Source: Actinomycetota bacterium (GTDB lineage Bacteria > Actinomycetota > UBA4738 > HRBIN12). Taken from it: a stretch of 44,178 bases of DNA. The position numbers and the translations under genes are program-made. The stretch spans positions 1 to 44,178 of the forward strand of contig JAJPHY010000150.1 in the NCBI GenBank assembly GCA_021325015.1, in the 5' to 3' direction. Positions 1 through 44,178 of this stretch are shown in pieces. Positions within the stretch are counted from its first letter, which is position 1. Each line of letters starts with the position of its first letter. Under the pieces are notes generated by a model that saw only the letters and a list, made by a program, of their open reading frames with translations, did no database searches and was not told the DNA's origin.

Positions 1-851
1 ATCGGTCCCCAGATGGTGCCGAGGCCCCCGATCACGAGCATGGTGACGTCGATCGACATCGGCGTGAGGCCCATGGCCGACGTCGTGAACGACTGGTTGT
101 AGCTGAGGTAGAGTCCGCCGGCCACCCCGGCGATGAAGCCGGAGATCGCGAAGGCGATGACTCGGTACCTCAACGGGCTGATCCCCCGCGCCGCTGCGTA
201 GGCGGGGGAGTCACGGATGGTTCGCAGAGCGATCCCCAACCTGGAGGAGCGGATCCAGGCGACGAGGAGGGTCGCGGCGGCCGCCACCGCGAGGACCGTC
301 CAGAAGTACGCATGCAGCGCGGTCGTGGGGGGCAGGAACGAGTACAGCCCTCGAACGGTCGGGAAGCCGAACGAGCCTCCGGTCAGACCGGCCGGGTCGT
401 TCACAACGATGAACAGGAACACCTGCGCGAACGAGAACGTGAGCAGCGATGTATAGATCCCGTGCAGTCGGAGCGTCGGGAACGCGAGCAGGATCGACAC
501 GCCGGCGGCCAGGAGTCCTCCCAGCAGGATCGCAAGCGGCGGCGGCACCGGCGTGTGCAGCATCAGCAGGCCGGTGCCGTAGCCTCCGAGCGCGTAGATC
601 GCGAGCTGCCCGAAGTTCCAAACGCCGGCGATCCCGAGCACGAAGTTCCAGCTGATGTTGAGCACCAACGTGATCATCGCGGTCACCATCACCCCGACGG
701 CGTAGTCGTTGGACCACACGAACGGGACCAGGACCGCGACCGCTACCAGGGCCAGGATGCCGGCCTTCTCGGCCCCGCTCAGCGCCCGGCCGCGCCCGAT
801 CCGGGTGGCAGTCGGCGAAACGGTGGCGCCGGGCGCCGTGACGGCGCTCAC
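1..851 (-). CDS. livM: Branched-chain amino acid-type ABC transporter permease LivM (3' end truncated by window edge)
   Basis: Own reverse-strand translation from GTG at 851: VSAVTAPGATVSPTATRIGRGRALSGAEKAG...NISWNFVLGIAGVWNFGQLAIYALGGYG; LivM-like hydrophobic protein; overlaps the livH stop by 4 nt. Not in the ORF track because it is open at the window edge. Confidence 0.85.
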   Translation of the reverse strand, partial: MSAVTAPGATVSPTATRIGRGRALSGAEKAGILALVAVAVLVPFVWSNDYAVGVMVTAMITLVLNISWNFVLGIAGVWNFGQLAIYALGGYGTGLLMLHTPVPPPLAILLGGLLAAGVSILLAFPTLRLHGIYTSLLTFSFAQVFLFIVVNDPAGLTGGSFGFPTVRGLYSFLPPTTALHAYFWTVLAVAAAATLLVAWIRSSRLGIALRTIRDSPAYAAARGISPLRYRVIAFAISGFIAGVAGGLYLSYNQSFTTSAMGLTPMSIDVTMLVIGGLGTIWGP

Positions 852-1741
852 AGCCGCGCCTCCTCGGGCCTGCCCTTCAATCCGTGGGGCCGGACGATCA
901 GGATGAGCAGGATGATCCCGTAGAGGATCGGCAGGGACCACGTGGTCCCCACGAGGACCTCCGCGGTGGCCTGGATGAGTCCGATCGTGTACGCCGCGTA
1001 CAGCGTGCCCGGCAGGCTCCCCAGCCCCCCGAAGATCACCACGATGAGGGCCTCGAGCAAGGGCAGGTCCCCCGCGCCCGGATACGCGAAGAACTTCGCT
1101 CCCAGGAAGACGCCGCCGATCCCGGCGAGCGCCGACGCGAGCCCCATCGTGAGTGGGTACAGCCTCATCACGGGGACGCCCATCAGGCGGGCGGCGTCCA
1201 GATCCTGCGCCACCGCGCGGATCGCGAGCCCCCACCTCGTCCTCGCCAGGAACAGCCCCAGGGCGGCCATCAGTCCGATCGAGACCAGCGCCATCGTGAG
1301 GTTCTGATAGGAGAGGTCGACTCCCCGGTAGATGTCGATGCCGCCGCTCACCACCGGCGACACGTTCTTCTGGAAGGGCCCGAAGACCTGCAACGCGACG
1401 TTGGCGAAGACGATCGCGACCGCGAAGGTGGTGATGAACGTGACCATCTCGAAGTCGAACCCCCGACGCCCCATGAGCGGCTGCACAGAGATCAGCTCGG
1501 TGAAGGTTCCGAGCGCGAACGTGATCGCGAACGCGAACAGGATGGCCAGCGCGGGGCTCCATCCCGCCACGACCAGGACCCCCCATCCAACGAAGCTCCC
1601 GACCATCACCATCGAGCCCTGGGACATATCGAGGATCCGAAGCGTCCCGTAGATCAGCGTCATCCCGATCGCGACCAGGCCGTAGATCGAGCCGAGCACA
1701 ACCGTCTCGACCAGGATCCCGATGACGTCGGTCAGGTGCAT
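848..1741 (-). CDS. livH: Branched-chain amino acid-type ABC transporter permease LivH
   Basis: 297 aa ORF; GSIYGLVAIGMTLIYGTLRILDMSQGSMVMVG and EALIVVIFGGLGSLPGTLYAAYTIGLIQ are typical LivH segments. Confidence 0.92.
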   Translation of the reverse strand: MHLTDVIGILVETVVLGSIYGLVAIGMTLIYGTLRILDMSQGSMVMVGSFVGWGVLVVAGWSPALAILFAFAITFALGTFTELISVQPLMGRRGFDFEMVTFITTFAVAIVFANVALQVFGPFQKNVSPVVSGGIDIYRGVDLSYQNLTMALVSIGLMAALGLFLARTRWGLAIRAVAQDLDAARLMGVPVMRLYPLTMGLASALAGIGGVFLGAKFFAYPGAGDLPLLEALIVVIFGGLGSLPGTLYAAYTIGLIQATAEVLVGTTWSLPILYGIILLILIVRPHGLKGRPEEARL

Positions 1742-1749
1742 GAGCCCTC

Positions 1750-2517
1750 CTACAGCGTGCCGAGATAGGTCTGGACGACGGTCTGATCCCTCGACAGCTC
1801 CTCGAGCGGACCGGTTCGGACGATCGATCCCATCTCGACGACGTGCACGATGTCGGCGACGTCGCCGATGTGGGTGAAGTTCTCCTCGACGAGCAAGATC
1901 GTCGTCCCCTGAGCGTGGATGTCCCGGATCGCCGCGTACACGCGCTCGATCGCGACGGGAGCCAGACCGAGGGAGGGTTCGTCGATCAGCAGGATCGAGG
2001 CCTCTCGCATCAAGCCGCGCCCGAGCCCGACCAGTCGACGCTCACCGCCGGAAAGCGTCCGGGCGCGTTGGCCGGCTCGTTCTCGGAGCCCCGGGATGAG
2101 GCCGTAGACGTGTTCGAGAGCGGCGTGCCGCTTCCGCCAGGACCTGGGCAGGAAGGCACCCATCAGCAGGTTCTCCTCGACGGTCATGTCGGGGAACAGC
2201 AGGTCGCCTTGTGGGATGTGGACCATGCCGAGGGTTGCGAGGTACTCAGCACTGCGGCCGTCGACGCGTTCGCCCGCAAGCCACACCTCTCCTCGCCGAC
2301 GCTTGACCAACCCGGAGATGGTGCGAAGCAGCGTGGTCTTGCCGTGTCCGTTCGGCCCGATGATCACGACCGTCTGGCCGGCAGGTACCCGAAGATCCAG
2401 GCCTCGAACGACCATGGTGTCGCCGTAGCCCGACCACAGATCTCGGACCTCGAGGATCGCGTCCCTCCCGGCCGGGACAGGCTCGGCTCCCGCCACGGCA
2501 CGTGGTGCCCCGTTCAT
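1750..2517 (-). CDS. livF: ABC transporter ATP-binding protein LivF
   Basis: Walker A GPNGHGKTTLL, signature LSGGERRLVGLGRGLM, Walker B ILLIDEPSLGL; start placed at ATG 2517 ([13 protein letters not shown]...), overlapping livG stop. Confidence 0.92.
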   Translation of the reverse strand: MNGAPRAVAGAEPVPAGRDAILEVRDLWSGYGDTMVVRGLDLRVPAGQTVVIIGPNGHGKTTLLRTISGLVKRRRGEVWLAGERVDGRSAEYLATLGMVHIPQGDLLFPDMTVEENLLMGAFLPRSWRKRHAALEHVYGLIPGLRERAGQRARTLSGGERRLVGLGRGLMREASILLIDEPSLGLAPVAIERVYAAIRDIHAQGTTILLVEENFTHIGDVADIVHVVEMGSIVRTGPLEELSRDQTVVQTYLGTL

Positions 2518-3293
2518 GCGCGCGGCTCGCGTTGGGTCAGATCGGCGCCGTGGCGCTGGCCAAGGTAGACCTCGATCACCTGGGGATCCGCAAGCATCTC
2601 GCTCGGCGTTCCGACGAAGAGCTCGGCGCCATGGTGCATGACCAGCACGCGGTCGGCGAGCGACGTCAGCGCGCGCATCACATGCTCGATGACCACAACC
2701 GCCAGGCCACCGTCCCGGAGCGTTCGGATCAGCCTCATCACGTGGTCGATCTCCTGAGGGTTCAGGCCGCCGAACGGCTCGTCGAGGAGGAGGACCCGCG
2801 GATTCGTCGCCAGGGCGGTCGCGAGCATCAGTCGTTTCTTGTCGAACACGCCGAGCGGGCCCGCCGGTGTGTCGGCACGGTCGGTGAGTCCCACGAAGTC
2901 CAGGTGACGCACCGCCTCGGCGATGTCGCCAGCCCTGCCACCCTCCCGGCGGTTTCGGCGAAAGGAGGCGGCCAGGTAGAGGTTCTCCAGCACGGTGAGC
3001 GAGTCGGCGATGGTGGGCTGCTGGAAGGTGCGGGCCAGGCCGAGCGCGCACCTTCTGTGGACGGACGCGTCCGCGATCGACACGCCGCCGAGCAGCACGT
3101 CACCGCTCGTCGCCGGCGTCAGCCCGGTGATGACGTCGAACAGCGTGGTCTTGCCGGCGCCGTTCGGGCCGACGATGCCGAGGATCTCTCCGGCCCGGAC
3201 CTCGAACGACACATCGACGACCGCTCGGAGCCCGCCGTAGTTCTTGCACAGCGCGCGGCCTTCGAGGACCGGGCGCAGCTCCCGATCGTTCAC
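2514..3293 (-). CDS. livG: ABC transporter ATP-binding protein LivG
   Basis: Walker [12 protein letters not shown], Walker [18 protein letters not shown] start at 3293 overlaps stop of the substrate-binding protein gene. Confidence 0.9.
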
Positions 3294-4642
3294 GTCAGCC
3301 AGGCTGGCAGCTGGAAGGTCCCCGTCGTGTACGGGTCGGGCGAGATCAGCACCTGCTGCCCGTTCTGGATCTGGAACGTCAGGTGCGGCATCCCGAGCGA
3401 GGGATCGGGTGTGAAATCGGGGTACGGCATGCAGGTGTTCCCGCCGGGGTCCAGGTCGAACGAGTAGGTCCCGCACACCCCTCGGTAGATCGTGCCCTTG
3501 ACGATCCCGTTGATCTTGTCGAACGCGTACGGATCTCCCGCCTCCGCTGCGGCCTGAGCCCACAGCTTGACCAGGTCGTACTGGTCGCCGGCGTTCGAGA
3601 ACCCGGGAGGCCGGTTGAACTTCTGCTGGAACGCCTCGGCGAACTGCTTCGCTCGGTCGTCTCCGGCCAGCACACCCACGACCGTCGACCACAGCACACC
3701 ATCGGCGGCATCCCCGGCCAGGTCCAGGTACTCGGGAATCGATGGCGCGTACTGCTGGTACACGAGCGAGTTCGTTGGGGACTGCCGGAACTGTTTCATG
3801 AACGAGGCCTCGTCGCCCGCCGCGTAGTCGCTGAAGAAGACGATCCCCGGATTCGCCGACCGGATCTTCACGAGCACCCCAGTCCAGTCCGCCTGAGGAA
3901 CTGTGAACTGCTCGAAGCCGTCCGTCGTCCAGCCCTGCTTCTCCATGCCGGCCTGAAAGGTCTTCGAGATGTTGAGCGAGTACGGGTCGTTGGACGTGAC
4001 GACGAAGATCGACTTCTTCGCGGGTGTCCACGTTCCGCTCTCGATCAGGTTGCTTACCAGGACGACGAAGCCGGGGCCGTACCAGGTCTCCGAGGGGTCG
4101 CCCTGGAAGATGTTGGTGATCTGGTGCTCCTTCACGTAGTCGACGTTGCCGTGCCAGGTGTTGACGTGGAACATCGGGATCCGGGCCTGAGCCACGATCG
4201 GGTACTCGACCGACGTGTAGGTCGTGAAGCCGGAGAAGATCGCCGCGACGTTCTGCGAGACGAGCTTCTGGAACACGTTCTTCATCACGTCGGGTTCTTG
4301 AGCTTTGGTGTCCAGGACCTGCAGCTTGAGCGGTCGACCGAGGACTCCGCCCGCGGTGTTGATCTCCGCGATGGCGAGCTGCTGACCGCGGACCATCTGC
4401 TGGCCATCCCCGGCGAACGGGCCGGTCACGGGGCTGGCCGACCCGATCAGGATTGGCTCCGCACTGCCGCCGCCCGCCGCGGTCGAGGCGGCTCCCGAAC
4501 CGGCGTTGCCGGCGAGGTAGCCGCCGACGCCGCCGATGACCAGTCCCCCCACGCCGGCACCCACCGCGCCCTGCAGGAGCTGCCGACGCGTGACCCTGCC
4601 GCCGGCTCCGGCGACCCGCTGCCCACCGGGCTCACTCGCCAT
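3290..4642 (-). CDS. Branched-chain-amino-acid/urea-type ABC transporter substrate-binding protein
   Basis: Twin-arginine-like signal (VTRRQLLQGAVGAGVGGLVIGG), then PILIGSASPVTGPFAGDGQQMVRGQQLAIAEINTAGGVLGRPLKLQVLDTK typical of Peripla_BP_6. Start at 4642 preceded by GAGGAGGGG. Confidence 0.9.
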   Translation of the reverse strand: MASEPGGQRVAGAGGRVTRRQLLQGAVGAGVGGLVIGGVGGYLAGNAGSGAASTAAGGGSAEPILIGSASPVTGPFAGDGQQMVRGQQLAIAEINTAGGVLGRPLKLQVLDTKAQEPDVMKNVFQKLVSQNVAAIFSGFTTYTSVEYPIVAQARIPMFHVNTWHGNVDYVKEHQITNIFQGDPSETWYGPGFVVLVSNLIESGTWTPAKKSIFVVTSNDPYSLNISKTFQAGMEKQGWTTDGFEQFTVPQADWTGVLVKIRSANPGIVFFSDYAAGDEASFMKQFRQSPTNSLVYQQYAPSIPEYLDLAGDAADGVLWSTVVGVLAGDDRAKQFAEAFQQKFNRPPGFSNAGDQYDLVKLWAQAAAEAGDPYAFDKINGIVKGTIYRGVCGTYSFDLDPGGNTCMPYPDFTPDPSLGMPHLTFQIQNGQQVLISPDPYTTGTFQLPAWLT

Positions 4643-4715
4643 CCTGGTCCCCTCCTCACGATCGGTCGCGTGCGTCCGCACCGGATGAACGCGGACCCTA
4701 TGGGTCGGGCGGTTC

Positions 4716-4747
4716 CCCGGGCATCCGTCAAATGACGGATGCCCGGG
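4716..4747. promoter_or_regulatory. Candidate operator: 15-bp perfect inverted repeat CCCGGGCATCCGTCA-AA-TGACGGATGCCCGGG
   Basis: Read directly; located between the divergent substrate-binding protein and LuxR-type regulator genes; core repeated at 11157-11172. Confidence 0.8.
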
Positions 4748-4825
4748 AAGGCATGCTCGGCACAGCGAGCGTTGCGCGTGCCCGTGGACGCGTGCGAGGA
4801 TGGCTGGCCTGCAGGGGGACGCAGC

Positions 4826-6583
4826 ATGGAGACGGTGTATGGCTCATCGGCCATCGTCCATCGCGATGGGACGATCGAAGAGCTCGAGGGGGCGGCTGGA
4901 CGCCGGTTGCTGCTGGCCAGTCCCGATCTCCTCCGGTACGCGAGGGCGTTGCTCCGGCTCGACGTTCCGGACGTGCGTTTCCTGTGGCATGGCGCGCCGG
5001 GATGGCTCCTCGTCCGCATGGAGCGTTCCCGTCAGGCTCGTTCCGACCGGTGCGTCGTCTCCCTGTGGTGGCGTGATCTCCCCTGTGGTCTGACTGCGCG
5101 CGAGCTCGACGTCCTGACGCTGATCGCCGGGGGGCTGGGAAACCGAGAGATCGCCGGACGCCTGCGCGCGAGCGTCCGGACGGTTTCCACGCACGTGGAG
5201 CACATCTTGCTGAAGCTCGGTGCGCGGAGCCGAGCCGGTGCGGCCGCCATCGCCGTCGATCGGGGACTGCTCCGGCTCCCCATTCCTGGGGGAGCGCGCG
5301 ATCTGGACGGTCTCGGGGTCGGAGCCCTGGAGGCCGCCGTCGCCGAGGAGCGCGACGCCACCCGCTTGATCCGAATCGACGCACCCATCGCGATCGATCG
5401 GCGGCGCCCCCACCTGATCGGCGCGGCGTTTCCGCTCAGCGGCCCGGCCCGTGCCGACGGAATCCAGATGCGCAACGGGGCCATGCTGGCGATCGATGAG
5501 ATCAACGCCCGAGGGGGGGTCGCCGGTCGACCGATCGAACTCGTGTCCGTCGACATGAACATCTTCTCAGAACAGGGGGTTCGCGATGCCTTCGGGCGGC
5601 TCGAGGCCGTGGACATCGACGCCATCATCGTCGGGTACACGCTGTCGGGAACCGAGTTCGCGCTCGAGGCGGCGGCGGATCTCGGCATCCCGTTCCTGCA
5701 CGCGACGACCTCCGAGGCGGCGCTCACGCGGGTTCGCTCCGACCCGGGACGCTTCCAGCGGATCTTTCAAGTCTGTCCGAGCGAGGTTCACTACGGAGTT
5801 GGTTTCATCCGGTTTCTGGACGATCTCGCCCGAGGGGAACGATGGGAGCCACCCAGTCGGCGACTGATGATCATCGAGACTCCCGTGGACAGCGGCCAGA
5901 TGGCGACGACGCCGACGCTGGCGGCGGCCGCCGCTTCTGGCTGGATCGTCGATGCCGTGGAGTGCGTGCCCGAGCTCGATGCGGACTGGGAGGGTCTTGT
6001 GCGCCGAATCCACGCCGTCGATCCCGCCGCTGTTTTGGTCGCGGACTTCGTTCCGAGAGAGCTTGCCGCCTTCCAGCGCGCGTATGCCGCGAACCCCACC
6101 GACGCGCTCGTCTACGCGATCTACGCGCCCTCCGTGCCCGAGTTCCTCGAGCTCGCGGGGCCGACCGCGGAGGGGCTGATCTGGTCGACCGTGACCGGTA
6201 CGTACCCGGATCTCCTCGGCGGACGCTTCGCCCGCCGCTACCTGCGGGCGTTCGGGCGCCCGCCGGGCCGCTCGCACGCCGGGATCGCATACGACGAGGT
6301 TCACCTTCTCGCCAGTGCGTGGGCGGGCGTTGGCAATCCCCGCGATTTCGACGGCGTCGCGTCCCATCTCCGGCATGGGGCGTACCGCGGGGTCAACGGC
6401 ACCTACTTCTTCGACGAGTCCCAGGGAGCCATCTCGTACCCCGGAATGACGCTCGACCCCTCGCTCGGGCAGGCCCACCTCGTGTTCCAGGTGCAAAACG
6501 GGGAGCACCGGGTACTGGCTCCCGCCCCGTACGTCCAGGCGGCGTTCCGTCCACCTCCATGGGTACGGGCGAGGGCCACCTGA
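4826..6583 (+). CDS. LuxR-type HTH regulator with C-terminal periplasmic-binding-protein-like ligand domain
   Basis: LTARELDVLTLIAGGLGNREIAGRLRASVRTVSTHVEHILLKLGARSRAGAAAIA is a LuxR/GerE HTH; downstream HLIGAAFPLSGPARADGIQMRNGAMLAIDEINARGGVAGRPIELVSVDMN is Peripla_BP_6-like. No signal peptide or TM segment evident. Confidence 0.85.
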   Translation: METVYGSSAIVHRDGTIEELEGAAGRRLLLASPDLLRYARALLRLDVPDVRFLWHGAPGWLLVRMERSRQARSDRCVVSLWWRDLPCGLTARELDVLTLIAGGLGNREIAGRLRASVRTVSTHVEHILLKLGARSRAGAAAIAVDRGLLRLPIPGGARDLDGLGVGALEAAVAEERDATRLIRIDAPIAIDRRRPHLIGAAFPLSGPARADGIQMRNGAMLAIDEINARGGVAGRPIELVSVDMNIFSEQGVRDAFGRLEAVDIDAIIVGYTLSGTEFALEAAADLGIPFLHATTSEAALTRVRSDPGRFQRIFQVCPSEVHYGVGFIRFLDDLARGERWEPPSRRLMIIETPVDSGQMATTPTLAAAAASGWIVDAVECVPELDADWEGLVRRIHAVDPAAVLVADFVPRELAAFQRAYAANPTDALVYAIYAPSVPEFLELAGPTAEGLIWSTVTGTYPDLLGGRFARRYLRAFGRPPGRSHAGIAYDEVHLLASAWAGVGNPRDFDGVASHLRHGAYRGVNGTYFFDESQGAISYPGMTLDPSLGQAHLVFQVQNGEHRVLAPAPYVQAAFRPPPWVRARAT

Positions 6584-6586
6584 CGG

Positions 6587-7612
6587 CTATCGGAGGAGCG
6601 GGGCGACGCGCTCGCCGAACACGTCCAGGGCTTCCCGCTGCAGTGCCCGGTCCATTCCAGGCCAGTAGAGCCGAGCGATGTAGTGCACGTCGCCTCCGGC
6701 CGCGTCCCGGAACCGCGCGATCTGCTCGGCCACCTCCTCGGGCGTGCCGAGGAGGATCGAGGCGCGCAGGGCCTCCTCCTCGCCCGAGGGAAGAGGCGGC
6801 GGGGCCACTGGAGGACCGAGACGCGACCGAGCCCCGTCCATGTCCTCGTACTTCCAGGACACGTACCGGTGGTAGGGGCGCACCAGTTCCCAGGCCCGTC
6901 GTGGGTTGCCCTCGAACGCGAAGGTCGGCAGGTGCAGTGAGATCGCAAGGGTCGCGGGATCCCTTCCGGACCGCTCCCGCTCCTCGCGCGCCCACCGGAC
7001 CTGCTCGGCGAAGGATTCCGCCGTCACGTCGGTCGCCATGAACCCGTCGCCGATTCTCCCCGCCCGCCGGACGGCGGGCTCCGAAAGCGCCCCGATCCAC
7101 AGCGGAGGACCGCCCGCCCGGGACGGAGCCGGGGTGACGGCCACGCCCGGATAGGACCGGGTGCCGCCCGTGACGAGCTTTCCTGCCCAGGCCTGCCGCG
7201 CAACCCTCACTGCCTCTTCGAGTCGCGACACCCGCTCGCGCAGCGGAACGCCGAACGCCTCGAACTCTTCCGCGCGCCATCCAAGGCCGAGTCCGAGCAC
7301 GAGACGCCCCCGCGACAGGAGGTCGACGACCGCGGCGTCCTCGACCAAGCGGAGCGGCTCGATGAGGGGGGCGAGGAGCAGGGCGGTGCCGACCAGCACG
7401 CGGCGGGTTCTGGCGGCGATCGCGGCGCACATCGGCAGCACCGAGGGCAGGTAGGCATCGTCGACGAAGTGGTGCTCGGAGACCCACACCGAGTCCAAGC
7501 CGATGCGCTCTGCCTGCTCCGCGAGCTCGAGAGCCTCCGTGTATCGGTCTTCGTCGGACCGCGGATCCCCCGGGTACCGCTGGCAGGTGATCAGGCCGAA
7601 GCCCAGCTTCAT
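6587..7612 (-). CDS. LLM class flavin-dependent oxidoreductase (luciferase-like)
   Basis: MKLGFGLITCQRYPGDPRSDEDRYTEALELAEQAERIGLDSVWVSEHHFVDDAYLPSVLPMCAAIAARTRRVLVGTALLLAPL; start chosen at ATG 7612. Confidence 0.9.
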   Translation of the reverse strand: MKLGFGLITCQRYPGDPRSDEDRYTEALELAEQAERIGLDSVWVSEHHFVDDAYLPSVLPMCAAIAARTRRVLVGTALLLAPLIEPLRLVEDAAVVDLLSRGRLVLGLGLGWRAEEFEAFGVPLRERVSRLEEAVRVARQAWAGKLVTGGTRSYPGVAVTPAPSRAGGPPLWIGALSEPAVRRAGRIGDGFMATDVTAESFAEQVRWAREERERSGRDPATLAISLHLPTFAFEGNPRRAWELVRPYHRYVSWKYEDMDGARSRLGPPVAPPPLPSGEEEALRASILLGTPEEVAEQIARFRDAAGGDVHYIARLYWPGMDRALQREALDVFGERVAPLLR

Positions 7613-8778
7613 ATGCGGCTTGCCTTCTGGGCGGGGATCACCCCGCGTACCGCCGAGGGCTTCGACAGGAAGGAGGCGTAGTCGAGCTCGGCGTACGGCG
7701 TCGTGCAGGGGTGCCCATCGGCCACCCACATCCGTCGCTCATCGAGGTCCATCAGCACCGAGGCGACGGTGGCACCCTGATCGTGCGCGTCCATGCGCGG
7801 GTCGGGGTGGCAGCAGATCCCGGAAGGATGGTTGGCGTGGTCGGCCAGGAGCTCCCGGAAGCTGCCGATCGCGAGCTTCGACCCGCGCCGACGGACCCCT
7901 GCGCGGAGCCGCTCCAGCCGGAAAGGGCTGTCGGGCATGACCCAGAGCGACACATCCTTCGCATCGAAGGACGGCGATACGAAGTGGTTGGTGTGCAGGA
8001 GGACGCCGTCGACCGGGAACGTGAGGAACAGCCGGGAGAAGTCGCCCGGAGCCGCTTCAATGTCGACCGCGATGCCGTCGACCGAGGCGATCAGGTAGTT
8101 GGCCGAGGAGGATCGCACGCCGCGTTGCGTCACGGCGTAGGCATCCGACAGGTTCTCGGCGTCGAGGATTCCGCGAAGCACCAGGTGGTACGGCACGCCT
8201 GGCTCACCGAGGTCACGGTCGGTCACCAGGGCGTTGGTGGCGAGCCCGATTCCCGAGGAGTTCATCCCGATCTTGGCGAGCAGCCCGGCCTCGACCACCG
8301 TCACGAAGTCCGGCCCCTCGTCCTGCCGGACCTCCAGAATCACGACCGTCTCGAACGAATGAAGCAGCCAGTCCCAGTTCTGCCCGATCAGCGTGTGCCC
8401 GTCCGCGCTCCGCTCGGGAAGCACGGCGAATGCGCTGCAGCCGTCGAGCGGGGCGCCCTGGGCGGCAGCGATCCGTGCCTTGGCGGCAAACATCACCTCG
8501 GTCCTGACGTTGATCGCCAGGACGTCCTCGAAGGCCGCGTCGGCGCCCTCCGCGATGCCGCGCATCTCCTCGAGGTACCGAACGTCGAACCGCTCGATCG
8601 GCGCGATGTAGCGCGTGGCCTCCCGTTGAACGTCGGGCCAGCGCCACCCCGTGTAGTGGGCGAAGACCTCCTCGTAGGCCTCGATCGAACGGCGCACCCG
8701 GTCGCGAGCCTGCTCGCCGTACTGCCGGCCGCGCTCCCGGGGCGTCCCGTCCACCCGGACCTGAGGAAACCGTTCCAT
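7609..8778 (-). CDS. C45 family autoproteolytic acyltransferase/hydrolase (acyl-CoA:6-APA acyltransferase-like)
   Basis: GTPRERGRQYGEQARDRVRRSIEAY, then DGCSAFAVLPERSADGHTLIGQNWDW with the DG|CS self-processing motif typical of the family. Confidence 0.85.
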   Translation of the reverse strand: MERFPQVRVDGTPRERGRQYGEQARDRVRRSIEAYEEVFAHYTGWRWPDVQREATRYIAPIERFDVRYLEEMRGIAEGADAAFEDVLAINVRTEVMFAAKARIAAAQGAPLDGCSAFAVLPERSADGHTLIGQNWDWLLHSFETVVILEVRQDEGPDFVTVVEAGLLAKIGMNSSGIGLATNALVTDRDLGEPGVPYHLVLRGILDAENLSDAYAVTQRGVRSSSANYLIASVDGIAVDIEAAPGDFSRLFLTFPVDGVLLHTNHFVSPSFDAKDVSLWVMPDSPFRLERLRAGVRRRGSKLAIGSFRELLADHANHPSGICCHPDPRMDAHDQGATVASVLMDLDERRMWVADGHPCTTPYAELDYASFLSKPSAVRGVIPAQKASRI

Positions 8779-8797
8779 GGACCCGACCCTCCTTCGA

Positions 8798-9544
8798 TCA
8801 GATCGCGGTTGCACCGCCGTCCACGGGCAGCGCAACTCCGGTCACGTAGCCGGATCCGTCGGCGGACAGGAACGCGATCGCCTCGGCGACCTCGCGCGGC
8901 GTTCCAAGACGTCTCAGCGGCACCATCTCGTGGAGGTACCGCTCCCCGACCGCAGGGTCATCCATCATCCGCAGCATGGGAGTATCGATCACGCCCGGGC
9001 ACACGGCGTTCACCCGGATCGCCGGCGCCAGCTCCACCGCCAGCTGCTTGGTCAGCGCGATCACTCCGGCTTTGCTGGCGTTGTAGTGGACCGACGGCTC
9101 GTCCCGATCCGCGACGAGCCCCGCCGTCGACGAGATGTTCACGATCGTCCCGCGACTGCCCGCCGCCACGAGTCGTGCGGCGACGGCTCGGGCGACCAGC
9201 CACGAGCCACGGAGGTTCGTGTCCACGACCTCGTCCCACTCCGCTACGTCGAGGTCGATCGCGGGGGCGAACCGGTAGACGCCGGCGGCGTTGACCAGCA
9301 GGTCCGGCGCCCCGCCGAGCGCGGTCGCCGCCTCATCGACGGCGCGCTCGACCTCCGCCGGATCCCGCACGTCGGCGATCACGGCCGACGCACCGAGCTC
9401 GGAGGCGACCGGGGCGAGGGCGTCCCCGCGCCGGTCCAGCACGCACATGCGCGCGCCCTCCTCTGCCAGCAGAGCCGCGGTTGCTCGCCCGATCCCCGAC
9501 GCACCGCCGGTGACGAGCGCGCGGCGCCCATGGAATCGGCTCAC
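8798..9544 (-). CDS. SDR family NAD(P)-dependent oxidoreductase
   Basis: ALVTGGASGIGRATA, VNAAGVYR, YNASKAGV motifs. Confidence 0.93.
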   Translation of the reverse strand: MSRFHGRRALVTGGASGIGRATAALLAEEGARMCVLDRRGDALAPVASELGASAVIADVRDPAEVERAVDEAATALGGAPDLLVNAAGVYRFAPAIDLDVAEWDEVVDTNLRGSWLVARAVAARLVAAGSRGTIVNISSTAGLVADRDEPSVHYNASKAGVIALTKQLAVELAPAIRVNAVCPGVIDTPMLRMMDDPAVGERYLHEMVPLRRLGTPREVAEAIAFLSADGSGYVTGVALPVDGGATAI

Positions 9545-10317
9545 GTGAGCAGCACCCCGCCGTTCACGCCGATGGTCTGCCCGGTGACGTAGGCCGCGTC
9601 GTCGGAGACCAACCAGGCGACGGTTCCCGCGACGTCGTCGCCCGTTCCATGACGGCCCAGCGGGATCGTGCGTCTGATCGCTTCAAGCTCCTCCTCGAAG
9701 GTGGTGCCCCGCTCGTCGGCGCGGGCGCGGACGTAGTCGAAGTGCATCTGGGTTCGCATGTTCCCGGGAGAGACCGTGTTCACGCGAACGCCTAGGGAGG
9801 CAAGCTCGAGCGCGAGCACCTGAGTGAGCAGCGCAACCCCGGCCTTCGACGAAGCGTAGGCGCAATCCCCGGCCACGGCCTGCTGTCCGAGAATCGAGCT
9901 CGTGTTCACGATCGCGCACCCTTTGCCCTGGCGAGCGAACTGACGCGCGACCGAACGCGACATGAGGAACGTGCCCACCAGGTTCACCTCAATCACCCGG
10001 CGGAACTCGGCCGCCGACGTCTCGGTGACCGGTGTCCCTGGGCCGCCGACACCCGCGAGGTTGACCAGCACGTCGATACCGCCGAACGCCGACACCGTTG
10101 CCGAAACGGCGGCGTCGCAGAAGCGCTCGTCCGTGACGTCCCCGACTAACGTGAGCACCCGGGCGCCTTCATGCAAGGACCGCAGGCGATCCGCCGTCTC
10201 GTGAACGGCGGCCGAGACGTCCACCAGCGTAACGGGCGAGCCGTCGCGGACGAGCCGCTCGGCGACCCGGGCCCCGAGCCCCCCGGCAGCCCCGGTCACG
10301 ATCGAGCGTCGCCTCAC
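9541..10317 (-). CDS. SDR family NAD(P)-dependent oxidoreductase
   Basis: SIVTGAAGGLGARVAERLV, VNLAGVGG, YASSKAGVALL; GTG start at 10317 overlaps the upstream gene's stop. Confidence 0.93.
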   Translation of the reverse strand: MRRRSIVTGAAGGLGARVAERLVRDGSPVTLVDVSAAVHETADRLRSLHEGARVLTLVGDVTDERFCDAAVSATVSAFGGIDVLVNLAGVGGPGTPVTETSAAEFRRVIEVNLVGTFLMSRSVARQFARQGKGCAIVNTSSILGQQAVAGDCAYASSKAGVALLTQVLALELASLGVRVNTVSPGNMRTQMHFDYVRARADERGTTFEEELEAIRRTIPLGRHGTGDDVAGTVAWLVSDDAAYVTGQTIGVNGGVLLT

Positions 10318-11096
10318 GGGACCCGCTCCGCGATCTCGGCGCAGGTGGCAACCCAGACGTCGTCGTGGCCGGTCACCCACTCCAGCATGTGTTCGAGAAG
10401 GGCCAGCCGGTATGGGCGGCCCATGATCTGGGGGTGCATCGTGAGCACGTACGCCCCGCCGAGCCTGCGGTAGCCGAGAAACTCCGCCTCCCAGATCGCC
10501 CCCACTTCGTCCGCGGTGGAGATCTTCTTGGTCCAGGTCGCGCCGTCGAACCAGAAGTGCGCGGCGTCGTCGAGGATCCAATGAATCGGGATCTCAACCA
10601 GTCCGGACCGCTTGTGACGGTACGGGCGCAGGTCGTCCATGAGATTCGACGAGTAGCGAAAGCCGCGAGCCTGCAGCAGCTCCTCGGTGCTCGCGCTGAA
10701 GTCCCAGGAGGGGGACCGGTACCCCACGATCTCGGTCCCGAAGGAACGAAGGACCTCCAGTCCCTTCGTCAGCTCGGCCTCCTCCTCGTCGGGGGCGAGC
10801 GCGGTCGGCGACGTGTGCGTGTAGCCGTGGTGCGCGAGCTCGTGGCCTGCGGCCACGATCTCGTTCACCCGCTCGGGGTGCCGCTCGGCCACGCGGCCGG
10901 GGACGAAGAAGGTCGCCCGCACGCCGAACCTCTCGAGTGCTTCCAGGATCAGAGGCACGGCAACCTTGGCCCCGTACGTTCCCTGGGAGAGGACCCCCGG
11001 CTTCGAGGCGTTCGCGGGGTCCTCTCCGATCCACACCTCCTCGGCGTCGAAGTCGAACGTGAAGGCTGCGGCAGCTCGCTTCCCTTCGGGCCACAC
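10314..11096 (-). CDS. Polysaccharide deacetylase family protein (NodB fold; imidase/allantoinase-like subgroup possible)
   Basis: AAAFTFDFDAEEVW, LERFGVRATFFVPGRVAERHPERVNEIVAAGHELAHHGYTH; TMHPQIMGRPYR near C-terminus. Confidence 0.88.
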   Translation of the reverse strand: MWPEGKRAAAAFTFDFDAEEVWIGEDPANASKPGVLSQGTYGAKVAVPLILEALERFGVRATFFVPGRVAERHPERVNEIVAAGHELAHHGYTHTSPTALAPDEEEAELTKGLEVLRSFGTEIVGYRSPSWDFSASTEELLQARGFRYSSNLMDDLRPYRHKRSGLVEIPIHWILDDAAHFWFDGATWTKKISTADEVGAIWEAEFLGYRRLGGAYVLTMHPQIMGRPYRLALLEHMLEWVTGHDDVWVATCAEIAERVP

Positions 11097-11153
11097 GTAC
11101 GAACCCCCGTCTCCGTTGAGCCTCGTGACGATAGGTGCGGGTCCTCGGCGTCA

Positions 11154-11172
11154 GCATCCGTCATTTGACGGA
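11154..11172. promoter_or_regulatory. Second copy of candidate operator (GCATCCGTCATTTGACGGA)
   Basis: Same dyad TCCGTCA-NN-TGACGGA as at 4724-4739 (reverse complement orientation of the AA/TT centre); 61-76 bp upstream of the deacetylase start. Confidence 0.8.
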
Positions 11173-11225
11173 GGGCCCGAACTGGCGCATCGAGCGTATC
11201 GGAGGGGTCGGCTCTCGTGGGTCGC

Positions 11226-12719
11226 TCAGCCGTCCTCGGCACCCGATTCCCCATCGGGCAGCCAGAACTCGACCCGCGTGCCCGAGGCCGGTGCACCGGA
11301 GACCTTCAGCCAGCCACCGCATGACTCCGCTCGCTCGCGCATGCTCTCCAGCCCGAGATGCCCCGCGCGCGCGGATCGGTCCGGCCCCAAGCCCTTGCCG
11401 TCGTCGCTCACGTGCACCAGCATCCCCCCGCGCGAGCGCTCGAGAGTCACGTGAACGGAGCGGGCCTCCGCGTGCTTGGCGACGTTCCGGAGGGCCTCTT
11501 GCAGGATCCGGAAGCAGGTCGTGCGCGCCGGCTCGGCCGGCTCGGCCTGCAGCCGGTTCTTCAGGCTCGCCTCAACCCCCGTGTCACGGTGGAGATCGTC
11601 GAGCAGTCCTCGCACGGCGTCGGCGAGCCCTCCGCGTTCGAGGCTCGGCGGCACGAGCTCGAACAGGAGCGTGCGAAGCTCCCGCGTGACGGATTCGGTC
11701 ATGCGCCCGAGCTCCTCGACCGCGGCGACGAGCTCGGAGTCGTCCAAGCGGCTGCGGAGCATCTCAAGCCGGAGTCCCATGGCGACGGCCTTCTGCACGG
11801 GGCCGTCGTGCACTTCGCCGGCGATGCGCCGGTGCTCCTGCTCCCGGGCCTCCACCACGCGCGCGAGCAGGCGCTTGCGGTCCTCGTCGGTCTCCCGGAG
11901 CGCCGAGACGGTCATGCGCAGCACCTGCTCGACCTCCTTGTGGGCGGTGACGTCGACCATCACCCCCTGCCAGAGCTCCGGAGTCGAGGGCACGGGGACG
12001 GCCTCGTCGCGAATCCACACGACGCGCCCGTCGCGAGCGAGCACGCGATACTCGCACCGGAACGGTCGCCCCTCTCGCTGGCACGCCGCCTCCTCCTGGA
12101 GCACCCGATCCCGGTCCTCGGCGTGCAGGTGCGTGGTGAGGGCGTTCTCCTGCATCATCCACTCCTCAGGCGAGTACCCGAGCACGTCGTGGATCCTCGG
12201 GCTCACGTAGAGCCACTGACCCGTCGGGCCGAGGCCCGCCACGTAGACGATGCAGGGGATCTGCTCGACGAGCGTCCGGTACTTCTGCTCGGCTTGCCGG
12301 AGCTCGCGCTCGACCAGCCGGCGCTCGGTGATGTCGATCGCGAAGCCGACGGCGCCCACGATCTGGCCATCCGGCTGCACCTGCGGCACCACGCGCGACA
12401 GAAACGTCCGGTCCATCCAGTCGAGCTCGTAGGTCGCCGCCCGCCCTTGCAACGCGCGCAGGTGAGCGTCGATCGGTGTGAACGTGGCGTCGTCAGTCCC
12501 GAAGAACTCGAAGAGCGTCCGGCCGACGTTCTCGCCGGACTTGGATCCCAGGCCGGCAAGCGCCCCGCCCTCGGACAGCGTGAACCGCAGGTCTCGATCG
12601 ACCGCCCAGATCACCGCGGGCATCTGCCCGATGAGCGTCGGAAAGCGGTCGCCCTCGCGCGGTGCCGAACCGCCCTCGAGCGTCTCTCGGGCCGCGCGAA
12701 CGCCCTCCCCCCCGGCCAT
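11226..12719 (-). CDS. PAS-domain sensor histidine kinase (HisKA_3/NarL-partner type)
   Basis: Two PAS-like regions, H-box EHRRIAGEVHDGPVQKAVAMGLRLEML, HATPase motif VSDDGKGLG...GHLGLESMRERAE. Confidence 0.9.
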   Translation of the reverse strand: MAGGEGVRAARETLEGGSAPREGDRFPTLIGQMPAVIWAVDRDLRFTLSEGGALAGLGSKSGENVGRTLFEFFGTDDATFTPIDAHLRALQGRAATYELDWMDRTFLSRVVPQVQPDGQIVGAVGFAIDITERRLVERELRQAEQKYRTLVEQIPCIVYVAGLGPTGQWLYVSPRIHDVLGYSPEEWMMQENALTTHLHAEDRDRVLQEEAACQREGRPFRCEYRVLARDGRVVWIRDEAVPVPSTPELWQGVMVDVTAHKEVEQVLRMTVSALRETDEDRKRLLARVVEAREQEHRRIAGEVHDGPVQKAVAMGLRLEMLRSRLDDSELVAAVEELGRMTESVTRELRTLLFELVPPSLERGGLADAVRGLLDDLHRDTGVEASLKNRLQAEPAEPARTTCFRILQEALRNVAKHAEARSVHVTLERSRGGMLVHVSDDGKGLGPDRSARAGHLGLESMRERAESCGGWLKVSGAPASGTRVEFWLPDGESGAEDG

Positions 12720-12860
12720 CTCACCCCCTCGTCGACGACTCGACGCGCGCTCCGATACCTAACGGGTGTATCTCGACCTTGAGCGATGTATCGGCACGCC
12801 GGGGGGAAAGGTGAGCGGTCCCTTCGAGCGGTCCGGGTTCGCCCGGGCGGCGGTCCGGGC

Positions 12861-14570
12861 TCAGGCCTCGGCGACCCCGCTGCCCGGAAGCCAGGCCTCG
12901 ACGGTCGTTCCCGCCCCGGGCCGGCTCTCGATCCGGCTCCAGCCGCCCACCATCTCCGCCCGCTCGCGGATGGAGGTGATGCCGAGATGTCCCGGCCGTC
13001 CGTTGCGCAGAATCTCGGGATCCATGCCGACCCCGTCGTCGCGGACGCGAAGGAAGAGCCCTCCCTCTCGCTCCTCGAGAAGCACGTCGACGCGGCTTGC
13101 CTCGGCATGGCGCTGCACGTTCGACAGGGCCTCTACCGCGATTCGGTAGGCGACCGTCCGGATCCCGTCGGGAGGCTCAGAGATCAGACGGTCCTCGACC
13201 CGGCAGTCGCGGAGCTCGCCCTTGGACAGGTCGACGAACTCCCGAACCGCGGCCACCAGTCCACCGGCGTCGAGCGAAGGAGGACGGAGGTCGAACATCA
13301 TGTGCCGGAGGTGATCGATCGCGAGGCGGACGACGTCTTGGAGTCCGTCGACGATCTCGATCTGTTCGGGATCCGACAGGCTCCGCCGGAGGAGCTGGAG
13401 GCGGAGCCCGACGGCGGTGATCTTCTGAACGGGGTCGTCGTGAATCGCCTCCGCGATCCTGCGCCGCTCGACCTCCTCCGCCGAGACCAGCACCTGGAGC
13501 AGCCGTTGCCGCTCCATGTCGGTGCGCCGCAACAGCTCGAAGCTCTCACGGAGCTCCTCGTCGGCCCTCGTACGGGCCGTGATGTCGAACAACGCGCCCT
13601 GCCAGTAACGCGGCCTCCCATCCGGGTCGTCGACGCGGACGGACTCTTCCTGGATCCAGAGCGTCCGGCCGTCCTTCGCGACGGCTCGGTACTCGGCGCT
13701 GAAAGGGGTGCCCTGCTCGTCCGCCCGGAGGCCGAGCTTGATGATCCGCTCGCGATCGTCCGGGTGCAGGATGCGGTCTGCCCAAAGCGACGGATCTCCC
13801 AGCCACTCCTCGACCGTGTATCCGAGGATGGTCTGCAGCTTGGGGCTTACGTAGAGGGGCCGGATGTCGTCGGGTCCGGGCCCGGTGATCTCGTCGATGT
13901 ACGTGATGGCCGGGAGGCGTTCGACCAGCGTTCGATACCTGGTCTCTGCGTCTCGCGCCTCGCGGACCAGCTCGCCCAGGCGGCCGTGGAAGTCGAGCAG
14001 CAACGCAAGCACGAGCCCCACGGTCGAGATGCCTCCCGCGGTCCGGATCCCGGACACGAACTCCGCAGGAAGCTCTGGCCCGACCGAGACCAGCCGCGCG
14101 ACCAAGAGGGTGGTCGCGGTCCATGCGAAACAGGCCCCGAAGATCGTCCAGTGTCGGGCTTGGCCCGCGTACAGGACCGAGGTGAGGGAGATGAGCAGGG
14201 AGACGCTCACTGGAACGAGCGCGATATCGGGCATCGCGAGCGTGACCACCGTTCCCATCACCAACAGTGAACCCCACAGCATGGTGAGCGCCGAGCGCGA
14301 ACGCCCCAGGTCGACCAGACGTCGACCGATCAAACAGGCGACGCCGGTGGCGGCGGTCGCGGACGCGGTCGCGATCAGCCAGCCGCTGTGGAGCGCCACG
14401 GCGCCTGCGGTGCCGCTGGTCGCGAAGCCGAAGGCAAGGAGTCCGATCCACCCGAGCAGGCGGTGGAGGTTTCGATCGGACACACCCTCCGGTACCTCGA
14501 CGTCCCGGATGCGCTCGACCACCTGAACGGACTCGCCCGCCCCATGCGGACGGTCGAGCGGAACGGTCAT
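12861..14570 (-). CDS. Membrane PAS sensor histidine kinase (HisKA_3 type)
   Basis: N-terminal hydrophobic segments, PAS, H-box ERRRIAEAIHDDPVQKITAVGLRLQLLR, VRDDGVGMD...GHLGITSIRERAEMVGG. Confidence 0.9.
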   Translation of the reverse strand: MTVPLDRPHGAGESVQVVERIRDVEVPEGVSDRNLHRLLGWIGLLAFGFATSGTAGAVALHSGWLIATASATAATGVACLIGRRLVDLGRSRSALTMLWGSLLVMGTVVTLAMPDIALVPVSVSLLISLTSVLYAGQARHWTIFGACFAWTATTLLVARLVSVGPELPAEFVSGIRTAGGISTVGLVLALLLDFHGRLGELVREARDAETRYRTLVERLPAITYIDEITGPGPDDIRPLYVSPKLQTILGYTVEEWLGDPSLWADRILHPDDRERIIKLGLRADEQGTPFSAEYRAVAKDGRTLWIQEESVRVDDPDGRPRYWQGALFDITARTRADEELRESFELLRRTDMERQRLLQVLVSAEEVERRRIAEAIHDDPVQKITAVGLRLQLLRRSLSDPEQIEIVDGLQDVVRLAIDHLRHMMFDLRPPSLDAGGLVAAVREFVDLSKGELRDCRVEDRLISEPPDGIRTVAYRIAVEALSNVQRHAEASRVDVLLEEREGGLFLRVRDDGVGMDPEILRNGRPGHLGITSIRERAEMVGGWSRIESRPGAGTTVEAWLPGSGVAEA

Positions 14571-14712
14571 GGCCGGGCTCCTCCTCGCTCGGACGAACCA
14601 TCCATGGCATCGGCGGGGTGCGCGGTCGCCTGTAGCTCACGGGATCCTTGCTCTCGGGGTTGCGGTCGCAGGCGAAGTGTCGATGGGCCGGGCCCCCGGG
14701 GCACATGCGATA

Positions 14713-14897
14713 TGGTCGGGTCGATGGCCGGGACGGAGGCCCCGCACGGGCTGGACGACTTGTCGGACGAGGAGCGGGCCGTGCTCGAGCGGGTGGTCGA
14801 TGTCCTACGGCGCCTGCGGTTCGGCACCGTCCTGCTCGTGGTTCAGGACGGCAAGGTCGTCCAGATCGAGATGGCGGAGAAGATCCGGCTGCGATAG
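14713..14897 (+). CDS. YezD/DUF2292 family small protein
   Basis: 60-aa product LDDLSDEERAVLERVVDVLRRLRFGTVLLVVQDGKVVQIEMAEKIRLR; the (F)GTVxLVVQDGKVVQIEKxEKIRL pattern is YezD-like; lies directly before sulfate transport genes. Confidence 0.75.
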
Positions 14898-14982
14898 CAA
14901 CGCGCGCCCTGGGTTGGAGGCTCCGAGGCTCGGTGCCTTGACGAGGCCGGGCCTGAGCGGGTAGCGTGAAGCCCGCTCGGCC

Positions 14983-15049
14983 GACCGGACGACCGGAGGC
15001 CGGGGTCCCATCGGAAGCGATTGCCTTTCGATTGACCGGACAACCGGAG
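14983..15049. repeat. Direct repeat pair GACCGGACGACCGGAG (14983-14998) / GACCGGACAACCGGAG (15034-15049)
   Basis: 15/16 identical, 51-bp periodicity, in the leader of the sulfate transport operon; each copy contains CCGG-AC(G/A)A-CCGG. Confidence 0.65.
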
Positions 15050-15095
15050 ATCGAGGCTCACTCGGTCATGCCCGAGAACCCGGACCATCGAAAGG
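15024..15095 (+). promoter_or_regulatory. Candidate structured 5' leader sequestering the Shine-Dalgarno of the sulfate-binding protein gene
   Basis: CCTTTCGATTGACCGG (15024-15039) pairs 14/16 with CCGGACCATCGAAAGG (15080-15095), covering the GAAAGGAG SD before ATG 15103; internal hairpin CTCGG-TCATGC-CCGAG at 15061-15076. Confidence 0.45.
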
Positions 15096-15102
15096 AGCCG
15101 AG

Positions 15103-16185
15103 ATGCGGCCTCGCCCATTCCGGTCGGTATCCCGCCTGATCGTCGCTCTGGTTCCGCTCGCCCTCGTCGCCTCGGCGTGCGGCGGCGGATCCTCGCCCGG
15201 ATCGAACACCTCCCGCGGTCCGTGCACGCCGGCCAAGACGCCGGTCATCAACTTCGCCGCCTACAGCACGCCCCGCGAGGTCTACGGCCAGGTCATCCCC
15301 GCCTTCCAGTCCATGTGGAAGGAGGAGCACGACGGGCAGTCGGTGATCTTCCAGGAGTCCTATGCCGGCTCCACGACGCAGGCGCAGAACGTCATCGCCG
15401 GCTACCCCGCGGACGTCGTGGCGCTGTCGCTCGCACCCGATGTGGACGCGATCAAGGATGCGGGCCTGATCACGCACGACTGGACGCAGGCGCCCGACGG
15501 CGGCATGGTCTCGACCTCGGTCGTGGTCTTCGACGTCCGGCCCGGCAACCCGCTCGGCATCAAGGACTACGACGACCTGACCAAGCCGGGCGTTCAGATC
15601 CTCACCCCCGACCCCGCACAGAGCGGCGGTGCGCGCTGGAACCTCGTGGCGGCCTGGGGCGCGGCCCTCCGCGGGTACGCCGGCGTGCGGAAGGGCGACG
15701 AGGCCGGGGCGGCCGAGCTCCTCAAGGGGATTTTCGAGAACGTGCTCACGCTCGACAAGAGCGCCCGAGACTCGATCCAGAACTTCGAGTCCGGCAACGG
15801 CAACGTCGCGATCACCTACGAAAACGAGGTCAAGACCGCGCAGGAGGCGGGCCTTCCGGATGAGGCCGTGTACCCGCCGTCCACCGTCCTCATCCAGAAC
15901 CCGGTCGCAGTGGTGGACAAGAACGCCGAGGCGCACTGCGTGCTCGACATCGCCAACGCGTTCGTCGATTTCCTGCACACTCCCGAGGTCAAGCAGATGT
16001 ACCTGGAGGCCGGGTACCGGTCGACCGATCTCGCGCTCGCGAAGAAGGGCGATCCCAAGCTCGGCTACCCGCCGATCGGGGATCTGTTCACGGTCGACGA
16101 CTTGGGCGGCTGGCCGGCGCTCGACCAGAAGCTGTTCGGCCCCGACGGGATCGCGACGACGGCCCTCGCCGAGGCCCAGGGCTGA
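15103..16185 (+). CDS. sbp: Sulfate ABC transporter substrate-binding lipoprotein
   Basis: Lipobox VASACGGG; INFAAYSTPREVYGQVIPAFQSMW, FQESYAGSTTQAQNVIAGYPADVVALSLAPDVD typical of CysP/Sbp. Confidence 0.92.
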   Translation: MRPRPFRSVSRLIVALVPLALVASACGGGSSPGSNTSRGPCTPAKTPVINFAAYSTPREVYGQVIPAFQSMWKEEHDGQSVIFQESYAGSTTQAQNVIAGYPADVVALSLAPDVDAIKDAGLITHDWTQAPDGGMVSTSVVVFDVRPGNPLGIKDYDDLTKPGVQILTPDPAQSGGARWNLVAAWGAALRGYAGVRKGDEAGAAELLKGIFENVLTLDKSARDSIQNFESGNGNVAITYENEVKTAQEAGLPDEAVYPPSTVLIQNPVAVVDKNAEAHCVLDIANAFVDFLHTPEVKQMYLEAGYRSTDLALAKKGDPKLGYPPIGDLFTVDDLGGWPALDQKLFGPDGIATTALAEAQG

Positions 16186-16198
16186 GCCGAGATCGACG

Positions 16199-17059
16199 AT
16201 GGTGAGCGCCGCGCGGGCGACCGGACGGAGGTGGTCCCTCTCCTCGCGGGCGGCCGCGCGACTTCGGCACCGGAGCCTGCGCGCCGCCGCCGTCGTGTAC
16301 TTGGGGTTGATGATTGCGCTTCCCGCGGCGGTCGTGATCGACGAGGGCTTCGCCCGCGGCCTCAGCGACCTTCGGGACGGGCTGGCCTACCCCGGCGCGG
16401 CGGAGGCCGTCTGGTTGACGCTGGCCACGTCGACGGCGGCGGCGGTGGTCAACGCGGTGTTCGGAACGATCATCGCCTACGTGCTCGTGCGGTTCCGCTT
16501 CCCGGGCCGCCGGCTGCTCGGGGCTCTCGTGGACCTCCCGCTCGCCATCCCGACGCTCGTGACCGGCGTGATGCTCGTCGCGCTCTACGGTCCCGCGTCG
16601 CCGATCGGGCGGGCCCTCGAAGGGGCGGGGATCGAGGTGGCGTTCGCCCGGCTCGGGATCCTGCTGGCGCTCCTCGTCGTGACCCTTCCGTTCGTCGTTC
16701 GAGCCGTCCAGCCCGTGCTCCTCGAGCTCGACCCGGCCGAGGAGGAGGCGGCCGAGACCCTCGGCGCCAGCGGCTGGACGACGTTTCGCCGGATCGTGCT
16801 CCCGGCGATCCGCCCCGCGATCGCGGCGGGGGCGCTTCTCGTGTTCGCGCGCTCGCTCGGAGAGTTCGGGAGCGTCGTGATCGTCTCCGGCAACATCACC
16901 GGACGAACCCTGACCGCGCCGGTCCTGATCTTCCAGCTCGCGTCCCAGTTCAAGCCCGAGCAGGCGGCGGCCGTCGCCTCGGTTCTGTTCGCGATCTCCT
17001 TCGGCACGGTGTTGATCACCACGCGACTCGCGCGCGGGCGAAGAGGGGGACAGCCGTGA
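16199..17059 (+). CDS. cysT: Sulfate ABC transporter permease CysT/CysU
   Basis: DLPLAIPTLVTGVMLVALYG, EEEAAETLGASGWTTFRRIVLPAIRPAI, LGEFGSVVIVSGN. Confidence 0.93.
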   Translation: MVSAARATGRRWSLSSRAAARLRHRSLRAAAVVYLGLMIALPAAVVIDEGFARGLSDLRDGLAYPGAAEAVWLTLATSTAAAVVNAVFGTIIAYVLVRFRFPGRRLLGALVDLPLAIPTLVTGVMLVALYGPASPIGRALEGAGIEVAFARLGILLALLVVTLPFVVRAVQPVLLELDPAEEEAAETLGASGWTTFRRIVLPAIRPAIAAGALLVFARSLGEFGSVVIVSGNITGRTLTAPVLIFQLASQFKPEQAAAVASVLFAISFGTVLITTRLARGRRGGQP

Positions 17060-17928
17060 GCGCCGGGTTCGCCATCCGGCGGGGCGGCGATCGGGACGCG
17101 ATGTTTCGCAGGCGGCGCCGCGCTGCCGTGCTGCGCGGGATGCTGGTCGCGCTCTGCGTGCTGTACCTCGCGGTGCTCCTCCTCGCGCCGCTCGCCGGCG
17201 TCGTCTGGCAGGCGCTCCGGCCCGGGTGGCGGGTCCTGGGCGACACGTTCACCCGATCCGATGTGGTGCACGCCTTCACCCTGACCGCCGTGATCGCGCT
17301 GATCACCGTGGCCGTCACCACCGCGTTCGGCGTGGTCGTCGCGTGGGTGCTGGTACGGCAGCGCTTCCGCGGCCGGGCGTTCCTGAACGCCCTGGTCGAT
17401 CTGCCGTTCGCGCTCTCGCCCGTGACGGTCGGCCTGGCCTGCGTGCTGCTGTTCGGGCGGGGCGGGTGGTTCCACGACTTCTTCGCCGCGCGCGGGATCC
17501 AGATCATCTTCGCCCTGCCATCGATGGTCCTCGTGACGATCTTCATCAGCGTCCCGTTCACGATCCGCGAAGTGCAGCCCGTGCTCGAGGAGATCGGAGT
17601 CGAGGAAGAGGACGCGGCCCGGACGCTCGGTGCCTCGGTGATGCAGACGTTCCTCCGGGTCACGCTCCCGAACATCCGGCGGGGCCTTCTCTACGGGATC
17701 GCGCTGTCCGCCGCGCGTGCGATCGGCGAGATCGGTGCGGTGCTGGTGGTCAGCGGACTCATCCAGGGCCGTACCGAGACCGCGACGCTCTACATCTACC
17801 GGGCGATGGAGGAGCGGCAAACGGCCTCGGCGTACGTCGTGGCCCTCACCCTTGCCGGCGTGTCGGTCCTGATCCTCGCGGCGATCGAGTGGGTCAAGCG
17901 CAAGCGGACCAGGGAGGACGAAGCATGA
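17056..17928 (+). CDS. cysW: Sulfate ABC transporter permease CysW
   Basis: VDLPFALSPVTVGLACVLLFGRGGWF, EEEDAARTLGASVMQTFLRVTLPNIR, IGEIGAVLVVSG. Confidence 0.93.
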   Translation: MSAGFAIRRGGDRDAMFRRRRRAAVLRGMLVALCVLYLAVLLLAPLAGVVWQALRPGWRVLGDTFTRSDVVHAFTLTAVIALITVAVTTAFGVVVAWVLVRQRFRGRAFLNALVDLPFALSPVTVGLACVLLFGRGGWFHDFFAARGIQIIFALPSMVLVTIFISVPFTIREVQPVLEEIGVEEEDAARTLGASVMQTFLRVTLPNIRRGLLYGIALSAARAIGEIGAVLVVSGLIQGRTETATLYIYRAMEERQTASAYVVALTLAGVSVLILAAIEWVKRKRTREDEA

Positions 17929-19013
17929 GCGAGCTCATCCGTGTCGAGAACCTCACCAAGCGCTTCGGCGACTTCGAGGCCGTTCGAGATGTGACGTTCA
18001 CCGCCGAGGCCGGCAGCATCACGGCTCTTCTCGGCCCCAGCGGCTCGGGCAAGAGCACCGTGCTGCGGATGATCGCCGGACTCGAGACGCCGACGCGGGG
18101 TCGCATCTGGCTGGGCCAGGAGGAGCAGACGCACACGAGCGTGCAGGAGCGGCGGGTTGGGTTCGTGTTCCAGCACTACGCGCTGTTTCGGCACCTGACC
18201 GTGTGGCAGAACGTGATGTTCGGCCTCGCGGTGCGCCGGATGTCAAAGCGCGAGCGGCGCGCCAGGGTCGAGGAGCTGCTCGAGCTCGTGCAGCTCGGCC
18301 CCTTCCGCGATCGCTACCCCGATCAGCTCTCGGGGGGTCAGCGCCAGCGGGTCGCCCTCGCGCGCGCCCTCGCGCCCCGCCCGAACGTGCTGCTGCTGGA
18401 CGAGCCGTTCGGAGCCCTCGACGCTCGGGTCCGGCAGGACCTGCGACGGTGGCTCGACAACCTGCATCGCGAGCTCGGCGTGACCAGCCTGCTCGTCACG
18501 CACGATCAGGACGAGGCGCTGGAGCTCGCCAACCGCCTGGTCGTGATGCGCGAGGGCCGGATCGAGCAGGTGGGAACGCCCAACGAGATCTACAACGAGC
18601 CCGCCACGCCGTTCGTCGCCGGCTTCGTCGGCAGCGCGAACGTGCTGCACGGGCACGTGATCGACGGCCACATGGAGTTCGGGGAGCATCGTGTGCCGAT
18701 CGCGAACGACCTTGCCGACGGGATCGACGCGCGCGCGTTCGTCAGGCCGCACGACGTGCGCGTGCGAGCGGGCGGTAGCGGCGGAGGGAGCGGCACCGCG
18801 CGGGCCACGGTCGAGCGCATCGTGACCCTCGGGTGGCTCTCCCGCGTGGTGCTCCGGCTCGGCGACGGTCAGGCGATCGTGGCCGAGCTGCCGAGCGACG
18901 AGCTGTGCGATGTCGGGCTGGGAGATGTGGTGGCGGTGGACGTCCGCCGCGCCCTCGCGTTCCGGGCCTCCGACGTCGGCCGGTTGGCGGAGTTCGCGAG
19001 CGTGGAGTCCTGA
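17925..19013 (+). CDS. cysA: Sulfate ABC transporter ATP-binding protein CysA
   Basis: Walker [62 protein letters not shown]-like C-terminus. Confidence 0.93.
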   Translation: MSELIRVENLTKRFGDFEAVRDVTFTAEAGSITALLGPSGSGKSTVLRMIAGLETPTRGRIWLGQEEQTHTSVQERRVGFVFQHYALFRHLTVWQNVMFGLAVRRMSKRERRARVEELLELVQLGPFRDRYPDQLSGGQRQRVALARALAPRPNVLLLDEPFGALDARVRQDLRRWLDNLHRELGVTSLLVTHDQDEALELANRLVVMREGRIEQVGTPNEIYNEPATPFVAGFVGSANVLHGHVIDGHMEFGEHRVPIANDLADGIDARAFVRPHDVRVRAGGSGGGSGTARATVERIVTLGWLSRVVLRLGDGQAIVAELPSDELCDVGLGDVVAVDVRRALAFRASDVGRLAEFASVES

Positions 19014-19025
19014 GCATCTCGGTCG

Positions 19026-20114
19026 ATGCATGATGAGCGCGTGATCCGGCGGCGACACGGGTCGGGGCTCCCGCGGGCGGTGGCGCTCGCGGTCGCGCTT
19101 GCGGTGCTGGGGGCGGGGTGCGCGAGCTCCGCCGCCCGTGCACGGGGCAGCGCGGAAGTCCTGCGCCTCGGGGTGTTCGCCACGCTCTCGCACGCCCCGG
19201 CCATCGTCGGTATCGCCTCCGGGATCTTCGCCCGTGAGCTCGCACCGACTCGGGTGGAAGTGCACGTGTTCGGCTCGGGCGTCGATGCCGGGGTCGCGCT
19301 CCTCGCGGGCTCGATCGATGCCGCCTACCTGGGGCCGTGGCCGGCGGTGTCCCTCTTCGTCCGGTCGGGGAAGGTGGCGGTCGTTTCGGGGGCCGCGCTC
19401 GGCGGGGCCTCGCTGATCGTTCGGCGGGGCCTCGGGATCGCGTCCCGTGAGGACCTGCGCGGCCGGAAGGTCGCCGTGCCGGCGATCGGCAACTCCCAGG
19501 ACCTCGCGCTGCGGACCTGGCTCCACGGCGGAGGTCTGCGGGCCACCGACGAGGGCGGCGATGTCTCGATCACGGAGGTGGAGAGCCCCCGACTCCTCCA
19601 GCTCTTCCGCGCCGGACGCTTGGACGGGGCGTGGGCGCCGGAGCCGTACGCGACCTGGCTCGTTCGGGCGGGTGTGGCCGACGAGCTCGTGAACGAGTCC
19701 TCGCTGTGGCCGGGCGGCCGCTTCCCGAGCGCGGTGCTCGTGGTCTCGGCCGGCTATCTCGATGCGCACCCGGGCGTGGTGGAGCGTCTGGTGCGCGCAA
19801 ACGTCGACTCGATCCGCTTTCTGCGGGAGTTCCCCGAGATCGCCAAGAGCGAGCTGGAGCGGGCGCTCGTTCGCGACGGGGCTCCGGCTCTGCCGGCGCG
19901 GGTGATCGCTGCGGCGTGGCGGCGCGTGACGTTCACCTGGGACCCTCTCCCCTCGGCTCTCGAGTCCGTGGCCCGGGACGCCGCGGCCCTCGGCATCCTG
20001 TCGCTCCCGCCTCGAGGGCTCGCCGGACTCGAGCGCCTTGACGCCCTGGAGTCCGTCCTGGACGATGAGGGCCTTCCGCCGCTCGAGATCGGAACGACCA
20101 TGGGGTCCACGTGA
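19026..20114 (+). CDS. ABC transporter substrate-binding lipoprotein, SsuA/TauA/NrtA-like
   Basis: Lipobox VLGAGC; LRLGVFATLSHAPAIVGIASGIFARELAPTRVEVHVFGSGVDAGVALLAGSIDAAYLG. Confidence 0.85.
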   Translation: MHDERVIRRRHGSGLPRAVALAVALAVLGAGCASSAARARGSAEVLRLGVFATLSHAPAIVGIASGIFARELAPTRVEVHVFGSGVDAGVALLAGSIDAAYLGPWPAVSLFVRSGKVAVVSGAALGGASLIVRRGLGIASREDLRGRKVAVPAIGNSQDLALRTWLHGGGLRATDEGGDVSITEVESPRLLQLFRAGRLDGAWAPEPYATWLVRAGVADELVNESSLWPGGRFPSAVLVVSAGYLDAHPGVVERLVRANVDSIRFLREFPEIAKSELERALVRDGAPALPARVIAAAWRRVTFTWDPLPSALESVARDAAALGILSLPPRGLAGLERLDALESVLDDEGLPPLEIGTTMGST

Positions 20115-20956
20115 GCTCGGTGCCGTCGCTGCGCGTGGTGGGGCGACCCGAGCCGACCTCGCCGAAGCTATCCCTCCGCTCGGTTTCGAAGACCTACCGG
20201 CAGTCGAGCGGGGAGCTCGTCCGGGCACTCGACGACGTCACGCTGGACGTCGCCCCCGGGGAGTTCGTGTGCCTGGTCGGCCCCTCCGGGTGCGGCAAGT
20301 CGACGCTGCTCGACCTGATCGCCGGGCTCGAGCGCCCCGACGCGGGCCAGGTCCTCATGAACGGGCGCCCGATCGCGGGCCCCGGCCCAGACCGGGCGGT
20401 GCTCTTTCAGGAGCCGACGTTGTTCCCGTGGATGAGCGTGATCCGCAACCTCGAGTTCGCGCTCGGCCTGACCGGCGTGCCGAAGGCCGACCGTCGGGAA
20501 CTTGCCATGCACTGGCTGAGCAAGGTGCACCTGTCGGCGTTCGCGAGCGCCCAGCCGCACGAGATCTCACCCGGGATGCGCCAGCGGGCGGTCCTCGCCC
20601 GGGCGCTCGCCTGCCAGCCGGAGGTGCTGCTTGCCGACGAGCCGTTCGGGGCGCTGGACGCGCAGTCGCGCGAGGTGCTGCAGCGGGAGCTGCAGACGGT
20701 GTGGCTCGAGACGCGGAACACCTTCGTCTTCGTGACCCACAACGTGCGCGAGGCGGTGTTCCTCGCGGATCGCGTGGTGCTGATGTCGGCGCGTCCAGGG
20801 ACGCTCGTCGCCGAGCACCGGATCTCCTCGCCGCGGCCTCGCTCGTTCGAGGACGTGCTCCTGGCGAAGGTCGTCGTCGACGTCCACGACCATCTGCTGA
20901 AGGAGGTGCAGAAGGTTGTCGCGACCGAGGAGGGCGTTCGGCCAGGTCTGGCCTAG
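20111..20956 (+). CDS. ABC transporter ATP-binding protein, SsuB/TauB-like
   Basis: LVGPSGCGKSTLLDLIAGLERPDAGQVL, EISPGMRQRAVLARALACQPEVLLADEPFGALD. Confidence 0.9.
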   Translation: MSSVPSLRVVGRPEPTSPKLSLRSVSKTYRQSSGELVRALDDVTLDVAPGEFVCLVGPSGCGKSTLLDLIAGLERPDAGQVLMNGRPIAGPGPDRAVLFQEPTLFPWMSVIRNLEFALGLTGVPKADRRELAMHWLSKVHLSAFASAQPHEISPGMRQRAVLARALACQPEVLLADEPFGALDAQSREVLQRELQTVWLETRNTFVFVTHNVREAVFLADRVVLMSARPGTLVAEHRISSPRPRSFEDVLLAKVVVDVHDHLLKEVQKVVATEEGVRPGLA

Positions 20957-21701
20957 GGTCGCGATCCTTGTCGTTCTCGTCCTGGCCTGGTGGGCCGTCT
21001 ACGCCACCGGCTTGTGGGATCGCGTGCTCCTGCCCTCCCCGGCCAGCGTGTGGACCGCCCTCTGGTCGAATCTGTCGGGCGCGGGCGGGCTGCTCGTGGC
21101 CGCCGAGCGCAGCGCGCTCCGCCTGTTCCTCGGCCTCGCGGCGGCGGCGGTGATCGGCACGCCGATCGGGCTTGCGATGGCCGCCTCGAAGATCGTGCAG
21201 CGAAGCATCGGCAGCCTGATGGTGGGCCTGCAGGCGCTTCCCTCGATCGCCTGGCTGCCGCTTGCCACCCTCTGGTTCGGCATCACGGAGCGGGCCGTGT
21301 TCTTCGTGGTCGTGATGGGAGCGACTCCCGCGGTGGCGATTGCCACGGCGGCGAGCGTCCGGCTGGTTCCCCCGACGCTGATCCGCGCGGCGCGCACGCT
21401 CGGGTCGAGGGGCGGACGGCTGTACGTTCGCGTGGTGCTCCCCGCCGCGGTCCCCGGATACATCGCCGGGCTTCAACAGGCCTGGGCGCTCGCCTGGCGT
21501 GCCCTCATGGCGGCGGAGCTCATCGTCACCGGGGCACGCGGGCTCGGCCACTTCCTCGAGCGAGCGGGCGCCGTCTTCGACACGCCGCTGATGCTCGCGA
21601 CGATGGTGGCGATCATGCTGGTCGGCATCGGGGTCGACGGGGTGTTCACCCTCGTCGATCGGCGGGTTCGCAGCCGTCGGGGACTCATCCCGTCCGGGTG
21701 A
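20916..21701 (+). CDS. ABC transporter permease, SsuC/TauC-like
   Basis: SIAWLPLATLWFGITERAVFFVVVMGATPAVAIAT, RAARTLGSRGGRLYVRVVLPAAVPGYIAGLQQAWALAWRALMAAEL; TTG start overlapping the ATPase gene. Confidence 0.9.
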   Translation: MSRPRRAFGQVWPRVAILVVLVLAWWAVYATGLWDRVLLPSPASVWTALWSNLSGAGGLLVAAERSALRLFLGLAAAAVIGTPIGLAMAASKIVQRSIGSLMVGLQALPSIAWLPLATLWFGITERAVFFVVVMGATPAVAIATAASVRLVPPTLIRAARTLGSRGGRLYVRVVLPAAVPGYIAGLQQAWALAWRALMAAELIVTGARGLGHFLERAGAVFDTPLMLATMVAIMLVGIGVDGVFTLVDRRVRSRRGLIPSG

Positions 21702-21759
21702 GCCACCTGAACGCGGTCGCGCGTCCACCGCGAGCGGCCGCGGCAGCGAGCCCGCTGGC

Positions 21760-23097
21760 TCAGTCGACGACGCCGGCGCGCTGGAGGGCGAGCGAGCGCG
21801 TTCGGTCCGTCAGCTCTCGAAGAGCTGGGGTGAAGCGCGGCCGAAGCGGGATCGGGTCGTGAACCCGCTTGGCTTCCTCGGGAACCCGGACCAGGTCGGT
21901 CTCGAACAGCCGGCGGGCGAGATCGAGAGGGCGTGGGGGCTCGGTGCGCACGCCGCCTGACATCACCGGCACGAGCAGCGGCTCCGTTCCCGGCGGCGGG
22001 GGCTCGTCGCGCAGGCCGATGAGGTCTCCCTCGGGTCCGCGGAACACCTGTTTGCGTCCCGGCTCGGTTGCCTTGTCCTCGGAGAGCTTGAGCACCGGCC
22101 GGCCCTCGTACTCGACGAGCTTGTACACCGAGTCAAGGTACGGAGCGTCGGCGGACACCCCCATCTTCGTACCGATCCCGAACGCGTCGATCGGGGCGCC
22201 CGCGGCGACCAACCGGTCGACGTCGTTCTCGTCGAGGCCGCCGCTCGCGAGGATCCGCACCTTGGACAGCCCCGCCCGATCCAGGATGGTGCGCGCGGCA
22301 CGGGAGAGCTCGTCGAGGTCGCCGCTGTCCAGGCGGATGCCCAGCCGGCTCGAGTTCTCGAGCCCGAGGCGGCGGATGACCTCGATCGCCGTTTTGACGC
22401 CGTTCGGGGTGTCGTACGTGTCGACCAGGAAGACCGTGCGGTCCGGGAAGTCCTCGGCGAAGGCGCGAAAGGCGTCCGCCTCGGTCGGGAACGACTGCAC
22501 GTAAGAGTGGGCCATCGTCCCCGAGGCCGTGAGGCCGTACCGTCGGGCCGCCTCGACGTTGCTCGTCGCGACGAACCCCACCATGGCGGTGGTCCGCGCG
22601 ACGGCCATCGCGGCGTCGGCGCCCTGCGTCCGGCGGAAGGCGAAGTCCACCAGCGCCCGGTCCCGGGCCGCCATCCGAACCCGCGCCGCCTTCGAGGCGA
22701 TGGTGGTCTGGAACGTGATCTGGTTGAGCAGGTACGTCTCGACGAGCTGCGCGACCGCGATCGGGGCCGTGATCTCGAGGAGCGGCTCGTCGGCGAAGAC
22801 GATCCGGCCCTCGGGGACGGCCCAGACGTCGCCGGTGAACCGGAGCTCGCGGAAGGCCTCGACCACCTCGTCGTCGTAGCCGAGCTCGTCGGCCAGGTAC
22901 CGAAGGTCCTCGTCCTCGAATCCAAAGCGCTCGAGGAACTCGAGGCAGGGCTCGAGCCCGGCGGCGACCAGGAAGCCGCGGTTCTGGGGCAGGCGGCGAA
23001 CGAACAGGCTGAACGTCGCCGGGCCCTCCATCCCCCGGCGGAGGTAGCTCGCCGCCATGTTGAGCTCGTACAGGTCGGTCAGGAGCGCGCCCGGCAT
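21760..23097 (-). CDS. pncB: Nicotinate phosphoribosyltransferase
   Basis: LLTDLYELNMAASYLRRGMEGPATFSLFVRRLPQNRGFLVAAGLE; GIRLDSGDLDELSRAARTILDRAG; ASGGLDENDVDRLVAAGAPIDAFGIGTKMGVS. Confidence 0.95.
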   Translation of the reverse strand: MPGALLTDLYELNMAASYLRRGMEGPATFSLFVRRLPQNRGFLVAAGLEPCLEFLERFGFEDEDLRYLADELGYDDEVVEAFRELRFTGDVWAVPEGRIVFADEPLLEITAPIAVAQLVETYLLNQITFQTTIASKAARVRMAARDRALVDFAFRRTQGADAAMAVARTTAMVGFVATSNVEAARRYGLTASGTMAHSYVQSFPTEADAFRAFAEDFPDRTVFLVDTYDTPNGVKTAIEVIRRLGLENSSRLGIRLDSGDLDELSRAARTILDRAGLSKVRILASGGLDENDVDRLVAAGAPIDAFGIGTKMGVSADAPYLDSVYKLVEYEGRPVLKLSEDKATEPGRKQVFRGPEGDLIGLRDEPPPPGTEPLLVPVMSGGVRTEPPRPLDLARRLFETDLVRVPEEAKRVHDPIPLRPRFTPALRELTDRTRSLALQRAGVVD

Positions 23098-23210
23098 GGC
23101 TACAGGCTACGCGAAGGCGACTCGCGGGACGTAGGGCCCGGGGGGGTCGTGCCCTTCGTCCGTAGGGACCCTCCCGCGCGAACGAGAGGCTATGGGGCAG
23201 GAGGTGGCGC

Positions 23211-24311
23211 ATGCGGTTCCTCGATCACCAGGGATTCGAGCGACTCCTCGCCACCCTCGCCGACGACGGCTACGAGCTCGTCGGCCCCACCGTTCGCGAC
23301 GGAGCCATCGTGCTGGATCGCATCGAGGGAGCAGACGACCTTCCGCGCGGCGTGGGCGAGGAGCAGGGCCCGGGCTCCTACCGGCTGACCTCGCGTGGGG
23401 ACGGCAGGTACTTCGCGTGGGCCCACGGCCCCGACTCGGCCAAGCGGTTCCTGTTTCCCGCCCGCGAGCTGCTCGCGCGGATGCGACGCGAGGGGGGCGC
23501 GTTCGCGGTCGAGACCGCGCCGGACGAGCGGCCGATCGCGTTCGTCGGACTCCGCTCCTGCGACCTGCACGCGGTGGCGGTGCAGGACCGGGTGTTCATG
23601 CACGCCGACCCGGGGTACCGCCGCCGGCGCGAGGCGGCGGTGTTCGTGGGCGTGGACTGCGCGGAGCCGGGCGCCACCTGCTTCTGCGCCTCGATGGGAA
23701 CCGGACCGCGGTGCACCGAGGGCTTCGACGTCGCCCTCACCGAGCTCGAGGGCGGGTTCGTCGTCCAGGCGGCGACGCCGACCGGCGAGGCGCTCCTGGC
23801 TCGGATCGAGACCCGCGAGGCGACCGAGGCCGAGGTCGAGGCGGTCGCCGAGACCGAACGGACCGCGGTCGCCGCCATGGGACGGCAGATGGACGAATGG
23901 GACATGCCGGCCCTGCTGTACCGAAACCGGCTGCACCCCCGCTGGAAGGAGGTCGCCTCCCGGTGCCTGGCCTGCGGGAACTGCACGTCCGTGTGTCCCA
24001 CCTGCTTCTGCCACGACATCGTGGACGGGGTGAGTCTTTCGGGCGACGTCGCGACCCGGACCCGGGAGTGGGCCTCGTGCTTCTCTGAGGAATACAGCTG
24101 GGCGGCCGGGGCGGTCGTGCGCGCGAGCCGCGAGTCCCGCTACCGGCAGTGGCTCACGCACAAGTTCGCGTCGTGGATCGATCAGTTCGGCACCTCCGGG
24201 TGTGTCGGCTGCGGCCGCTGCATCACCTGGTGCCCGGTCGGCATCGACGTCACCGAGGAGGTCGCCGCGATCCGCGCGACCGACGGGGAGGTGGAGGTGG
24301 TGACCTCGTGA
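23211..24311 (+). CDS. Group 3b [NiFe] hydrogenase (sulfhydrogenase) beta subunit, 4Fe-4S protein
   Basis: AFVGLRSCDLHAVAVQDRVF; ferredoxin motifs CLACGNCTSVCPTCFC and CVGCGRCITWCPVG. Confidence 0.88.
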   Translation: MRFLDHQGFERLLATLADDGYELVGPTVRDGAIVLDRIEGADDLPRGVGEEQGPGSYRLTSRGDGRYFAWAHGPDSAKRFLFPARELLARMRREGGAFAVETAPDERPIAFVGLRSCDLHAVAVQDRVFMHADPGYRRRREAAVFVGVDCAEPGATCFCASMGTGPRCTEGFDVALTELEGGFVVQAATPTGEALLARIETREATEAEVEAVAETERTAVAAMGRQMDEWDMPALLYRNRLHPRWKEVASRCLACGNCTSVCPTCFCHDIVDGVSLSGDVATRTREWASCFSEEYSWAAGAVVRASRESRYRQWLTHKFASWIDQFGTSGCVGCGRCITWCPVGIDVTEEVAAIRATDGEVEVVTS

Positions 24312-25183
24312 GCCTGCAGAGCGCTCCCGCCGGGCCGCCGCTCGACCCCGAGGGACCGCCGGCGCGGATCGCGGTCATCACGCGCATCGTGCCGGAGACT
24401 CCCGACTCCTCGACCTACTGGGCCCGGTTCCGCGTCGGCGAGGGCGAGGGGTACTCGTTCGAGCCCGGTCAGTTCAACATGCTGTACCTGTTCGGGATCG
24501 GCGAGGTCGCGATCTCCATCTCGTCCGACCCCTCGCACCCGCAGCTCCTCGGGCACACGGTCCGCTCGGTCGGACGCGTGACCAACGCGTTCCGCAACCT
24601 CCGGCCCGGCGACGAGATCGGGATCCGTGGCCCGTTCGGCCGACCCTGGCCGCTGGACAGCGCCCGCGGCGGCGACCTCGTGGTCGTGGCCGGCGGCGTC
24701 GGCATCTGCCCGGTGCGACCCGCGATCGAGTACGCGATGCGCCACCGCGAGCAGTTCCGCCGGCTGGTGCTGCTGATGGGCGCGCGCGAGCCGAGCCTGT
24801 TCCCCTACAAGGAAGAGCTCGAGAAGTGGGTCGCCCAGATGCGGCGGATCGGCGTCGAGCTCCACCTCACGGTCGACCAGGCCGACGCCGATTGGAAGTA
24901 CGACGAGGGCGTCGTCACCACGCTGTTTCCCAAGGCGAACCTCGAGCCCGACCGCACGACCGCGTTCATCTGCGGACCCGAGATCATGATGTGGTTCGCG
25001 GCGCGGGGGCTCCTCGAGGTGGGCGTGCCCCCACAGCGGGTCCACGTCTCGCTCGAGCGACACATGCAGTGCGGCGTGAAGCTGTGCGGGCACTGCCAGA
25101 TGGGACCCAAGTTCGTCTGTCAGGACGGACCGGTCTTCCGATGGGACGAGGTCGGTGAACTCCTGGAGGTGCGAGAGCTGTGA
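24308..25183 (+). CDS. Group 3b [NiFe] hydrogenase gamma subunit, FAD/NAD(P)-binding with C-terminal Fe-S site
   Basis: ARFRVGEGEGYSFEPGQFNMLYLFGIGEVAISISSDP; VVAGGVGICPVRPAIEY; CGVKLCGHCQMGPKFVCQDGPVF. Confidence 0.9.
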   Translation: MSLQSAPAGPPLDPEGPPARIAVITRIVPETPDSSTYWARFRVGEGEGYSFEPGQFNMLYLFGIGEVAISISSDPSHPQLLGHTVRSVGRVTNAFRNLRPGDEIGIRGPFGRPWPLDSARGGDLVVVAGGVGICPVRPAIEYAMRHREQFRRLVLLMGAREPSLFPYKEELEKWVAQMRRIGVELHLTVDQADADWKYDEGVVTTLFPKANLEPDRTTAFICGPEIMMWFAARGLLEVGVPPQRVHVSLERHMQCGVKLCGHCQMGPKFVCQDGPVFRWDEVGELLEVREL

Positions 25184-25992
25184 GGGAGCGCGCCAAGCCA
25201 CGCGTCGCGGTCTTCAAGATGGCCTCCTGCGACGGCTGCCAGCTCCAGCTGCTCGACGCCGAGGAGGCGCTCCTCGAGCTCGCCGGCGCGATCGACATCG
25301 TGAACTTCGCGGAGGCGTCGTCCCACATCGAGCCCGGTCCCTACGACGTCACGCTCGTCGAGGGCTCGGTGTCCACGCCCGAGCTCGAAGAGCAGGTCAA
25401 GCAGATCCGGGACCAGTCGCGGGTGCTGATCACGATCGGGGCGTGTGCTACCTCGGGCGGCGTGCAGGCGCTCCGCAACCTCGCTGACACCGAGGCGTTC
25501 GTCCGGACCGTCTATCCCACGCCCGCCTACGTGAAGACCCTCGAGCGCTCGCACCCGATCTCGGACTTCGTGAAGGTCGACTACGAGCTCACCGGGTGCC
25601 CGATCGATCGCGGTGAGTTGCTCGGGGCCCTCTCGGCCCTGCTCGCGGGCTCGGCGCCGAGGCTCTCCACCTCGCCGGTCTGCGTCGAGTGCAAGCGGCG
25701 TGGCTACGTGTGTGTGGTCGTGGCGAGGGGCGAGCCCTGCCTGGGTCCGGTCACCCGGACCGGATGCGGCGCGCTCTGCCCCGCGTTCGGCCGCGGCTGC
25801 TACGGATGCTTCGGCCCGTCGCAACCCCCGAACACCGAGGCGCTCGCGAAGCGGTTCATCGCGCTCGGGCTCACCCCCAAGCAGGCGGCCGACAAGTTCC
25901 GGTTCATCACGGGATGGGCGCCCGCGTTTCGCGAGGCCGCCGACAGGCTGGAGCGGGGGCCTCGATCGGCGAAGGAGGGAGCGACGCCATGA
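25180..25992 (+). CDS. Group 3b [NiFe] hydrogenase delta (small) subunit
   Basis: KMASCDGCQLQLLDAEEALL; ITIGACATSGGVQALRN; TGCGALCPAFGRGCYGCFGP. Confidence 0.92.
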   Translation: MRERAKPRVAVFKMASCDGCQLQLLDAEEALLELAGAIDIVNFAEASSHIEPGPYDVTLVEGSVSTPELEEQVKQIRDQSRVLITIGACATSGGVQALRNLADTEAFVRTVYPTPAYVKTLERSHPISDFVKVDYELTGCPIDRGELLGALSALLAGSAPRLSTSPVCVECKRRGYVCVVVARGEPCLGPVTRTGCGALCPAFGRGCYGCFGPSQPPNTEALAKRFIALGLTPKQAADKFRFITGWAPAFREAADRLERGPRSAKEGATP

Positions 25993-27281
25993 CGCACCGT
26001 TCGGTCGAGGTTCCGGTCATCGCCCGCGTCGAGGGGGAGGGGGCGCTGCACATCACCGTCGAGGATCGCGAGATCAGCGACCTGCGGCTCGAGATCTACG
26101 AGCCCCCGCGGTTCTTCGAGGCGTTTCTGGTCGGCCGGTCCTACGCGGAGGTTCCCGACATCACGGCGCGGATCTGCGGGATCTGTCCGGTCGCCTACCA
26201 GATGAGCTCGATCCACGGGCTCGAGCGGCTCTTCGACGTACGGCTCCCGGCCGGGATTCGGGAGCTTCGGCGACTCCTGTACTGCGGGGAGTGGATCGAG
26301 AGCCACGTCCTCCACGTCTTCCTGCTCGCTGCGCCGGACTTCCTGGGCTTCGAGAACGCGATCGAGATGGCCAAGGCAGCGCCCGACCTCGTCAAGAAGG
26401 CGCTCGAGATCAAGCGGATCGGCAACGACCTGATGGCGGCGATCGGTGGGCGCGAGATCCACCCGGTCTCGCCGCGGGTCGGCGGCTTCTCGAGGGCCCC
26501 GCGGAGACGCGAGCTCGAGCCGTTCCTCCCGCGCCTCGAGTGGGCGTTGGGGGAGCTGCCGGGCATCGCGGACTTCGTCGCCGGACTGCCGCACCCCTCG
26601 CTTCCCAGACCGGCCGAGATGGTCTCGCTCGTGCACCCGGATGAGTACCCGATGAACGAGGGGCACCTCGCCTCCACCGGCGGCCGGTCGTTCGACGCCA
26701 CCACGTTCGAACAGGTCACGGACGAGATCCACGTCGAGCACTCCAACGCGCTCCACTCTGTGATGACGGAGACCGAGACGCCGTACGTCGTCGGCCCGCT
26801 CGCGCGGGTGAACCTCAACGCCGACCGGCTGACGCCGGTCGCCCGCGAGTGCATGGAGCGCACCGGCCTGTCGATTCCCGAGTCCGACCCCTTCTTCTCG
26901 ATGGCCGCCCGAGTGGTGAAGACCGCCGTCGCGATCGAGGAGGCCATCCGGATCCTGGAGGGGTACGCCCCCCCCGGGCCGTCGATGGCCGAGGTGACGC
27001 CCCGCGCGGGTCGCGCGACCTGGGTCACCGAGGCACCGAGGGGCATCCTCTACCACCGCTACGACGTCGAGGCGGACGGGACGATCCGGGAGGCGAAGAT
27101 CGTTCCGCCGACGTCGCAGAACCTCCGGCACATGGAGGAGGACCTGCGGCTGTTCCTCCCCGGGGCCCTCGACCGACCGGACGAGGAGCTCACGAGGATG
27201 TGCGAGATGGTCGTTCGCAACTACGATCCGTGCATCTCGTGCGCGACCCACTTCCTCCGGCTGGACCTCCGGCGGGTCTGA
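25989..27281 (+). CDS. Group 3b [NiFe] hydrogenase alpha (large) subunit
   Basis: L1 motif ARICGICPVAYQ and L2 motif NYDPCISCATHFLRLDLRRV. Confidence 0.95.
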   Translation: MTHRSVEVPVIARVEGEGALHITVEDREISDLRLEIYEPPRFFEAFLVGRSYAEVPDITARICGICPVAYQMSSIHGLERLFDVRLPAGIRELRRLLYCGEWIESHVLHVFLLAAPDFLGFENAIEMAKAAPDLVKKALEIKRIGNDLMAAIGGREIHPVSPRVGGFSRAPRRRELEPFLPRLEWALGELPGIADFVAGLPHPSLPRPAEMVSLVHPDEYPMNEGHLASTGGRSFDATTFEQVTDEIHVEHSNALHSVMTETETPYVVGPLARVNLNADRLTPVARECMERTGLSIPESDPFFSMAARVVKTAVAIEEAIRILEGYAPPGPSMAEVTPRAGRATWVTEAPRGILYHRYDVEADGTIREAKIVPPTSQNLRHMEEDLRLFLPGALDRPDEELTRMCEMVVRNYDPCISCATHFLRLDLRRV

Positions 27282-27772
27282 GCGGCCCGATCCGGGTCCG
27301 GGTCGTCGGCTGCGGGAACCCCAGCGCGGGCGATGACGCCGTCGGTCTGATCGCCGTCCGGGAAGTCCGGTCCGAGCTGGAGACCCTGCCGGGGGTCGAG
27401 GTCGTGGAGGCCGGCCCGGCGCTGAACGTCGTGCACCTCCTCGAAGGGGTTGACGCCGCGGTGGTGGTGGACGCCGTGCGCTCGCCGCAGGGACGGCGCT
27501 CGGCTGGGGAGATCGTGCGCGCGGAGGCCGGACCCGACGGGCTCCCGGCCGACGTCGCAACGTCCCTGTCCTCCCACGGGTTCGGTCTGGCCGAGGCGGT
27601 GGCTCTGGCGGGGGCGCTGGGCCATGTCCCACGGATCGTGTTCCTTGGGGTGGAGGTCTCCGACGTCGCCGTCGGACGACCGCTGTCGGCGGCCGTCGCG
27701 GGGGCGCTCCCCCGGCTCGTGGAGCTCATCCGCGCCGAGACCAGGGCGTTCGTGAGGACCCTAGGGTCCTGA
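27239..27772 (+). CDS. Hydrogenase maturation protease (HyaD/HycI family)
   Basis: RVRVVGCGNPSAGDDAVGLIAVREV...AAVVVDAVRS...SSHGFGLAEAVALA. Start uncertain: nearest in-frame GTG codons are at 27239 and 27230, inside the large-subunit gene. Confidence 0.85.
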   Translation: MRDPLPPAGPPAGLSGPIRVRVVGCGNPSAGDDAVGLIAVREVRSELETLPGVEVVEAGPALNVVHLLEGVDAAVVVDAVRSPQGRRSAGEIVRAEAGPDGLPADVATSLSSHGFGLAEAVALAGALGHVPRIVFLGVEVSDVAVGRPLSAAVAGALPRLVELIRAETRAFVRTLGS

Positions 27773-27859
27773 CCCCAGGTCTCCTACTACCCGTCCCAGC
27801 GGCGCGCGGGTCGAATCGCACAAGCGAAGATCCGCCGGCGGACGCACGCTGAGGCTGTT

Positions 27860-27899
27860 GGACGTTCGCCGGGGGAAGTGCCTCCACCGGGGAACGTCC
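27860..27899. repeat. Inverted repeat GGACGTTC...GAACGTCC upstream of hdrC
   Basis: 8-bp perfect arms at 27860-27867 and 27892-27899 in the only sizeable gap (~140 bp) between the two hydrogenase blocks. Confidence 0.5.
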
Positions 27900-27913
27900 G
27901 GCAGGAGGCGGAC

Positions 27914-28588
27914 ATGCCCGTAGACGCTGTCCTCACGACGAGGGACCCCGAGGTCGACCGGCCCCCCGGCCGTCCCGCACCGAGGTCCGGAAACCGCACC
28001 AAGCGAACGAAGTGGCGGCCGGTCAAGGACCAGTCGAAGTTCGAGGCCCAGCTCGACCCCGGCTTTGCCGCGGAGATCGCGGCCGAGGTCGAGGGCGGCG
28101 AGCGGCTCCACCAGTGTATCCAGTGTGGAACGTGCAGCTCGGTCTGCCCGCTCAGCGCCTACATGGACCTGACGCCCCGCCGGCTGATCGCGATGACGCG
28201 AGCCGGCGCGCGAGACGACGTCGTGCACAGCATGACGCCCTGGGTGTGCGCGTCGTGCTACGCGTGCACGGTGGAGTGCCCGAAGCAGATCCCGATCACG
28301 GAGATCATGCACGCGCTTCGCCGCATCTCGCTCCGCGAGATCACCTATCCGAAGCGGTTCACCACCCCGGTGATGACCAAGGCGTTCGTCGACATGATCC
28401 AAGATCGCGGTCGAAGCACGGAGTCGTGGATCTCGATGAAGCTGTACCTGCGGACCAACCCGGCGCTGCTGGTCAAGAACGCCGCGATCGCCGGACGCCT
28501 GTTCCGCCAGGGACGGCTCGGAGTCAGGCGAGCGCGCATCAACGGGCGAGACGAGCTCCGCGCCCTGCTGAAGGCGGTGTCGGCATGA
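27914..28588 (+). CDS. hdrC: HdrC-like heterodisulfide reductase subunit (two 4Fe-4S motifs)
   Basis: RLHQCIQCGTCSSVCPLSAYMDLTPRRLIAM; VCASCYACTVECPKQIPITEIMHALRR. Confidence 0.88.
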   Translation: MPVDAVLTTRDPEVDRPPGRPAPRSGNRTKRTKWRPVKDQSKFEAQLDPGFAAEIAAEVEGGERLHQCIQCGTCSSVCPLSAYMDLTPRRLIAMTRAGARDDVVHSMTPWVCASCYACTVECPKQIPITEIMHALRRISLREITYPKRFTTPVMTKAFVDMIQDRGRSTESWISMKLYLRTNPALLVKNAAIAGRLFRQGRLGVRRARINGRDELRALLKAVSA

Positions 28589-29574
28589 CGACCATCACGT
28601 ACACGTACTACCCGGGCTGCTCGGCAGAGGGTGTTGGGCGTGCCTTCACGGAGTCCCTGTATGCGGTGTTCGAGCATCTGGGCACCGGGTTGAGGGAGCT
28701 GGAGGACTGGAACTGCTGTGGTGCCACCGCATGGCCTTCGGTCGATCAGAGCCAGGCGTACGCGCTCTCGGCCCGGAATCTCGCGTTGGCCGAGGAACGG
28801 GCCCCCGGCGCGGATCCGGCGGACGTGGTTGCCTCGTGCACCGGCTGTTACCGAGCGTTGCTCAAGGCCCAGGAGGCCCTCGGCGCATCGACCCCGACCT
28901 CCGACAGGCTGCGGAACGCGCTCGCCGCGATCGGACTGGACTTCCAAGGTCGGGCGCGGGTCCGTCACCCCGTGGACATCCTGCTGAACGAGATCGGCCT
29001 CGATCGGATCCGTGAGGCGGTCGTCCGGCCACTCCAGGGTGTCAGGGTCGCTTCCTATTACGGCTGCCAGCTGGTGCGGCCGTTTGCGACCTTCGACGAC
29101 CCCCGGAACCCGACGTCGATGGACCGACTGGTCGCGGCGGTGGGCGCCGAGCCCGTGGATTGGCCGCTGAAGGCGCGGTGCTGCGGCGGATCGTGTTATT
29201 GCGGTGGGCCCGTCATCGGCGCGATGCCGGAGGCCACGATGCAGCTCTCGTACGCGCTGCTGCGCGAGGCCTCCAAACGCGGCGCCGACGTCGTGGTCAC
29301 CATCTGCCCCCTGTGTGAGTTCAACCTGGAGGGGTTCCAGGGCCGGATGGCCAGGCGATTCGGCCACCCGCTGGACATGCCGACCGGGTTCCTCACCCAG
29401 CTGATGGGGATCGCCATGGGCATCGACGAGACGCGGCTGGGACTCCATCGGTTGCTGCGGTGGCGACTCCCCGAGGCCGCCGAGTCGGGACCGGCGACGG
29501 CCGGAGGACGGCCGCGCCGCGAGCCAGCTGCGGTGGGCGCATCGACCCATCCAGAGGGAGGCGGCGATGCCTGA
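28585..29574 (+). CDS. hdrB: HdrB-like heterodisulfide reductase subunit (CCG domains)
   Basis: TYYPGCSAEGVGRAFTESLYAVFEHLGTGLRELEDWNCCGATAW; ARCCGGSCYCGG; TICPLCEFNLEGFQ. Confidence 0.9.
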   Translation: MTTITYTYYPGCSAEGVGRAFTESLYAVFEHLGTGLRELEDWNCCGATAWPSVDQSQAYALSARNLALAEERAPGADPADVVASCTGCYRALLKAQEALGASTPTSDRLRNALAAIGLDFQGRARVRHPVDILLNEIGLDRIREAVVRPLQGVRVASYYGCQLVRPFATFDDPRNPTSMDRLVAAVGAEPVDWPLKARCCGGSCYCGGPVIGAMPEATMQLSYALLREASKRGADVVVTICPLCEFNLEGFQGRMARRFGHPLDMPTGFLTQLMGIAMGIDETRLGLHRLLRWRLPEAAESGPATAGGRPRREPAAVGASTHPEGGGDA

Positions 29575-31585
29575 GGGCGGGCTCAACCCCAAGGCCGTCT
29601 CGACCGACGGCGGTCCGAGGATCGGCGTGTACGTCTGTCACTGCGGCCTGAACATCGCCGGCAAGGTCGACGTGAAGGCCGTGGTCGAGTTCGCGGCATC
29701 GCTCCCGCACGTGACGGTCGCGCGCGACTACAAGTTCATGTGCTCGGACCCGGGCCAGGAGCTGATTCAGCAGGACCTGCGGGACGGTCTGGTGAACCGC
29801 GTCGTGGTGGCCTCGTGCTCGCCGCTCATGCACGAGGCCACGTTCCGCCGCGCCACGGCGGCCGGGGGGGAGAGCCCCTCGCACGTCCAGATGGCGAGCA
29901 TCCGCGAGCACGTGTCCTGGGTCACGGCGGACGGCGACGACGCGACCGAGAAGGCCAAGGCGCTCGTGGCCGGCGCGGTTCGCCGCGTGGCGCTCCACGA
30001 GGTCCTCGAGCCGAGGCAGTCCCCCGTTCGGCCCGACGTGATGGTGGTGGGCGGCGGGATCGCCGGCATCCACGCGGCGTTGACGCTCGCGGACGCCGGC
30101 AAGCACGTCTATCTGGTCGAGCGCGAGACGACCATCGGCGGCCACATGGCCAAGTTCGACAAGACGTTCCCAACGCTCGACTGCGCCGCCTGCATCCTCA
30201 CCCCGAAGATGTCGGCCGTCCGGACTCATCCGAACATCACGCTCTGGACCTACTCCGACGTCGTGAGCGTCGAGGGGTACGCGGGCGACTTCCGGGTCCG
30301 CGTGCGCCACCGTCCTCGGTACGTGCGGGAGGACCTGTGCACCGGGTGCCTCGCCTGCATCGACGCGTGCGTCCACAAGCAGGGCAAGTTCGAGGACGAG
30401 TGGAACGAGGGCCTGTCCAAGCGCAAGCCGATCTACATCCCCTTCCCACAGGCGACGCCTCCGGTCGTGGTCGTCGACCGCGAGGCGTGCATCTGGTTCA
30501 AGACCGGGAAGTGCCCGCGGACGTGCGTGGATGCGTGCGAGCGCGACGCGTTCGACTTCGAGCAGACCGAGACGTTCGACGAGGTCGAGGTCGGTGCGAT
30601 CATCCTCGCGACCGGGTACCGGACCTTCGACGCGTCCAGGATGCCCGAGTACGGGTACGGCCTCTATCCCAACGTCTACACCAGCCTGGAGGTCGAGCGC
30701 CTGCTGAACGCCGCCGGCCCGACGAACGGCGAGATCGTGCTCCGGGACGGCTCGCGCCCGCGCACCGTGGGGATCATCCACTGCGTGGGCTCGCGCGACG
30801 CCAAGCACAACCTGTGGTGCTCGAAGGTCTGCTGCATGTACTCGCTCAAGCTCGCGCACATGGTGAAGGAACGCATCGGCGCCGAGGTCTACAACTTCTA
30901 CATCGACATGCGCACGCCCGGAAAGGGCTACGAGGAGTTCTACGACAAGGTCCTCAGGGAGGGCGTGCACATGGTCCGCGGGCGCGTGGCCGGTGTGACC
31001 GACGAGGCGGCCTCGCCCGAGGAGGAGGGCCACCTGGTCATCCGCGCCGAGGATACCCTCATCGGCTCGGTCCGGCGGATCCCCGTCGACATGGTGATCC
31101 TCGCGGTCGGGATCGAGCCGCAGCCCGATGCCCAGGAAGTCCGCCGGCTGTTCAACGTCTCGTGCGGCTCGGAGGGCTTCTTCACCGAACGCCACCCGAA
31201 GCTCGCCCCCGTGTCGACGTTCACCGACGGCATCTTCCTGGCCGGTGCCTGCCAGGGCCCCAAGGACATCCCCGACAGCGTCGCGCAGGCCGGCGCGGCG
31301 GCGGCGGAGGCGCTCGCGATGATCGACCGCGGACACGTCACGCTCGAGTCGAGCACGGCGTTCATCGACGACGCGGCGTGCTCGGGCTGCAAGACCTGCG
31401 TCGGCCTCTGCCCGTTCGGCGCGATCGCGTTCGACGAGGACCGGAAGAAGGCCGCCGTCAACGAGGTGGTGTGCAAGGGGTGCGGGATCTGCGTGGGTGC
31501 GTGCCCGTCGGGCGCGGCCCAGCAGCACCTGTTCACCGACGCGCAGATCCTCTCGGAGATCGAGGGGGTGCTGGAGTATGTCTGA
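29567..31585 (+). CDS. hdrA: HdrA-like FAD/4Fe-4S subunit
   Basis: GVYVCHCGLNIAGKVDVKAVVEFA; VMVVGGGIAGIHAALTLADAGKHVYLVERETTIGGHMAKFDKTFPTLDCAACILTPKM; C-terminal ferredoxin motifs CSGCKTCVGLCPFGAI and CKGCGICVGACPSGA. Confidence 0.93.
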   Translation: MPEGGLNPKAVSTDGGPRIGVYVCHCGLNIAGKVDVKAVVEFAASLPHVTVARDYKFMCSDPGQELIQQDLRDGLVNRVVVASCSPLMHEATFRRATAAGGESPSHVQMASIREHVSWVTADGDDATEKAKALVAGAVRRVALHEVLEPRQSPVRPDVMVVGGGIAGIHAALTLADAGKHVYLVERETTIGGHMAKFDKTFPTLDCAACILTPKMSAVRTHPNITLWTYSDVVSVEGYAGDFRVRVRHRPRYVREDLCTGCLACIDACVHKQGKFEDEWNEGLSKRKPIYIPFPQATPPVVVVDREACIWFKTGKCPRTCVDACERDAFDFEQTETFDEVEVGAIILATGYRTFDASRMPEYGYGLYPNVYTSLEVERLLNAAGPTNGEIVLRDGSRPRTVGIIHCVGSRDAKHNLWCSKVCCMYSLKLAHMVKERIGAEVYNFYIDMRTPGKGYEEFYDKVLREGVHMVRGRVAGVTDEAASPEEEGHLVIRAEDTLIGSVRRIPVDMVILAVGIEPQPDAQEVRRLFNVSCGSEGFFTERHPKLAPVSTFTDGIFLAGACQGPKDIPDSVAQAGAAAAEALAMIDRGHVTLESSTAFIDDAACSGCKTCVGLCPFGAIAFDEDRKKAAVNEVVCKGCGICVGACPSGAAQQHLFTDAQILSEIEGVLEYV

Positions 31586-32126
31586 GACCGACCGCCCCTT
31601 CGAGCCCCGGATCGTGGCGTTCTTCTGCACCTGGTGCACGTACACGGCCGCCGACCTCGCCGGGATCTCGCGGATGCAGTACGCGCCAAACGTCCGGGCC
31701 ATCCGGCTCATGTGCTCGGGCCGGGTCGACCCGCAGTTCGTCCTCGCCGCGTTCCGGGACGGAGCCGACGGCGTGCTGATCGGGGGCTGCCATCCGGGGG
31801 ACTGCCACTACCAGGAGGGGAACGTCAACGCGCTCCGGCGCTTCGAGCTCCTGCGGCGCATGCTGCGCGACTTCGGAATCGAGGAGGGACGGGTTCGGCT
31901 CGAGTGGATCTCCGCCGCCGAGGGCGACAAGGTTCAGCGGGTGTGCAACGAGATGACCGAGCGGGTTCGCGCGCTCGGCCCGCTGCGGCTCGAGCCGGGA
32001 CCGCGCCGCCGTGTGGGCGTCGGAGTCGTTCCGGTCGGTGCCGCAGAGGCCGCAGCCGGCCCGGCCGCCGGTGAGGCGTCCGAGCCCGTTGGGGTCCTCG
32101 AGACGGAAGGTCGTGAGGCGCGATGA
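31578..32126 (+). CDS. mvhD: MvhD/FlpD-like hydrogenase iron-sulfur subunit
   Basis: RIVAFFCTWCTYTAADLAGISRMQYAPNVRAIRLMCSGRVDPQFVLAAFRDGADGVLIGGCHPGDCHYQEGN. Confidence 0.92.
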   Translation: MSETDRPFEPRIVAFFCTWCTYTAADLAGISRMQYAPNVRAIRLMCSGRVDPQFVLAAFRDGADGVLIGGCHPGDCHYQEGNVNALRRFELLRRMLRDFGIEEGRVRLEWISAAEGDKVQRVCNEMTERVRALGPLRLEPGPRRRVGVGVVPVGAAEAAAGPAAGEASEPVGVLETEGREAR

Positions 32127-33136
32127 CCAAGCCGAAGGTCGCGTTCTACTGGTGCGCCTCCTGCGGCGGGTGCGAGGAGGCCGTGGTCGACCTGGCCGAG
32201 GACGTGCTCGCGGTGGTGGACGCGGTCGACATCGCGTTCTGGCCGGTGGCGCTCGACTTCAAGGTGTCCGACGTGGAGGCGCTCGCTGACGGAGAGCTCG
32301 CCGCCTCGTTCGTGAACGGCGCCATCCGGACCTCCGAGCAGCGCGAGATGGCCGAGCTTCTTCGGCGGAAGTCCGCCGTCGTGGTCGCGTTCGGCGCGTG
32401 CGCGTGGCTGGGCGGCATCCCTGGTCTCGCGAACCTGTCGAGCCGGGAGTCGATCCTCGAGTTCGTCTATCGGGGCTCTCCCAGCACGTCGGACGGAGAC
32501 GGAGTCCGCCCCCAGGAGGAGACCGACGTGCCGGAGGGCCGGCTGCGCCTCCCGCACTTCGACGAGACGGTGCGCACGCTCGACCAGGTGGTCGACGTGG
32601 ACTACTACCTCCCCGGCTGCCCGCCGCCGGTGGACCTGATCCGTTCCGCGGTGACCGCGCTGGTCGAGGGTCGGCTCCCGGAGAAGGGCTCGGTCCTCGC
32701 CCCGGATGTCGCGCTCTGCGCGGAGTGCCCCCGGGCGCAGACCAAGCCGACGGACCTGAAGGTGACCCAGTTCCGACGCCCGCACGAGGTGATCGCCGAC
32801 CCCGAGACCTGTCTGCTCGCCCAAGGGCTCGTGTGTCTCGGGCCGGCCACGCGATCGGGCTGCGGTGCGCCGTGCACCGCAGCGAACATGCCCTGCACGG
32901 GCTGCATGGGCCCCACCAGCCGCGTGATCGACTACGGCGCGAAGGCGCTGTCGGCGATCGCGTCTCTGGTTGCCCCGAGCGACGAGGAGGCCGTCGGCGA
33001 GGCGGTCGATCGGCTGGTGGATCCGGTCGGCACGTTCTACCGGTACTCGCTGCCGGCGTCGCTGCTCCACCGCCGCGTCGAACGGGACGCGGCCGGGTCG
33101 AGGGGAGGTGGCCAGGGATGGGCTCGGAGATCCTGA
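32123..33136 (+). CDS. MvhG-like [NiFe] hydrogenase small subunit
   Basis: VAFYWCASCGGCEEAVVDLAEDVL; VVAFGACAWLGGIPGLAN; SGCGAPCTAANMPCTGCMGPTSRVIDYGAK. Confidence 0.9.
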   Translation: MTKPKVAFYWCASCGGCEEAVVDLAEDVLAVVDAVDIAFWPVALDFKVSDVEALADGELAASFVNGAIRTSEQREMAELLRRKSAVVVAFGACAWLGGIPGLANLSSRESILEFVYRGSPSTSDGDGVRPQEETDVPEGRLRLPHFDETVRTLDQVVDVDYYLPGCPPPVDLIRSAVTALVEGRLPEKGSVLAPDVALCAECPRAQTKPTDLKVTQFRRPHEVIADPETCLLAQGLVCLGPATRSGCGAPCTAANMPCTGCMGPTSRVIDYGAKALSAIASLVAPSDEEAVGEAVDRLVDPVGTFYRYSLPASLLHRRVERDAAGSRGGGQGWARRS

Positions 33137-34581
33137 TCGACCCGATCACCCGCCTCGAGGGGCACGGCCGGATCCATATCTTCCTCGACGACGACGGCGA
33201 GGTCGACCGCGCGTACCTCCAGATCCCCGAGCTTCGGGGCTTCGAGACGTTCGCGCGGGGACGCCGGGCCGAGGACATGCCCCAGATCACGTCGCGCATC
33301 TGCGGTGTCTGCCCCATGGCGCATCACATGGCGGGGACCAAGACGCTCGACGACCTCTACCACGTCGATCCACCGCCGGCCGCCACGAAGGTTCGGGAGA
33401 TGGTCTACGACGCGTTCATGGTGGAGGACCACGCGCTCCACTTCTTCTTCCTGGGCGGTCCGGACTTCGTCGTGGGGCCGTCGGCTCCCAAGGCCGAGCG
33501 CAACGTGCTCGGCGTGATCGGAAAGGTTGGGCTCGAGGTCGGCAAAGAGGTCATCGGAGTTCGCAAGGAGCTGCGCGGATTGATCTCCGACGCGGCCGGG
33601 AAGGTCATCCATCCGGTCTTCGGGCTGCCGGGCGGGATCTCGCAGCCGGTGTCGCCAGAGCTCCGCGACCGGTTCGCCGCGGGTGCGGCCCGCGCGGTCG
33701 AGTTCGGGAAGTTCGCGCTCCAGGTGTTCCGCGACGTGGTGCTCTCGAACCGGGAGTACGTCGATCTCGTCACGTCCGAGGCCTACACGCATCGCACCTA
33801 CTACCTGGGCCTGGTCGACGAGCGGAACCGCGTGAACTACTACGACGGGCGCCTGCGGGTGGTGGACCCGGACGGTGCGGAGCTCGTCACGTTCCCGGCC
33901 CGCGAGTATCTCGACCACGTGGCCGAGCACGTCGAGCCCTGGAGCTACCTCAAGTTCTGCTACCTGAGGGACGTGGGGTGGAAGGGCTTCACCGACGGGG
34001 TCGACAGCGGCGTGTTCGCGGTCGCGCCGCTCGCCCGCCTGAACGCGTCCGAGGGGATGTCGACGCCGGTTGCGCAGGAAGCTTACGAGGAGCTGTGCTC
34101 GACCCTCGGGGGCAAGCCGGTGCACTACACGCTCGCCACGCACTGGGCCCGCCTGGTCGAGCTCGTGAACGCGGCCGAGCGGATGGCCGAGCTCGCCGCC
34201 GACCCGGACATCACGAGCCCCGAGGTCCGGAGGATCCCGACCGAGACCCCGACCGAGGGCATCGGCGTCGTCGAGGCACCCCGCGGCACGCTGATCCACC
34301 ACTACGCCACCGACGAGCGCGGGCTGATCACGCAGGCCAACTTGATCGTCGCCACGCAGAACAACGCGGCCAGGATCGCGCTCTCGGTCGACAAGGCGGC
34401 GAAGGCGCTCGTGCACGGCGCGGAGGTCGACGAAGCGCTGCTGAACCGGGTCGAGATGGCCTTTCGCGCCTACGACCCGTGCTTCGGATGCGCGACGCAC
34501 GCGCTCCCGGGGCAGATGCCGCTGATCGTCGAGGTCCGCGACCCCTCGGGGACGCTCGTACGCGAGCTCCGTCGGGACTGA
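33118..34581 (+). CDS. MvhA-like [NiFe] hydrogenase large subunit (group 3c-like)
   Basis: IDPITRLEGHGRIHIFLDDDG; L1 SRICGVCPMAHHMA; L2 AYDPCFGCATHALPGQMP. Confidence 0.93.
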   Translation: MGSEILIDPITRLEGHGRIHIFLDDDGEVDRAYLQIPELRGFETFARGRRAEDMPQITSRICGVCPMAHHMAGTKTLDDLYHVDPPPAATKVREMVYDAFMVEDHALHFFFLGGPDFVVGPSAPKAERNVLGVIGKVGLEVGKEVIGVRKELRGLISDAAGKVIHPVFGLPGGISQPVSPELRDRFAAGAARAVEFGKFALQVFRDVVLSNREYVDLVTSEAYTHRTYYLGLVDERNRVNYYDGRLRVVDPDGAELVTFPAREYLDHVAEHVEPWSYLKFCYLRDVGWKGFTDGVDSGVFAVAPLARLNASEGMSTPVAQEAYEELCSTLGGKPVHYTLATHWARLVELVNAAERMAELAADPDITSPEVRRIPTETPTEGIGVVEAPRGTLIHHYATDERGLITQANLIVATQNNAARIALSVDKAAKALVHGAEVDEALLNRVEMAFRAYDPCFGCATHALPGQMPLIVEVRDPSGTLVRELRRD

Positions 34582-34587
34582 GGCGAG

Positions 34588-35109
34588 ATGCGCACGCTCG
34601 TGCTGGGCCTGGGCAACGAGCTCGCGGGGGACGACGCGGCCGGCCTCCTCGCGGCTCGAGCGGTGCGCGAGGACCTCGAGGGGCTCGCCGACGTGGTCGA
34701 GAGCGGGGCGTCGGGCATCGCCCTGATCGAGGAGCTCGCGGGCTACGACCGCGCGGTCGTCGTGGATGCGATCCGGACGAGCCGGCGGCCGCCGGGCGAG
34801 GTGGTCGAGCTCGACCTGAGCGACCTGGGACCCCCGGTCGCCCCGAGTCTGCACCAGGCCGGGCTTGCGGAGCTCGCGGCCGTGGCGGCTCGGCTCGGCC
34901 TGCCGTTCCCGGCGCGCACGGTGGTGATGGCCGTCGAGGTGGTGGACCCGTACACGATCGGAGGGCCGATGAGCGAACCCGTCCGGCGCGCGCTCCCCGA
35001 GCTCGCCCGGCGGATCCGCGTGCAGGTGGAGCGGTGGAGGGATGAGGACGAGGCCGGCGGGGCAGTCGGCGGCGTGGAGGAGCAAGGTGCACGACTACGA
35101 GGCCGTTGA
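34588..35109 (+). CDS. Hydrogenase maturation protease
   Basis: TLVLGLGNELAGDDAAGLLAARAV; YDRAVVVDAIRTSRRPPGEV. Confidence 0.9.
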   Translation: MRTLVLGLGNELAGDDAAGLLAARAVREDLEGLADVVESGASGIALIEELAGYDRAVVVDAIRTSRRPPGEVVELDLSDLGPPVAPSLHQAGLAELAAVAARLGLPFPARTVVMAVEVVDPYTIGGPMSEPVRRALPELARRIRVQVERWRDEDEAGGAVGGVEEQGARLRGR

Positions 35110-35443
35110 GAAGCTGATCGACCGGCTCGTCGAGGGGCTCGGCCCGTTCGATCGCATCACGCGGGTGAGGATCCGCGTGAGCCCGATCTACTCCCCCGAC
35201 GCGCTCGAGCAGGCCTTCGAGATGGTGACGAGGGACACGCCGCTCGAGGGAGCCGAGCTCGAGATCGAGGGAGCGGGCGAGCAGATGTGCCCGAGCTGCG
35301 GGGCCCGCTGGTCGCCGACGCACGACGACCTCGCCGGACCGTGGCTGGTCTGTCCGGAGTGCGCGTCGCGCACCCCGATCGAGTCGACGGGCCTCGCGGT
35401 GCTCGAGGTCGTGGACGGGCCCGCTCCGAAGACGGTTTGCTGA
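35087..35443 (+). CDS. hypA: Hydrogenase nickel incorporation protein HypA
   Basis: GTG start gives (M)HDYEAVEKLIDRLVEGL with His at position 2; zinc site CPSCGARW...CPECAS. Confidence 0.85.
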   Translation: MHDYEAVEKLIDRLVEGLGPFDRITRVRIRVSPIYSPDALEQAFEMVTRDTPLEGAELEIEGAGEQMCPSCGARWSPTHDDLAGPWLVCPECASRTPIESTGLAVLEVVDGPAPKTVC

Positions 35444-35463
35444 CCCGCGGCCGGTCCCGCGGG
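35444..35463 (+). other. GC-rich hairpin CCCGCGG-CCGGTC-CCGCGGG between hypA and hypF
   Basis: 7-bp perfect stem, 6-nt loop, directly after the hypA stop; no T-tract. Confidence 0.45.
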
Positions 35464-35525
35464 ACCTTCGGCCCGGACCGCCTCGGGTCGGGCGGCCCAC
35501 CCCAGGAGTTTGCCCCTGCGGCACG

Positions 35526-37820
35526 ATGGCCGTGATGGACGTCAGGGCACCCGACCGGACCGAACGACCGACCGCCAGGGACCTCGAGGTTCGGGGCGTC
35601 GTGCAGGGGGTGGGCTTTCGTCCGTTCGTGTGGCGGCTCGCCACCCGCCACGGGATCTCCGGCTGGGTGCGCAATCGAAGCGGCGTCGTCGAGATCCACG
35701 CCGAGGGACCCGAGCCCGCGCTCGAGGCGTTCTGCGCGGCGATCTCGGCCGAGGCCCCTCCGCTCGCTCGGGTCGAGGACGTGCGCTGGTCGTCCGGGCC
35801 GGTCCTGGATCTGTCGGGATTCGAGGTCGATCGGAGCCTGTCCGAGCCCGGAGGCGACCGGCTGGTCTCGCCCGACGTGGCCACCTGCCCGGCATGCCTG
35901 AGCGAGCTGTTCGATCCGAACGACCGCCGGTATCGCTACCCGTTCATCAACTGCACCGATTGCGGCCCCCGGTTCACCATCATCGAGAGCCTCCCCTACG
36001 ACCGCGAGCGGACCAGCATGCGCGCGTTTCCGCTGTGCGAGGACTGCCGGCGCGAGTACCTGGACCCCTCGAACCGCCGTTTCCACGCCGAGCCGGTCGC
36101 CTGCCCGGCGTGCGGGCCAACGCTCGAGCTGCGGGACGCCGGCTGGAGGCCGGTCGATGGCGATCCGATCGTGGAGGCGGCCTCGCTCCTGCGTCGCGGC
36201 GGGATCGTCGCGGTGAAGGGCCTCGGAGGGTTCCACCTCGCGTGCGACGCGACGAACGACCGCGTGGTCCACGCGCTCCGCGTTCGCAAGGAGAGGCCCG
36301 ACAAGCCGTTCGCCGTCATGGTCGCCGACGTCGAGCAGGCGCGCGAGCTGTTCGAGCTCACGCCCGAGGAGATCGCGCTGCTCGCCTCGCCGGCCGCCCC
36401 GATCGTGCTGGTTCGCGATCTCGGCCGTCTCGCCCCGTCGGTCGCGCCCGGGCACCGGCGCCAGGGCGCGATGCTTCCCTCCACGCCGCTGCACCACCTG
36501 CTGCTGCGGGAGGCGGGGGTCCCGCTGGTCATGACCAGCGGGAACCGGAGCGAGGAGCCGATCTGCACCGGAAACGAGGAGGCGCGCGAGCGCTTGTCGG
36601 GGGTCGCGGACGCCTTCCTCGTCCACGATCGCGAGATCGTCTCCCGCTACGACGACTCGGTCGCCCACGTGTGGAGGGGCGGGCCGGCGCTGCTGCGACG
36701 GGCCAGGAGCTTCGCCCCCTCGCCGCTGGAGCTGCCGGCGCGCGTCCGGCCCACGCTCGGGACCGGCGCGATGCTGAACGGCACCTTCTGCCTCGCGAGC
36801 GGAACCCGCGCGTTTCTCTCCCAGCACATCGGCGACCTCGACACGGAGGAGGCCATGCGAGCCTACGCCGATGCGCTCGATCGCTACCGGTCCGTCTTCG
36901 GCCTCGATCCGGAGGTGGTCGCCCACGACCTGCACCCGGACTTCGCCACGACCCGGTTCGCCGAGGAGACCGGGCTGCCGCGCCTGGCGGTGCAGCACCA
37001 CCACGCGCATATCGCATCGGTCATGGCCGAGCACGGCCTCGGGGGGCCGGTGATCGGGGTCGCGGTCGACGGCTTCGGCCTCGGCGAGGACGGGACGATC
37101 TGGGGTGGGGAGTTCCTCGTGTGCGACTGGGGCCGGGCGGAGCGGCTGGGTCACCTCCGTACGGTTCGCCAGCCCGGCGGGGACGCCGCCGTTCGGCACC
37201 CGTGGCGGATGGCGCTCGCCCACGCGGCCGACGCCGGATGCCTCGGCGAGGCGCGATCCCTGATGCCGGAGCGCGACGACGAGGTGGGGGTGGTGAGCGG
37301 GCAGATCCGCTCCGGGCTCGCCTCGCCGCTCACGAGCTCGATGGGGCGGCTGTTCGATGCGGTCTCGGCGCTCGCCTGGGTCTGCCGGGAGGCGACGTAT
37401 GAAGGCCAGCCGGCGATGCTGCTCGAGCAGGCCGCCGAGCCCGCGGACGCGCCCGGGTACCCGGTCCGCATGGACCTGCTCGACGGGCGGCTCATCGTCG
37501 ACACGCGCCCGATCGTCGCCGGCGTGGTGCAGGACCTCCGAGGCGGGGTGCCCGTCGGGCGCGTGTCGTGGCGGTTCCACCGGAGCGTGGCCCAGGCGAT
37601 CGAGCTCGCGTGCGCCCGGATCCGCTCCTCCACGGGACTGGATCGGGTCTGCCTCGGAGGCGGCGTCTTCCAGAACGCGCTCCTCGTGGACGAGGCGGTC
37701 GGCCGCCTGGAGGCGCTCGGGTTCTCCGTGTTCGTCCCCCAGCAAGTTCCCGCCGGCGACGGGGGGATCGCGCTCGGACAGGTGCTCGTCGCGCACGCGC
37801 GGATGGGAGGCGAGGGCTGA
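35526..37820 (+). CDS. hypF: Carbamoyltransferase HypF
   Basis: Acylphosphatase motif [14 protein letters not shown]; zinc motifs [33 protein letters not shown] and CEDCRREY...CPACG; YrdC-like and kinase-like C-terminus ([14 protein letters not shown]). Confidence 0.96.
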
Positions 37821-38089
37821 TGTGCCTCGGGGTGCCGGGCAAGGTGGTCGAGGTCTTCGAGGAGGACGGGCTGCGGATGGGCCTGGTGGACTTCGGCGGT
37901 ATCAAGCGCAAGGCGTGCCTCGCGTACGAGCCGGACGTCGACGTCGGCAGCTACGTCGTGATCCACGTCGGCTTCGCGATCTCGGTGGTGGACGAGGAGG
38001 AGGCCCGGCGCGCCTACGAGCTGCTGGCCGAGATGGGCAACCTCGAGGGGATCGACCTGCCGCAGGATCCCGAGGGGGTGCGCGAGTGA
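37820..38089 (+). CDS. hypC: Hydrogenase assembly chaperone HypC
   Basis: [34 protein letters not shown]. Confidence 0.95.
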
Positions 38090-39192
38090 GGTTCATCGAC
38101 GAGTACCGCGACGAGCGTATCGCGCGCGGTCTGCTCGACGAGATCGCGCGAACGGTGACCCGGCCGTGGACGCTGATGGAGGTCTGCGGTGGTCAGACCC
38201 ACACCCTCATCCGCGCCGGCATCGACCAGCTGCTTCCGGCCGAGATCGAGCTCGTGCACGGCCCGGGCTGTCCCGTGTGCGTGACGCCCCTTGCGCTGAT
38301 CGACGAGGCGATCGCGATCGCCAAGCGCCCCGACGCGATCCTGTGCTCGTTCGGCGACATGCTCCGCGTTCCGGGCTCGAGCGAGGACCTGTTCATGGCC
38401 CGCGCCGCCGGGGCGGACGTGCGCGTCGTGTACTCGCCGCTCGACGCGCTCGAGGTCGCTCGGCGCAACCCGGACAGGACCGTGGTCTTCTTCGCGGTGG
38501 GGTTCGAGACCACCGCGCCGGCGAACGCGATGGCGGTCAAGCAGGCCAAGGAGCTCGGCATCGCGAACTTCGCCCTGCTCGTCGCCCACGTGCTCGTGCC
38601 GCCGGCGATCGCGGCCATCTTGGTCTCCCCCGGCAACCGCGTCCAGGGCTTCCTCGCGCCGGGTCATGTGTGCGCGGTGCAGGGCTGGACCGAGTACGAG
38701 CCGATCGCGCGCGAGTTCCACGTGCCCCTCGTGGTCACCGGGTTCGAGCCCGTCGACCTTCTGGAGGGCATCCTGATGGTGGTGCGCCAGCTCGAGGAGG
38801 GACGCGCGGAGGTCGAGAACCAGTACGTCCGCGCCGTCGGCCGGACCGGCAACGTCGCCGCCCAGGCCGTGGTCGCGGAGGTGTTCGAGACGTGCGATCG
38901 CGCCTGGCGCGGCATCGGGGTGATTCCGAGGAGCGGGCTCCGCCTTCGCGAGGCCTACCGAGACCACGACGCGGAGGTGCGGTTCCCGCGCGCCGGCGGG
39001 GTCCCCGCGTCTGAGTCCGAGATCTGCATCGCCGGGAGGGTGCTCGTCGGGCGGGCCAAGCCCGACGAGTGCCCTGCCTACGGCACCCGCTGCACGCCGG
39101 AGAACCCCCTCGGGGCCCCGATGGTCTCGAGCGAGGGGGCGTGCGCCGCGTACTTCCTCGCCGGCCGGGCGCGTCGGGAGGTGGGCTCGTGA
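38086..39192 (+). CDS. hypD: Hydrogenase formation protein HypD
   Basis: [60 protein letters not shown]. Confidence 0.96.
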
Positions 39193-40268
39193 GTCGCGAG
39201 GGCGAGACGGCCGGCGCGCGGGATCGCGAGTTTGCGCTCCGCTGCCCCGTGCCGCTGCCGCCGGGGGACACCGTCCTGCTCGGTCATGGGAGCGGGGGCA
39301 AGCTCACGGCGCAGCTCATCCGGGACCTGTTCGTCCCGGTGCTCGCGGGCGACGGGTCGGAGCTCGCGCGTTTGGGCGACGCGGCCGTGGTCGAGGTGAA
39401 CGGCACGCGGCTCGCGTTCACGACCGACGCCTTCGTCGTCACGCCCGCGTTCTTCCCCGGCTCGAACATCGGCGAGCTCTCCGTGAACGGCACCGTGAAC
39501 GACCTCGCGATGATGGGCGCGAGGCCGCTGTTCCTCTCGGCGGCCTTGATCCTCGAGGAGGGGCTGCCGCTGCAGGACCTCGGCGAGGTCGTGACCGCGA
39601 TGGCGGAGGCGTGCCGGCGGGCCGGTGTCACGCTGGTGACCGGCGACACGAAGGTCGTCGAGCGCGGAAGCGCCGACGGGCTGTTCATCACGACCTCGGG
39701 GGTCGGCGTGATCCCCGACGGTGTCGAGGTGGGTCCGGAGCGCGCTCGCCCGGGGGACGTGGTGCTGGTCTCCGGCCCGGTCGGCTCCCACGGCGTCGCG
39801 GTGATGTCGCGCCGCGCCGGGATCGAGTTCGAGGCGGAGCTCGTCTCCGACACCGCTCCGCTCACCGAGCTCGTGCACGCGATGATCGCCGCGGGCGACG
39901 TCCGGTGCCTACGGGACGCGACGCGCGGCGGCCTCGCGAGCGTGCTGAACGAGCTCGCGCAGGCGTCGAACGTCTCGATCACCGCGATCGAGGCCCAGAT
40001 CCCCGTGCTCGCGCCCGTGCGCGCCGCGTGCGAGATGCTCGGGCTCGATCCGCTGTACGTGGCCAACGAGGGCGTGTGCGTGGCGATCGTCGCTCCGGAG
40101 GACGCCGAGGCGGTGCTCGCCGCGGCGCGCTCGAACCCGCGCGGTGAGCACGCCGCCATCGTGGGGAGCGTCGGCGAGGGGCCGCCCAAGGTCTCGCTCC
40201 GAACCGGGCTCGGCGCGACCCGCCCCCTGATCCTGCTGGCCGGCGACCAGCTCCCCCGGATCTGCTGA
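39189..40268 (+). CDS. hypE: Hydrogenase expression/formation protein HypE
   Basis: [56 protein letters not shown]-terminal PRIC carrying the thiocarboxamide cysteine. Confidence 0.96.
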
Positions 40269-40365
40269 TCCGGCCGGCTCGCGGTCGGCCGCGCCGGTTG
40301 TGCGCCTCGCCCTTCGCCGGTAGCGTGCGGGTGCCCACCCGCCGTTCGACCGAAGGAGCCCAGGA

Positions 40366-41385
40366 GTGCCCGATCGAGAGTTCTGGATCGACCGGACCGA
40401 GGAGATCCCGGAGGACGAGTTCACCGAGTTCTCCGACTACGACCTGCCGCCTCATGTCGGCTCGACCTCGTTCCAAAAGGTGCTGTGGTGCCCCGACGAC
40501 GAAAGCCTGCTCGCGAGCGGCGCCGAGGTCGCGATCGTCGGCGCGCCGATCGACGACGGCGCCTCGAACCGGTCCGGCGCGCGCTTCGGACCGCGGGCGA
40601 TCCGGGCGGCCACCTACCACTCGGGCGACCTGTGGTCGATCCAGCTCGAAACCGAGGTGCTCTCGAAGCTGAAGGTCGTGGACGCGGGCGACGCCCCGGT
40701 GGTGCCCTCGCGCCTCGCGCGAGGGCTCCGCGTGATCCACGAGAAGGTGCTGCGGGTGGTGCGAACCGGCGCGATCCCGATCGTCCTCGGCGGCGACCAC
40801 TCGGTCACCTACTCGTCCGCCGCCGCGGTCGCCAGGCACCTCGACCCGCGGAAGGTCGGGATCGTGCACTTCGATGCCCACGCCGACACCGGCAACGACG
40901 TCTGGGGCTCGCTGATCTCGCACGGCGCCCCGATGCGACGGCTGATCGAGGAGGGGTGGATCGAGGGCCGGAACTTCGTCCAGGTCGGGCTCCGGGGGTA
41001 CTGGCCCGAGCGCGAGACCTTCGAATGGATGCGGGCGCAGGGCCTTCGCTGGCACCGGATGGTCGAGATCGAGGAGCGCGGGGCCGAGGCCGTGATCGAG
41101 GACGCGATCGCCGAGGCGCTCGACGGGCCCGACTGCATCTACCTCTCGATCGACATCGACGTCGTCGACCCCGGAGGCGCGCCGGGGACGGGAACGCCCG
41201 AGCCGGGCGGGCTGCTCCCGCGCGAGCTCCTGCGCGCCGTCCGGCAGATCGTGGGGCGCGTCGAGCTCGTGGGGATGGACGTGGTGGAGGTCTGCCCTCC
41301 CTATGACCCGGCCGAGGTGACGGCCGCGCTCGCGCACCGGTGCGTGCTCGAGGCGATCTCTGCCCTGGCCGCCAAGCGACCTTGA
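40366..41385 (+). CDS. Agmatinase/ureohydrolase family protein
   Basis: IVLGGDHSVTYS, VHFDAHADT, YLSIDIDVVDPGGAPGTGTPEPGG metal-site motifs; GTG start after AGGAG-like sequence. Confidence 0.92.
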   Translation: MPDREFWIDRTEEIPEDEFTEFSDYDLPPHVGSTSFQKVLWCPDDESLLASGAEVAIVGAPIDDGASNRSGARFGPRAIRAATYHSGDLWSIQLETEVLSKLKVVDAGDAPVVPSRLARGLRVIHEKVLRVVRTGAIPIVLGGDHSVTYSSAAAVARHLDPRKVGIVHFDAHADTGNDVWGSLISHGAPMRRLIEEGWIEGRNFVQVGLRGYWPERETFEWMRAQGLRWHRMVEIEERGAEAVIEDAIAEALDGPDCIYLSIDIDVVDPGGAPGTGTPEPGGLLPRELLRAVRQIVGRVELVGMDVVEVCPPYDPAEVTAALAHRCVLEAISALAAKRP

Positions 41386-41434
41386 CGGCCCTCGAGGCCG
41401 CCCGGCTTGGGGGGCGAGGCCGCGCTGTGGGCGA

Positions 41435-41761
41435 TCAGCCGGCGAAGGCCGCGGCTGCCTCGCGCGCGTCGCCATCGGCGCCCAGCCGTACCTTGATGCC
41501 CATGCGCCGGAGCATGTTGAGCATCCCCTCGCCCATGTGGTGGGCGACGATCGCCTCGACGCGGTGCTCGATGAGGAACCGGGCGATGCGGGCGTGATGT
41601 GACCCCTCGGGGCCGGCGTCGTGGGCGCGACTCCACCCGACGTCCAGCTCGTTCCAGCTCACCACCGCGCCGTCGCTCACCTCGGCGAGCGCCACCCGAT
41701 CCGCACGTCCCCACCGCGGATCGATCCGTCCGTCGGCAGCCACCGGAATGCAGACCACCAT
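41435..41761 (-). CDS. NifX/NifB C-terminal-like (dinitrogenase iron-molybdenum cofactor family) small protein
   Basis: VVCIPVAADGRIDPRWGRADRVALAEVSDG...HHARIARFLIEHRVEAIVAHHMGEGMLNMLRRMGIKV. Confidence 0.75.
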   Translation of the reverse strand: MVVCIPVAADGRIDPRWGRADRVALAEVSDGAVVSWNELDVGWSRAHDAGPEGSHHARIARFLIEHRVEAIVAHHMGEGMLNMLRRMGIKVRLGADGDAREAAAAFAG

Positions 41762-41839
41762 GCTCGCTCCCCCTCGTCGTCCGCCGGTGCCAAGGGTACG
41801 GCGCGTCGCCCGGGACCGCCGGCCGCGTAGGCTAGGTGC

Positions 41840-42187
41840 GTGCGGGGGCAGGAGCGGTTCGAGGAGCTGGTGGCCGAGGCGGTCGACTCGCTGCCGGAGT
41901 GGGTCCGCGAGCGGATCGAGAACGTGGAGATCCTGGTCGAGGAGCGTCCGCCGCGGAGCGACCCGAACCTCCTCGGGCGCTACCACGGGGTCCCGCTCAC
42001 CAGGCGGGGCGCCGGCTACTTCGGCGTGTTGCCCGACACCATCACCCTGTACCGGAGCACGATCGAGCGCGAGGCCGGTCGCGACGAGGAGCGCCTGCGG
42101 GCGGTCGTCGCGCACACCGTGGCGCACGAGGTTGCCCACTACTTCGGCATCTCGGATGAGCGGCTCCGCGATCTCGACGTGTACTGA
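41840..42187 (+). CDS. Metallopeptidase family protein (zincin, HEVAHYFG)
   Basis: AVVAHTVAHEVAHYFGISDERLRDL at C-terminus; small 115-aa protein; GTG start. Confidence 0.85.
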   Translation: MRGQERFEELVAEAVDSLPEWVRERIENVEILVEERPPRSDPNLLGRYHGVPLTRRGAGYFGVLPDTITLYRSTIEREAGRDEERLRAVVAHTVAHEVAHYFGISDERLRDLDVY

Positions 42188-42201
42188 AGGCGGAATGCCC
42201 G

Positions 42202-42684
42202 ATGGACGCCGCCAGCCGAACTCCACCCGACCGGACCGCGCTCGACGAGCGAATGATGCGGCTTGCGCTGGAGGAGGCGCGAAGGGCGGGCTCGGCGGGC
42301 GACGTTCCGGTCGGAGCGGTCCTCGCGCGCGGGGGCGAGGTCCTCGCGCGGGCTGGCAACGCGCGCGAGCGCGCTCGGGACCCGACCGCTCACGCGGAGG
42401 TGGTCGTCCTGCGCGAGGGCGCGCGGCGGCTCGGGACCTGGCACCTGGAGGGATGCGCGATCTACGTCACGCTCGAGCCCTGCGCGATGTGCGCGGGAGC
42501 GCTCGTGCTCTCCCGGGTCGGCCGGCTCGTGTTCGGAGCGGCCGACCCGAAGGCCGGGTTCGTGGGCTCGCTCGGCGACCTCGTCCGCGACCCCCGGCTG
42601 AACCACGCCGTCGAGGTCGTTTCCGGGGTCCTCGCCGGCGAGTGCGGCGAGGTCCTCCGCGAGTTCTTCCGCGATCGCCGCTGA
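42202..42684 (+). CDS. tadA: tRNA-specific adenosine deaminase
   Basis: DPTAHAEVVVLREGARRLGTWHLEGCAIYVTLEPCAMCAGALVLSRVGRLVFGAADPKAG. Confidence 0.93.
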   Translation: MDAASRTPPDRTALDERMMRLALEEARRAGSAGDVPVGAVLARGGEVLARAGNARERARDPTAHAEVVVLREGARRLGTWHLEGCAIYVTLEPCAMCAGALVLSRVGRLVFGAADPKAGFVGSLGDLVRDPRLNHAVEVVSGVLAGECGEVLREFFRDRR

Positions 42685-42815
42685 CGGGTCGGTGTGCGCA
42701 CGGGGGGCTCGGCACCTGCCCCGGGCCCGGCCGGGCGCGCCCGTTTCCCGCGGTCGATCTTGCCCTGGGGATGGGCCGTGAGGGCTGCCCGGGCCGGCTT
42801 GCTAGACTCGCCGGC

Positions 42816-42905
42816 GGAGGCGTGCCGGAGTGGACGAACGGGACCGCCTCGAAAGCGGTTAGGGGTCTAAACCGCCCCTCGCGTGTTCGAATCACGCCGC
42901 CTCCG
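42816..42905 (+). tRNA. tRNA-Ser (anticodon CGA)
   Basis: Acceptor GGAGGCG/CGCCTCC, anticodon arm ACCGC-CTCGAAA-GCGGT (CGA at 42850-42852), long variable arm, T arm GCGTG-TTCGAAT-CACGC, discriminator G; CCA not encoded. Confidence 0.95.
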
Positions 42906-42929
42906 CCGCAGCCGCACCGGATTGCCTGA

Positions 42930-43145
42930 GCACCGTTCGAGTCGCCGAGTACCGTATGCCACGGTGAACGTCGCCCGGGCGGTATCCGGCGGCAGCGCCA
43001 CGACGACGTCGAACGGTTCGCTCGCATCCCTGCCGATCTCCTTCCCCAGCGTCGAGAGCTGGGCCGCGGCCTCGGCGGCCGGCCGGGCGACGACGCCGGG
43101 GTCGGCCGGCGCGTCGAAGATTGGGAGGAAGAGCCCCGAGCGCAT
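42930..43145 (-). pseudogene. Internally deleted LLM flavin-dependent oxidoreductase remnant
   Basis: MRSGLFLPIFDAPADPGVVARPAAEA (LLM N-terminus) runs directly into LSTLGKEIGRDASEPFDVVV (LLM C-terminal-like); most of a ~300-aa domain is missing and the frame runs into tRNA-Ser. End approximate. Confidence 0.6.
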
Positions 43146-43249
43146 GTGCTACCCGGGACCGAGGCCCGCCTCCGCCGCGTACCGGTGCCAGGCGACGTCA
43201 CCCGCGCCGTGGATCGGTGCGACGTGGCCTTCCGCATCGCTGAGATGAG

Positions 43250-43609
43250 TCAGGAGGCAACGGACGGATCGGCCTTCCAGAGGCCGAACGCGTTGCCGTG
43301 CGGGTCCTCGCAGGTCGCGAACCACCCCATGCCCGGCACCGGCGCCGGATCGTCGGCCCGGCCGCCCAGCTCCCTCACCCTGGCGACGCTCGCCTGGATG
43401 TCTTCGACGAAGAAGTACGTGCGCGTGCCCCGATCCTCGGGGTGCGAGGCCGTGATCGCCGCGCCCTGTCGATCGCCGATTCGCGTCATGTGGTACTCGA
43501 ACGGCCCGGGGATCTGGTCGAATCGCCATCCGAACAGCCCGCCCCAGAACTCCCTCGCCTCGGCCGTGTTGGCTGTGGGAATCTCGATGTGCGCGAACTC
43601 ACCGGCCAT
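43250..43609 (-). CDS. VOC family (glyoxalase-like) protein
   Basis: MAGEFAHIEIPTANTAEAREFWGGLFGWRFDQI...YFFVEDIQASVARVRELGG...CEDPHGNAFGLWK. Confidence 0.92.
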   Translation of the reverse strand: MAGEFAHIEIPTANTAEAREFWGGLFGWRFDQIPGPFEYHMTRIGDRQGAAITASHPEDRGTRTYFFVEDIQASVARVRELGGRADDPAPVPGMGWFATCEDPHGNAFGLWKADPSVAS

Positions 43610-43804
43610 GAAGCCCTCCTTCTCCCCCGGCGACCTGGGGGAAGCAGACGACTCGCCCGACAGACTGTTGCCTCTGGGGTAGAGACACCGGTCGCCTCGG
43701 CCGTATTCCGTCGATGACGACGCTGGACCGCGAGATGTGACGTCGACGTTGGCGCGTGCGGTGACTCGATACGACCATCTTCCGCCGGGCCGGACTGACG
43801 TTCG

Positions 43805-43906
43805 CATTCCCTGTTCGAAGCCTCCGCTGCGGTCCTTCTCGGGGCCGCCGGGACCCTGGTAGGCGCCGTCAAGGGCCACCGACGTCGTCACGACGAGCCT
43901 GCTCAC
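43805..43906 (-). pseudogene. 5' fragment of dihydrofolate reductase/RibD C-terminal-like gene
   Basis: MSRLVVTTSVALDGAYQGPGGPEKDRSGGFEQG matches the typical DHFR-family N-terminus, then the ORF diverges into low-complexity sequence (MRTSVRPGGRWSYRVT...). Confidence 0.6.
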
Positions 43907-43977
43907 GATCTCCCTCCTCGTGGTCGAGAGTTACGCTTCCCTTGGGATGCGAGGGGTCGCATCGCGGGCGCTCGAGC

Positions 43978-44178
43978 TCAGAAGCGGTCGGGGCGGAACG
44001 GCTCGAGCGAGAGCGAGCTCGGCTTGCCGGCCGCGAGCTCGGCGACGAGCTTCCCGGTCGCCGGCGACTGCGTGAACCCGAGCGTCCCGTGGCCGGCGGC
44101 GACGATCACGCCCCGGACGTTCGGAACCCATCCGATCGCCGGCAGGTCGTCGGGCATCAGCGGTCGGAACCCGAACCA
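43978..44178 (-). CDS. FAD-dependent oxidoreductase / D-amino-acid dehydrogenase-like, C-terminal end (partial)
   Basis: Own reverse translation: WFGFRPLMPDDLPAIGWVPNVRGVIVAAGHGTLGFTQSPATGKLVAELAAGKPSSLSLEPFRPDRF*. Confidence 0.85.
   Translation of the reverse strand, partial: WFGFRPLMPDDLPAIGWVPNVRGVIVAAGHGTLGFTQSPATGKLVAELAAGKPSSLSLEPFRPDRF

Follow-up and report, generated by a model that had tools for sequence, protein, structure and literature searches.

The design in which a DNA-binding domain and a substrate-binding-protein (SBP) domain share one polypeptide is rare but known, as in Btr and SgrR. LacI/GalR regulators are dimeric and have a helix-turn-helix (HTH) N-terminal to a type I periplasmic-binding-protein (PBP) domain of the sugar type. 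The same order is found in the protein considered here, a LuxR-SBP fusion encoded in the window (the whole stretch of 44,178 nucleotides that was analysed), but the LacI-type HTH is absent from it, with no Pfam LacI match at E up to 1. The AmiC-AmiR system of Pseudomonas aeruginosa is alike in having an amide sensor of type I SBP fold that controls an amidase operon; it consists of two proteins and acts by RNA antitermination through ANTAR, whereas the fusion is one polypeptide with a DNA-binding HTH and AmiC is a stand-alone sensor. A first-pass annotation of this DNA had taken AmiC as precedent and called the architecture unusual; the latter holds, but Btr and SgrR are closer precedents than AmiC.

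Btr has an AraC-type HTH, and its SBP domain is of the iron-siderophore class. As given in PMC9609785, which cites Gaballa and Helmann 2007, the sensory domain of Btr (YbbB) from Bacillus subtilis is FeuA-like and the protein regulates the FeuABC importer. The fusion resembles Btr in its SBP-like sensory domain and in having its gene beside a related importer, differing in its LuxR/GerE HTH and its Peripla_BP_6 domain, which by its placement in the tree is a cousin, and no duplicate, of the neighbouring SBP. SgrR/DsvR possesses an N-terminal HTH followed by a C-terminal SBP_bac_5 solute-binding domain (PMC13060122), joining both functions in one regulator as in the fusion; however, its HTH is another one, and the fusion matches only GerE, and weakly some general HTH profiles, among the Pfam HTH families, AraC-type HTH and SBP_bac_5 being absent. 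Relative to LuxR/NarL-type regulators, the GerE domain is present but not at the C-terminal end, and relative to the SBPs of HAAT importers, the Peripla_BP_6 domain is present but not the export signal. The combination of a LuxR HTH with Peripla_BP_6 appears to be new, and the open-access literature searched yielded no paper on a protein that joins GerE to Peripla_BP_6.

Unfused pairs of a ~340-aa LuxR regulator and an SBP (Rhodopseudomonas palustris L034 and the actinomycetes L080-L083) resemble the fusion in their related HTH, the sister clade of the SBP and the divergent pairing, and the pair L111 shares the exact palindrome described below. They differ in being separate proteins, with the HTH C-terminal, an N-terminal region of their own of ~260 aa or more and an exported SBP.

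Domain Architecture and Localisation

The fusion gene and its parts are as follows:

4826..6583, plus strand: fusion regulator, 585 aa, with PAS-like N-terminus, LuxR/GerE HTH, linker and Peripla_BP_6 domain
4826..5080, plus strand: N-terminal ~85 aa, PAS-like fold (beta2-alpha2-beta3, AlphaFold secondary structure)
5090..5254, plus strand: GerE HTH with recognition helix SVRTVSTHVEHIL (Pfam PF00196, 3.1e-15, and alignment)
5405..6571, plus strand: ligand domain, an SBP domain of type I PBP fold (Pfam PF13458, 2.7e-29)

Both Pfam matches, GerE at residues 89-143 (E 3e-15) and Peripla_BP_6 at residues 198-535 (E 3e-29), lie above the curated cut-offs, confirming that the HTH stands ahead of the ligand domain, as first annotated. 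The HTH is nevertheless internal, since the PAS-like unit, which had gone unmentioned, precedes it. These first ~85 residues are weakly similar to the region before the HTH in the unfused LuxR relatives (profile search, E 0.004 to 0.06), which outrank the genome's other LuxR proteins in this weak match. The nearest solved structure to the SBP domain, by sequence and structure comparison, is 3h5l, whose name is uninformative on the ligand, and the AmiC structures 1qo0 and 1pea are among its structural matches. The C-terminal part of the AlphaFold model is of low confidence, therefore the model was left out of the pocket geometry.

The hydropathy scan of the fusion revealed no signal peptide, transmembrane helix, hydrophobic leader or twin-arginine leader, in agreement with the earlier reading: the best 19-aa value is 1.2 inside the protein and 0.6 within the first 80 residues, while the neighbouring SBP has a twin-arginine-type leader. 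As far as can be told from its sequence, the protein is a one-polypeptide LuxR-HTH and SBP-domain protein without an export signal, and the existence of 13 separate fusions indicates that this architecture is not due to chance. The domains and the absent export signal support the proposal already made that it is a cytoplasmic sensor; most likely it regulates the adjacent importer.

Gene Neighbourhood and Distribution

The SBP gene reported beside the fusion is present, with the amendment that it lies on the minus strand and is thus divergent from the fusion gene. It belongs to a HAAT-type ABC importer:

3290..4642, minus strand: transporter SBP with twin-arginine-type leader (TRRQLLQGAVGAGVGGLVIGG) (Pfam, alignment, hydropathy)
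2514..3275, minus strand: ABC ATPase, LivG/UrtD-like
1750..2460, minus strand: ABC ATPase, LivF/UrtE-like
848..1741, minus strand: permease, LivH/UrtB-like
1..845, minus strand: permease, LivM/UrtC-like, truncated where the contig ends

On the other side, a five-gene hydrolytic and oxidative operon (11096-6587) adjoins the fusion gene:

10314..11096, minus strand: polysaccharide-deacetylase-fold hydrolase (PDac) with PuuE allantoinase and HP0310 as relatives; it leads the catabolic operon
9541..10347, minus strand: short-chain dehydrogenase (SDR)
8798..9544, minus strand: short-chain dehydrogenase (SDR)
7729..8781, minus strand: C45 autoproteolytic acyltransferase/hydrolase (NF040521, 2.2e-86, above cut-off)
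6587..7612, minus strand: luciferase-like (LLM) flavin/F420 oxidoreductase

The fusion has a sparse distribution, with 13 genomes or plasmids found to carry it. Besides the window, these are two further genera of the same family (with 69 and 60% identity to the window fusion), L026, L027, L028 and L029, four genomes (G709, G704, G463 and G578) out of 395 sampled from the class to which L028 belongs, and two plasmids. In an even sample of the phylum (397 genomes), full-length matches occur only in the three genomes of the window's family, and neither the 385 genomes of the Rhodopseudomonas class nor the scanned viral contigs yielded a fused form. The plasmid fusions, from Paenarthrobacter sp. 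YJN-D pYJND-2 (WP_193591265.1) and Agrobacterium tumefaciens pAt14-818c_b, had both domains confirmed with Pfam; their annotation says no more than 'ABC transporter substrate-binding protein', a problem in view of their DNA-binding domain. The Agrobacterium plasmid (L072) is conjugative and carries the only fusion found outside Actinomycetota, with nitrilase-type, PuuE-like, hydantoinase and PucR-type genes as neighbours; it was probably acquired horizontally.

Six genomes carry a set of ten genes alongside the fusion, and a seventh carries part of it. The set comprises the importer (SBP, two ATPases, two permeases) and the PDac-SDR-SDR-C45-LLM enzymes, that is, the PuuE-like hydrolase, two SDRs, the C45 hydrolase and the LLM oxidoreductase. 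In L105 and L106, these ten genes form one colinear run divergent from the fusion. The fusions of L071, L072, L109 and L110 lie beside a nitrilase-type hydrolase and a related PuuE-like hydrolase, with no adjoining importer of the same family as in the window, consequently the control of an importer by the fusions is not universal. Hydantoinase A/B accompanies the fusion in L021, L104, L107, L108 and L072. In L104 (G398), a urease gamma-beta fusion and alpha subunit (8177-10611, minus strand) are located near the fusion and divergent from an amidohydrolase, with the palindrome in between, possibly reflecting a wider nitrogen regulon.

Proposed Mode of Action

Two candidate operators are present in the window:

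4716..4747, no strand assigned: candidate operator 1, CCCGGGCATCCGTCA-AA-TGACGGATGCCCGGG, with perfect 15-nt arms and a 2-nt spacer, in the divergent intergenic region
11156..11173, no strand assigned: candidate operator 2, ATCCGTCA-TT-TGACGGAG, its centre 68 bp ahead of the PDac gene that leads the catabolic operon

The centre of the first is 94 bp away from the start of the fusion and 90 bp away from that of the SBP. The ATG at 4826, with a ribosome-binding-like AGGGGG shortly upstream, was preferred as the fusion start because the start of a longer ORF, at 4739, falls inside this palindrome.

The fusion is probably a cytoplasmic one-component transcription factor, which would sense a small molecule linked to the importer and act through the palindrome on the importer and the catabolic operon. 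It would bind the palindrome as a dimer through its HTH, while the SBP domain would bind, in the cytoplasm, the small molecule brought in by the importer or its breakdown product. By analogy with LacI, AmiC and Btr, the ligand would then close the SBP lobes, so that the dimer is reset along with its palindrome-bound HTH pair, and this closure would switch on the importer, the catabolic operon and the fusion's own gene. Switching on is considered likelier than off because of the usual behaviour of LuxR proteins, and the distances of 68 to 94 bp between site centres and start codons fit the position of an activator, without proving it. The operator, the regulon and the substrate class are directly testable predictions, and the fusion could serve as a ready-made biosensor scaffold.

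Binding Pocket and Candidate Ligand

The pocket was mapped by sequence alignment to LivJ and its ligand-contact positions, where position 150 is the pocket tyrosine and position 226 the alpha-amino-acid glutamate. The neighbouring SBP and the fusion differ at LivJ positions 79 (T versus L), 102 (W versus S), 150 (Y versus S) and 202 (Y versus F), which makes it doubtful that they bind the same ligand, as had been supposed. At position 150, the sampled transporter SBPs have 41 Tyr and 2 Trp, and the tyrosine is lost in all 13 fusions. Such a loss, along with the importer missing from some fusion contexts, would be expected of a degenerate sensor, whose SBP domain no longer binds a ligand and works as a dimerisation or partner-binding module, contacting, for example, transporter parts or another protein. 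This is judged unlikely, as the H..TS, GQM, YxPSVPEF and AGIAYDE motifs of the cleft region are still conserved across the fusions in the alignment, suggesting a retained but altered site.

For a fusion that does sense a small molecule, an amino acid is argued against by position 226, which is aromatic, nearly always Tyr, in all aligned sequences. Every fusion context seen includes amide or cyclic-amide hydrolases (PuuE-like, C45, nitrilase-type, hydantoinase A/B or urease), hence the ligand may tentatively be a nitrogen compound of the cyclic amide, imide or ureide type. The substrate of PuuE is a small cyclic compound (PMC3084791). The catabolic hydrolases are suggestive of an imidase and half-amidase, a reading for which no specific supporting paper was found in the open-access literature.

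Candidate Operator

The operator of NarL is a 7-2-7 inverted repeat. The core of the palindrome, ATCCGTCA-N2-TGACGGAT (TCCGTCA-N2-TGACGGA), is a 7-2-7 palindrome with two copies in the window, both at the promoters where an operator of the fusion would be expected; nowhere else in the 2.6-Mb genome is there a site within one mismatch of it. As controls, the reversed pattern gave 0 sites at the same threshold in the genome, and the palindrome was absent from those other LuxR loci that the search found in the genome; loci fetched by LuxR similarity carry the palindrome themselves. The shuffled window gave a mean of 0.20 matches at up to 3 mismatches. A sigma-70 promoter scan of the intergenic region between fusion and SBP found none, the sigma-70 pattern being uninformative for an actinobacterium.

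Among related genomes, L020 has two perfect palindromes, L021 one perfect and one with two mismatches, and L106, L107 and L118 (the second contig of G398) one each, that of L118 before the SBP. In L020, L021, L106 and L107 they precede the PuuE-like gene, separate SBP and fusion, or do both; they are located in plasmid L071, L109 and L110 before the nitrilase-type gene, and in L104 between the urease operon and the amidohydrolase. The unfused pair L111, from the same genome as L080, has a perfect palindrome between the LuxR and SBP genes. Meanwhile, L072 (helix AKHIEN) and L076/L108 (SKQVES) have divergent recognition helices and no palindrome nearby. Since the sites are shared with unfused LuxR genes and missing where the helix is altered, the operator is older than the fusion, to whose HTH it most likely belongs.

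The palindrome could otherwise belong to a different regulator, with the fusion acting elsewhere, since stand-alone LuxR genes of Nocardia, Pseudonocardia, Arthrobacter and other actinomycetes have variants of it close by. We consider this quite improbable, as those stand-alone proteins are close HTH relatives of the fusion, the remaining LuxR loci found in the window's genome lack the site, and the site tracks the fusion across genera. Because variants adjoin stand-alone LuxR genes, the palindrome is a motif of a wider LuxR subfamily, with the window copies as candidate operators of the fusion.

In L036-L051 (Nocardia, Pseudonocardia, Arthrobacter, Aeromicrobium, Saccharopolyspora and Amycolatopsis), stand-alone LuxR proteins with STHVEH helices have sites of the ATACGTCA-N2-TGACCGAT type close by, in what looks like an operator code for a whole LuxR subfamily.

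Descent of the Ligand Domain

The C-terminal part of the fusion resembles the adjacent SBP as first reported, with 147 of 393 residues identical (37%, E 2e-85), and the stretches quoted from both proteins are present. In the maximum-likelihood tree of 56 SBP domains, however, the 13 fusions form one clade (support 100/99), whose sister group (100/99) consists of eight SBPs, five of which have a divergent partner gene for an unfused LuxR regulator (341 to 392 aa). The SBPs adjoining the fusions form a separate clade, so the ligand domain is not sister to the neighbouring SBP's clade, the outcome that the first-pass annotation had named as refuting its proposal. By-eye alignment suggested a duplicate because raw identity does not separate the neighbour (37%) from the sister-group SBPs (34 to 43%). 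An origin in which the importer's own SBP gene was copied and the copy joined to a LuxR HTH, so as to sense the same ligand, is hardly probable at all despite the 37% identity, the adjacency and the common C-terminal motifs, given that the fusions fall with another subclade, that a constraint joining them with the neighbouring SBPs costs 79.5 log units (AU p 2.8e-9; 1.3e-6 with long branches removed), and that LivJ positions 79, 102, 150 and 202 differ.

The fusion's N-terminal part matches the unfused LuxR proteins at their C-terminal end, similar in the HTH and weakly so in the region before it; an HTH-only tree has too few columns to resolve the ancestry of the HTH. We infer a single origin of the fusion, in which a LuxR regulator was joined to an SBP from the clade whose genes are still found as divergent partners of unfused LuxR genes, and that it would have kept the operator, lost the N-terminal sensor of LuxR and gained a C-terminal one. 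The series from an unfused pair with the operator to a fusion with the same operator suggests a route by which the binding protein of an importer can turn into a transcription factor. There is about an even chance that the fusions constitute an undescribed one-component family, in which a LuxR regulator captured the SBP of a divergently paired importer clade, dropped its N-terminal sensor, kept its operator and later joined a different importer and a cyclic amide/ureide catabolic operon. If true, this would be a traceable case of a transport protein turned into an intracellular receptor.

Other Genes of the Window

Two PAS-type sensor histidine kinases (11226-14570) follow immediately on the far side of the catabolic operon and share its strand, with HisKA_3 found in the first; an HK2-like gene is near the cluster in L020 (4692-7241) and not in the other loci. 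Further along, on the plus strand (15103-21701), there are two more ABC importer sets, by eye of the sulfate type and the nitrate/sulfonate type, unrelated to the fusion. The translations of 23211-40268, also read by eye, correspond to a large NiFe-hydrogenase region, with two sets of hydrogenase subunits, maturation genes like HypF, HypD and HypE, and an HdrA-like protein.
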